Below are positions 1-64,000 of a stretch of 64,000 bases of DNA, piece after piece. The stretch lies in contig JADNRZ010000004.1 in the NCBI GenBank assembly GCA_015501605.1, forward strand, positions 1,798,001 through 1,862,000, written 5' to 3'. The translations under genes and the position numbers were made by a program. The notes under the pieces were generated by a model, which had not been told where the DNA came from, did no database searches, and saw only the letters and a program-made list of their open reading frames with translations. The stretch is from Panaeolus papilionaceus. Taxonomy: Eukaryota > Basidiomycota > Agaricomycetes > Agaricales. Numbering within the stretch: position 1 is the stretch's first letter; each line of letters begins with the position of its first letter.

Positions 1-11
1 TATTTCAAAAA

Positions 12-1746
12 ATGTCTGGTGGTCGTGGATGCTTTAACTGTGGTGGCTGTGCGTGTCGTTGTCGTTGATGTTCTGTTTCCATTCTTGCTATCTTTGCGCC
101 CATTTTTTTTTCATCTTCGGCGTCGTCCATCATTCCGGAATTTTTTATTGTTATTTTTACTGTAGTTTCTATTCACCCGCACTCCACATCCACACTGTTA
201 CCCTTTTTTCTCTCCTCTTTTTGCCATGTTTTGGAAGAGACATTAACGTTTGTTGCTACCATCACTCATTGAGTCTCTTTTGAAACATCGTTGCAAAAGG
301 GCAGGCAGCGCAGATAGGAGGGGTGTTGATATCCTACGTGGCCTGCCCTATTTTTATCTTGGGTGCAGATTTTTTTTGCTGGCTATTTTTGTCTGTCACG
401 CAGCTAAATCTATGTTCCCCTCTCGACGTTATGAACAAATTTCGTCCATGTCGGAACGTAGACAGCGTGAGGGACACTACGTCCCTCTCACGAAAAGAGA
501 AATAAAATGATTCGCCCCCATTGATCTCTCTTTACTGCGTACACCCTAATCTCAACGTTCTCAGCGCTCTCTGTTCTATTCTTATAACTGTCTCCACTCC
601 ATCATAATCTTCCATCCATCTATTGATCCGCGAATGGTTTTGTCTTACAATCGTTAACAGTTGGTCACCAAGCCGCAGCTTGTCCCAAGGCTGGAACCCC
701 TACCTGGTGAATATTTTCTTAGATCTCCAAGTCTCTCCCCTCGACCGAGAAAGCAAATTTTTGAGGCAATGCTCCCTCTTTTCGCTTGCTCTCTAAGGTT
801 TACACGAAAAAGCCTCGGAATAGATGCTCAGGATGACTCGTCATTTATTGCTCTGTCATTTTCGTGAGAGAGAGCTCAGCGTCTCAAGTTGCCCTTGGCT
901 TGTCAAGCACCATCACTCTTAAATTTTAATTGACGAAACTAAGATTGCTGACATCCACTTTCAATCGTTGGCTTTGATTCCCAGCTACAACTGTGAGCAC
1001 CTTCTGTTTTTCTTCAAATGGATGGAGCACCAGAACTGATTGTGTTTGCAGGCGGTGCTGAGGGACACGTCTCCCGTGACTGCAGCGCTCCCGCTAAGGC
1101 CAAGTCTTGCTACAAGTGTGGACAGGAGGGCCACATCGTAAGTGTTTTGACCTCACCGAGCAGTTAGATTTTTTTCTCATTTTTGCCCCTTTCACAGAGC
1201 CGCGATTGCCCTGATGCTGCCAGCTCCAGCCGCGGAGGATTCTCTGGAGGTGCCAGCTCTGGCCAGGAGTGCTACAAGTGCGGCAAGGTTGGCCACATCG
1301 CTCGTGCCTGCCCCGATGCTGGTGCTGGTGACGGTGGATATTCTGCTTTCAACAGCGGGGGACGAGGAGGAGGAGGAGGAGGCCAGAAGACTTGGTTAGT
1401 TATTTCAAATTGTCGACTACGAGTGGTTGCTTATCTTTTCTTTTTTTTCTTCTTTTTTTTTTTCAGCTACTCTTGTGGAGGTGTAGGCCATCTCTCCCGC
1501 GACTGCGTCCAGGGAGCCAAGTGCTACAACTGCGGTGGAAATGTAAGTGGTGTTTTATAGGTTTGGAGGGATGCGTACCCTCCAGGTCGCTTCTATGATC
1601 TTGGGTTGCTGATAAGCCACCTTCTTTTTTTCCCTCCACAGGGTCACATCAGTCGTGACTGCCCCCAGGCATCATCGCGCAAGTGCTACACTTGCGGATC
1701 TGAGGGCCACATCAGTCGCGACTGCACAGCTGCTCCTGCTGCTTAA
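12..1746 (+). CDS. GIS2: Seven-CCHC zinc-knuckle nucleic-acid-binding protein (GIS2/CNBP/byr3 type)
   Basis: Seven exons were rebuilt: 12-48, 661-706, 985-992, 1052-1137, 1198-1394, 1467-1542 and 1642-1746. They total 555 nt, or 184 residues. The product carries seven CX2CX4HX4C zinc knuckles, from CFNCGGFGHQAAAC through [14 protein letters not shown] to [14 protein letters not shown], with a Gly-rich linker between knuckles 4 and 5. Seven knuckles at this length match yeast Gis2, fission yeast byr3 and animal CNBP, which bind single-stranded nucleic acid and mRNA and act in translation and stress granules. The ATG lies 11 bases into the window and gives [12 protein letters not shown]. Exon 3 is only 8 nt, yet is needed to complete knuckle 2. 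Introns 1 (612 nt) and 2 (278 nt) are long for this genome. The family is certain; orthology is inferred from knuckle number. Confidence 0.93.
985..992 (+). other. 8-nt microexon of the zinc-knuckle gene
   Basis: An AG acceptor precedes CTACAACT and a GTGAGC donor follows. Joined to exon 2 (ending TG) and exon 4 (starting GC), it encodes C-Y-N-C, the first half of knuckle 2. Skipping it would remove two zinc ligands and shift the frame. Confidence 0.85.
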
Positions 1747-2379
1747 ATAGCAGAGCTCACTTGTTCCACTTTGTTGAATGAATGTTCAGGCACGTGGTAG
1801 GGAAGAGGAAGAGAGGAGGAAGGGTGTGGCTGGTTTTCAACCTAGCTGTAGTCGTTGCTGGTTGTTTATGATGATGATATCCAAGCTTGTTGTATCATAA
1901 TAGCATATGCACATCTTCGCGCACACATCTTGTTACACTTTACGTCCAGAATCACCTCCTTAACATTTTTTTTTGTTCTCGTCTACGCGCACTGCTATGT
2001 ACACATCTCTTACTCCTCTTTCTGTTTCTGTTGACTGCACACATCATACTGTTTTCCTCTATTTCATGTTTGTTGCACGAATGCTTATCCCTCTCATCAT
2101 TGACATGGAACTCTACTTTTTTGGCATGATATCTAGACCTGACCGAGGCTGTTCGAGTTCTTTGAGAAATAAAATGAAAATAAAGGAGAACAAAATGATA
2201 GGCTGGCGTAGGAAAAAGAGGCCGGATTTATCCGAACCTGTGATTCCGTGTTTTGACGGACTTTTGCCCTAACCAACCCAACCCACCTCGCAAACTCAAT
2301 TTAGAAGACACAACGGCCTTGTCGCTGTCGCCCTTCCTCCTCTCTCTTTTTTTAAACCTGTTTTAATTCCTCTTAAAAA
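1747..2379. other. Intergenic region GIS2-COX5
   Basis: Holds the presumed GIS2 3' UTR and the COX5 promoter. A pyrimidine-rich stretch with CTTTTTTTAAACC precedes the COX5 start by about 40 bp. I see no gene here. Confidence 0.6.
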
Positions 2380-3469
2380 ATGCAAGCTCTCCGACTAGCG
2401 CGTGCTGCGGCCGTTTTGAAATCGTCTGCCAACCTCCAGCGTCGCTGCCTGGCCACCGCGACCGCCGACCTCGCGTCTTCGTCTTCCGCCCCCGCCTCGT
2501 CTTCCCGTGTCGCTCCTGTTCACTTGAGCAATGTCGAGGCTCAGTGGGCCAAGTTGAGCTCTGAGGACAAGGCTGCTGTCCATGAGCAATTGGAGGCGCT
2601 GCAAGTTAAGGACTGGAAGGAGCTCTCTATTGATGAGAAGAAGGCTGGTATGTACTTTTCGTTTTACTTGTTCTTTTTTACCTACATTCCCTCAATGCGG
2701 GTTCTGCGGGACGATGGTTAAGACCCAGTGTTGACTGATGCTCCTTTTTTTTTGGTGCTGAATAGCTTACTATGTCGCTTTCGGACCTCACGGACCTAGG
2801 GCTCCTACCAGCCAGCCCGGAGACAACCTCAAGATTTTCCTCGCTGTCACTGCCCTCGTCGGCTCTACCACCATCCTCTGGGCCCTTTCCAGGTATTACG
2901 GTATGTGCCCCTTTTACCTCCTACGTCGTGCAGACAAGTCAACAATGATTCGGACGCTTTCCGACCGTCTCCGTTGTGTACCCTGCACGGAATTGTTATG
3001 CGTTCAATTAAGGATGTGGCTGACCATAAAATGGTATTTTTTTTTGTAGGTAACGGCCCTGCTAAGACCATGACCAAGGAATGGCAAGAAGCCTCCAACG
3101 AGCGTGCTCTCGAGATGAACCTCAACCCCATCAGCGGTATGTATTCGGTTTCGCTTCTGCTCTAGCAACTTTTTATCGGGGTGGGAGGTCACGTTACCGC
3201 TTGCACCGAGTGATGGACCTCCATCCCTCCCGCTCTTCACATTTCACACTGGCTATCTCGTCTCGTTCTCGTTGAAATATCGATGAGAGGGATAATAGCG
3301 CATATATCTACTTTGCACTGCACGCGCCACACCGGTGCCTCCCACCCTTTTTTATCTCTCTGTTATTAACTCCGATGTCGAACCCACGCTCATACTTATA
3401 TCTTTTTTCACGCCTACAGGTATCTCATCAGAAGGCTACCAAGGCAAAGGTTTCGTCCAGAGCAAATAA
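2380..3469 (+). CDS. COX5: Cytochrome c oxidase subunit 5 (mammalian COX4 family), mitochondrial
   Basis: Four exons, 2380-2647, 2766-2900, 3050-3136 and 3420-3469, total 540 nt, or 179 residues. The Arg/Ser/Ala-rich N terminus (MQALRLARAAAVLKSS) is a typical mitochondrial presequence. A matrix-facing segment (EAQWAKLSSEDKAAVHEQL, KDWKELSIDEKKAAYYVAFG) follows. One transmembrane helix lies in the second exon, around FLAVTALVGSTTILWALSRYYG. The tail contains AKTMTKEWQEA. These are hallmarks of the nuclear-encoded COX4/Cox5 subunit of complex IV in the inner membrane, and the length is normal. Exon 3 and the downstream flank were copied to 11179-11620, next to a second NACHT gene. Confidence 0.93.
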
Positions 3470-4210
3470 ACTCTTTTATAGATATGGAGAGGTGGGGATT
3501 CTGGGATAGTGACGCGAAACGTAGACGAGAAGGACGAAAGAACGGGAGGGAAGAGGATGCTCTCTCCCTCCTAATTTAATTTCTTTTTTGCTCTTTTTGT
3601 TTCCTTTCTCTTTTTTATTTGGAAGGAAGGAGAACGGACATGGAGAAGGCAGAAAGGAAGAAAGGAAAGGAGAGAAGGAAGCAAGGAAAGGAAAGGAAAG
3701 AGGAATGTATATCCGATTTCTATACCCCTCTGTCGCAATCCCCCCCCAAATTCATTCTTTTTTATCATTTAACGATGTTTGGTCCCATGGGGAGTCGTGT
3801 TTCTTGCTCATTTCTGCTCGGTTTGGAGACTCAAACTCAGACGTTATCATACCGTAATGGGATGCTTGATATGTGCTTTTGGGGCTGCAGGTTCAGGCTG
3901 AATTGATCAAATCGCTGCCTCTTCAATTTCAATGATATCTGTGCTGAACCGTTCAGCGCGTCTCTGGTTGAGATATGACCAGGATGATTGTACCAACCCC
4001 CAAGGGTCAAGGCTTATGCTGAATATTTCAATTTGATCGTAGATGCCTCATCACTGAGACAACGTTCTCCTTAAGATACGGACAGAACAGCGTGACGACT
4101 ACATGGTAGATCTGTGACCGAAGACGTGGAGGGACGTACAACTGGATATCAGGAGGTAGTTTATGGAATTTTACTCCGTCCATAAAAACGTTCTAATCGC
4201 ATGTAGGTAT
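3470..4210. other. COX5 3' flank with polypurine tract
   Basis: Contains a GGAAGGAAGG/AAAGG-rich polypurine tract at about 3623-3702. Sequence from roughly 3795 to 3985 is repeated near 11500-11610 as part of the COX5-NACHT duplication. No gene is seen. Confidence 0.6.
3623..3702 (+). repeat. Polypurine (GGAA/AAAGG)n tract
   Basis: About 80 nt of almost pure A/G built from degenerate GGAA and AAAGG units, with pyrimidine-rich sequence just upstream. Simple low-complexity DNA downstream of COX5. Confidence 0.8.
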
Positions 4211-7105
4211 CTACAGTTCGAGGGGAGAGAATTCGAGAGAGACATCGAAATCCCTGTTTCTGTCCTCCTGGTCAATGAACGAGAGGTCTAGTGGCAGTCC
4301 CGACTGGGAAAGTTGGGAACAGCTTGCGAGATATTGCTGGATGATGGGATCCTGTTTGATGTCGGACGTATAGGCTTCAAGAAGAGCAGTCTGGAGGCGT
4401 TCCACAAGATCGGCGACCTCTGCCGAAGGAGACAGAGGCTTTAATAAAGCAGAAATGAAATTTCTGTGAGAATGAAGGGTTGTTTGTCAATATGTGATAC
4501 AGCGCCTGATCAATCCGGGATGAAGCTCAACTGTATGACATTGATATTCCCTTCTCGATGGTCCCAGCCAGCAGACGCTTGCGTGTCCGCGCGAATCAGC
4601 CCCTTGTCGCTAACTCTTCGCAACAAGATCTTGAAAATAATCGTCGTGGACTCCCTCAACAGGTCATCATCCGGCAGTATATGAGCCATATGCGCAACGA
4701 GCTTCTCTAAGCAGCAGTAGAGCCAGCCGGCGCTGTCATCATCATCGTGAGATGTGAACCGAAATTTTTTGGAATCAATATCGATCAAAGAGGGTCTGCT
4801 TTTGATATGTTCACGAAGCCAAACCCAGCTGTTTGAGATTAGATAGCTGTTGGATATTGCGAGGAGACGTGAAGGGCGGTAAGGGTGGTAACGAGCACTG
4901 TATATGAGCAAAGCGAACAGAAATGGATCACTTCGATATGCTTGTATCTTGGTCTGGATAAGAGGGAGCAAGTCTGTTAAAAAGTCTTGTTCCATTCTAT
5001 CACTTATCGTTCCGTCGCCCTGTCGACATGAGGTGGACATAGCACCCTACAAGTCAGCAACGATGCTGCATGCTAATTGAAAGCAGCTGCAACCTACTCT
5101 AAATTCGTCAACTTCTTTTGCTTCAAAGGTCTTGCTCTAGGTGGAGATAACACCCTACGAGTTAGCAATTATGCTGCATGATAAAAGGCGGTTCCGCTCT
5201 ACTCACATAATACTCAGACGCCGCATCCACAAAAACCTGCAAGTAGTGGAAGGCTTGCACGCCACATGATTCAAAAAAATTAAGCCCGGGATTGTATTGT
5301 GATGGTCGCAGCCACTTGGTGGATATCACAGAGTCCACGCAGGTCGCGCGGGGTGAACATTTGACCGCTTCGCAAATCAGGAGAAACCAGCATTTCCTGA
5401 TATCCAGTTCTGACATAATAATGGGTGTTAGCGACCATTGCGCCCTTGCATATTGTCCTATGCAAAAGAACACTGCACCTGCTGTCGTATCCTCGATCTC
5501 CGAAAGAAGTCCTGTCACCGATGTACCAGATTCACAATTCGAGTCGAGATGCCATTCCTGGGACCTGGCCTTGTCGAAGAGGAAGTCGACAAAAGATGCG
5601 TGATGAACTTGAATAAAGCCACCCTCAATACTAAACTCTGGGAGAACAGTGAACAGTGATTCGAAATGAGATAACGAGTGAATAATAGCGCCAGAATCGA
5701 GTTTCAGATATTTCTCGATTGACGTTAGTGGCAAGAATTCCGGTGGCCTTTGCTCGGGTGGCGGGTACCATGGCCACATAACGGTTGGATCCCTGTATGA
5801 GGAGTGGGATAGCGACGGTAGTGTTGGAATCTGCTCATAATGCATAGCACTAGAGACCAGTGACAGATGCATTGGGTGACGATGGGCAAAGTGGAACGCC
5901 AGTAGCTTGAGTGCGACAGATGGATCTACCGCGCAACATAAGATCTGTCTGTACATACTATCTACAGGGACGAAATGCGAGACTTCCCCCCGTATGACCT
6001 GGTGTTCAGTAAGATCCTGAATGAGCAAGAGACGTTTGTCTGGTCGATGGAGTTCCGAGCGAATAAACCTCATCACTGTTGCGGCATAAATAAACTGTCC
6101 GGACGACTTTATAACGATGGCGTTGATGATGTGATTTCCTGGCCAACCAGACGGAAGGTAGCGTCCATAGGGGTGATGGTTGACGATCCAGAGGAATTCA
6201 TGAGTGACGTATACAAGGATGTCTTTGTCAGGCGTAAAAGAATAATCTAGTGGGAGCGGACGGGTGAGATTCTGAAGGCGTGGTCCCTCGAAGCGTCTAC
6301 GAAGGTGTGCTTCTGTGCGGCTGATGATGAGGATGCGAAAAGGAAAGATATTTTGATTGGAAGCGAGCTGGCCAAGTGCGTCCAAAGCTCGTTCTTGGCG
6401 ATTTATGCGATCTGAGCTTTGGCCACCACATTCGTCGAGACCATCAATGATGATCAGTCGAGCTGAAGTCTGGACAGCAAAGGTAGAATGGGATTCTCTC
6501 ATTTGCCGCAGCGGTGCGAGAATGAGTGTCCAAAGCTGAAGTTTGAGAGGTTTGGAGAAGATCGCAGGATCGTCAGCGACCTTTCGTTCGACGAATGGTC
6601 GGAGCCGGGGAATGGACAAGCAGAGTTGGTATGCTAATGTTGCGATCAATCGCTTCTCGTCACTTCTCTCTAGGTCGCTGCGCCAGAAGAAGAAACATGC
6701 GGCGAGGATGCCTGCTTCTTCGCACAGTTCCGCTAACGAGCGGCCAACTGCCGTCTTTCCTGCACCAGCTGGTCCATTCAACCATGTTACGAAGGGGTAT
6801 TCGGTGTCGTTTGCAAAGTCAGATAACACCTTGAGGATGGAAGTACGTGTACCGGGGTGGCATTTTATTTCGTCAAATTTATCAGAATTGTGAAATGCCC
6901 GTTCGCAAATATGATTGAAGAGCCTTTCAAAAGCTCCTGGATGTCCTGCTAGAATAACATCAATAAGATCTTCAAGTTAATGATCTCAAGTGATGAACAC
7001 TCTACCAGCACTGGCCGGTGTGTCATTCAAAAGCTGAAAGGTATGACTCCCTCCGGTGATGAGCAGCTTCGTACTGGCCCCTCCACCCGATACCTGGCCT
7101 GCCAT
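4211..7105 (-). CDS. NACHT NTPase, NLR-like protein, copy 1
   Basis: Comparison with copy 2 gives exons 7105-7006, 6945-5479, 5409-5207 and 5046-4510, totalling 2307 nt, or 768 residues. The chosen ATG (7105) is conserved in both copies. Features in order: an N-terminal TKLLITGG segment, KCHPGTRT, a P-loop GPAGAGKT, a Walker B-type LIIIDGLDEC, an SRTEAHLRRRF sensor-like segment, and a long alpha-helical C-terminal part with no recognised repeats. This is the usual layout of the large NACHT families of Agaricomycetes, thought to act in non-self recognition and programmed cell death. The frame stops at 4510. The ~78-residue tail seen in copy 2 is still readable at about 4440-4211, but I find no good donor to reach it, so this copy may be C-terminally shortened. 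The intron at 5410-5478 is 69 nt and open, so retaining it would not break the frame. Confidence 0.8.
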
Positions 7106-8050
7106 AATTGTGAAAGTCGTACCACTGGCGGCAAGAGCTGATGGTATGTACAAGAAGACGGCCACGAGGTACTTCAATGTGAGTGATATGATGTGGGTTG
7201 TGTCGGCTTACTAAATGCAGTTCTCACATGTCAAACATATCCTCGTCGTCGTGCAAAACGAATGCGATATGCCGGTGTTAAAACTGAGCTTAGAAAGTAG
7301 GTAAGGATGGCTCCTGGGCAGTACGATTCCAATATGATGCAAGTCAAAAGTTGTCATTCGGAGTGTGTTGACCTTGAACCATTCATCCCACAGATCTAGT
7401 GTATCAGGTAATATTCTTTTCCTTTCCTGCGGCTCGAAAGACACTGGTCTCAGCTTATGCGAAAACTGTTCAATTGTTCGTAATGACTCGAAGGTCAAGT
7501 TCAAGTTTCAACTCATGATTCAAATCCACAAGGTCTGGTTTTCGCAATTCCCACTACTTAACCGTACAGGATTTTATATACCTGCTTGATGTTAACATAG
7601 TGATCAGAAGTCGTCAATATCAACAGGTCGCAGGTCAATGTAACTGACCATTCTGCCCTTATCCAGCCTTGATCAAGTTTTGGAAAAATGATTCAATTGA
7701 AATCGCATAGATAAAACCAATACCTCTAAGAAATGTCAATAACATCCAATGCGAGGACAAGCTGAGAGCCAGAGCATGGTGTTCTGGTGAACATTGCAAG
7801 TGTATTGCGGGTTGTATGAATGAATGAAGGTCGACGAAAGAGAATGAGGAGGGAGTTTCAACGAATATACTGCTTTTTTATAATTAGTGAGCATGTGTGC
7901 AACACGTTGACAGAGCATGGGGGTGCTGCTGAAAGTTGCGATTGCAAGCCTGCTTGGGCATGCAGCCCAATATACATATCGACGAAACACCGATACACAA
8001 GCTTTTATTCCTTTCCACCATAGCCATTCCACGAACTGCCCCTCACGTCA
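7106..8050. other. Intergenic region between NACHT copy 1 and the coiled-coil gene
   Basis: Shared 5' region of two divergent genes. A stretch just upstream of the NACHT start (about 7105-7165) is also conserved as protein-like sequence in copy 2 (VFLYIPSALA against VFLYLPTSFA). It could be an extra 5' exon or simply duplicated leader. Short open frames elsewhere here (for example 7211-7504 and 7736-8032, minus) have no recognisable features. Confidence 0.5.
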
Positions 8051-10039
8051 ATGTTCAACTTTTCAAACCTGCATTCTCTCGTGGAGCCTTTTCCAATAAT
8101 TCATAAAGCCCAACGACACAGCGATTCCAATCGCACTGATAAATATGACTGTGACCCGGACCTAACTCAAGGGGTCGCTCGTTCTTCCGGTGTTGCCTCT
8201 GGTTTCTTTACGCGATCTGCTGCCACAACATTACAGGAGTTGTCAGAGAGGGGATACTTCGGTCAGCCGAGAACCAGAGCTACAGAAAACGGTGAGTCCT
8301 GGATAAAATAGGAGAAAGTACCAGCTTCCGATACCTCCACTGCGTCCACTGCAGCTGCCGGCGCCACGGAACGATCTCCAAGTGAAACAACGACCAACAC
8401 TCCGGAGGATAATGGCAGCGGAGTGCGCAACAACTCGCAAAGACAGGATCTTGGAATTCCAACAGACGACGAGCAGGCAAACTGGACAGCGGAGAAAAGG
8501 CTTATGGCGAGGGAAATCGAAACTCTCATGGAGGAGAAGGCCAAGCTCTTAAGCGACAACGAGCAGCTGAAGCAGCAGTTTGCCCAATCGCAGGAGAAGG
8601 TGGTCGTCATTCATAAAACGCTGGCCAAGGACAAACAAGTCGTGGAAGCGCTGAGTCTTCAAGTAACGTTGTTGAAGGAAGCCCATCTGAGGCTGTCTAA
8701 TCACGCAAAAGTGGTCGAGGAGCAGGCTCGCAAGTTTGAGGGTGACTGCAGCAAGCTACAGTCAGGTTACCAGGAATTGGAGAATGAGGCACGGATACTT
8801 AGAGACGAGAAGAGTGGTCTCGAGGAGCAGCTCAGCAGGATTGAGAAACAGATGAGAGGGCTTGAGCAATGCTGTAGGGAGTCAAATGAGAAGAATCAGA
8901 GTCTGGAGAGAGAGTCGAGGACGCTGAAGGAAAGGAATCACAGGCTAGAGGCAGAGTCGACGATGCTGAAGGAGAAGAGTCAGGAGCTGGAGACAGAGTC
9001 GAGAATGCTGAAGGAGAAGAATCAGGGGTTGGAGGTAGAGTCGAGGACGCTAAAGGAGAAGACAAGGGAAGCGGAACGGAGGGAAGGCCAGCTGCAAGCA
9101 TTGTCGGAAGTTCGCACCAATTATCTGGAGGGTGCTAAAGCCTTCCCGACAGTGGAAGACGACTTTTCTGTAACGGATGTGCTCAGGATGATAAAGGCAC
9201 TGAACGCAGAGATCTTGCAAGCTTCCACCTATTTCGCAGGGCTGGTGGAGCTCGTACCCAAGGAGGAAATGAAGCACGTCAAATGGCGAGAATGCATATC
9301 ACAGGAGGCATGTAGAATAATCCAGAAGAGTGTTGGTCCCGAATTGATGGACTTGATCGAGAAGAAAGGGCCAAATAACCGACGCGACCCACTCGCACTG
9401 CGGTTGGCTTTTCAGGCAATTCTTGTGTGGTGGTCTACGCACATGGTCAACAATTTCGCTGACGGTCCAACTGGGAGCGAGATAACCCTACTTTATCAAC
9501 ATATTAGAAAAACAGGTATGCCATTCGTTTTCTGTGCCACTTACATATGTTCTGAACCTCATTTTCTAGAGCCGCAAGCCGTGTCAGCGAGATGGCGAGC
9601 CATCACGTCGGAAAAAATGGGAAAGCTCATGAAGCCAACATTTACAAACTTCATTATGTATTGCATCGCCGGAATACTGAAGATGGGTGGCGTTACATTT
9701 CCTGCAGGAGGGACACATGCCACAGCGATTCAGGGCTCCATCTCCCAGATTGAAAAGATCTGGAGGCAGATCAAAGTCGCCGGAAAGGAAGGAATTATCA
9801 GTTGTGAAGTTGACCTTGCTTACAGCGACCCAGGGATGTCATTTGACCCAGCTACGATGGAGTTGTATAAGGAAGAAGGCATGCATTCCCCATCGGATAT
9901 GGCGGATGTTACGGTTCTTTGTCCAGTCGCTGTCGGTTTGAAAATGTCATGGGCTAAACAATCCGATGGTGCTCAGTCCTCGCTCCAAGATGTGATACTC
10001 TTGAAGCCCAAGGTCGTTCTTTCTTCCATGTATAATTAA
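8051..10039 (+). CDS. Coiled-coil protein of unknown function
   Basis: Three exons, 8051-8291, 8355-9515 and 9570-10039, total 1872 nt, or 623 residues. The first intron (GTGAGT...GCAG, 63 nt) removes the only in-frame TAG. The second (GTATGC...TTCTAG, 54 nt) is open but has classic splice signals. After a polar N terminus there is a long coiled coil (about residues 110-310). It includes four tandem 14-residue units of the form LExESRxLKEKNQx. A globular C-terminal domain of about 290 residues follows, with Trp-rich segments such as AILVWWSTH. I do not recognise the C-terminal domain. The gene lies between two copies of a duplicated COX5-NACHT segment but is not itself part of the copied unit. 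If the first intron is not used, the start would be ATG 8504. Confidence 0.75.
8903..9070 (+). repeat. Four tandem 42-bp units coding 14-residue coiled-coil repeats
   Basis: Direct in-frame repeats with core GAGTCGAGGACGCTGAAGGA. They encode LERESRTLKERNHR and three variants. Each unit is two heptads long, so unit number can change without disturbing coiled-coil register. Confidence 0.8.
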
Positions 10040-10475
10040 ACAGGAGATCCTAGTGTCGTCATAGGATGGTATAGAAAAAATATGATCTGCATGAAAGACT
10101 TTTTAGTACTGTTGGTATTTATGAGATGTATCAATGGTTACCTATTAAACAACAAAAACTAATTCGGCTTTCCGTTTTTACATGTAAACCGTGATGTTTG
10201 GTGTGAAAGCCGAGGGGATGGTACTACGAGAGTCCAGTGCTTTTAGCTTGCTAGGCTAGTAGTAGCAGTCAAGATGGGCTCGTGTGACTCCGTGACGGCC
10301 GATGCAAGCTTAAGTATGCACTTTGCAAATGGCAGGTTGAACTGAATTCTCATGCATTACCCTTGACCCTCATCTAACTATTAAAGATAACTCTGTGGAT
10401 CGAAACCAACCGAAGTCATATTTGAGTATTAGGCTCTTCACTCCTCAACCCAAGCTTTGTGTGCGCATTCGAGTC
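10040..10475. other. Intergenic region
   Basis: 3' flank of the coiled-coil gene and upstream sequence of a GH10 relic. No gene is seen. Confidence 0.5.
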
Positions 10476-11178
10476 ATGGTCAAGTTACCCCCTATAGCTT
10501 ACAATGGTGATTCGCTTGGTCTTCACCTGTTAGAAGGTTGGTGCAGTTCGGTCACAAGGTTACTCAGATTCTCATTCATGCATCATAGTAAACTATTTGG
10601 GGCAGTCCCGACGGTCTCTCATTCCAATAATATTACCATAAGCGCAGCGCTTGGAGGGCTCGACCATCTTTTCAAAAGACAAACAAAGAGTTTCTGGGTA
10701 ATATCATGCCAATAATCGTATAGCTGGTTTCATATCCCAGTCCCGACGACTCCTCCACCAGGGTGTTACTGCAGATTTGATCACTCTAAACATTGTAGGC
10801 ATGTCATTTCTTGTTGATTTCCCGGAGCCCCATTCACAGGTTCTCCCAAGGTTTTCAGTTTTGGAGGGGCTGATGCCTTGGGAAACTGGGCCGCTACCAC
10901 CAGGAGTTGGTCGGCGACATACTCTTGGTAGTCCTGACGCGTTAAAGAATGGTTATTGTTATCCTCAACTTTTGTAAAGTTTGGCACTCGCAACTTCCCA
11001 GTTGGGTTTCGATTATTAATGATATGAGCACCTTGGTTTGTGATTTTGAACTTTAGTAGAATCGAATTGCTAGCGGACTCGGATTAGAAGAGTGTGACCC
11101 AAAATCATGTTCCCCAGCTCGCCGGTCGCTACCGCGGCAAACTCTATTGTAAGAAATTACTATTCCACGTTCACTCTA
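10476..11178 (+). pseudogene. GH10 xylanase relic, 5' half only
   Basis: Collinear with the first half of the GH10 genes at 15743 and 18923. It shows an ATGGTCAAG start, a stretch matching GGLDHLFKRQ, GGTGTTACTGCAGAT (GVTAD), TTTGGAGGGGCTGATGC (FGGADA), a [13 protein letters not shown] segment, and CGCTACCGCGGCAAACT (RYRGKL). Several expected exons are degenerate, including loss of the KSEFGQITP region. Homology ends abruptly around 11178, where COX5-derived sequence begins. The 3' half, with the catalytic nucleophile, is missing. It is not functional. Confidence 0.8.
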
Positions 11179-11620
11179 AGGATGTGGCTGACCGCCGAGT
11201 TGTTATTCTATTTTATAGGTAACAGTCCTGCTAAGACCATAACCAAGAAATGGCAAGAAGCCTCCAACGAGCAATGAGCGTGCTCTCGAGATGAAGCTCA
11301 ACCCATCAGCAGTATGCATCCAATTTCGCTTTTGCTCTTGCAACTTTTTATCATGGTGGGGGTTACGGCTTGCGCCTAACCTCTCCTGGAGTGATTGACC
11401 TCCCTCCCGCTCTTCACATTTCAGACTGGCCATTTTATCCTGTTCTTGTTGAAATATCGATGAGAGGGATAATTGCGCATACTTCTGCCTTTGCACTGCG
11501 AGTCGTGTGTTTCTTGCTCAGTTGGAGACTTGGACTCAGGCGTTATGGGCTGCTTGATGTGCTTTTTGAGCTGCAGGTTCAACACGTCTCTGGTTGAGAT
11601 ACGACTAAGATGGTCATGCC
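11179..11620 (+). pseudogene. COX5 fragment (exon 3 and 3' flank)
   Basis: Sequence from AAGGATGTGGCTGACC matches COX5 intron 2 and exon 3 (from about 3009), then part of intron 3 and the 3' flank to about 3985. The exon 3 copy carries a small insertion (GAGCAATGAGCG) that introduces a TGA, plus missense changes. There is no promoter or first exon. It marks the left end of the duplicated COX5-NACHT segment. Confidence 0.85.
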
Positions 11621-11698
11621 ATAAGTGCAGGTTGACACAGGAACATTCTTATTCTTGGGCAAATAGGGCAGCGAAGGACAGTAAGAAAAAGGTGTTTC

Positions 11699-14470
11699 TT
11701 ATTTATTTATGATGAAAGAGTCAGTAAACGACAAAGTGTCGCAGATATACTCCTGGTCAAAGAATGAGAAATCCGGTGCCAAACCCGACCGTGGAAGTTG
11801 TGAGCAACTGGCGAGATATTGCTGGATGTCTTCATTTGGTGTGAACTTGGGTGAATATTCGACAAGAGCCGTCTGGATATGTTCTAAAAGCTCGGCGATC
11901 TCCGCCGACGGAGACAGAGGCTTTAACAAAGCAGAAATTATTCCTCTGTGTGAAGAGATTGTTCGTTCATCAGTACAACATGGCACCCGATCATCACTTC
12001 AGGATAGAGACTCAACTGCATATTCTGTGAAATATCGATGAAGGCGAAACTGATATGAACAATTCGCAGCAAAATCTTGAGAATAATTAGAATGGACTCC
12101 TTCAAAAGTTCGTCGTCAGGAGGTACATAAATTGAGCTCTCCACAAGCTTATCGAGGCAGGAATGGAGCCACCGCGGCTTGTCAAGATTCTTGTTTGGTT
12201 CGTCATGAGGGTCATGGTGGTCGTGGCGTGGTTCGCGTATATGTATCAGCTGTAATTCCTGCGAGTCAAGTTCGATCAAAGAGGGTCTCCTTTCGATATA
12301 ATCGGCAAGCCAGACCCAGCAGCTTGAGAACATGGGGCAGGAGCAAATTGGAAAGGGATGCATCGCAGGACGCCGGCCACGGTGGGGGCGATGATTGAGA
12401 TGAGAACTGCACAGGAGAAACGCAAACAGATATGGACTGCTTCGGTACACTTGTATTTTGGGCTCGAAGACTATGAGCAAGTCTGTTAAAAAGCTCTTGT
12501 GCATGGCAGCTTTTGTTATTTCGGTGCTCTGCAATCTCTGTTGACATGAGGCCAATAACGCCCGTTTAGTATGATAATCCCGTCGAAAATAACTTTCCCG
12601 ACTTACATAATACCGAGCTGCTGCTCTCTTTAAAACATCCAACATTGTAAAGGCTTCGGCGCCACATGATTCAAAAAAGCTAGTGGCAGGAAGATATTGT
12701 GACGGTCGCAGCCACTTGCCAGATATTGCAGAGTCTAAGCAGGGTGTTCGGGGTGAACGTCTGACTGCTGAGCAGAACATGAAAAACCAGCCTTTCCTGA
12801 TGGCCAGCTCTGATATATGTATATGTGTGTCGAACATCAATTAATCTGGACTATGTTCAAAAAAGGGATGCCGCACCTGTCCCCATATCCTCAAACTCTG
12901 CCAAATCTGCCATCGCAAAGGTCGGTGAGTGGACACTCAAGTCTATAAACCATTCCTGGGATCTCGTTTTGTCAAATAAGAAGTCGGTAAGGGATGCATG
13001 ATGAAATTCAATATAGCCTTTGCCTTCAAAAGTAAAACTTGGTGATACTGTGAACAGAGATTCGAAATGAGATAACGTGTGAGGAATAACGCCAGGGTCC
13101 AGTTTCAATGATTTCTCGATCGACTCCAGCGGGACAAAGGGATTTATACCAAAGTGCCTCACCAGCACCCGAGGATCGCCAAAGATCTCGTCAAGTGGCT
13201 GTGGCTCTCTCTTTTTGACGATCGAAAAGTCCAATGAATCGCGTCTGAAACCTGCCAACCGATGTGTGAAGTGATGTGTCAACACAATTAGTGCGACGGA
13301 GACATCGATCGCAGAGCAAAAGATTTGTCTGTACAGGGTATCAATAGGAGCAAAAGGCATGATCGGCCCCACACCCTTGTGCTCAACAGCACCCTGAACG
13401 AGTGCGAGCCGTGTATCTGGTCGATGAAGCTCTGAACGAATAAACTTCATCACCGTTGCGGCATAGATAAACTGTCCAGATGATTTGTCAATGATGCTTC
13501 GGATAACCTTGTTCCCCGGCCAGCCAGCAGGCAGGTAGGGTCCAAATGGATGATGGTTGACAATCCAAAGGAACTCATGAGTAACGAATACGAGGATGTC
13601 GTCTTCGGGGCCGAAAGAATAGTTTATAACGAGAGGGCGGGTGAGAAACTGTAGGCTTGGTTCCTTGAAGCGTCGACGAATGTAGGCCTCTGTCCGACTG
13701 ACCACGAGGATTCTAAATGAAAAAATGTCTTGCCGGGAGGCCAGCTGGCGAAGTATTTCCAAAGCCCGACCTTGTCGGTGTGCGCGATCTGTGTTTTGGC
13801 CACCACACTCATCAAGGCCATCGATGATGATTAGTCGGGGTAAACACTGGGGTACGAACGTAGAATGAGATGCCTGAATTTGCTGTAACGGTACCAGAAT
13901 GAGCGCGGAAAGCTGACGCGTGAGTGTTTTGGAGAAGATCGCAGGGTCATTAGTGATGCTCTGCTCAACAAATGGTCGAAGAAGGGGGATGGATAGACAC
14001 AGTTGGTATGCCAATGTTGGGATCAATCGCTTCTCGTCACTTCTCTCTAGATCGCTACGCCAGAAGAAGAAGGATGCAGCAAGGATGCCTGCTTCTTCAC
14101 ACCGTTCCGCTAAGGAACGGGCAATGGCCGTCTTTCCTGCACCAGCTGGTCCATTCAACCATGTTATGAAAGGGTGCTCAGAGTCATTTGCGAAGTCAAA
14201 TAACACCTGGAGGATAGCGGTACGTGTACCAGGGTGGCATTTTACTTCATCGCATTCGTCGGAGTTGTGAAATGCCCGGTCGCAGATATGATTGAAGAGT
14301 CTCTGAAATGCTGCATGTCCTGTTCGCTCTGCGTCAATAAAGACTTTACAGTCTGAAATGAGGAACACTCTACCAGCAGTGCTCGATGTTTCATTAAATT
14401 GAAATGTATGGTTTCCTCCCGTAATGAGCAGCTTCGTGCTATTCGATGCCTCGGATGCCCTAACTGCCAT
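11699..14470 (-). CDS. NACHT NTPase, NLR-like protein, copy 2
   Basis: Exons 14470-14374, 14319-12877, 12809-12607, 12537-11987 and 11945-11699 total exactly 2541 nt, or 846 residues. The protein shares architecture and most of its sequence with copy 1: TKLLITGG, KCHPGTRT, P-loop GPAGAGKT, Walker B LIIIDGLDEC, SRTEAYIRRRF. Unlike copy 1 it keeps a C-terminal tail ending in SFTDSFIINK. The 67-nt intron at 12810-12876 contains stops. Its position and phase match the open 69-nt intron of copy 1, which supports both. The last intron (41 nt) is short and less certain. The first intron is also open, so retention is possible. It lies tail-to-tail with the COX5 fragment, as copy 1 does with COX5, and shows no frameshift once spliced. 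Confidence 0.82.
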
Positions 14471-15742
14471 TATTGTGAAGGTTGCACCCTGTGCAAAGGA
14501 TGTTGGTAGATACAGGAAGACAGAGAGTGGGAATGTCGATGATATGGCTGTGCTGTCGAGCGCGCATTCTCAATGGCAATGTAATCGTCTGCATCGTCAG
14601 TCTATATGGTTTCATTTTCATCTCATAACAGCTAGGTACTCATTGAGAAGGAATCACAAGTACCCGTGATATATTGTACACGATGAGTGACGTATGGGTT
14701 ATTCCTGTTTATCCAAGTTAGGAACTGGATTCACCTTTTAGGTTGTACCGGCAGCACTGCTTATCAGACTGATTTTACCAAACCAATTTTTCTTCCTTTC
14801 CAAGCAATGGACGCTGTTCAACTCCTACTTACAGTTGGCGGGGCATTCGAATGACCTCTACTTGAGAAAATCCTGTCAGGGGAACCTTTCGTCACTTTTC
14901 CTCGACTTGTGCTTGACACTTTCATATCACTTGAGATCACTTTGAGCACTTTCGCATTTATGACCCATCTAAGTGTCGTTCATTCGTTCGGTTCAGGATC
15001 GATGCATCAGTCTCGTTGCTCAAACGGGGCCGTCATCACGCCGCCATGTCATGCTCTACATTTCTCTCAATAGTTCACCGACTGCTCCTAACCTTGCCCC
15101 CACCATCTTCGAAAATTAGTAACGGGCTAGCGCTTCAGCTTGTTCGACCTGCAAAATAAGGTCGTTGGTTTTAAATTTACCTCTATCGGTGCTCATCGAT
15201 GAAGAACGTCAATCCCAGAAAGGTGATCTACTGACCATGACGCCGGGCCCGTGTATCGCATTCATAAGACCCCAATGTCTTAGAGCGCATCAGCGCAGAA
15301 AAAAAATTGCCCCCATGTCGGCAAATTAGGTTTTAGAGCCATATAGTCATGACTTCAACTTCTCTGATGCCCGAATCGTGTATGATACCTCGATCACTTC
15401 TAAATGCATTATTGTACGGACTCTTCGCTCATGGCCTTTTCTTTGAGCAAAGTATATTTCCAGGGAATATTGAATTATATTCAATGCTTGATGATTTGCC
15501 AGCCCTGAATGGCCTTTGTATTAGTGTTCCATTTATACGTTATCTTTCTCTCCAGATTCTTGCGTAGTTTTACCGGACGACAGCCCACTCGGTCCTTAAT
15601 ATCAGGAGGTTTCGTTCCGAGTTGAGCCCGTGCAGCTTCATTCATCTCCAGAGCTCCGTCCCTACCTATCCAAACCAATCGAAGTTGTAGTTGGACATTC
15701 TCCTCTTCGTTTTCCTCTCCCAAAGCTTTGCGCATTCAAGTC
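14471..15742. other. Intergenic region between NACHT copy 2 and the GH10 cluster
   Basis: Divergent promoters are expected here. About 50-60 bp next to the NACHT start are shared with copy 1; beyond this, homology ends. No gene is supported. Confidence 0.5.
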
Positions 15743-17705
15743 ATGGTTAGGTTCTTCGCTCTTGCCTCTTTGGTGGTGCTCGCCTGTCAACAGGTTGATG
15801 CGACTCGGCAACAAGGTCAGTTCTTCCCTATCAGCCGTGAAGTATGTTGAACCACTATAACGCGCAGCCTCGACGATTAATGATAACCCACATACGTCCG
15901 CACGGGCGGCACTCGGGGCTCTCGACCGTCTTTTCAAGCGACAAGCAAAGAAGTTTTGGGTAGTATTCCATTGAGAGAAACGCAGTTGTCGTACATCTTG
16001 AGCTTAGTGCTGACGATACATTCAGGGTGTTACCGCAGATTCGAATACTCTAAACATTGCAGGTGGGTTAGATTTCCTGATACATAAATCCTAAGTCTTG
16101 ACATAGATATCGACTAGCAAACGCTGCTATTATCAAATCTGAATTCGGCCAGATTACTCCTGTAAGTGTCGCAAGCCCTCCTCTCTTCAACACAGCACTT
16201 CTGAGCATCTGAATGCATGTATCAGGAAAATTCCATGAAGGTAAGAGTAACTGGATTCAAATACTTGTCCAAGCCAGCTGCCGACCATCAGTCACGGTCC
16301 CATGACCAAACTCCCGGATCTAGTGGGATGTCATTGAAAGTACGCCGCTGCCAGCATACTCTTCGATAGCAATTTTTGATGGCTCATCCACACTCACAGG
16401 CTCGCAAGGCAATTTCAAATTTGGAGGAGCTGATGCTTTCGTAAACTGGGCGGTTTCCAACGGGAAGCTGATCGGGGGTCATACTCTCAGTACGTGTGTT
16501 TACTGCTTACAGCCCTTGAAGCATTGTCGAAATCCTCAACCTTCGTCAAGTTTGGCACTCCCAACTTCCAAGCTGGGTTTCGAGTATCAACGACAGGAAC
16601 ACTCTGGTTAGTGATTTTGAACTTAATAGAATCAAATTACTGGTGGACTCCAATTAGACGAGTGTGATCCAAAATCATATTTCCCAGATCGCGGGTCGCT
16701 ACCGCGGCAAACTCGATTGTAAGAGATTTTCACTCCACATTTACTCTTCTCATAATTGGGCCTGTAGCTGTAAGTGCTGAAGAGACGCACTCACGGCCAG
16801 TGCTTGTATACTAAGACTGCTTTTCACAATCAATGGATTGTCTGCAAGTAAGTCTGAAGCAGAGCTTACTAGTACTGAACGCGATCCAGAAGCTCACAAT
16901 TCATAGCGAAATTATCAACGAAGATGGTTCGCTGAGGTCCAGTATTTTCAAGAATGTGCTTGGAGAGTCTTTTGTCACCATTGCTTTCACTGCGGCTCGT
17001 GCAGCAGACCCTACTGCACGGTACGTATTTTGTCCTTGCTTTACTCGTCGTTAATCTTAGCCCTCATTTTTTTAGGCTTTATATAAACGATTATAACATG
17101 GACTCTAACAATGCCAAGTACAGGGTATGCTTGCGCTCGTTGCTCGCATCAATGCTAGTCAGAGCTACATCGATGGCGTCGGTACCCAAATGCATCTAAA
17201 TGTAGGTGTTGCAAAAATTGCCCACGATGCGCGCTTAAATGACTTGACCCCTTACCTAGGCTGGAGGCTCTAGTGGTGCCCGTAGTGCCCTCAGTGCTCT
17301 TGCGAGCACCGGTATAGAAGTCGCCATCACGGAACTAGACATTTCCGGTTCCTCCGTTAACGATTACCTGACTGTCTTATATGCTTGCCTCGATACCCCA
17401 TCATGTGTCTCCATCACATCATGGTGTGTGAGCGACATTGTAGGTTTCCCTTCGCTCCAATGTAGTTATTTGTCCACTAAAATTGTGTCATGTAGAACTC
17501 GTGGCGTTCCGACTCTCGCCCGTGTTTGTTTGACAGCAATTACCAGCCAAAGCCCGCTTATACTGCGATCATAAGCGCTTTGAGTGCTCTGCCGGCCAAG
17601 ACCACTACCAGCGCTAACCCGACATCTACTTCAACAACCTCTGCGTCACTTATTATTGCCGCCACGACCCCGGGGCGTGCAATTGCCAACCCTCCTACTT
17701 TGTAA
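15743..17705 (+). pseudogene. GH10 endo-beta-1,4-xylanase copy A, decayed
   Basis: Starts MVRFFALASLVVLACQQVDA, a good secretion signal, and follows the 15-exon plan of the GH10 genes: [86 protein letters not shown] (nucleophile Glu) and a Ser/Thr-rich tail. Two lesions are visible against the other copies. The AG acceptor before the WIVCN exon is changed to CAATGG (about 16830). One base is missing after the NNAK codons (about 17120), which shifts the frame ahead of the nucleophile. Both acid/base and nucleophile codons survive. It is probably a recent pseudogene, unless RNA evidence shows rescue. Confidence 0.78.
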
Positions 17706-18922
17706 TGATTAGCATCCGAAGTTGCACTTCACCTTTGATCTCGTCTCTTGCTCCATCATCTGTATTAACCAGGAATCACCTGTTTAGCATGTTTAGGGGT
17801 AATATATAAAAGTTTACGCTGCGTGAAGAGTCATGAGCCCCTTATACTTGCTTTTTTGAGTGAGTTCCCAAATCGGCATCGCTCGATTCCCATCTCGGTC
17901 CGCCATCACCTTCAGGATTACATTCGTTGGCTAAGCAGAGGCGCTGTAACTATACATTTAACTCCTTGCTTCGCTCAGTACCTATCTATCTTTGTATAGA
18001 GTATGACATATTCATTGCAGGATACAGGCTAATAGTATTCAGTTTAACTCTGCGGAATAGGCTCGTTGATTTAACTTGGATGAGGGCCATGACCTGCGAT
18101 GCAGGCCTGGCATTGTACGAGGCCCTCCTGAGTCGGTTTCAGGATCAATTTGTTGATACATATTACCGGTTTAGATTAGATACATAAGATTGTTCAGAAG
18201 GGCTGTTGACAAGCAGAGCCATACAATGGGGAAAACCAAACGCTGTCCCAGTGGCAGAGATAGCCACCATCGCCAAACACAAGCATGCAATGGGGAAAAG
18301 TTGCACAAAAATCGGGATTATAAGAACGAGTCCCAAAGGGGCCTCGTAATTTTCCCGCCATCGGCGCTCGTTAGCGCGGCGATCTCGGAACAGTGACCAA
18401 CTGGTGCATGAGCACTCATTGATTGATATGCAGGCCCTCAATATTTCAAGACCTTGTGGCACAATAGCGCCCAGAGTAGATGCCTCTTATCGACGAAAGA
18501 TGTTACCTGAAGCCCCAACAGCTGCTACTCCCCCAATAAAATAGAGCTTAACATGTTAATGTCGTCTGTACAAACCTTGTTCGTGGCAATATTATGACTT
18601 TTGCTTTGAACAATTTTTACGGACAAAATTCTGTTTGTTTCCAGAGCCTATTGAGTCTTGGATGGTATTCGATGATCTAACCCCTGAGCAAACAATCACC
18701 ATGCCATGTTGAATTTCAACGTTTCAACCCCTATCTCTCATTCTAAGTTCTTGCGTAGTTTCGCCGTATAAGAATACACTAGAGGTTCATACCAATGTGT
18801 CCCTTTCTGGACACACGGGCACTCTTTGTCTAACCCATAAGCTCCGTTTACCGCCAACCAGAAGTCTTTTAAGCACCAGGCTGGTTATTCCCCTTATCCC
18901 CAAGCTTCGTGCCTCCACAGTC
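17706..18922. other. GH10 spacer (A-B)
   Basis: Spacer homologous to 35191-35928, with extra sequence here around 18190-18400. Carries the copy B promoter. No gene is supported. Confidence 0.55.
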
Positions 18923-20861
18923 ATGGTTAAACTCAGAGACACTCTTATCCCCTTGATGGCGCTTGCCTCCCACTGTTGGGAGGCCCATGCTATCCTACCA
19001 CAATGTTCGCCCTTGTTTTTAATCAGTGAATCAGAATTGAAGTCTTGCTAACTTATTTTGCAGCGGCCCCGACTACTGCAAATAATATGTCCATCAGCGC
19101 TTCCTTTGGAGAGATTGACCGTCTTTTCAAGAGACAGGCAAAGAGGTTCTGGGTAATATGACGAATATCACTTCGCTAGTCCTTAAACCATATCTGATAC
19201 CTTTCTCAGGGTAACTCTGCAGATTATAACACGCTTAACATTGCTGGTACGACATTCAACCATACACCAACCACAGGCTTTGACACAAGATTTAATTAGT
19301 GAATGCTGCTATTCTAAAGTCGGAATTCGGCCAAGTAACCCCTGTGAGTGCAGCAAGCCTCTCCCTTACGTAAAATTATCGGGGAGACTTATGCAGCATT
19401 CAGGCAAACTCCATGAAGGTAAGGAAGTCAGGCCTTCCCACCAAAGTCGACCCAATTAGCGATAGTTTAATGACCACATTTTTAATTCCAGTGGGATGGT
19501 ACTGAGCGTAAGTAGTATCATTACGTGATTACAATTTTTGGAATGTGACCCACATTCACAGCCTCTCGAGGAAATTTCTACTTTGGAGGGGCCGATTACC
19601 TGGTAAACTGGGCTGCTTCCAACGGAAAGCTCGTGCGCGGGTCTTACCTCGGTAGGTGCTTGTAACTGAATATTGTTGGTATAATGCACATGCTCAAATT
19701 CCGTCTAAGTCTGGCACGCGCAACTTCCCAGTTGGGTTTCGAGTATCAATGATAAGACCACCCTGGTTTGTGATTCCAAGTCTGGATGAAGTCAAATAGT
19801 AGCTGACGGGCTCTAATTTAGACCAGCGTGATCCAAAATCACATCTCTCAGGTGGCGGGTCACTACCGTGGTAAACTTGATGGTAAGAAATACTGGCCCT
19901 GTCTATATTTTCTCTCAGACTGATCATTCAATGCATAGCCGTAAGTACTTAGAGTCACGCTCGACGTGTTGATACTCAGACCATCGTCCGCATTCCAGTG
20001 GATTGTTTGCAAGTATGTCCAAAACGAATGATTTTGGAAGACATCCCAAAGCTCATGATACGTAGCGAAGTCCTCAAAGAAGATGGCTCCGGGCTGAGGT
20101 CTAGCGTCTTCAGCAACGTACTTGGGGAGTCGTTCATCACGATCGCCTTCTCTGCGGCTCGTGAAGCGGATCCCACTGCAAGGTGCGTGCCTATTCACTG
20201 ATTCATCCGAATTCGACCTACAGTTTATCGCCATCTATCGTTTTAGGCTCTACATCAACGATTATAACCTCGATTCCAATAATACAAAGACGCAAGGTAT
20301 GGTCAAGCTTGTGAATCGAATCAACGCCAGTCAGAGATACATCGATGGTATTGGAACTCAAATGCATCTTGGTGTTAGTATTCGAATTTTTGAGCCCGCA
20401 TAACCTTTGATTTATTTGTCTTTCTAGGTGGGAGCCGCGAGCGGCACCAGTAGCGCCCTCCGTGTTCTTGCAAGCACAGGTCTTGAAGTCGCCATTACGG
20501 AATTGGACATAGCAACTTCCTCTGATCAAGTCGACGACTACCTCACAGTCATGTACGCTTGCCTCGGTACCCCATCCTGTGTTTCTATCACCTCGTCGGA
20601 TGTTACCGATGCAGTAGGTGTCTCATGTTCCGGATTTGCCTTCTCGACTAATATATCTTTTACACGTAGATCTCGTGGCGCACGATTGTTAGCCCCTGCT
20701 TGTTTGACCGCAATTACAGGCCCAAGCCTGCTTACAGTGCGCTAGTAAGCGCTTTGAACGCATTGCCCGCCAAGACCACTGATGGTGCCAAACCAACGCC
20801 TACTGCGAAAGCCAAAGTTTCAACCCTCCCCGAAATTACCAGTCCTCCCACTTTGCATTAG
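18923..20861 (+). CDS. Endo-beta-1,4-xylanase, GH10, copy B
   Basis: Fifteen exons were rebuilt: 18923-19004, 19064-19152, 19210-19246, 19300-19343, 19404-19418, 19492-19507, 19562-19651, 19710-19765, 19822-19882, 19939-19940, 19999-20012, 20066-20182, 20247-20373, 20428-20613 and 20670-20861. They total 1128 nt, or 375 residues. A signal peptide ([16 protein letters not shown]...) and a short pro-region ending FKRQ precede the TIM barrel. The barrel shows [33 protein letters not shown] with acid/base Glu, [19 protein letters not shown] and VAITELDI with nucleophile Glu. The tail is Thr/Pro/Lys-rich, with no cellulose-binding module. Secreted xylan hydrolysis is the family role. No lesion is seen. 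The Asp usually following Trp in W-D-V-x-N-E is Ile here. Confidence 0.88.
19939..19940 (+). other. Inferred 2-nt microexon (CC) in GH10 copy B
   Basis: Context is ATAG|CC|GTAAGT. The preceding exon ends GAT G and the next starts TGG, so inclusion gives D-A-W in frame with NEV. Direct splicing across would shift the frame. The same arrangement occurs in copy D (CC) and in copies A and C (CT, giving D-S-W). Confidence 0.7.
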
Positions 20862-21467
20862 TGTTCAGCACATTTTACTCTCGGGATATTGCTGAGTCGA
20901 CCTGCCGACATAAGCGCCCTTAGTAGCTCCCCTATTTTTTGTTGATATTTTTTGTTGATAACGTTAGTTTATTGAGCCTTGCATACCCCCGAGGCACCTT
21001 GTTCGATTCCATGAAGCTTTCGAAGATATTTCCATCTCAAGATTGTAAGACAAAAGTAGGCACTACCGCCAAAGGGGTAAGTTGATTATCGGGCATTCTA
21101 AACTCCCCTATCGACAAGGTTCCCGTATTTTTTATGTCAGCAAGGTTGCTATGAATCGATGCGCGTTGCTTTCGAATGAATCTGAAACCACGCCTTAGCA
21201 TTTAATATCGATGACTGATGATTTAGGTCAATTTTATGAATAATCAAAGCGAAGAAAGATCCCACAGGGGGGTAGAAATCTCGAGTCTGTACAGATATAT
21301 TGATATACGGATACAACAAATAAATCCGGCTACGAGCAGTAGATTAACAACTATGATGATTTTGAGTGTTTCACAAGGGCTGACTGATAATTAACCCAGA
21401 GGGTCAACGAAGCAAGCTTAACGTTGAAGCAAATGGGACATGTCCAATTCTGTCTCTGAATTCCATC
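20862..21467. other. Spacer downstream of GH10 copy B
   Basis: Homologous to 37864-38501 between GH10 copy D and the complete oxidase gene. No gene is supported. Confidence 0.55.
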
Positions 21468-21725
21468 GACGTCCTACAATTATATGTAGCAAGAGTACTT
21501 GGGGAGGTTAGCCTTCCAGCTGACTAGAAGTATATTAAAGAGCAACGGTTAGCAACAATGACAGCACAAGTAGACGCGTATTAGCACTTACCACGATGCC
21601 AGCAGTCCAGAATGTGATCTGGGTGATATTTCTTCTTGATGGCAAGGAGCCTGTTATAGTTGGGACCCCAGAAAGACCCTATATCGTATTGTTAGTCACA
21701 CATAGTTAAGGTTATTCGACGATCA
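21468..21725 (-). pseudogene. 3' fragment of an FAD-linked oxidase gene
   Basis: Matches the C-terminal end of the complete oxidase gene (38502-38740), including a segment encoding GSFWGPNYNRLLAIKKKY and DCWH, then an intron and the terminal exon. Homology stops at about 21725, where GH10 copy C begins. This fragment therefore marks the breakpoint of a tandem duplication. It is far too short to encode an enzyme. Confidence 0.8.
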
Positions 21726-21731
21726 AGAAGT

Positions 21732-22627
21732 TATCAAGAGGTTGGTGCATTTCAGCAACAGGGTCAGTCTTTCCCCTCAGCGATGGGTTCTGTTAAACTA
21801 CTATAACGCGCAACCTCGACGATTACAGATAATCCACATCTGTCCTCACGAGCGGCACTCGGAGGACTCGACCACCTTTTTAAGCGGCAAGCAAAGAAGT
21901 TTTGGGTAATATTGCATCAAGAGAAATGCAGTTGTCGTACACCTGAGTGCCGACGATACATTCAGGGTGTTACCGCGGATTCAAATACTCTAAACATTGC
22001 AGGTGGGATATATTTCCTGATACATAAATCCCAAGTCTTGACACAGAAATCGATTAGCAAATTCTGCTATCATTAAATCTGCGTTCGGCGAGCTTACTCC
22101 TGTGAGTGTCGCAAGCCTCTCTTCACACAACACTTCTGAGCACCTGGATGCATGTATCAGGAAAATTCCATGAAGGTAAGCATCACAGGATTCAACTTCA
22201 TCTCTGAGCCAGCTGCCCACACATCAGTCCTATGATCAAACTCCCAAATCTAGTGGGATGTCACTGAAAGTACGCCGCTGCCACCCTCTCCGATCATAAT
22301 TTCTTGTGGCTCATCCACACTCACAGGCTCTCGAGGGAATTTCAATTTTGGAAGAGCTGATGCTCTAGTAAACTGGGCGGTTTCCAACGGGAAGCTGGTC
22401 GGGGGTCATACTCTCAGTATGTGCTCACTGCTTACAGCGTTAGAGGTATCGTCGAAATCCTCAACCTTTGTCAAGTTTGGCACTCGCAACTTCCTAGTTG
22501 GGTTTCGAGTATCAATGATCGGAACACCCTGGTGTGTGTGATTTTGAACTTCGATAGAATTGAGTTACTGACGGACCCGATTAGACGAGTGTGATCCAGA
22601 ATCATATTTCCCAGATCGCTGGTCGCT
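21732..22627 (+). pseudogene. GH10 xylanase copy C, 5' part, cut by a transposon
   Basis: Closely matches copy A from the end of its first exon (CAACAGGGTCAG) through ALGGLDHLFKRQAKKFWG, GVTADSNTLNIA, the ENSMK microexon, [10 protein letters not shown] and HISQIAGR. It ends at GGTCGCT (22627), where the transposon starts. The start codon and signal peptide are missing because the duplication breakpoint lies at about 21730. The copy was therefore probably already broken before the insertion. Its 3' part resumes at 34184. Confidence 0.9.
22622..22627 (+). repeat. Target-site duplication, left (GTCGCT)
   Basis: GTCGCT abuts the left inverted repeat and recurs at 34184-34189. Removing the element and one copy restores GGTCGCTACCGCGG, the sequence seen in GH10 copies A and B (RYRG codons). 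Confidence 0.92.
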
Positions 22628-22742
22628 TATGGTGCGCCATCTGCACATTTATTATTAGTCGGAAACATTTCACGCAATTTTAGAACTTAAACTAAACTTT
22701 TGTACTTACCTTTTAAATGCAAACATCTTTTAGGCGCTTTTA
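22628..22742 (+). repeat. Left terminal inverted repeat
   Basis: 115 bp beginning TATGGTGCGCCATCTGCACA. The reverse complement of 34070-34183 matches with about four substitutions and one single-base indel. Confidence 0.95.
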
Positions 22743-22895
22743 TTATATCCCAAACATCTATTGAGCGCTTGACGATTCTTTCAAACATTCCTCGAGCGCT
22801 TATGTTAGAGTAGCAAACATTTTACAAATTTGCCGCCTCTTCAAACATTTCCTGGGCGCTTACAAGGCGACAACAAACAAATTAGAGCGCTTAAG
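22738..22895 (+). repeat. Left subterminal repeats CAAACA-N10-GCGCTT
   Basis: At least five units within about 160 bp (starting in the inner edge of the repeat) share CAAACATnnnnnnnnGCGCTTA with fixed internal spacing. Inverted counterparts lie near the right end. Arrays like this commonly bind transposase; that role is inferred here. Confidence 0.75.
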
Positions 22896-23506
22896 GTGAA
22901 AATTCAGAATTAATAGTGAACTTTTAAATAGCGCCCAAAGTAATATAACTATAATAAAACTCATTTTTCTTTCTAAATGTTTGTTGAATATCGGGGGATT
23001 GGTCGGAGTTTCAATGTCACGGCATAAGAAGCGGAGCTTGAAATGGCCATCAACAATAATCGGCGGAGCTCAAAATATAAAAAAAAAGGCCCGCCCTAAA
23101 CAATCGTGCACTGATGGTGCTCACACGATGGTATCATGATTCCCTTTCTCCCACCACAACTCCGTCGTTTCAGTACATATATACCACCCCGCTCGCGTCT
23201 AATTAGCATCGTAAATAGTTAAATTTAGATTAAGAAATACATACTGAAAAAGAATTAAGGCGCAAGATATAATATGAGGAAGACACAGAGCTCAAGACAA
23301 AATATACAACCAGATGCGACTCGAATGCCGCGCCCTCAGAAACGGAAATGGCAGGCAATGGTAAGGATCGATGGATAAGGGCATATTCACGAATGCCTGG
23401 CTCAATCAATCCTTCCTTGCCAGCATGAAGAAACCGACTTATCTGCGGTCATAAACATGGCATTCGCCAATCAGGAAGGTGATTACAGCCTGTTAACTCA
23501 GTCTAT
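22896..23506. other. Non-coding left arm of the transposon
   Basis: Promoter region of the Spt5-like gene. Contains TACATATATACC at about 23176. No gene is seen. Confidence 0.5.
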
Positions 23507-26047
23507 ATGACCTGTAGTGACAAAAATCAAATACCAGATGACTCGCATCTTAGCGAAGAAGACAACATCGCGATGGACAAGGACAAGGGACAGGAAGTTG
23601 ATGTGGAAGGAGATGACGATGAGGAAGGGGAGGAAGATGACGACAATGAGGAAGGGGAGGAAGATGATGATGATGAGGAAGGAGATGAAGATGGAGAAGG
23701 GGAGGAAGATGGCGACGAGGAAGGAGACGAGGAAGACGACAATGAGGAAGGGGATGAAGTAAACGAGAGCTTGAAGGGCAAGGGAGACAAGGGGAAGCGT
23801 AGGGCCAACCCCTTCATAGACGACGAGGCTGCTGGAGGGGACACATCAGATGATGAAGACGACGACAACGACGTGCAGGCTACAACATTTATCGATGATG
23901 ATCAAGGCGATGATTTATCTCAAAGCCACCACAGTAAGTGGTTTTATGTGTACACATACATGCTCCTGGTCCTGATACACCATACTTAGAACTTCACGCG
24001 CAATTTCTTCAAACCCAAGATAACGAGGCTCGTCTGTACTGCTGGGACAAGCTGCTTGACAGAGCATATGGCCGGATGAGGGGTGAACGTTGGTCTTGTG
24101 CTGTGGGTGATGACGATGATGACGACGAGTACATTATATCCCCCACAGACTTGCTCTGGGTTGTACCCTGCAAGGTATGTTTTGCAGCCTCTTATTTTAA
24201 TTTTATTGCTAACGAATTCGTAACATTGGGTATTACAGGTGGGCCATGAACAGAAAGCCATCTTCACCATTTTCAAACGTGCCACCCACCCATCATCGCG
24301 CAACTCTGTAGGCAAGACAGCTATATTCAATCCTTCGCACCCAGGGCGGATATATGTCGAGGCTCCAAGCGAGAGACTTGCTAGAGCGACTGTAAAAGGG
24401 ATATCTGCTCTATCAACTTCACGTTTACGGGCGGTGCCACACGAGGAACGTCGGCGTTGTGTTTCTCATTCTCCCAGACGCATCCCGCTTTGGGTCCGTA
24501 TCCACGATTCCAGGCCCGAATGGAAAGCTGTAAATGGGAGCATTGGAATTGTCGTGCCCGATCTCAATAACAACGACCAAGAACAGATTTGGAACGTTGT
24601 TGTTGCACATAAAGACCCAATGGAAGCTTCCGCACCCTGGTCATGGCAGTCAGTTAACTTCGGTGATATTCGTTTCACAATCGACCTAGACAATCTCCCA
24701 ACAGTCAAAGACATCCAAAGATTTTCAGGATGCAACCTCGTCAACGAATACACTCTCAACGTGCTCTTTGAGCGCATTTATCGCACCAATCTACGACCAG
24801 GGGCCCGTGTCTGTGTCACCACCGGAGAGTTTGTGGGGTTGATTGGAGAAGTCGTCGCATCATTGGGTACAGCGGCCAAAGTCAGATTTGAAGACGGTGC
24901 AATAGAGAGTGTGCCACTCCGCGACCTACGTCGAAACTTCGTAATTGGCGACCAAGCAGTCATTTCCACCCTACCATGGAGAGGAATCACGGGCTGGGTG
25001 ATCAACATTGAAGCGAAGCACATCACCATCTGGTCAGACTCACTACAGAACGAGGTACGGTCACTCCAACTTTCTTTTAATCGCACACTCATAATCTATA
25101 CGAACAGTATCGGGTAGCCGCTATTGAAGCGGAGTTCTTCACGCCATCCTTCCGACAAACCCCCTCCCTACCTGCAAGAATTAAACGTCAAAACGTCACT
25201 GAGTTCAACATATATGAGCGCTTCAAAAGCAGAATGGTATACATTACGGGTCGCCACCCTCTCAAGGGCCAACGAGGACGTATCAAAGACACACATCCCG
25301 ACGGACGATTCTGGATTCAAATGGAGTCAATGTTGCATAGAAATGAACCATATATCTTCAAGCACACCGATATATCTTTAATGTAAGTCATCTCCCAACC
25401 CTCTAACCTACTGGACTCGATATCTGATTGTTCAACGCAGCGAAGATATAACAGAGAATTTGCTTGGGGTACATCAAAATCGTTCTAGCATCGCATATAC
25501 GACCCCGATCAAGGCACCATTCACGTCCCCAGCCTCCCAAACGACCTCCAAAAGCACAACAGTTATCAATGACGGTGGGCCTAGCGACTCACGAAGTCCA
25601 TGCTCCCAGATGAGAGACGTCCCTGTCATTGATAGTTCAATCACCTTCCCTGAAACGGATCCGATAGAATATTCTTCAAATCATGATCCTTACTGGCTTG
25701 TTGAGGCTTGCTTCTCGCACAGGATCAAGCTCGCTCACGTCCAAGATCCCAATCATATTGTCCAGCTTCTTGGGAGGGGCTCGGCCTCTGGGTTGGTTCA
25801 GGTGCGCGATCGTATGGTGGTGCGCGAGATCGCATCACACACTTTAACTGCGTTACCGCCAAGTCGTAAAGATGATCTTGTGGTCGTCCTTTCTGGTGAA
25901 CATGTAGGGAGAATGTATAAAGTAGTCGAAGTTCTTGGGTCTGTTTCACGTGTCAAGAGGTCGGGACGAGTGCTGCGCAAAAACGAGGTCGACCCTACAT
26001 TGTCTAATGACATGTTGGTGCAGGCCTTTGGACCCTTCAAAAAGTAG
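23507..26047 (+). CDS. Spt5-like protein (acidic N terminus, NGN domain, multiple KOW motifs), transposon cargo
   Basis: Five exons, 23507-23933, 23990-24174, 24239-25054, 25108-25382 and 25441-26047, total 2310 nt, or 769 residues. Residues about 30-85 are an Asp/Glu/Gly run, as in Spt5. There follow an NGN-like domain (LLWVVPCKVGHEQKA, then GRIYVEAPSERLARATVKG) and KOW-type segments around LRPGARVCVTTGEFVGLIGE, VIGDQAVISTL...GITGWV, YITGRHPLKGQRGRI and DDLVVVLSGEHVGRMYKV. Cellular Spt5 pairs with Spt4 and clamps RNA polymerase II during elongation. It is usually over 1000 residues with a long repetitive C-terminal tail, which is absent here. Its place beside the integrase inside the inverted repeats makes it element cargo. 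A role in transcribing the element or recruiting it to active genes is speculation. Confidence 0.82.
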
Positions 26048-26293
26048 TAGACACGACACATTTTTATTTAGTTATATCAGGTTGTTATCATGTCTGAACG
26101 CTAGTAGACTTTTTTTTATTATTTTAATTTATAGTTATGAGGCGTGATGTTGTATTTTTAATTTAAGACCACATGTAAACATCTATTGAAAAACTAACAA
26201 CTTGAACAGCACGGAAACTGCGCAACGCTCTATCGACTATCTATATGAATCTACCAAAAGCCTACATACCGACTACGTAAGTACTAAATCTAT

Positions 26294-27202
26294 TTAAAGG
26301 AACGCTGATTTAATCTCATTTTCTGCATCCTTATGTAGGTCATCCTCGATGTCAAACTCAGTAATACGAAGACGCAGGTCCATCAGGGCCTGCCTTCGGC
26401 AAGCGTTAGGATTGGTGGAATTTTCAACCATGACCGAGTGGCATTTCTTCAAGGGAAGGGGGTGGTCAGGGTGGAAAACCTGCTCCAGGATGTGCATACG
26501 CCAGTCGCTTCTCCAACGCAGAGTGCACGACACATGATTCGTGCACCCCTCGCTCTGAGGCATACTATCAGGGACAGCTGCGCATCGACGCCGGACCTCG
26601 TCCAACCGGATTCGTAACTTCATGATAGGTTCGTAAATGGCTGACTGCTCCAACTTCCAATCTAACATCCGTACTTTGACAGCCAGGCCGATCAGCTCTC
26701 CAACCATATTCCACCTCCGATACGCCGTCGCCAACCTCAGCATAAATAATGGGTCCCCTAAAAGCTTCCAGAGCCCAGCAAAGCAAAACTTCTCAGCCTG
26801 CTCCATATCCCATTGGTCGGCGAGGTGAAGCATACTAAGCAGATCCCCCTCAGTGTAACTACGACCTTTTGGTAGGCTTAGTGAGGGCGTGAGTGTTCAT
26901 ATCCCCTTGAAGAGAATGTTCGACGACTTACTCAGCGCCATATCGAATCCACAGTGCCAACGGTGCGAAGTCGCGACGCTTGATATTGTGCAGGACAACT
27001 GGGTTGCTGGTCGTTCCTTCCTGTGTGGATCCGATATCGGGCGAGTCGAAAAACATGTTTCGGAAGACGTTTGAAAATTTGGACATCTCGCTGACTGACA
27101 GCCAAAACCGAGTGCCTTCAACCTTTAGCTAATGTGAGTCGTGATAATGAGCAAAATAAAATGTGCACTGACCATAATAACAATGCCAGCACTTGTCGAC
27201 AT
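26294..27202 (-). CDS. BTB/POZ-like protein 1, transposon cargo
   Basis: Exons 27202-27173, 27122-26932 and 26876-26294 total 804 nt, or 267 residues. The product begins MSTSAGIVIM and continues VEGTRFWLSVSEMSKFSNVF, then NPVVLHNIKRRDFAPLALWI and MLHLADQWDMEQAEKFCFAG. This follows the pattern of basidiomycete BTB proteins: a buried-strand start, an 'S.VF..MF' segment, a 'P..L..I....F..L' segment and a 'L.LAD.W....' helix. BTB domains mediate dimerisation and Cul3 adaptor functions. No DNA-binding domain is visible. The gene runs opposite to the Spt5-like gene and is a distant paralogue of its upstream neighbour. Confidence 0.68.
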
Positions 27203-27427
27203 TGTCAGGTTGCTGGTCGCTGAAGAGGGAGCAGTGATCTGGCCGACATTTGGCATAACTCTGAAGGTGTTGATGGAGCGGATGAAGTTTCGATGTGGGA
27301 CGCAGGAATTTATGAGGGCGTATTCAAGCTCTGAGAGGTGTAACGAAAGTGTGAACCAATTTATATTTGAGTAATGCTGATATCAATCCATACAGGGACA
27401 TACAGGATATACGTCAATCTATTATCA

Positions 27428-28687
27428 TCATTGTCCACCCCGCTGAATAATCATCGCTATTTTCTCCTTCAATTTTCGTAACACGTAGTCCTCCTTTCCC
27501 CATCTCGTTGCCCAGTCTGGATGATTCACAAGATCCACCCTCATATGCTCCCTGCATCCCCGATTTATCAAGCCCTGTTCGGCCATCGCCTCAACAAATG
27601 AATCACGAGCATCTACTGCAGGTTGCTGACCCTCCATCAGCGGCTTGGTGATATGGTCCCGCCAGAGGTTAAAACACTCATCCACGCACACAGTGTGCAC
27701 ATGTGTTTTATCATTAATCTTTGGCATAGTGGGAAAATGTGCCGCGATCGCTGCCCTCTGCACCATGATGGCGTCGCGTGCAAAGGTCACTGCATGATAA
27801 ACCGCATAGGTCAAGCGCTTGAGATCAGCTGGAGATTCATTAATGGGGGTGAAAACGAGGGTCCTCAGCATATGAATAGTCAATAGGCTCTCATCCTTGA
27901 ACTTTACAGCAGCATACAGCCGGAACGCCGGAGTCTGGCCAGGCAACCCCAGAAGACGATAAAATTGCTCCTCAATCGTGGTAAGCTCCCATCTCTGTGC
28001 CAGTTTCACAAACTGCATAATCTCGTCTTTGTTGTAGGGTTTCCCTTTGAACGGAGACGCACCCCAGTCCCTGGCTCTGAGTGTTAGTGTTCGTGTTTAA
28101 ATGACAATTTTAGAGATGTACTAACCTGTGGACAAGTAGAACACCAACGAAAGCGTTCATGTGCTCCTTACTAACGCCCTCAACTAGGAGCGGACATTCC
28201 TGGGAGACGCCTGGCTTGCAAACCGCCTGTACGGTGGACCCCGATTGAGCCGATAGCGCCTCAAGATGTTCCTTGGAGTTTTGGTATAACGTCGCCATGA
28301 AGGCTGATTGTGAGACAAAGCGGCTGATCTCTAGCGAAAAAACGACATCCTCTACCTGATTATTTCCGGTATGAGCATATTTATCGAATCATCAATGATA
28401 CTGACCTGAAACCAGGCATCCAATGGCATTTGGGAGAGTAAATCATCCCAGACGGTGGTCCCTTCATCTGGCGTCACATCAAGTGTGTGTGTATCGTTGT
28501 CGATGGCCATTGCAACAGCATCATCTGGACTCGGTGGATCAGGTTCTGTTGGGTTGTCGACAGGGGACTTGTTGACATGTTCGTTGTTGTCGTCCTCGAC
28601 GAGCATGCTGTGCACCACAGGTGGAGATGAAGATGGGGATGAACTTGGAGAATGTAAGATATCAAATAGACTATTGGACAACGCCAT
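27428..28687 (-). CDS. BTB/POZ-like protein 2, transposon cargo
   Basis: Exons 28687-28406, 28355-28126 and 28076-27428 total 1161 nt, or 386 residues. An acidic, Ser/Pro-rich leader of about 85 residues precedes a BTB-like region: AWFQVEDVVFSLEISRFVSQ, AFMATLYQNSKEH, CPLLVEGVSKEHMNAFVGVL, IMQFVKLAQRWELTTIEEQF. The C-terminal half is helical and charged. Motif order parallels protein 1, so the two are probably an old duplication within the element. It is divergent from the integrase gene, with only about 220 bp between the start codons. A role in regulating transposition or contacting host factors is a guess. Confidence 0.68.
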
Positions 28688-28911
28688 ACTATTACGCTTT
28701 TTTTAATTACTGATAAGTGGTTTATAAATGGTCCTGTGATACCGAGATTCCTCCATAGTATATCCTATCCATTCTGCTAGTCAGTAATCAGTATATAGTT
28801 CATTAATGATTTATTCCGCAAAACCGGTGTTCTGTCTTTCTGAGGTATGTCAAGAAAATGCATTTAAGCACCGCTATGACTGACAACGATCTGATATAGC
28901 CTCTGCTCAGA

Positions 28912-30974
28912 ATGGCCTTCCCCGCTCTTCCTAAACGCCACCCAGCTTGGCCATCTCCTGTTATCATTGCAGCAGGTCAGATTTACAATGCCTACTGTAG
29001 TACGCACCGCCTAATCGAGTCCGGGAACCACAATCATCATCGAATTATCATGCACAAAAATATCATGTACAGCCAAGTCAAACCCCTTATCGCATCAATA
29101 TCAGCCCAAGAGCCCGATTTAGCTGACTGGGTCTCAGCTGTATGTGATATCGTGTACGATCTGCACACGCAACTGGAGCAGGCTGAAGCTACTCCGCAGT
29201 GAGTACAAATATTTTCAATAGCTGAGCGCCATTTACTCACCTGCACCCTCGAATCTAAATTCCAGATCTGGGACATCATCTTTCCCTGTCCAACCATTTG
29301 TTCTCGTTTACACTGGACGTCCTGGAAGGCCAGCCAAGCGTATTAACCATTCTGCGCTTGAATGGGCATCAAGGAGCAATCTGGAGCTTTCCCAGATTGC
29401 GAAACTCTTTGGAGTCCATCGGAACCACCTTCGTACTCAGATGAAAGCCGCAGGCCTCCCAACATCACGATTCACCGACCTAAATGACGACGACCTCAAT
29501 AATGTTGTACATGAAGCACTTTCCGCTCGACCGGATACAGGAATCGCCTATCTGATGGGCCATCTACGGTCTCATCACAAACTACGCATCCAGCGTGCAA
29601 GGATCCGAGCTGCTGTGCGGAATGTAGACGCCGTAGGAGCAACACTCAGGCAACAAGCTACATCCAAGAAGCCCCGAGGACACTATCACGTCTCAAGGCC
29701 GCACGCTTTATGGCATATTGACGGCCACCACAAACTCATTAAATGGGGTTTTGTCATTCATGGTATTATTGACGGTTACTCTCGAAAGGTCCGTTAACAA
29801 AAATTTTATGCGCATTTAATGTTGCATGTATTTTTTTTCAGATAATCGGGCTTAGGGCCAGCACCTCTAATTCGGCAGACACGGTGTTAAATATGTTTAT
29901 CGACTCTATTTGGGAACATGGCATTCCCTCTCGGGTGAGGGGAGATCGAGGAGGGGAGAACCGCGATGTCTCAATTGCCATGATTAGATTTCGTGGACGG
30001 AATCGTGGCAGCTTTTTATGGGGACCCAGTGTCCACAACACGCCGATCGAGCGGCTATGGGTTGAGCTAGGGCGTCGGTTCTGTCGAGCATGGAGGGTTT
30101 TCTTCCTTCGTTTGAGTCGTCTCCATCATCTTGAGAAAGAAAACCCTGTTCATCGTTGGCTGCTTGATTACCTGTTCCTTGACATGATCAACGAGGACTG
30201 CAGGAGATTCGTAGAGGAATGGAATGCGCATCCAATGCGTAATAGAGGCAACAAGTGTCCAAACGTAATTTATTTCTCCCCTAATTTGTCTAACGATTAA
30301 CACTAAATGTAATGAATTAGGATCTTGAAGTCGAAGGGATGATCAAGTACGGCGTTTACGACAACTCTACAGGGTCGTTCACCTTCGGCGATGAGTGCGA
30401 AGGCCTGTCACCAGACGAGATACTCCAATTTTACCAATATCAGAAAGAGAGCACAGGGAGCGGAGATGAGGCACAATCGGATAACGAAGAGCCGGAAAAC
30501 GATGTCACCAACGAAGCCGACGCCAACTCAGACTACAACCCCTCGGATGAAGAAGATACATGGATGGACAGCAACGAAGATCATGACCACCACACGAGCA
30601 CAACAGACAACAATACCGAGATCCAAGACAGTGACGATGAAGCAGGATACGACGTCAATCCTGCTGACGATGTCGACCCTAACATTCATCATGAGGCCGT
30701 TGACGTCCCACGAGGTAATTGTCCCTTCGACAACGCAGCACTGGCCGTTTTTAAGACGTGTATTGAGCGGGTTTACCAAGAAGGAGAGATTCCGCGTGGG
30801 TATAACATTCTTGCAGAAGAATGGGAGGACGGTTATTATTCCGAAACTGAACAACTAGCGATTGGACGATCGCAGAAAATTAAAACTGTGCATTTGCCCA
30901 ACCATATCTGGCTAGCTAGGGCTCGACTATGGGTGCAGGCGTTATGTTTATTGCAGACATCTGAATTGATTTAG
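28912..30974 (+). CDS. DD34E integrase/transposase of the large transposon
   Basis: Exons 28912-29198, 29266-29788, 29842-30264 and 30321-30974 total 1887 nt, or 628 residues. A GRPGRPAKR basic patch is followed by a helix-turn-helix (LSQIAKLFGVHRNHLRTQM). The rve-like catalytic core has Asp in LWHIDGHHKLIKWG, Asp in RVRGDRGGENRDV and Glu in NTPIERLWVELGRRF, with 34 residues between the second Asp and the Glu. A C-terminal region of about 220 residues is strongly acidic (NSDYNPSDEEDTW and others). All three catalytic residues are present. The enzyme would cut and join the TATGG... termini and leave the 6-bp duplication. Similar integrase-core proteins are widespread but poorly named in Agaricomycete genomes. 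Confidence 0.88.
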
Positions 30975-31109
30975 ATACATAAATTATATTTATTCATGTG
31001 TATATATAGTTTCAGAACGCAGGTAGTTCTGGTTTCCTTAGTACCGTACCCCCTTAGGTGCCCATCCACTCATTTACACTCCTTACTACCACTATTTCTA
31101 CCTACTACG

Positions 31110-32719
31110 ATGACTGACCGCCACAAGCGCAAAGCCGCTGAAGAATCATCTATTGAGCTCATACCTCCGCCCTCCACCCAACCACCCTCCAAGAAATTCC
31201 GAGCAAATGCTACTGTTCCAAATTTCCCTTCCTCCCTTCGTCCTATATTTGCACCTGGTAGCCTTACTGGCTCTAGCTCCAAGCCTGCTAAACCTGCAAA
31301 GAACACCAAAGCGCCAACACGGGTGCTGCATCCACTTCCGCCAAAGCGAAAGGTAAAGCGAAAGCTGAACCTCAAGCCAGTAGCCAAGAGGACCCTGACA
31401 GCAACAGCAGTGACAACGACCACACCGACCACTGCGGCGATGCAGGCAACGGAAACGGGAACCCCAGCTTCACACAGGCGGCGTCCGAGTTCAAGTCCTT
31501 CCTCAAGTCCCAGATCAAGGCAGACCGTGGTGCTGCGCGGAAAGAGACGAACAACCAAGGTGGAAAAGGTCCCTCTGCAAGAGCTCGTGCTGATCCCTCC
31601 TCCACTTCTACGACTTCGACTAAGAGCATAGCTAGCGCGGGACTCATACCTCGAGCACGAGCGCTCAAAGCTTCCGAGTTTAGGGTCAAGGTTGTGATGA
31701 TTTTGCCGTACGGCGTTACACCAGTACGTTTTCCTACTTCCTTTGTCTTTTAATTAATTGTTTTTCTCATACGCTGTCTTTCAGGCCCCTCTTGGTCAAA
31801 GGAACACGTACAACTCCCCTTTCAACATTCGCAGTCTCGCCTTTTGGAGCAGGGACCTTGCTTATCTTGGTTCCAAGGGGTTTTCTGTTCGTGCGTCGGA
31901 CTCTGATGGTTTCATTTTTGATGACAACTGGTCAGAGGATCGCGTCTTTCGCGAGATCAGCTTACTTCTCCCCAATGCTGCGAAAACACTCAACGAGACT
32001 CACGATCCTGTAAAGAACGGCCCTCGAAAATGGTTGCCATGCAGCAAAGTTGCTTACAGCGGTAAATTTGTTGTTTCGCCAGCGGACGGACCCTACACTG
32101 GCTCTGTGATGCGGAACATTGCTATCTCGGGCAACCAGCGTGGTGGAGATAATGAAGGCATCATTATTGGCAAGTAATTTTCATTTTTATTTTATGAGTT
32201 TCGCGTTAAATATTATCTTCTAGTCTCAACGACCAAGATTCGCATCTCTGATGATGATGATTTGGTTATCTCGGATGATGAGTCCTCCGTCCCTTCAGCA
32301 CAACCTTCCAGATCCACCGCAACATCCCACAAACCAGCAAAATCGAGATCATCTTCCGCTCAACATCATCGCTCGGCACCGCCTTCCTCTCGCCAACTTC
32401 GCCCAAGGATTCCAAAGAAGGTTGACGTTATCTCGAGTAAGCATCTTTACCTAGCTGCTTCACTTGCATGGATGCTCATATATATTCATAATCAGTTGCT
32501 GATGACGACTCAGACTTCGAGTCCTTCGGCTCTCCGGATTTGCAAGGCACTGAGCCGGCATTTAGTCGCGCTGGAAGTCCTACAGGTGATATCGATCTTG
32601 ATCAGTCTTTTTCTGGATTGGGTTTTGATGTTGAGTTCACTCATGACGATGTCTCCGCACCGCATGACTGTCAGCCAGAGCTTCCTGCCGAAGCTGACTA
32701 TTGCTGGTTGTCCTCTTAG
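31110..32719 (+). CDS. Unrecognised transposon protein with SIM-like acidic motifs
   Basis: Five exons, 31110-31257, 31302-31723, 31785-32169, 32224-32436 and 32496-32719, total 1392 nt, or 463 residues. The third intron needs a GC donor (GCAAGT). With the nearby GT donor the protein would end after about nine more codons. The N terminus is basic and low complexity (RHKRKAA, KKFRAN, AKAKGKAKAE). The middle domain (VKVVMILPYGVTP, NSPFNIRSLAFWSRDLAYLG, GPRKWLPCSKVAYSGKFVVS) looks globular. The C-terminal third is acidic, with DDDDLVISDDESS, which resembles a SUMO-interacting motif. I do not recognise the family. It lies within the inverted repeats downstream of the integrase in the same direction. 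DNA binding by the basic N terminus is possible. Confidence 0.65.
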
Positions 32720-34069
32720 GTGCCTTCCGCAGATTTTCGCCTTACTTTTTACTTCATCACATGCATTGATTTCTTCTAAGTCCACACTTACATACTCATA
32801 TCCCGTAGTTTATCCTTTGGTATAATCTGATAGAAACACTTATCTGTAGTACGGTCGTAATCATTTTCTAGCCCTCGCTTTTACTTTCCCCTTTGGGAGG
32901 CTTCTTCCCTGGATTCTCTCCATTTACTCACCATCCTTATCTCTCTTCCCTTATCGTCTCACTGTTATCTCACGTTATCTCTCTCCTCTCATCTTCTCAT
33001 CTTCCTTATCCCTCTCTCCTTGTCGTCACATCTCTCTCCTCGTTTCTCACCAACCCCTTACCCCTTTCTCTCTCTCTCTCGTCTTCTCACTGACCCATAT
33101 ACCTCTCGTTCCTCGACTTCTCATCAAACCTTATCCTTCTGACCACCCTTTACCACCTGCCCTACCCGCTCCCTCTCTATTGTTACATACACCTTCTTCA
33201 GCTCAGGCCTTACATTATAGTAGATTTAACTTGGTGCTTTTCTGTCAATAGATGATAGTTTTCGTTGTAAAATGGCTTCCGGTGTGATGAGTGTGACATG
33301 CCAAACAGGACCGTCGCTGCGCGCAGCACATTCTGAGGCCTTTAGCCACTGACGCCTGAACCTTGTCTTAGGATTAGTAAGCACTCGTGAATTGAGAAAC
33401 TGTTTTCACTTACAGCCAAGCTTCTGACCATGATCGTCACTTCCACGTTGTGATAAGGACACTTCAGAGGTGAGAAGGTGACATCACGGTCCTTGATGGT
33501 CCGTAGTCACGTGACCTCCTCATCTCACCTTCATCATTGACTCTAGGTCGAGGCACTTATCTCTAGAATAAAGTGTATCACCCAAATTAATATATATACC
33601 TAGATATACACACATGCAAAAAAGATAGAGCCCAAGTGCTCAAATTACCGAGATACAGCATCTATACATACTAAGCTTGATCAGAGACCATCCACGTGCT
33701 ATCAGAATCACGCAACTCTGCGAGCTGTGACAACGCCTCATACCTTCAAAGTCCGACATTTGTGCCGTGAATGCCGTTTTCAATCTCCGACGGCATCGTG
33801 CTTTTGTAGTCTTTCTTCGAACAAGTACAGAACCTTTGAAATATTGATATTTTATTCCTTACAATTCAAGGACGGAAATATGTTTGAGATGCTTGCACCC
33901 TGCTGTGTTAAGCGCTCAAACTGTTCTGCAAACTTGTATAGGCGCACAAGAAATGTGAAGAATATGGAAAGGTTCAGCAAAATGTTTGGAATTTCAATGT
34001 AAGCGCCCAAATATGTTTGGGTTCAAACTTAAATTTCGCAGTAGACGCGCAAAATGTTTGGAATAACGA
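32720..34069. other. Non-coding right arm of the transposon
   Basis: Contains a CT-rich tract (about 32925-33190), an imperfect inverted repeat (about 33468-33530, AGGTGAG/CTCACCT arms) and right subterminal repeats. The short open frame at 33727-34002 looks spurious. Confidence 0.6.
32925..33190 (+). repeat. Pyrimidine-rich (CT) tract
   Basis: About 265 bp dominated by CTC/TCT/CCTTAT units with very few purines on this strand. Simple low-complexity sequence inside the right arm of the transposon. Confidence 0.8.
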
Positions 34070-34085
34070 TAAAAGCGCCCAAAAG
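33905..34085 (-). repeat. Right subterminal repeats (inverted orientation)
   Basis: Units such as TAAGCGCCCAAATATGTTTG and AAAAGCGCCCAAAAGATGTT mirror the left-end CAAACAT...GCGCTTA units in inverse orientation, next to the right inverted repeat. Confidence 0.72.
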
Positions 34086-34183
34086 ATGTTTGCATTTAAC
34101 AGGTAAGTACAAAAGTTTAGTTAAGTTCTAAAATTGCGCGAAATGTTTCCGACTAATAATAAATGTGCAGATGGCGCACCATA
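34070..34183 (-). repeat. Right terminal inverted repeat
   Basis: 114 bp ending GGCGCACCATA. Reverse complement of the left repeat with a few differences. Confidence 0.95.
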
Positions 34184-35190
34184 GTCGCTACCGCGGCAAA
34201 CTCGATTGTAAGAGATTTCTACTCCACGTATACTCTTCTCATAATTGGGTCTGTAGCTGTAAGTGCTGAAGAGACGTACCTGGTACTTGTATACTAAGAC
34301 TGGCTTTTCACACCCAGTGGATTGTCTGCAAGTAAGTCTGAAGCAGAGGCGGCCCCTTACCGAACGCGATCCAGAAGCTCACAATGTATAGCGAAATTCT
34401 CAACGAAGATGGTTCGCTGAGGTCCAGTATTTTCAAGAATGTGCTTGGAGAGTCTTTTGTTACCATTGCTTTCACTGCGGCTCGTGCAGCAGACCCTACT
34501 ATTTCACGGTACGTATTTTGTCCTTGCTCTACTCGTCGTTCATCTTAACTCTCATTTTCAGGCTCTATATAAACGATTATAACATGGACTCTAACAATGC
34601 CAAGGTGCAGGGTATGCTTGCACTCGTTTCTCGCATCAATGCCAGTCAGAAGTACATCAATGGCATCGGAACTCAAATGCATCTAAATGTAGGTGTTGCA
34701 AGAATTGCTAACGAAGCGCTTAAATGACTTGACCCCTTACCCAGCCTGGAGGCTCTAGTGGTGCAGGCAGTGCCCTCAGTGCTCTTGCGAGCACCGGTTT
34801 AGAAGTTGCCATCACGGAACTAGATATTTCCGGTTCCTCCGCTAACGATTACCTTACTGTCTTGCATGCTTGCCTTGATACCCCATCATGTGTCTCCATC
34901 ACATCATGGTGTGTGAGCGACATTGTAGGTTTCCCTTCGCTCCAATGTAGTTATTTGTCCACTAAAATTGTGTCATGTAGAACTCGTGGCGTTCCGACTC
35001 TCGCCCGTGTTTGTTTGACAGCAATTACCAGCCAAAGCCCGCTTATACTGCGATCATAAGCGCTTTGAGTGCTCTGCCGGCCAAGACCACTACCAGCGCT
35101 AACCCGACATCTACTTCAACAACCTCTGCGTCACTTATTATTGCCGCCACGACCCCGGGGCGTGCAATTGCCAACCCTCCTACTTTGTAA
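34184..35190 (+). pseudogene. GH10 xylanase copy C, 3' part
   Basis: Resumes at GTCGCTACCGCGGC (RYRGKL) exactly where the 5' part stopped. It contains the CT microexon, an intact CCCAG|TGGATTGTCTGC (WIVC) junction, [51 protein letters not shown] and the Ser/Thr-rich tail. No lesion is seen in this half. The last ~345 bp are identical to copy A. It is separated from its 5' part by the 11.6-kb element. The left duplication copy is the end of the 5' fragment. Confidence 0.9.
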
Positions 35191-35928
35191 TGATTAGCAT
35201 CCGAAGTTGCACTTCACCTTTGATCTCGTTTGTGGCTTCATTATCAACGTCAAGCGTCATTGGAATATCGAAGTTCCTTGCTTCTCTGTGCCTTTTTAAC
35301 CAGGAAAAACCTGTTCAGCGTGCTCAGGGGTAATATATAAATGTTCACGCTGCGTGAAGAGTTATGAGCCCCTTATATTTGCTTCTTTGAGTGAGTCCCC
35401 GAATCGGCATCGCTCGATTCCCTGGCGAAGCAGAGGCGCAGTAACTGTACATCAACTCTATGCTGCGCTCAGTACTTTTCTATCTTTGTATTACGTATGG
35501 GTTATTCATTGCAAGATACAGGCTAATAATATTCAATTTAAAATTGCGGCATCAGCTCGTTGATTTAATTTTCCCGCCATCGGCGATCTCGGATCGGTAA
35601 CCAACTGGCGCATGATGCATTCATTGCATTGATATGTAGGCCCGCGACATTTCAAGACCTTGTGGCACAATAACTGCCAGAGTAAATGGCCTCTTATCGA
35701 CGAACGATGTTACCTGAAGCCCCAATGTGATGTTCAATTTCAACCCCTATCTCCCATTCTAACTTCTTGCGCAGTTTCGCCGTATGAGAACACTCGAGGT
35801 TCACGTTTTTTCGGAGCGCACGGGTACTCTTCGTCTAACCCATAAGCCCCGTTTACTGTCAACCAGAAGTCTTTTAAGCACCCGGGCTGGTTATTCCCCT
35901 TATCCCTAAGCTTCGTGCCTCCACAGTC
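35191..35928. other. GH10 spacer (C-D)
   Basis: Homologous to the spacer at 17706-18922. Carries the copy D promoter. No gene is supported. Confidence 0.55.
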
Positions 35929-37863
35929 ATGGTTAAACTCAGAGACACTCTTATCCCCTTGATGGCACTTGCCTCTCACTGGTGTGGGGCCCATGCTATC
36001 TGGCCACAATGTTCGTCCTGGTTTTTAATCAGTGAACTTGAAGTGAAGTCTTGCTAACTTATCTTCCAGCGGCCCCGACTACTGCAGATAATATGTCCGT
36101 CAGCGCTTCCTTTGGAGAGATTGACCGTCTTTTCAAGAGACAGGCAAAGAGGTTCTGGGTAATATGATGAATATCACTTCGCTGGTCCTTAGACCATATC
36201 TGATACCTTTCTCAGGGTAACTCTGCAGATTATAACACGCTTAACATTGCTGGTACGACATTCAACCATACACCAACCACAGGCTTTGACACAAGATTTA
36301 ATTAGTGAATGCTGCTATTCTAAAGTCGGAATTCGGCCAAGTAACCCCTGTGAGTGCAGCAAGCCTCTCCCTTACGTAAAATTATCGGGGAGACTTATGC
36401 AGCATTCAGGCAAACTCCATGAAGGTAAGGAAGTCAGGCCTTCCCACCAAAGTCGACCCAATTAGCGATAGTTTAATGACCACATTTTTAATTCCAGTGG
36501 GATGGTACTGAGCGTAAGTAGTATCATTACGTGATTACAATTTTTGGAATGTGACCCACATTCACAGCCTCTCGAGGAAATTTCTACTTTGGAGGGGCCG
36601 ATTACCTGGTAAACTGGGCTGCTTCCAACGGAAAGCTCGTGCGCGGGTCTTACCTCGGTAGGTGCTTGTAACTGAATATTGTTGGTATAATGCACATGCT
36701 CAAATTCCGTCTAAGTCTGGCACTCGCAACTTCCCAGATGGGTTTCGAATATCAATGATACGACCACCCTGGTTTGTGATTCCAAGTCTGGATGAAGTCA
36801 AATAGTAGCTGACGGGCTCTAATTTAGACCAGCGTGATCCAAGATCACATCTCTCAGGTGGCGGGTCGCTACCGTGGTAAACTTGATGGTAAGAAATACT
36901 GGCCGTATCTACAATTTCTCTCCAACTGATCATTTGATGTATAGCCGTAAGTGCTTGAATCCCGCTCGACTTATTGACACTCAAACCATCGTCCGCATTC
37001 CAGTGGATTGTTTGCAAGTATGTGCAAATGAATCATTTTGGAAGACATCCCAAAGCTCATGTTACATAGTGAAGTCCTCAAAGAAGATGGCTCCGGGCTG
37101 AGGTCTAGCGTCTTCAGCAACGTACTTGGGGAGTCGTTCATCACGATCGCCTTCTCTGCGGCTCGTGCAGCAGATCCCACTGCAAGGCACGTGTCTGTTC
37201 ACTGATCCATCTGACTTCGACTTACGGTTTGTCGTCATCTATTGTTTAGGCTCTACATCAACGATTATAACCTCGATTCCAATAACACAAAGACGCGAGG
37301 TATGGTCAAGCTTGTAAATCGAATCAACGCCAGTCAGAGATACATCGATGGTATTGGAACTCAAATGCATCTTGGTGTTAGTATTCGAATTTTGAGTTCA
37401 CATAATCGTTGATTCATTTGTCTTTCTAGGCTGGAGGCGCGAGCGGCGCCAGTAGCGCCTTCAGTGTTCTTGCAAGCACAGGTCTTGAACTCGCCATTAC
37501 GGAGCTGGACATAGAAAATTCCGCTCATCAAGTCGACGACTATCTCACGGTCTTGTATGCTTGCCTCGATACCCCATCCTGTGTTTCTATCACCTCGTCG
37601 GATGTTAGCGATATCGTAGGTGTCTCATGTTCCGGATTTGCCTTCTCGACTAATATATCTTTTACACGTAGGCCTCGTGGCGCTCGGCTGTTACCCCATG
37701 CTTGTTTAGCGTCAATTACCAACCCAAGCCTGCTTACAGTGCGCTAGTAAGCGCTTTGAACGCATTGCCCGCCAAGACCACTGATGGCGCTAAACCAACG
37801 CCTACTGCGAAAGCCAATTTTTCAACCCTCCCCGAAATTACCACTCCTCCCAGTTTGCATTAG
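35929..37863 (+). CDS. Endo-beta-1,4-xylanase, GH10, copy D
   Basis: Near-twin of copy B with the same exon plan, including the CC microexon and the ANSMK and WDGTE microexons. Starts [20 protein letters not shown] (signal peptide). It keeps [27 protein letters not shown] (acid/base Glu), [21 protein letters not shown] and a nucleophile ITELDI. One weak point: the donor after DPTAR reads GCACGT instead of the GTGCGT of copy B, so this intron needs a GC-AG splice. If it fails, the frame is lost before the nucleophile. About 530 bp in the middle are identical to copy B, introns included. Probably a functional secreted xylanase. Confidence 0.82.
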
Positions 37864-38501
37864 TACTCAACACATTTTACTCTCGGGACATTGCTGAGCT
37901 GTCCTGCCAACATGAGCGCCCTTACTTCCCTTATTTTTGTTTTGTTTTGTTTTGTTGATATCTTTTGTACATGTTGATAACATTAGTTTATTGAGATTTG
38001 CATGCCCCAGAGGCACCTTGTTTGATTCCATGAAGCTTTCGAAGGTGTTTGCATCTCAAGATCGTAAGACAAAGCTAAGTGCCACCAAACCGGGGATGCC
38101 AGAATGGTACGTTGATTATCGGGCATTCGAAAAGGTTTCCCAATATTTGATGCCAGTAAGCAGCCAGTAAGGTTGCCATGAATCGATTCGAAATGGTGCG
38201 CGTTGCTTTCGAATGAATCTGAAATGACACTATGTAATGTTTAAATTTGTTGACGGCTGATTTAGATCAATTTTGTGAAAGTCGAGGTGAAGAAAGATTC
38301 CACAGGAGGGTGGAAATCCCGAGTATGCAAAAATATATTGATATATAGATACAAAAAAGAAATGGGGCTACAGGCAGCAGTAGATTATGATTTTAAGTGT
38401 TTCGTATGGGCTAAGAATTAATCCTCAGGTCTCAACGATGCAAGCTTAACATCGAAGCAAACGTGACACGAACAACCCTGGCTCTAAATTCCGTCGACGT
38501 C
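37864..38501. other. Spacer between GH10 copy D and the oxidase gene
   Basis: Two convergent 3' ends. Homologous to 20862-21467. No gene is supported. Confidence 0.55.
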
Positions 38502-40985
38502 CTACGATTTGATGTAGCAAGAATACTTGGGGAGGCTAGCCTTCCAGCCAACTAGAAACATAAAGAGTAACGGTTAGCCAAGGTGGCCGCACAGGCAGAC
38601 ATGTATTGGTGCTTACCACAATGCCAACAGTCCAAAATGTGGTCTGGGTCATATTTCTTCTTGATGGCGAGGAGCTTGTCATAGTTAGGACCCCAGAAAG
38701 ACCCTATATCGCACGGTTAGTCACATATCGTTGTGGTCATTTGGTTGTCAAGATCGTACACTCATGGTTGGGTTCATGGACATCGGCTTCGTTCTTTACA
38801 ACAACAAAACATCTTCGTCAGGATACAAATAACGCAGGCGCATAATGAAGGATGTTGAAGCTTACATGGTAAGCACCACCGTTGGGTGTAAGATCTCTGA
38901 GCGGTTGAATTGCAGTCGTAGAAGCAGCATACGCGGCCTGTCGATCGGCGAGAGTCGCATTATAGAGATACTTATTCACAGTGACGACGCTATAGAGCGA
39001 TGACCTCCAAAGCGGGTTAATACTGGTGTCCTTGCCATCGGTGCCGTTGAACCCATAGGGAGTCGTGAAGTGGAGTTGAGCAAAGGCAGAGTTTTCGAAT
39101 GCGGTAACAACGGCATCGACAATGGATTGACGACCTTGCACCGTCTCGTGAAGGGATTGCGGGACGAGGCGGGAAGAGATCAAACCGGGGGTCCCGACAG
39201 CCTGGTTGAGTAGCGTTTGAATTTTAGTCATGAGAACTGATGTAAATGCCTCACATTTTGCTTTCCAGAAGAGCCTTGGACGTAGTTGGTAAACCAGTCG
39301 AGGAAGGAAGAAACCTCAGTCACGGTGGAAACACCCCCGAGGCTTGTGGTAAGATCAACGAGTGCTTGCATGGATGCCTGAGCTTCTGCCATGTTGAGTT
39401 TAGGAGTGGTCAGGATCAAATTGCCCAACGGTGACTATGGTTTTGACCGACGTCAGATAGGGGAGCGAATGTCAGGGCTTGAATCTTACCGTAAGATAAC
39501 CGCCCCAGCCTTGAAGTGCGTAGTTTGTCGCGTTCTTGACGAATAGGTCCAAGACAGACCTGAGGTTCGCAGATGATTTGGGCCAGTTAATGTTGGCACT
39601 GAAGGTTGGATGAGAAGCGTGTCTACAATGTGATTGTTGCACACCTACACCCGATAAGATTCGGCAGGGCTTGCCATGGAAGTAGCTTCCATAACAATGG
39701 CGAAAGTTCCACCTCCACCGCCGCGAAGAGCGAAGAAGAGGTCGCTATTCTGGCAGGCATTAACAGTGCGAGCCTTACCGTCTGTCGTGACGACCTTGTA
39801 TTGAAGCTACCACAGACGTGTTCAAATGAGGGAAGGCGATGAAGAGGATTCGGCTTACGATCCGGTCAGCACCCATTCCATGGACATTACTCAGGGAGGA
39901 GTGACCTCCGCCTTGACCCCAGCCACCAGCAATACCGACGGACTGATCAGATCCTCCAACAATAGTGACGTTGTGGTCGTGGCCAAATTGGAACAGCTCG
40001 GCGAATTGTTGCCCAGCCTATAATTTTTGTTTACGGTTAGTTGCGAATGAATTTTGATCAAGAATCCATATCGCATACCCCATAGGTGACGGCTACTTGG
40101 GGTATATTGTTATGCGGACAACCTTCGGGAACAAAAGCAGGATTCAGAGTCATCTGGAACCAAGAGTGAAATGAGATAAATAAAAGAAGCCTGAATGGAG
40201 GGGAGACATACGCCTTTGAGATGGTGCATCTAAGTCCTCATTTAGTTCACGGACAAGAGGTAACGAATAGAAATGCGTTTGCTTACCCATAGAGCTAGGG
40301 AACCAGGGGCAGAGCTCCTTCCTTGAAAATCGTGCTGAGAGGTTTTGGGTTTAGCACCCTAGATAACATTCCTAAACGCGATGACTTACTCCCGTGTTCT
40401 TGATGGAGAGAGGGACATTATGTGCTTTGACGAACTTCAAAGCAGCAATGACATCATTCCGGTTCTTAACGTCGATCTATGGGTTGTGTCGAGCTCAATA
40501 ACCGCTGTTGATACTTATGGATCATGCGGATACATACATAGTAGTTGGGAACACTGCCCTGTTTGCAGTCAGCTGGGGGAACAAAAGCTTTTGGGTTGGT
40601 GGGGTTGGTGAAGTCGAGCTCGCAAGATTCCCCTGTAGACATGCAGGTCTCCCAATTTGTCGGGGCATAACCTCCAAATATGTCGCTGCGATTCACTATT
40701 TGATAAGAGGTAAGTAAGGCTGCCGCGGTCAGCGATAAAATACGTACAGTGGCTATTGAAAAAATTCTGTTGGACGTAGGTGCATGCAGTCTGGTCAACC
40801 TGCTTGGACTTTCCCTCGTAAGATGAGAAGCATGGTTCCGCGAAGGGTTTTCCTGGAAAAAGACGACCACCAACGGTCTGGTTGAGCTGGTTCCAGTCAT
40901 TAGCATTGGGGGACCCAGGCTTGGCTCCTAGGGCAGTCGGAAAACTACTGGCAAGTGCGAGACCAACAGCTACCCGAGTTAACAT
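38502..40985 (-). CDS. Secreted FAD-linked oxidase (berberine-bridge/PCMH type)
   Basis: Multi-exon gene starting MLTRVAVGLALASSFPTALG (signal peptide). The FAD domain includes NRNDVIAALKFVKAHNVPLS, IKNTGHDFQGRSSAPGS with the His that usually carries covalent FAD, VGIAGGWGQGGGHSSLSNVH and a FFALRGGGGGTFAIVMEAT segment. The substrate domain follows. The C-terminal BBE motif GSFWGPNYDKLLAIKKKYDP ends in DCWHCG, with a last exon WKASLPKYSCYIKS. The family oxidises alcohols, sugars or cyclised products with O2, giving H2O2; I cannot name the substrate. Most introns were followed by eye but not totalled. Convergent with GH10 copy D. A 3' fragment was left at 21468-21725 by the tandem duplication. 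Confidence 0.88.
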
Positions 40986-42686
40986 TGCAGGGAGAGGTCG
41001 GTAATAAACTCATCAGCATAGCCTCCTACTTATACCAAAAGCATATTCCGAATTGGCGTCCCGACGTCCATCCCGACGGAATAACCAGCATTGTAATGCA
41101 TATAACGTTAGTGTATCTGAGATATAGCCAAGTGCACATGGTTTCGACAGGGATACAGCAATCACAGAACTCAATGCTCTACCCATGACACGGTGGTGAA
41201 CTATCTTCTTGATGCGATAAAGCAAAGCTGTCTGCAAATTGTACTCGGGGTCAGAGAAGTCCAGCACACCAGCCGTAATTAAAAATAGAACACTAAGACT
41301 AACAGCTTTCAGCGTCAACCCGCACACAAGAGGGAATAGAGGAAACATACAATCCAAGGACTAATTTTAGATGAACAGGTCCTGGGTAGACAGTGTCAGC
41401 CCTGTCAACCATAGACGAAGTTAGATGTCAATCAATTATCGATGCCCGAACACTCCTCGCAACCTATTGAACTTGATAGGTTTGACCCATCCAATCATCT
41501 AGACATGAAACAAGATATAGGCTATAAGTATGTGGGGGTGGTCTCTGGTGGTAGAGGATTCAAGACGAAGGACATTTGGGATTTGGGGAACTGTTGTGAG
41601 CTAAATCAAACTCCGACACAACTTGTGAGGGGGCGCACAGCCACATCTGGGGGAGACTTCGCCAGGTCCCCGCACTAATTTAGGTTAGCGCGCAAGTTCA
41701 AGATACCTGTAATACATATAATAATAGTTAAACGTATTAGAAATCTTCACTACAACCGAAGTCTATTAGTACGCCGAAGTATCCTCAAAATATCCAATAA
41801 AAATTCAATACTCCAAAAAGAGTAGCTCGAGGTCATCCACCCTCGTAATCGCTAAATCAATCGAGCGTTTGGTCTCACGACGTTGACAATGACTTGTCTG
41901 AATATAGCTCGAGCCTCGAGTTACAACACCTAATATACAATAATATACACAATACACAGAATTTGAAGAAATATTATATGTACACATGCGGTCCAGATGT
42001 TCTGTTTTCGACTTCGGTTTAGTTAGGATTGCCTTGAAGGTTTTCTGGGCAGATGCTTGTAAAGGTGAACCGTGTTGTACTTCTGTTAACTGCATGAATA
42101 GGTGATTGTTTCAAGACCTGTCTCGTACTCTGATGAGCTGCTGATTGTTGCATTACTCAGCTTTGCCGGGTTGTCTTGAACAGAACCTGGAATGGGGGGA
42201 TGGGTGCTTTGCTCGTGCAGCCGATACCTCTCGTTAAGCATCATCCAAGCATCATGATTCTCATTGTAACTTGTAGAGAAAGCGAACTGGGTGGCAGCCA
42301 AGAAAAAACTGAACATCCATGTATATTGCCGATGCCGATGACTGCAGAACCCACCATGTTGGCGTGTTCATTGTTCACCAGCGCCCATACATAACAACTC
42401 CGTGCACTCCACAGCCTCAACATGGCGGGGACGGCTGTTCGATGGTACTCAGTATTTATTGATAGATAGTTCACCCAGAGAATTTAGATAGGTATTTGAT
42501 CTGATGACTTCACTTGCAATCAGCAGACCCACTGGTGCAGATCGGAGCAAGATGTGCAAAAATCTATCATTCCTTTGCACCGTAATACTTAGTGCTGGGA
42601 GGTTGAAACTAATTTTCGTTGTTTAATATTGACGTTATCGTTTAAGTTATCAAGTTTGGAGAGGCTCACCTTGGCCATCAACGTCC
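40986..42686. other. Intergenic region with no supported gene
   Basis: AT-rich. Minus-strand frames at 41013-41357 (one hydrophobic helix) and at 42086-42474 look weakly protein-like, but I cannot join them into a gene. They may be remnants. Confidence 0.45.
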
Positions 42687-45600
42687 TCATGAGGCAACGC
42701 CTCCTACAATCGTGTCGCCGGCGCAGAATGTGGGAATGTCATTGGAAACTTCAATAGCAAGCCCAATGTCCTTATCTCCACCAGGCCCAGTCTTCTCTAC
42801 GATCTACAGTGATTATCAAATTATTGATTAACCTCCAAAAGGTAGTTGAAGTGCCAACATACCTCATATGAGTTGTGGTTGATCTCTATAGAGGTTCTGA
42901 AAGGAGAGAAAGCGATGAACATTTGGCGCGTTCCAAGACCCTAGATAGGAGGTGGGCCCGGGACTCACATAAACCCCATCCATTCCAACGTCGGTGGTTT
43001 TTCTGGAACCTGCGACTTGATAAGCCACAACGGTGTCCGTAATACCACTTTGCCCTCCAGAAGCTTAACGCCGATTACCAAGGGTCGGTATTTGAGCCAA
43101 CCGAGAACTCTCAGATGGCATGAGTGCCTAGTCGAAGTAGGTTGCTCGACATCTGGTCTTTTAGTAGAAACCAGGCGGGAAGTGCTGAAGTCGACTTCAG
43201 GGAAACAGTGAAGGTCACTATTGATGGTGTAGTCTTGGCCAAATATAAGGGGTTCGTGCACGGCTGAAAGGTCGACCATCATTCCAATGCCAGTTTGGAT
43301 ACCTGGGGTGTAAAAATCCACAGCCTAAAATAAAAATATAGCGAGATAAATAATCCAGGCATAGTTGAAATACCTTATAGGAAGACCGATTTATCTGAAG
43401 GTCCATACTGAGAAGTGGTAAGAACAGTCAGTGCAAGAAGTGCATGTAGATTGAATGGCGTACATTCTACCTAATGTTCGCTGCAATGAGTGTGGTCCTC
43501 TGGGTGTTGTTATAGTCATGCCTACGTGCAACGCCCCGGAGAGCAGATTTACACCGAGAACAAGAGGGTCCTTCTTGAATATCTGATAAACGCGGACACA
43601 GCATATAGGTGGTGGTGACCGAGTTTGGCTCAGGCTTGTTGAAGTCGATGGCGTATTACCGGGGGCAGTATTGGAGGAGTCCAAGCAGTACAGCAGATCG
43701 TTAGGCGATATATCAGTGTCCAATGTTGGCACGATAGACTCTACAGGAGGGCGCAAGCGTACTCCAATACCTTCTGTTATGCCAGAAGTATTGCTGTCCA
43801 CGACCTAGATCGAGTTTGAATGAGAAATCAAGTATTTGTATACCAAACGCAGAAACGACAGACGTTGTATGATTGATGCTTAATCTGCAGCGATTCACTA
43901 GAAGGTCAGTTAGCAAAAGGTGCTGCGAAAGATTGGCTAGACTGACACGAATCCTATCACGCAGTAAGGTTGACTGGACGACGCTTGACGTACTACAGCC
44001 ATGCCGCGTTCCAGTCTACCCTTATGGATGAAAACGCCCAGAGTCAAAGGGAACTTTTTGACGACTTTGAAAACTTCAACGCGGCACCTAAATGGTGGCA
44101 TTGATGAATCCCTAGGAGGACGATCAACGGTACTGATCTTGGATACTGAGCTATCCAACTTGGTAGGGTGGAGGAGTAACGAGGTTTGCTCTGCGGGAAA
44201 ACGGCAATGTAAAATTGCTCCCAAAGGAACATTACCATCCTCGAGTTGGCCAGCTTGTTGATTCAGATGAACTCGCACTCCTATGCCATCGACGACATCA
44301 GGTGTACTTCGATCAATAACCTGCGGGTATTTGGTCTGAGTTGCAATCGCTGTGAGGTTGATGCTCGAGCGAAAAACATGCCTTATAGGTGTTTTGATGT
44401 ATCTGAAGCGATGCACTGTAGAGCCCGAGTCAAAAATCAGGTAAACAAAGTAGGATTGATGAATACGCACATAATCCCGCCAACGCCATACGTAGAGTGT
44501 AAATGCAACGGCGACGCAAGGTTAAATTCCATGCCCTCTCTTAAGACTCCGTCTATGAGGTGGACGCCGAGAACCAAGGGGCTCTTCCTGAAAATGGCAC
44601 AGACTTTTACTGAACAAGGTGGAGGGTGATGACGGTAAATTTCACCGCCAACAGACCTAGATGGATCTGCCGATTGTCGCTTCAACGAAGAGCTTGAACC
44701 TGCTGGTTTCGGTGGTGGGTATGCAATAGGCACTTCGACGGGAATTTCATCAGAAGTTATTGGAATGGAATTGTTCTCCTGTAGAAAATAAATAAAACTC
44801 GTTGGTTAACTTTACCTGAAAAAACCACAACTAGAGTTGGCAAACTAACGTGTTTTGACTCTCTTCTGCCATGACGTTTACCTGACCTTTGGTATTGTGA
44901 CCCGGAAGCAGTTTCAGCGTTCCGTAACGGGACTACGACTTGCACATCCTCCGATACTATGGGTATAGAGTCGCTACTCTAGAGCTACCTTAAAAAACAA
45001 TGCAAATACAAAGGACAACCGTGCTCACCTGTTTGGAGCTTCCTTTTCTACTGTGGTGCTTGTTGAAAATTCCTTCCCGATCATATGTTCCGTCGTCCTG
45101 CTGCCGTGTCAAGGACGGTTCTTCCACAAAACATTCAAATTCATCTCCAGGAAAGAAATCCTTCATATAAACCGGTGCACGTCTCCCTGGTAGGGCCTTA
45201 AGCCGAACATTTACCCCAGTTGAAAGATTTACGGAGGATTTGTCGATTTCCTTATCAATTCAGGTAAAGACATAAGAACAAGTGAATGAAGGTGGATAAT
45301 GACTCTTACCAAATAAGAACAACCATTCATTTCCAGCCTTTCGCTTTAGCAATATTTAAACCCGCTCCTTGACAACAAGGTAGTGCATACTTACACTGTG
45401 CCAATCTTCTTGCTTCCAGAGTCCTTGATAACTGCGATGACAGCTCCGACAGAAGCCACGCCTTCCACAACTACCGTATTCAGGATTGGTGGTTCTTCTC
45501 GACTGATGATGCACATCATCTGGAGGCGGCATCGTCCAAAACGCTGATCTTTACTTGATTTTCTCTCGGAGGAGCCTATCAATAATGGCTGAGAATGAGA

Positions 45601-46430
45601 AGCGGAAGACTTGATCGATTCCATGGACCGATGAGTGTGTTCTATAGACCGATTAGTAGGCGTTTATCCCGTTCCTGGAACAGATTTCTTACGAGCAAGA
45701 TCGCCTGGGAGAGCTGTGTGACTCGTTGATACGACATCAGGAGAGAAAATGTTTTCTATTGCGATATAAGCAGCGGAAAGACCTTGATCCACTCATTCCT
45801 ACCGAGAGACGGGATTCCTGTCTGGTGAATGTTGATAAGCTTCCATATATGCACATTAAAACGGACCACATACAATCAGAGATGTTCCGCTAGTAGATTG
45901 ACCTGCGGATACCATACGATGTTATTGACCAGGTGCAAACACATTGAATTATCACCGCTGACCTTGAAGGTATAGATTCTGCACATGTAAAACCACCTTA
46001 TTTCGCGTTGTCGAATGTGTCTTGGTCCTGTGTTTGGTAATGGTGCTACTGTGATCTTGGTTGTCTTCTGTTTTATGCACAACGGTGGGGCTATAAACTT
46101 GCTTCGACGATATCGTCGAGCGTTCCATATTCCCAACACCAGCGATATTGGAGGTGTGGGATGCTTCAGCGGATGGGTCTACAACACCACCTTGATAGAG
46201 CCCTGAAACAAGAGCCGTCGGGGGATCGTGATGACTGCGAGCAGCATAAGTCCTACCGACGAGGAGAGTCAAGATTAAACCCAGAGAACAGGCAAGATTG
46301 CCACTTACCCTACATGTGATGGCACCATTTCTGACTGAGTCCTCCTCACCATCCCTCGTTGTTGTACTTCAGATTGTCTTGCAAGCTGCTCGACATCTTG
46401 TGCTGTATGTCGTCTACTGTTCCTGGGCAT
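42687..46430 (-). CDS. Tandem array of eIF5B domain-IV-like beta-barrel repeats
   Basis: The start (MPRNSRRHTAQDVEQLARQS) is at 46430 and the last codons GDTIVGGVAS end at 42687. Between them I see five copies of one module. Its first half reads CRLQMMCIISREEPPILNTV, CSVKVCAIFRKSPLVLGVHL, CRVEVFKVVKKFPLTLGVFI, CCVRVYQIFKKDPLVLGVNL and LRVLGWLKYRPLVIGVKLLE. Its second half reads, for example, SIEINHNSYE, SINHTTSV, STGVNVRLKAL, DGIGVRVHL and EGIGVRLRPP. This is the signature of the EF-Tu domain-2-like barrel (domain IV) of translation factor eIF5B. No GTPase domain is visible. The first exons are low complexity. Most introns fall inside modules. Exact exon joins were not totalled. Function unknown; binding an eIF1A-like or ribosomal partner would be inference. 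Confidence 0.68.
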
Positions 46431-47309
46431 TGTTCAAGATCAGGTAAACAAGTTAGAAGCTCCTATGATCAACGCCTATCATCTTCAACCTCGTTGCATC
46501 CCTCGTGCTTCCGGTCATAGATAAAAGCCCAAGGCGTATGATGGGAAAAACTGAATGACCTTCCACATTTGCTCGAACTGTCATGTCAACTCATGGTGAG
46601 TCTTGCCCAAGTTCGTCGGTATTGCACCACAGATGCCGCGTTTGTCACGGAGCTGATAGAAGCATTTTGGAAGCGCCCAAATGAATAAAGATGCCTGCGA
46701 GGGTGTTCGTCCCGTCCTTCATGTCGATGATGACTGCATGCTGCAATTGACACCAAATTCGAGCAAAATGCAGCGTATCCTAATTTAGATTTTCGGAAAG
46801 TAGTTCCAGTTGATTCAGTCTGAATGAGTTAAAAGGTTTGATTTTTAGTAGAGAAAACTGGGTGCGTCATATCCCAGTGAGTATTCAAACATTCAGAACT
46901 GCGAGTTGGAAGAGTTACAGGACTTGAAGGCGAAAGAAACACCACGAAGGCTCGCCGCAATCCAGATCGTGGGAATTACTCCCCTTTGTTGCACATCGTC
47001 ATATCAAGAAAGCCTCATCAAATCCTCTTCAGCGAGGAAAAAATGAACATGGAGATTGAGTTGAACGTATCCAATCGAGTGCTACAGAGAAAGAAAAATA
47101 TCTACATAATAATAGTGTCAACAGAATTTAACAACTACAACATGTCAATCAAGTCTAATCAAGTTCGGGTTCCAAACTTCCTACGAAAATATAAAGTAAA
47201 GAATAATTATAATGAGAAAATACGAGGATGTCATGGAAGAGGAAGGGAAAGAAAATGCAACAAACCACGAACAAGCAGCACAAAAAAAATAGGATGGTTA
47301 GTTAAACCA
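46431..47309. other. Intergenic region
   Basis: 5' flank of the barrel-repeat gene and 3' flank of the TFIIIC gene. AT-rich around 47090-47300. A plus-strand frame at 46986-47456 overlaps the TFIIIC C terminus and looks spurious. Confidence 0.55.
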
Positions 47310-50291
47310 TCAATCCGATATCTCCTCCCCACTAGCATCGGAATCCACATCCATGGCATCATCAGAGCCCACATCCTCCATCCTCACATTCGATACACTC
47401 CCATAGGGAATTTTATCCTTCGCCCACCGCCCCAAAACCCAATCAACACGACATAATCCCGAAGATGTTCCAGCAGCTAAAAGGCCACACGATGCCAGCC
47501 CATTGCCGCTGTTCCAGACAACACGGTGGACACCAACCTCGGGAGGCCATGCCCCGCAGCTCGGGGGCGGATAAGGATCTTTGCCTTTGCCCTTATCTTT
47601 ACCATTGCGTGTTGCAGATGGTCTGTCCACAGATTCCTAAAGTTAGCAAGGACAAGTTGTCAGGTCGAGACTGGGTGCAGCACACGATGACAAACCTGTG
47701 GCAAAAAATGGTCTAACATTCGGAATTCCTTGGTGTGGCGGTTATAGTCCATTTGGAAGATTTTATAGATGAAGAAAGGCTAGAAAATCCGACGTGAGTC
47801 AATAACATATCATTGTGAAGTGTAGTGGCACGTACCACGGTCCCTCCTCTCCTTGTTGACCGTAGTGTGTTCGTAGTCGAGCATGAGCCATCCGCGGCGC
47901 CAACAGCCAGCTGGGGATGGAAATCAGATGCATGAACGCTCTATTGTCTGGTTAGCATCGCAAAGAGCATTTCTTCGTGAACCACCCACCCAAACAGGTC
48001 CTTGTGGTTCCAACAAGGAGTGTCCACGGCCCAGCATGCTGGGAGAAGCTGAATACGCCTTAACGGTATTTTCGTGATCCATTGTAATAGGGCCGCCAGC
48101 AAATGGCGAATAGTGCAGGGCATTTATGACGTCTAGGGAACTTTTAATTTTGACGACACATATTGTTGAAGATAGGGTAGCGTACCTCGAGTGCGATTCA
48201 TCACAGAACCACGACCAGACCTAATATCGGTCATGCATTCCATACCGTCATAGCCACCACTTGCTATGACTGTTGGACCTTGTCCAACACTTGGAAGCCC
48301 TGAAGGAAGGGCAGGAGGCGCTTTTACCCATGCCAAAGCACGAATAGCAGACTGATGTACAGAGAGATAGTGCGTTGGAAGGACATCAGTGATCGTAGGT
48401 GTGCCTAATAGACAGGATAAAGTATAAATATGGTTGAGAATGGTCGTACAGGTGCGGGGTATTACCAGGAGAGGTGATAGACTTGAGGTAAGGAGCGAGA
48501 TTAAAAACGGCGATGGTACCTGACAAAAGCCTTGTTAAAGTCAAACTCCTTAAAATGTCGATGAGGAAGCATCTCACCGTTCGTGGTTCCAATTGCGACA
48601 ACCTCGCTATTCGCCCAGTCAAATGTCCAACAAGATGTTTCCTCTAACTCGATCCGTAAAGCTGGTTGCAATTTGACTACAACGGTTCATGCAAATGAAT
48701 GACACAACTATTTAATGAACCAAAAGACGAACCATAATGAGGCCGGGAACCTGACTTGGATCTCGACTTGAGGGTTGCAGGATCAGGTACCACGTAGATT
48801 GCGAAGGAGCCGTCTTCGAAAGTTCCTCCCAACAAACCGAGCTTTTTAGTCTCCCGCTTGCCGTCATACTGGATAATTCGATAAGAATGGTTTACAGCAA
48901 AGTATAGAATTGTCTCGCCTTGTCATGAGAAGGCAGAGGGCACCATTTAAGCTCAAACGCTGGGCCGGAATCAATGGCAAGAACCATCTCGCAGTTTATT
49001 TCTCCAGATTTCGGCGTCGGTTTCTTGGACCGTGTTGGCTTCTCCTTGCTCGAGAGGGACCAAATTTGGATGCATGCGTAAGAAGGTCTGCTAACCTTCC
49101 TTCCAATGTCGGGAGAATGCGAATGTGATGGGAATGGTCCAACGGCGAGATATTGGGTATATGACCTTGCTGGATAACCATTCAGAGAACAATTTAGAGT
49201 TAAAGGTAATGAAATCCTACCCGACCGCTCATCTACATGTATTGGGCACCAATCTAGACCCCAGACTGGCCCACCAGCATTGAACAGGTACGAATTAGAG
49301 CCTGTTACTCATTATTAGACTTTAAATCCGGCATAGAAAAAGAATAGTACCCAGTGTCAACGAGTCCAGTATTGATAGCTCCTTCTTTTCCTGAGAGCCT
49401 ATAGGTCCGAAATGGCATTTCACAGGCGGTGGGGGTTTGAGGTTACCCTCCTCTGTTGTCGTATCATCTGTCGGCAGATAAGGAGATGCTTCTCTGGAGC
49501 ATTCAGAGCTTGGCGGAAGTGGTACAGAATAGTGGAATGTGCACATACTCTTTAGAGAGATAAGTCCATCCGGCCATGACAGGAATATCAGGGTACACCA
49601 TGGGCCTTCGTTTAGTTTCGGTATCCACATCGTCGCCTGTTGTTATCGCCTCCTTGAACCACCCTCTATCTTCCGCCATATCCCACAACGGACCAGCACC
49701 AATATTATAACCCCAGGCCTTGTTAACGCGGTCCGTAATCTTGGCATTATGTGTGAACCCATTCGTCAACGTTTGGGACGATGGTGCAAAGAGAGAGGGT
49801 TTGGTTGTGAGACGCTCCGCCTGTCCGGATCGAGAATACAGAGGCACAGCACGATGCCTATGGTGAACGCTGGGTGCTGGAAGGACATACATTTGCCGTT
49901 TAGATCCGCGAACAGCAGTTGGAGTAACAGCATCCTGAGTAGACGTAGAAGCCCTAGATTTGGATGGTGTGGCCTTAGCTTTTCCTTTGGCTTTGGGTGT
50001 TGCAGCCTTCTTTTTCACCTGTGATATCCGAGCCCGCTTCGCGGGCCTAACAGGCTCATCATCGGTATCTTCCTCCATAACATCGTCTTCTACCGAGGCT
50101 TCCACATCACCATCTAAAGCTTCCTCCCGTTCTTGTTCAAAGTCACTCTCACTGTCCTCCTCCACAGCTACCGATTTTGTTTTCGTTTTCGTTTTAGGCT
50201 GTTGTTGAAGTTCTGAGTCATCATCATCTCCAAATTCAACCAAAGCTGCATAACTGGGTCTGTTCTTCCTGGGTCTCAATTGTCGAGTCAT
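47310..50291 (-). CDS. TFIIIC WD40 subunit (GTF3C2 / fission yeast Sfc6 / yeast Tfc6 type)
   Basis: The start MTRQLRPRKNRPSYAALVEF is at 50291. A long acidic and basic N-terminal tail (about 200 residues, with KRARIS and PKAKGKAKATPSK patches) is followed by exons matching WD40 blades: NAGGPVWGLDWCPIHVDE, YLAVGPFPSHSH, SYACIQIWSLSSKEKPTR, GPAFELKWCPLPSHDK, SCWTFDWANSEVVAIGTTNG, IRALAWVKAPP, and finally GVHRVVWNSGNGLASCGLLA then GTSSGLCRVDW. The acidic tail ends SDASGEEISD. This order and wording fit the TFIIIC subunit that helps bind tRNA-gene B boxes for RNA polymerase III. The gene has at least eight short introns. Specific family placement rests on recall of motif style; WD40 is certain. 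Confidence 0.78.
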
Positions 50292-51254
50292 GGGAGTGAA
50301 ATGAAAGAAAGAAAGGAGAGATTCAACGCGTCAATACGCGGCCGCATTGGTGGAAAGAGTGAAAAATGGATTTGGCGGCTTCAACCATTTGTGGCAAAAC
50401 AAATCTTATCTCAGCCAAACTTGCACAGCCACATCAAACACCTTTTTTTACCTCATCCACCTTTCTTCAGGCGCTAATTCAGGCGTTATTCTAAACGTTG
50501 GTTCTTACTTGGTTCGTGATGTTTAAAGTAAATCATACAATGTGAATATAATTGCAGGACGAATATAGGATCGACAACGTCAAGGGGGTGCGTTCTGCAC
50601 TTCGAGATAAGCAAACGCATGGGTCGCATTGATAAAACCCGACCATGATCCTTATCGATATCTTTTCTTTTACACAGGTACAGGGTGCTGAATGAACTCG
50701 TGATAGGGATAAAATGTGGCTTAGCATCATTGTCGTCAGCTTGAACTGCGCAGGCAACATCAGGATCTAGGCCTGTGGATATAGACAGTATGGATGCAGG
50801 ATGGCTTTTGGCGGATGTATCCGTAACGCCCGGATTCATCGTAGGAAAAATATGCTTTACTTGAATATAAAATCATCTAGGAGTATTTGTCAGTTGAAGT
50901 TGGGCACAAAACCTTTCGTGAAAATACTTCCCTTTGTGGGCGCTTGACAATGCCTTCCTAATCGGGGTATCGAAGGATGCATTCTGTTGGCCCCAACGGC
51001 AACAAAGGGGTGCATTGTGCACTGAACATCCACGTAAGCCCTAGCCTACGCGGACGCTCAACCTGCTATGAAGGCGCTCAAACGGCCCTGGATGAAATCA
51101 ACCCTCAGAGTCGATACAAAAACTTTTTCCGGCGATTGTGACGATAAGTAAATCACTTTCCATTAAGCTCGATCAGGTACAAGTACAACTAAGCTCCGAC
51201 ATCGATAAGAAAAACCACATCTAGTATGTAGCTCCCCAAGCTCTCATCAGTGGG
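50292..51254. other. Intergenic region
   Basis: 5' flank of the TFIIIC gene and 3' flank of the zinc-finger gene. The minus frame at 50486-50839 has no recognisable feature. Confidence 0.5.
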
Positions 51255-51664
51255 CTATGTTTCTGACTCTTTGCTCGCCTTTTCCGACTTCTTCGTGTTG
51301 TAGGGGCGTGGCACATAGCCATGGTTCTTGATTTTGTGGTACCGCAGAGCACTGTTGCTTTTTGCCCTGTACTGACATTCGGAGTGGTCGCACTCATACG
51401 GCTCTTCTCCTGTGTGCACTCGAATATGGTTGGCCAAATGGATTTTACTTGGGGTACCGTAGGTGCATCCTTCCATGGGACACTTGAGATCACTGTCCAT
51501 TGATTAGAATTTAAGACTCGACTAGAACGATAACTCGTACTGTATAGATGTGGATGGTGTCGGAGGACGTCCGTGTGGCCTGTTGAGTGGAAAGAATCTC
51601 AGTCTCTGCAATGATCAGGTATCTCGACAACGTACTTTGCTGGGGGTGGTGGGTTTTTCGGCAT
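51255..51664 (-). CDS. Small protein with two C2H2 zinc fingers
   Basis: Exons 51664-51636, 51579-51541 and 51492-51255 total 306 nt, or 101 residues. A Pro-rich N terminus (MPKNPPPPAKPHGRPPTPST) contains an AT-hook-like GRPP. Finger 1 is CPMEGCTYGTPSKIHLANH with HIRVH; the TGEEPYEC linker is close to the classical TGEKP form. Finger 2 is CDHSECQYRAKSNSALRYH with KIKNH. The C terminus is basic (KKSEKASKESET). Exons 1 and 2 are short (29 and 39 nt) but give a single frame. Probably a small DNA-binding regulator; no target can be inferred. Confidence 0.75.
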
Positions 51665-52906
51665 CTTCAAATCGATATCTCGTTGTGTATGTGTTTGTCA
51701 AGGGTAAATGCTGTTGAGCATGTGTGAAGCCGCGTTTTTAAAGTAATCCGGTATTCTGTGTGGCCATTGTTTCTTTCTCCGAAGATCATTGTTTGCGTTG
51801 ACCAAGCCCCCATTATGTCGCCGAGTCAAGGTGGGTGAGGCAACTAGGGCATAAGGCCGTGTTGCCCTGGTAGTCTGGTCCGGCACACACAATGCTCAAC
51901 GGTTGCTCAGTCCCTAGCTCCAGTAGTCTAAACGAGTGGGGTAAAGCAATGTGACAGAATACCAAAACTATCATGCATCATCCAGGACAACAACTTCCCA
52001 AAACGCCGATATCCAGAACTTAAAACACAGAAAAGTCAGGAAATTTTCCAAGTCCGACGATACCCTTGTATTCCTTCAATGCTATGAAGGGAAGATGGAT
52101 CATGCACCCCGTCGTTGCTCACCACCTCTGATGAGCCCGAGAAATCAGCGACGACTCCGACACAATGCCCGGTATTGCCACTACAATATAGGCGCAAAGA
52201 AGGACGATGAGACTCGATCGAGGCTGAGCCGGACGGGGTGGTTTTTGGGGTTCAAATAGGTCAATGGCTACTTAATTCGCTCTCCGTTTCACTTCGATGG
52301 AGCCACCTTAGGCTAAGTTAGCTCAGGGCGTATGACCTGTATGACCAATCTCCCGGGCGGCTTTCGGGCGGCCATGAGGCAACATTTCCGCGTCTAATGT
52401 CGCGCATAGAACTTTGAACCCCTCCATGTCCATTGAGTATCAGCGATAATCCGCATCTCACAGCCTTTCGACACTCTCCAACTTCAAATAAATCGTCCAA
52501 CCACGGAGGAAGGAATTCGTCCATCCAGCATTTGGTACTGATCTGATTGCAACCATGGTACTAGCTCTCTGGATGGGTTTTTGCGGATATCAAGCAAACT
52601 TTGAGCATGCCCCCAAGTCCCGGTTCAATCAAACCCTGGGATAAGATAAGCGCTGACAAGTTTCCAACTTGTCCCAAAACTTGAGTTAAACGTGTTTGAG
52701 TTGAGCCTCCTCATTTTCCAGCGCTCTAACACCTTGCACTGGACATAAATTAAAATACGGACTGCGAAACTTCCTGTTCATTGTCCCACGCGAAATCAGA
52801 ACCTTTCCTATCATCTTAACTGGGATCTGCGTTCTCTATTCAAACGTTGTAGCCTTTCTCGAGGCTAAGCCGCCCACTTGTCAGCTTCGTGAACACTCGC
52901 CCGATC
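51665..52906. other. Intergenic region
   Basis: Divergent promoters of the zinc-finger and MYND genes. The plus frame at 51951-52259 and minus frame at 52318-52524 lack recognisable features. Confidence 0.5.
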
Positions 52907-54722
52907 ATGGAAGAAGAGATAGCCTTCTCCACGATGCCTTTCAAAGCCTTGGACATCATGATATTTATCACGACAGCTTTGAAGAGCCCACGTAATCCCA
53001 TTCATTGCAGTGGGTCTGTCACCATCGCGCTGGCAGCTTTAAAAGCATGTCCGGACTACGAGTCTATTAGCTATGGTGGCGATGCGACCCGCGAAGAAAA
53101 GCGATGGAAAATGAAGATGCACAAGACGCTGTACCGTTTCGTGGTCTCTAGAAGACCCCTCCCACAAGTGAAACCATGGATGAAGCAGTTTTCGACATGT
53201 CCGGATTGCAAACCATACAGTCGTCGCTCATCCATGTCCGCACTCTTTCACGTCAAGTGGGAACACCATAGGGGCCGAATCACTGGCGACCATGCATGGT
53301 TCAGCTCCCAGATAGCGGGACATAGGACCAAGGACATCCTCCCAGCTGATCCATGTTGCTTCATGATTAGAGCTATCAGTTTCCTTTGCGAGACTCTACA
53401 GACGGACAGAGCCGGCTTCAAAGCTAAGTCACAATCTCGAACAAATGACTGGCCTGCAGATATCTCGCACCTTATGCCTTTCAATCCCGACCAGGTAGTC
53501 GGAAGCATCATCCAGTGGCACCACATCTACCCCAAACCAATCGTTTTTCACTTCCTTTCCCTGATTGCCTGCCTAGTCAGGTTTCCGGTGTACCCCACCC
53601 TCAACAGATACAGGTTTGCAGCAATTGTAATGGACTCTACAAAAAATGTCATCGACTCAGTGATCAGCATGTTTGATACCCCAAAGGACGAGCGATCGAC
53701 GTCGGAGTTCAACTCGTTATGCGATACTTTTGTGGACAAGACGCGCACGTTCTTCGACTGTGTCCGGACTATGACCGCGCTTTACCTTCCAGGGGAAACG
53801 AAGACATTTCTTGTGGACGGGTGTGCGGTTAAAGCCATTCAGCTCTGCACTTTAATACATTGCTTAATCCCAAACGTCAAGGCATCGCTGAACGGCCAAA
53901 GCTCCAAACGGATGAAAGAAGCTGATTATGATACGTTGATGAACGATTCGCGCGATTTGGGGTGTCGAGTATATCGAATGTTCAAAATTCAGCAAACCAC
54001 TGGCCCATCACAACCCGACATTTTGCATGCCGCAGAAGTAGCAGAGCGGGACCACCAAGGCTTCTTCGGGTCTTATGATGGATTTGAAGGAGAAATTGGG
54101 CTCAGCTACATCTGGGGAAACGGTCTGGAGTACGGGTGCTTTGCGAAGCGCTGTAGTATAAGGCAATGGTTAGAAGGCGACACGCTAAAACTCAAGATAT
54201 GCAGCGGTTGTACCGGAGCTTACTACTGCGGAACCTCCTGTGAGACCAAGGATTGGAACGACGATGAAACTCCTCACAAAATGATTTGTCCTATCCTTGC
54301 GCGGGTTATATCTGGACAGGTACCAGAGATGTTCCAATCGATATCCAAGGACACTTCAAGGTTCTCAACCATGGTCTTAAAAATCAAGGCGCGGGGAAAA
54401 ACGGATCTAGAAACAATCAAAACGATCCGTGAAATGATTCAAAAGGCTAACCTCAACGACAATGAAGAGAGAATATTAAAGGACTGGGGAAGGAGTGCAT
54501 ACCATGTGTTTGAGGTGACCTGGGGCCCTGGGTTCGATGACTATACGAGCACTTTGGCACATTTGGCAGATCCTACAGGGGTTTTCGGTGCTTCACCCGG
54601 TAGGCACAACAATTCCTTTCATAAATTCAATTAATCTAACGCGCTCCCTCTCTAAAGCGGTGTACTTCAGCAAAGATCCATCCGAAGAGACCATGAAAGA
54701 GAAGGTGCTACTCACCAAATAA
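52907..54722 (+). CDS. MYND-type zinc-finger protein of unknown function
   Basis: Two exons, 52907-54599 and 54658-54722, total 1758 nt, or 585 residues. The start is the first ATG in the frame (MEEEIAFSTMPFKALDIMIF). The large N-terminal part (about 400 residues) is helical and unrecognised, and typical of basidiomycete-specific MYND proteins. A MYND finger sits near residues 410-460: CFAKRCSIR, CSGCTGAYYCGTSCETKDWN and HKMIC supply Cys/His ligands. The small last intron (GTAGGC...CTAACGCG...AAAG) restores a longer C terminus, VYFSKDPSEETMKEKVLLTK. Without it the frame ends at 54634. MYND fingers bind Pro-rich peptides. No SET domain is seen. Confidence 0.82.
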
Positions 54723-55195
54723 GCTTCCTAGTTCAGCTGTGCGTTGCAAGGGGTAGTATGAATGGGCGTTGCCTTTTGTGAGTAGTGTGTTGGTTCATAC
54801 TTACTCTTTAAAAGGTCTATATGTATTTTTACCTGTACTTCCAATGGTAATCGGAATCCTCTCATCGGGGTCCAGGTCCTATGTTCGTCAATTATTGTAG
54901 GGTCGTTCAATACCTATCGAAAAGTGATTTCTGCGCAAAATGTGACTTCCTGCGGCATACAATAATAGCCTGTCAGGTTATAGGACTTGATTAAAGCCAA
55001 AATTAACCCAAATACCCACGGACAAGGTTGGAGGAGTGTCGAAGTGGACAAGTTTAGATTCGAGAATCAAATGGCCAGTCCATGCGCACGTGATTAACAT
55101 GTCGACTTATTGGCGCGCTGATCCGGAAAGGAAATTTGCCGGACCTGGTCTCCAACATCTGCATCCGTTCAGCTTCGTCCTTACACCGTACTAAC
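54723..55195. other. Intergenic region MYND-COA1
   Basis: Contains the COA1 promoter. No gene is seen. Confidence 0.55.
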
Positions 55196-56280
55196 ATGTC
55201 CTTATCTCATTCAAGATCATTAAAGCCCACATTTAAACGTGTTTTCAACGGGGTTCATGTTAGGCAGTATGCCACAGAGCTGCCACGGAGCAGGCCACCT
55301 CCACCAGGCCGTCAGGTTGTGATTGAGACCTTCTCAGAACCCTCCAGACCACGACCATATTACGCGAAACATCCTCCTTTCAGAGATCTTCCCAGGTCAA
55401 AAGTGAGAACCACTCTGTTTCAGAACCAATGCTCCGATTGCTAAAGACAGAACCTGTAGCCAACATGGCCAATTCTGCTGGCAGCAGCAGTAGTTGGTGT
55501 CTCTGGGTGGGTAGCTTTCATGACAGTTGCCTCAAACCAAGAGAAACTATCTACTTCGGTTTATCGGAGTATCATGCGAGCTCTTAAGGCCAACGCAGAA
55601 TTACAGGAGAAACTTGGTGATGTGATTCGGCCGCAACCTGAGTGGTGGTTAAACGGCGACCCACATATATCTGGTCAGGTGAGTTGAACATTCGGCTTTT
55701 ATGAACACAAAGCACTTCGCCTTGAAGCTTTCGCGTACCTTTGTGCGCTTCTTTGATTGATGAATTCACCCCGCTCTTGTTGGTTTATACGTCGCGTCAT
55801 AAGCGAGTCAGCGGGGTATGGCCACGAATGCTATTGGGGTGGTGGAGCAGCAGTCTTGGTCTGTCACAGCGGAAAGAGTTGCACGATAGCTAATCTACTT
55901 ATATAGATTGCTCAATTAGCAGGAAATATTGATGTTAGCTTCAGAGTACGCGGCTCAAAAGGTCAGCTTCATTCTGATGTTATGGTCTATTATTAGTTCA
56001 CTGACATGCTGAATGTTCTTTATTTACCATCCATCATCCACACGACTATGTACTCCTCGATACACACGTGCTGCAGGCTCTGGGACAGTATATTTCACAA
56101 GTATACGGAAGGAGAAGGGCGCACCGTATACCGTCTGTAAGTAATGCTCTTCACAGGTGTTTTGTGCTCGTATTTTGTTTGCGTCTCTGACGTGGGATGT
56201 TCCTAGTGCGCTTCAAAGTCATTTGTGACGATGGGACAGTCGTACATATCTCGGATTCCCCTTCGCCACCACCGTCATAA
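55196..56280 (+). CDS. COA1: Cytochrome c oxidase assembly factor COA1 (TIM21/COA1 family), mitochondrial
   Basis: Five exons, 55196-55402, 55460-55678, 55907-55961, 56077-56136 and 56207-56280, total 615 nt, or 204 residues. An Arg/Ser-rich presequence (MSLSHSRSLKPTFKRVFNGV) is followed by a transmembrane helix PTWPILLAAAVVGVSGWVAF. The conserved intermembrane-space domain has SVYRSIMRALKANAELQEKL, WWLNGDPHISGQIAQLAG, VSFRVRGSKGSGTVYFTS and FKVICDDGTVVHI. This fits Coa1, which acts early in maturation of the Cox1 subunit of complex IV. The first intron must end at CTGTAG (55459) to avoid a stop. It is the second complex IV gene in the window, but 52 kb from COX5, so linkage is probably chance. 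Confidence 0.85.
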
Positions 56281-58006
56281 CTAACTTAGCATTATCCAAT
56301 GATAATAATTTAAGCATTGTACCTGGACTGCCAATCAAGCAATGATAAGAGAATAAGACTGACTTCCTCTGGATGTACCTTGGATTCACTCACCAAACTA
56401 GGATTCCCGACACAAACTTTCAAATTTCAGTTCATCATAGATATTGACAGTCTTCGGTGTCCGCGGTTCGACTTCAGCTAACTTAGCAGATTTTAAAGGG
56501 CTGTCATGCTATGTCTTTGATCCTCAGAAGGTGTGTGATATGTGCCCATCATGGAACAATACCGCCCTCGGCCAATGCAGATACTCAATGACATTGCTTT
56601 TGTGATAGATCTATCACGTCTAACTAACTTCAATGGAACTCAATAAGCCCTTGTCTCCGACCCGAAGGCATGCCGCACAATCCACGACAAACCGACGCGA
56701 CGTTGACTGTTCAAAGATTTCCCCGTGCCTATATCCGCGTTCAATTGAGTACCACACTCTCCGGGTTGATGCTTTTTTGAACGAGGGTATGCGCGTTTTG
56801 TACTGTCCGGAATGGAAGTTTTCATGATAAAACGCTAATGAAGTTAATTATACGCAAGCCGTGCCTTCATCCCACCCTCATTTTCCGTCATGCTGGGACC
56901 CGGATGGACAAGGTACACGAAGATAGGACAATCAATAAACGGACGTGGCGTTGTCGGTAGACCCGGAGAAGATCAGCACGATACCTCGCGCCTTTGTCTT
57001 TTGCCCTCGACATCGCTTCAATGTTCAACCAAGCTTGAATAACCTCAATCAAAGCTCTTATGAGGTGTTATCACGTCGAACCCCATCTGCCAGGACATCG
57101 GATAGATGGAACAATCCAGGCCCTGACACCTGCACCTTTTTTTTATATTCAGACTTGTCTGGAAGCCAGCGTGTTCTGTCTCTCGAAAGTAAAGTGTCCC
57201 ACGACGTTTAGAAGTTCAAAACGGTCGATGTTTTCAACAAAGCATGGGAACGGGAACTATTCATCAGACTCTCGACATTTCGCTGGCTGTCTATCACATT
57301 TTCACTGTTTACCTCGCTCAAAGTTGGCGTGCACATCGGACAATGGGTCACTATCTGGCCAAGGCGCTGGTTGGGTGGTTGGGGACAAGGTGGACAGTGC
57401 CAGTGAACACATGCAAATTGAGCTGCAAATGAACTTTGCCGGCGAAAAGCATAGGCAAATAGGCAGGTGAGGCTTGTGAGGCACGCACACGTCTTGCCTG
57501 CCTTATCTTCTTTGCATTTCTTGTTTTAGCATGCTTATGGGTGCTCAAGTGTGCTGATAGATCTAGTACTCCTACGTAAATTGCGACACTCATGTCCATG
57601 TAAATCAAGGCATGGACCTACCGAATGGAAGGCTATCGAGGGTGTCCACATTATCGCACCCAGGTAGCTTGCGGGATTGTCGGCACAGCTTGGGATTCAC
57701 TGTTACTGTGACTTCCGATGAAGTTAAGCTTGACATATAATTGTACACGGACGGAGACACGGGCTCTCACCGGGGTACAGATCCAAACCTATGTGACACG
57801 GGTCACTGCTACAGAAATACACTGTGCGGTATACAAAGTAGGAAACAATTTACATCGATGGTGAGTTGTCGGAATTCATTTGCACGCCTGTGGACCGGTT
57901 GACAAAACCATTTTATCTGTCTTCTGCTAGGCAGCGATCATGCCCCTTCGGCCGGAAAATCTATTTTTAGATCGGTGACTTGTCTTCCCTTCGACGCTGC
58001 GTCCAT

Positions 58007-58360
58007 TCATTTTGATTGATGCATCAATAGGTCTATAAACCTGTCCTTACCAAGCATTGAAAGAAAAGCAAAAGTATTGCCGAACACAGGGACAAGATCA
58101 ACGTTCTGTCGCTTTAGCGCTTCCAGTGCGGCGGAATTTTTGGCCCATGCGGAGGACCCATACACACGCACATCCAAGAAAACACACCCAACATCGGTGG
58201 GATTTCCCTCCCGTGGTTCGATCATGAAATTCTCGTGCGCAACATGTTGTCGGTCTGCGTTTCGGGATGGATAGGCCATCGAGGGTAAAAGATACGAAGA
58301 TGGCTTGTAAAAGGTACTGTCATGGCACCAAAAATGTGAGGGGAAAGGTAAGGTTTTCAT
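58007..58360 (-). CDS. Hypothetical small protein (weak)
   Basis: An ATG-initiated frame of 117 residues, MKTLPFPSHFWCHDSTFYKP onward. The C-terminal half (VGCVFLDVRVYGSSAWAKNS, LKRQNVDLVPVFGNTFAFL) has a soluble-protein composition, but I recognise no family and see no supporting introns. It could be chance. Confidence 0.22.
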   Translation of the reverse strand: MKTLPFPSHFWCHDSTFYKPSSYLLPSMAYPSRNADRQHVAHENFMIEPREGNPTDVGCVFLDVRVYGSSAWAKNSAALEALKRQNVDLVPVFGNTFAFLSMLGKDRFIDLLMHQSK

Positions 58361-60340
58361 TAAACGTCACGACATGCTTTTTCTTAGTGCCACCAGTCGT
58401 ACGTGCATGTTTCCAACTGTAGCCTCCTTGATACTAATTACTACTACTTAGGAATTATGTTATGTACGACGACTTTAGTGCGAGGTTGGCGGAGTCCAAT
58501 GCGCTATATTAATATTCATGCCAGTGCAAACACCCTTCTTATCTGACTTATCTCTTGATAAATCATCTACACCCTCGCTATCAATAGGCACAGCGGCTCG
58601 AGGCGTCAGCGGAGAGCGCTCATGCCAGAACGGAAAATTGCGTCTGCCTTACTGGCACATCTTCCTGCAGACCCTTCATTCACACTCAGCCACCAGCGGC
58701 ACCTTCAGATTTCAACCGTCGGAATTTAACCTGCTAACCAACCAATCGGATGATCGGATGATCACCTAACAAGGGAATCAAAGCAAAGCAAGTAACTCCT
58801 CACACTCACTCTAAGTCAGCTACTCTCTCAGGGGTGGTACATCATCCTATAAATGATCGAGATAAGGGTGGCAGATTTGCAGTAGGGTGAGTACAGGGAT
58901 ACCACGTTCGTGTTATCTCTTTAGATAACCCATTTATTGAAACGAGATGAAAAGCCGTGAACCTGAGGAAGATGTCCAAATATATCACACCTGTGTATTT
59001 TCTGTGCAAAATGTCAGAATTTATATTGGAAGGGGCTTCTGGGTGTGGTTATTATCAGGTACGCGATTCAGACATATGTTTTTATCCTGCAGCATCATGG
59101 TGGGTTTGGGGGTGGTGACTGCCTCGTTTGGGTGATGCAATCTGCCTATAAGGTCACCAGTAAGTGGCCTATTATGATATTATCCGACTCGTATGCGGAG
59201 AGGGCTTCGAGGCTCGCTGTCGAAGTCAAGTCAAGTCACCGTAAAAGTTCGAAAACCTGGCTAGACCTGGAAGATAACATATTTGCAAGTCCACGATATC
59301 AGGATCCCCCGTCCTCCCTGGTGTATCTTGGGAACGAAGCCCAGGCCATTTCTTATCGAAGGTTGATGGTAGACCTTGAGTAACGACGGGATTACTTTCC
59401 TGGGACTTACGGGATGCACGATGAGGTACAATTCAGTATTTAATATCCCGTCCGGAATATCGAGGAATTTTCTGGAATCTTTTTTTTTCATTGAACTGTC
59501 GGGGTCGCGCTGTAATATTGCTCATCATGATTCATGACCAAAATGGGCAGCAGCGCACATCATCATCATCATCCTGTCCAATAATTACAAAAGTCGAACA
59601 CTATTCAAATCCTAACCGAAGTATACTCAATTATACTGATGTTATTATTCAGGTACACTTACATACTTCTGTCTTTCTTTCTTCTTTCTTTCTATACAGA
59701 CGTCGAATACAACACATAGGCTTTACCTTGTTCGTTATTCGCGACCATCATCACCAGGCCCACAATTCGAATCGAATTCATATCGTCCCTTACAAAATCG
59801 TCATTACTTATTATGACCGCATTGTATTGTCACGGTCTGTCATTGATTCAATCTACGTACAGCTTGGGCTGTCGAACAACGACATCATCCAACAGAAAAC
59901 ACACCGTTCCGCCTTTCATCACTTCATCACACTACATATATACAACATCAGGCAACTTTTGACATAACCATCCATGTACCTCAATGCAATCGCAGTCGCA
60001 ACCTATTCATTCATTCCTTGCACGCATTCAGTTTGCATTCAGTGCTCAACCAGGCCTCGAACAACAAAAAAACGTACCATCCCAACTACCAATTCAATTC
60101 TCAGCCTACCATTTCCAGTGATTTGCGTTGAATTGAATCGAAAAAAAAAACCGCCTTCAAGTTCGTATCAACCCTGACTGACTGAGGCTGCAGCCTCGCG
60201 CTGATGACACGCTCGAATTTTCGAACAAGAAGATAGGGTTTATCGTAGAAAAACGGGGTTTACATGTCATTGTCACATCCTTGTGTTTACATAGGTGAGG
60301 TGGCATTCCCAGAGTTGGGGTGTGTTTTCAGTTTTCAGCC

Positions 60341-60361
60341 TGTATGTATGTATGTATGTAA
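60341..60361 (+). repeat. (TGTA)5 microsatellite
   Basis: Five tandem TGTA tetranucleotides within pyrimidine-rich sequence. Confidence 0.9.
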
Positions 60362-62236
60362 CCCATTCATCATACCTTTGTGCGGGCGCTGGATGGGCGC
60401 TGTTTAGGGTGAGGCTTGTCTTGTCAATGGTGACCTTTGTACCTTACCTTGCCTGGTGTTGTGCGGTTGTTGTTATATCTATGTTTTTCTTTTTCCTTCC
60501 AGTTTCTTCACTTTGTTCTCAGATGTTAACATCGAGGGTACCGCTTACACCTCCCCCTCGAACGAGACTCAGGCGCTAAAGAAACGCCGGCGCGGTTACA
60601 GTTGCACGTGCTTTCAGGCAACTTTAAATTCGACCTTGGGTTCCACGGCTTCAACTTGGCAAAAGACAAAATGAAATGAAAGGCACAAGTTGCATTGCAA
60701 GTTAAAATCAAATATATAAACCCAAAAACGAGCGATGAGATACAAAGAAACAAATGTCCAAACGCAAAACGCAAAACAAGAACACTGTATTCTATTATGT
60801 ACCAGGAAATTCAACACAACAACACAAGGGGCCTATTGACATTCATTACATGAATAAGAATAAAAGTACCAACTAACTAAGTAGTAACCAGATCGGATAG
60901 GAAAGGGAAGGAAGGAGTCGTCATGAACCGGGACTTTTTAACCGAAATATCAAGATAAGCAAGAGTAACAAAGTACGAGGAAAGGGCGGAGAGTAAAAGG
61001 GGGAGGAAGGAAGGAAAGTAAGGTTCGTTCGTGCCGAAGCAGTTCCGGACGGCCACGATAGGGAGATGAGAAGTCATGGTGCAACATATCATAACATGAA
61101 CCTAAAACCTACGGTGCCGCGCAGACAGACAAGGAAGCAAGGAAGTCAAAATCAAATGAATGAAAGAACGTGAACACGAGCGACCGTATGCAGGGAATAT
61201 GAATAAAAGTATGAAATATTTTATAGGTAAGTATCAACCGTTCCGAGCCAAACGAGTGGTGAATAAGGGATGAAAACCGGAAGGAAATGTCTACACTGAA
61301 TCCAAGATTAGGGGTTACGACCGTGCCTAACGATTAGCAATGCTTCCACATCTTCACAGAGTCACTGTTGGTTCCGAATACATCAGTTATAATAACAGAG
61401 TGCAACCATACAATACCGAGCCAACGAGGCGACGAGGAAGAGGGGTTCGTTGTTCGTTGACAACAATTTCAACACCCGCCATCCATCCAGGCAGCCACCA
61501 GTGGAAATGAATGAACGAGTCCAAGTCAAAGTCAACGCCCAGGCAGAACAATCAACCACCCAAGGCAGGGCAGGGTTCACAAGAACATGCCAAAGGATGC
61601 GTGTCGTGTATGTAACGACGCATTGTCAACCAGGTCCAGGTGCATCAGTAAATGGGCGTGCCCAGCCCCAGGATGCAAGGCCAATATTTCGAATTCCAAT
61701 TGAATTGAAAGAATTCAAGATGAAAGGCGTGAGACAGCCGTGGGCGGCGCGAGGCAAAGCCGTGAAAGACGTGGTAGAAGTCACGGGCCCAGTCCGTCAG
61801 TGATTCGAATTCCGCGTTCCAGGTTGACGTGAGTGACCGACCGGCCAAAAGGAGGAGGTTGGATGAGCCATTGTTATGCGTCGTCATTGATGAGAGTGAC
61901 GTTGAAAGCAGGAATGGTAGGGTTGATCAATGTGTTGCAGTGCGTTGTAGAGAGTCGGGATGCGATAAGATGGGATGACGGCGTGTTGGTGGGTTGCGGT
62001 AGTGTTGGGTTGTTGACGGGGTTGGTGATCGGAGGAAGAGTCGAGATAAGGTGTTGTTGATGGGCGAGCAGTTGATGTTGATGTTGAGAATTGTACGAGT
62101 CAGTTGTGAGAAGAGAAAGATGAAAAGGTGAGAGTTAGCGTTCGTTCGACCGAATAGAATAAAAACAAGTGAATGAAAAGAAACGAAAAGAAGTTCAAGG
62201 TCCAAGATGCGGCGTTCACTTCAAGGGACCGAAACT

Positions 62237-64000
62237 TCAAGGCACAGAACCCATCTGAGAAAACGAAAACGAATAGAAAGCGACGTACACAATCATAGCG
62301 CGATCTTCGACTTTTTGCGGCCAGGTGGGATACCATTGCGCAATGTTCTTCGCAAAATCGCGTTGTGGGCTCTGCGCACGATCAAGCCATGGCTTGTCGC
62401 CTTGGAAGTCGGGGAACCACCCACTGGTAGCACCAACAGCGACGTTCAGAATCAAGTAGAAATCTAAGTTATCACAATCCAACATTCGTCAATCAAATGA
62501 ACGAATAAAGCGCACATATTCACAAAAACTCATACCTTGATCAAAAGGCGTCGCATTCGTCCCATTAATCCACGGGTTCCCAAGAGGTACCAAACTCGAC
62601 CCATTGAAAATCGTATCAGGGAAATCACCGCGTTGGAAGAACGGCTTGTTGAACCTAAAATCGAGGAGAGTGTGCAGTCTCGTATCGACATAAATGCGGA
62701 GGAAGTCCGGGGTCCACTCGAGGGCATAGGTGTGGAATCCGCTCGCGAAGGACTTGCGCTTTTCGGTCCACCATGAGTAGGACTTTGACACGCCGTTGAG
62801 CTCGGGTGTGGGACCCCAGTTGAGTGAGCCTTGAACGTAGTTTGAACCGCTAGAATAGGGGGTTTTGATTAGATTAGGATTGGGATTGCAAGAGAGATGG
62901 ATGGGTGGATAGGGGTGGATGCGTACCGAGCTGTGTAACGAATCCCGTTACCCCTTGATTCGACGATGTCGATTTCACCGCTGCGAGGCCATGGTCCGTA
63001 GACTTCGTCTTTGGGAAGCATCCAGATTGCGGGCCAGAGCTAGATGAGAAGAATGAAGATATGTCAGTCCGTGGTTTTTTTCCATAAGAAAGAAAGAGAG
63101 AAAAAAAGGAAATGAAGGAAGAAAGACGACGCCGTGATAGACGTATCGCATGCTCATGCTCATTGATTGAGATACATTGCGCTATAATGCAACGATACGA
63201 GCAGCGGCGTCGGACGATAAAAAAACGATAACAAAATTTGACAGACGGTGGACTTACCCAATCACTATAGTGATCATATGTTGAATGATTTTAAGGTTAC
63301 ATGACACACGCCAGCATCGAACATGGTGAATGATGACGGCGGTCGGTGGTCGGTGTGGATTGCGTGCGGTGGCAGCCATCATGCACGAAGCGAACAACAT
63401 GCAAGGCGCAAAAATGATTTGCATGATGACGTCGGTATCGTGTCGGGCGAGATGGGTGGATCAGATGCAGGGTGCAAATGTACCAAGTGCGATGACGATG
63501 ATACACCAATAGGGGTAAAAAAACAAAAACAAAGAGCAGATCGTCAGCGTTTATTCAGCTCCACCCATATCAATTTTTCAACAACTCACCCATTCGGCAT
63601 CTTCGCCCTAACCTCCACGCGTCCATACCTCAAACTCGCACTATACCTCGTACTCATCCTCGCACTCTGCACAGGATTAATCACTGTCCCCGCCGTGCGA
63701 TTGCTCACCGCACTGCAACTGCTCAAGTAGCTGGCCTCGTCAAACACGCGCTGGCCCATCTGGTCGATAATGAAGCCGTTATCGGGCGCGGTCTGGTTAA
63801 AGGTGCACCCGGTGATGTTGTAGATGGTCCCGTCGAATACTGCGTCCGTACCGATGTTGTCTGCGGTGAGAGTGGGCACGATGTAGAGCATGCCGTCGCG
63901 GATGAACGAGTTGTTCGTTGAGGCTGTGGTCATTCCGAACTCGCCATTTCTGAGTGGGATTGGAATTGGTTAGTTAGGGGTTTGAGACGGGTTGATAATG
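62237..64000 (-). CDS. GH16 beta-glucanase, partial (5' end beyond the window)
   Basis: Exons from the right edge: 63949-63590, 63264-63258 (7 nt), 63039-62927, 62850-62536, 62463-62289, then an unresolved end. Conserved blocks are [121 protein letters not shown] and WPQKVEDRAMIV. The catalytic E-x-D-x-x-E box is intact (EIDIVE). GH16 enzymes of this style act on beta-1,3(4)-glucans outside the cell or in the wall; exact specificity is not readable. The C terminus is uncertain. Simple read-through stops at 62237. A better-fitting continuation (VDS...) would require an unusual acceptor near 62100. Confidence 0.85.
63258..63264 (-). other. 7-nt microexon of the GH16 gene
   Basis: On the minus strand, CTATAG|TGATTGG|GTAAGTC. 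The previous exon ends AAT GG and the next begins CTC TGG, so inclusion yields M-P-N-G-D-W-L-W-P, matching the conserved GH16 'GDWLWPAIW' block in frame. Confidence 0.88.

Follow-up and report, generated by a model that had tools for sequence, protein, structure and literature searches.

DNA transposons of the IS3EU/GingerRoot group have TA..TA termini and usually a 6-bp target-site duplication (TSD), and their DDE enzyme lacks an HHCC motif and has its first D at a distance of 100-300 residues from the N-terminus, according to the available part of the published description (PMC10045372). The same text gives a TSD of 4 or 5 bp for Ginger1 and Ginger2, with an HHCC motif in Ginger1. TET-bearing IS3EU elements of rust fungi were described, in the accessible sections of the report, as having TAYGG..CCRTA ends, terminal inverted repeats (TIRs) longer than 30 bp, a 6-bp TSD and several cargo genes, among them an alpha-kinase and a TET/JBP dioxygenase, the TET protein being thought to counter silencing (PMC12730594). 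Those sections also list an 8-bp TSD for Zisupton (PMC12730594).

Here we analysed a 64-kb stretch of the Panaeolus papilionaceus genome (the window), to which all plain coordinates refer. The window contains an element that we identify with confidence as a DNA transposon of the IS3EU type, in which five genes form a stable mobile module. What is novel is the conserved cargo, and the family itself is known. Since the literature searched yielded no such cargo set (Spt5-like, two BTB-like genes and gene 5), we regard the element as a new variant of IS3EU.

Element boundaries and insertion site

22254..22621, + strand: host GH10 gene, 5' part, limits approximate (Pfam Glyco_hydro_10, 4.3e-6)
22622..22627, no strand: left TSD, GTCGCT
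22628..34183, + strand: IS3EU-type DNA transposon, whole, 11,556 bp (TIRs, TSD, empty paralogous site, other copies)
22628..22757, + strand: left TIR, about 130 bp, starting TATGGTGCGCC
22720..22861, + strand: subterminal array CAAACAT-N7-GCGCTT, motif at 22720, 22751, 22782 and 22842
34073..34092, - strand: inverted copy of the subterminal motif, right end
34054..34183, - strand: right TIR
34184..34189, no strand: right TSD, GTCGCT
34190..35059, + strand: host GH10 gene, 3' part, limits approximate (Pfam Glyco_hydro_10, 2.2e-8 and 2.9e-9)
16298..17103, + strand: neighbouring empty paralogous site (alignment with joined flanks)

The initial annotation held that both ends could be fixed to the base, and positions 22628 and 34183 were confirmed, with termini TATGG..CCATA and the proposed 6-bp duplication GTCGCT on both sides. 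The inverted repeats, put earlier at ~115 bp, extend over about 130 bp (131 columns at 94% identity when gapped; 63 nt at 98% plus 54 nt at 96% when ungapped). Insertion into a xylanase gene was likewise upheld by the GH10 matches of the two flanking pieces. Joined with a single GTCGCT, the flanks aligned end to end with positions 16298-17103 at 87.7%, and the exact string GGTCGCTACCGCGG has two further occurrences within the window, in agreement with the paralogous empty site proposed before.

The motif CAAACAT-N7-GCGCTT has five matches in the 64-kb window, all exact and all within the ends of the element, and is also present in the end regions of other copies. These repeats are putative integrase-binding sites. 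As is known of DDE enzymes, the integrase would cut at the TATGG..CCATA ends and join these to the target at positions staggered by 6 bp.

Gene content

23507..26047, + strand: gene 1, Spt5-like elongation factor, 5 exons, 769 aa (Pfam and PDB matches)
26294..27256, - strand: gene 2, BTB/POZ-like protein (tentative name), 3 exons, 287 aa
27428..28687, - strand: gene 3, distant paralogue of gene 2, 3 exons, 386 aa
28912..30974, + strand: gene 4, integrase/transposase, DD34E, 4 exons, 628 aa (Pfam PF24764 rva_4)
31110..32719, + strand: gene 5, protein accompanying the integrase, exon 1 frameshifted in the window copy

Two exons of gene 4 matched PF24764 (rva_4), with values of 3.5e-14 and 3.7e-39. 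The integrase retains its D-D-E residues, as had been claimed (D248, D305 and E340, spaced 56 and 34 residues), and no CxxC was seen when residues 1-247 of the translation were read by eye. Gene 1 encodes an acidic N-terminus, an NGN domain (198-275) and KOW motifs, of which Spt5-NGN (6e-8) and KOW (4.1e-5) both scored above the Pfam cut-off; its product also matched Spt5 in the PDB (E 1.2e-22), and no C-terminal repeat was seen in its 769 aa. The BTB match of gene 2 (E 0.0098) fell below the Pfam cut-off. Gene 3 resembles gene 2 (E 1e-7) and had no match in the Pfam scan.

Gene 5, in whose model the GC-AG intron and last exon are inferred, possibly carries a ubiquitin-like (beta-grasp) domain. 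Its domain follows the integrase within the same protein in 14 of the 120 homologues listed, namely all 14 longer than 840 aa, and many fungal annotations place gene 5 after the integrase; it would be a transposition co-factor. It should be noted that exon 1 carries a frameshift in the window copy but is open in four other copies (C8, C34b, C45 and C23). The lesion may be real or an assembly indel. Thus, of the five internal genes previously described as open, four are so once spliced, and the term "intact" was too strong for this copy.

Copies in the genome

The window integrase matched 17 loci of the P. papilionaceus genome, and at 11 of them all five genes are kept in order and orientation (Spt5-like / BTB-like / BTB-like / integrase / gene 5). 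All five genes are under purifying selection, with dN/dS of 0.12-0.38. Other copies are 99.4-99.7% alike to the window element over the parts present, and C45 and C23 share 99.67% over 10.8 kb. Such near-identical copies indicate recent movement, and, judged by copies over 99% alike, recent or present activity is plausible.

Further copies with the same termini were found: wherever the ends of another large copy were located, they read TATGG..CCATA, as in the window element. Among the nine large copies with both ends on one contig, the expected duplication was exactly 6 bp in six, but 7 bp in one and absent from two.

Possible role of the cargo genes

The best overall explanation, and in our judgement a probable one, is an IS3EU module whose additional genes are functional partners. 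The Spt5-like protein would bind RNA polymerase II and promote the element's transcription in the face of host silencing, and the BTB-like pair would act on host proteins or chromatin. For the Spt5-like gene, the likeliest role would be that of an elongation factor supplied by the element itself to sustain expression of its genes; even so, this is a guess with less than even odds, made slightly less likely by NGN loss in the C45/C23 pair. The NGN is the part that binds Spt4 and the polymerase in other Spt5 proteins.

Two observations weigh against functional partnership and would fit better with the Spt5-like and BTB-like genes being passive host-derived passengers with no role in the life cycle. 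The C45/C23 subfamily remained recently mobile after an in-frame deletion of most of the NGN domain, and an Spt5 match is absent from four of the 17 integrase loci (C13 and three divergent loci on C45). The broken gene 5 of the window copy also counts against partnership. However, passengers would hardly keep their order at 11/17 loci, show low dN/dS and recur in a sister species, Panaeolus cyanescens, where the Spt5-like CVT24_008497 is numbered adjacent to the integrase CVT24_008496; we consider this alternative rather improbable. Domestication, with the genes serving the host and the transposon a mere vehicle, is consistent with the conserved reading frames and with a distant BTB-like pair at C67:2280954-2282282 that has no integrase match nearby, but the near-identical mobile copies and the presence at C2 of another Spt5, which scores better and has C-terminal repeats, make it very unlikely.

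If the Spt5-like protein does aid element transcription, transposons would be countering silencing during elongation by means of an appropriated core factor. The elements also offer natural Spt5 variants that lack the C-terminal repeat and, in one subfamily, most of the NGN as well; their effect on Pol II is directly testable. In addition, such cargo may explain "SPT5" annotations, e.g., two in P. cyanescens.

Comparison with known elements

The IS3EU assignment rests on published descriptions of termini, TSD, TIR and enzyme rather than on a reference-sequence tree, and the integrase tree covered only the listed homologues and the copies of the P. papilionaceus genome. The initial annotation had left the choice between an IS3EU-like element and a new family; the former stood. 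A superfamily apart from IS3EU could be suggested by a gene set that differs from the one in TET-bearing rust elements and by a comparison made with descriptions only, but the element agrees with IS3EU in its termini, TSD length, TIR length and HHCC-free DDE enzyme, which makes this alternative very unlikely. Ginger1/Ginger2 were ruled against by the 6-bp TSD and the lack of CxxC in the N-terminal part of the integrase, and KDZ (Zisupton) by the 6-bp TSD and the rva_4 transposase.

Maverick/Polinton elements, whose hallmarks are a protein-primed DNA polymerase, capsid and ATPase, likewise combine large size, an integrase and a 6-bp TSD, but the five genes gave no Pfam match to polymerase, capsid, packaging ATPase or protease, and a Maverick/Polinton or virus-derived element is extremely improbable.

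In the Plavaka elements of this genome, too, the transposase is followed by an Spt5-like gene. Their transposase is EnSpm-like, their right end is TGATG and their Spt5-like proteins form a distinct group of the tree, perhaps reflecting an independent capture. The literature searched contained no paper that links Spt5 to IS3EU or Plavaka. It is conceivable, though we hold it tentatively, that mushroom transposons captured Spt5, an elongation factor universal to RNA polymerase transcription, at least twice (IS3EU, Plavaka) as a weapon against transcriptional silencing, in which case it would be the transcription-elongation counterpart of transposon-borne TET/JBP dioxygenases.

The element shares with IS3EU/GingerRoot the type of termini, the TSD length and a DDE enzyme without HHCC, whereas its Spt5-like/BTB-like module is not described in the available part of that account (PMC10045372). 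Cargo-bearing IS3EU elements with alpha-kinase and TET/JBP genes are already published from rusts, as the accessible text states, and the earlier suggestion of a new cargo-bearing family fitting nothing known is therefore not supported (PMC12730594). No TET/JBP or alpha-kinase appeared among the Pfam matches of the five genes. Within the same accessible text, the rust elements resemble ours in their TAYGG..CCRTA ends (here TATGG..CCATA), TIRs above 30 bp (here about 130 bp), 6-bp TSD (here GTCGCT) and multiple cargo genes (PMC12730594).

Structure and insertion site of the element

The element spans 11,556 bp of the window (22628 to 34183) and carries an Spt5-like gene (gene 1), two BTB-like genes (genes 2 and 3), an integrase gene (gene 4, Pfam rva_4) and gene 5. 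Its terminal inverted repeats (TIRs) aligned without gaps over 63 nt (98%) and 54 nt (96%), and with gaps over 131 columns (94%). GTCGCT lies on each side, flanked in turn by Pfam-detected Glyco_hydro_10 (GH10) fragments. When the flanks were joined with a single GTCGCT (800 bases), they aligned end to end with window 16298-17103 at 87.7%, and two further exact occurrences of GGTCGCTACCGCGG were found in the window. Window 16298-17103 is a paralogous site that lacks the element. The repeats, flanks and alignment bear out the initial annotation, which had proposed fixed ends, a 6-bp GTCGCT duplication and a paralogous empty site. The insertion is surrounded by a local GH10 cluster of four similar stretches and one Pfam-matched piece.

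GH10-like sequences in the window
10828-11177, similar to the interrupted GH10 gene
16298-17103, similar to the interrupted GH10 gene
19550-20177, similar to the interrupted GH10 gene
20428-20742, extra piece, Pfam GH10 match (2.9e-7)
36556-37181, similar to the interrupted GH10 gene

The motif CAAACAT-N7-GCGCTT occurred five times in the 64-kb window in a search tolerating two mismatches, for which shuffled sequences averaged 1.5 occurrences and reached five in 2 of 100 cases. All five were exact and within the element ends, four at the left (spaced by 31, 31 and 60 bp) and one inverted at the right. The motif was present in 29 of 59 loci examined, many of them chosen as copies of these ends, and represents a putative binding-site array.

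Copies in the genome

Searches of the 50.9-Mb genome placed the left TIR at no fewer than 39 sites and the right TIR at no fewer than 37, both lower bounds that overlap in kind since the two queries cross-match. The further copies with the same ends that the initial annotation had suggested looking for were found, and those examined were collinear with the window element.

Copies on other contigs (C-numbers) of the same genome
C8, 11,242 bp, mostly ~81% identical to the window element
C34:1661390-1685900 (C34b), resembling the C8 copy, ~13.3-kb insert in the integrase last exon
C45:2383606-2394425, ~74% identical over most of its length
C23:2467589-2478396, ~74% identical over most of its length
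C31 and C43, diverged or rearranged

Copies 99.4-99.7% alike to the window element are cut off by the ends of four contigs: C64 and C10 carry left parts, C50 and C18 right parts. Because the bases outside the ends pair up (GCTCAC for C64 and C50, GTCCAT for C10 and C18, with one extra right-end base each), these are probably two more elements split by assembly.

Target-site duplications (TSDs) were counted at the nine large copies for which a single contig yielded both ends, a set that leaves out the loci on C13, C18 (55-67 kb), C24 and C45 (1835-1890 kb). An exact 6-bp TSD was present at six (window, C8, C34b, C23, C43 and C11), 7 bp were shared at C56, and no TSD was found at C45 or C31; the right end of the C31 copy abuts another copy. 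The ends of a C14 copy were searched for and not found. The flanks of C45:2383606-2394425 (stretches L021, L022, L058 and L059) are perfect inverted repeats of at least 500 bp, with the inverted match absent 2.5-4.5 kb out, reflecting either a rearrangement or an assembly artefact. The insert at C34:1669.4-1682.7 kb (L025-L027), with short inverted ends TAGAGGCTAG recognized by eye, is a putative nested mobile element.

Short derivatives of about 610-675 bp with the same ends were observed at C71:346375-347049 and C6:357011-357637, and paired TIR matches indicated others on C67, C45 (1310733), C39, C9, C1 and C40. Of the three read for TSDs, the C71 derivative is flanked by a 6-bp duplication, 8 bp are shared at C6, and the rearranged C34:2536586 has no TSD. 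These derivatives are probably MITEs.

The five-gene module

One exon per gene was used as a query against this genome, with fixed distance limits applied by script. At least 17 integrase loci were recovered (18 matches, two within one locus), and gene 5 lay in the correct place and orientation at all 17, genes 2 and 3 at 16 and 15, respectively, and the Spt5-like gene at 13, under limits that were wide for Spt5 (25 kb, used by C24) and gene 5 (16.5 kb, needed by C34b) and a 12-kb limit for gene 2 used at C43 alone. The full set was found at 11 of the 17; the C18 locus, whose BTB pair falls slightly past the limit, would make a twelfth. No Spt5 match was found at the C13 locus, although the contig extends beyond the expected place, or at three divergent C45 loci (1835, 1843 and 1860 kb).

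Pairwise dN/dS between the window copy and those on C8, C45 and C23 was 0.20-0.23 for gene 1 (exons 2-5), 0.26-0.28 for gene 2, 0.16-0.19 for gene 3, 0.12-0.17 for the integrase and 0.31-0.38 for gene 5 (exons 2-4). The gene-2 model projected onto C45 and C23 contained one stop, at an exon junction. Elsewhere, two distant BTB-like genes lie side by side at C67:2280954-2282282 with no integrase match nearby, and may be relatives belonging to the host or what is left of a domesticated element.

The C45 and C23 copies lack codons 1-52 of exon 3 in gene 1, an in-frame loss of most of the Spt5 NGN domain. A Pfam NGN search of the genome gave no match at these element loci, and a direct search recovered only a 14-residue remnant. 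The two copies are 99.67% identical, so their transposition or duplication was recent and took place with an incomplete NGN. An NGN-dependent role would thus not be essential, unless other copies complement C45 and C23. Our best guess for the Spt5-like protein is a putative anti-silencing role; NGN loss in this recently mobile pair lowers the odds of the Spt5 step.

Spt5-like genes outside the window-type elements

Pfam NGN matched 22 places in the genome, 11 in window-type elements and one on C2, which encodes a separate, better-scoring Spt5 with C-terminal repeats. On C20, a divergent rva_4 integrase (474669-475223) and an Spt5-like gene (482566-482787) share a strand and are separated by ~7.3 kb; the pair might belong to a remote IS3EU lineage carrying this cargo. 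At four places, an Spt5-like gene follows an EnSpm-like transposase of the Plavaka kind on the same strand.

Plavaka and Spt5-like units
C4:1642000-1651900 (stretch L046), 1033-6349, transposase match 1.4e-83
C14:63-73 kb, Spt5-like gene at 68 kb
C14:532-541 kb, Spt5-like gene at 537 kb
C45:1898-1908 kb, Spt5-like gene at 1903 kb

Homology to this unit ends at a single point (L046:9114-9115) in six other places. At C4 (L046:9114) and C14 the right end reads TGATG, the same as the PlavakaB end published in PMC12730594. The Spt5-like gene likely sits inside a Plavaka element, of which the right end is mapped. A partial copy lies at C10:995 kb. The NGN places on C26, C17, C33 and C45 (2418 kb) had no rva_4 integrase or Plavaka transposase within 25 kb.

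In a 15-row Spt5 tree, the proteins from IS3EU and those from Plavaka fell into two distinct groups, each supported at 100/100, and the C2 protein branched between the two. Long branches, C2 and C20 among them, meet in this tree, so two separate captures are plausible.

Relatives in other fungi

Among the best 120 of 140 integrase homologues, Agaricomycetes predominated at the top, with animals and others also present. In a tree of 39 integrase cores picked from the homologues, the Panaeolus rows formed a supported group among the fungal rows. In Panaeolus cyanescens, the integrase CVT24_008496 and Spt5-like CVT24_008497 are numbered consecutively, each on a 10,626-bp contig. The Spt5 search returned at least five proteins, with three from P. 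papilionaceus and two from P. cyanescens among the matches listed, and the gene-5 search returned eight, exclusively from P. papilionaceus. Of the best 120 homologues, all 14 that are longer than 840 aa, and no others, have a gene-5-like domain following the integrase at the C-terminal side; they may be fusions or merged gene models. They come from Panaeolus (four, one P. papilionaceus), Agrocybe, Psilocybe, Leucocoprinus, Grifola, Lanmaoa (three), Marasmius, Coprinellus and Favolaschia. Four of the 14 were profile seeds after a pairwise match, two entered in the first round and the remainder after iteration.

Comparison with published elements

No report joining Spt5 with IS3EU or Plavaka was found in the open-licence literature searched. 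Two papers in it mention two or more of IS3EU, Plavaka and Spt5, and Spt5 is absent from both. PMC13289920 deals with how Spt5 and other factors evolved, and its main text contains no word beginning "transpos". In the parts consulted, two mushroom genome papers give just IS3EU amounts (PMC12411881, PMC8955403). IS3EU, a known DNA transposon superfamily, is described with TA..TA ends, usually 6-bp duplications and no HHCC (PMC10045372, in part), and fungal members with 6-bp duplications, TIRs longer than 30 bp, TAYGG..CCRTA ends, and alpha-kinase and TET/JBP genes (PMC12730594, in part). The window element agrees with these descriptions in every testable feature of its ends, TIRs, duplication and integrase, and is a real, recently mobile IS3EU element; none of its five genes gave a Pfam match to alpha-kinase or TET/JBP. 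The initial annotation had offered an IS3EU-like or a new cargo-bearing family: the IS3EU assignment stands, and the element counts as a probably new IS3EU variant because its conserved module contains an Spt5-like gene.
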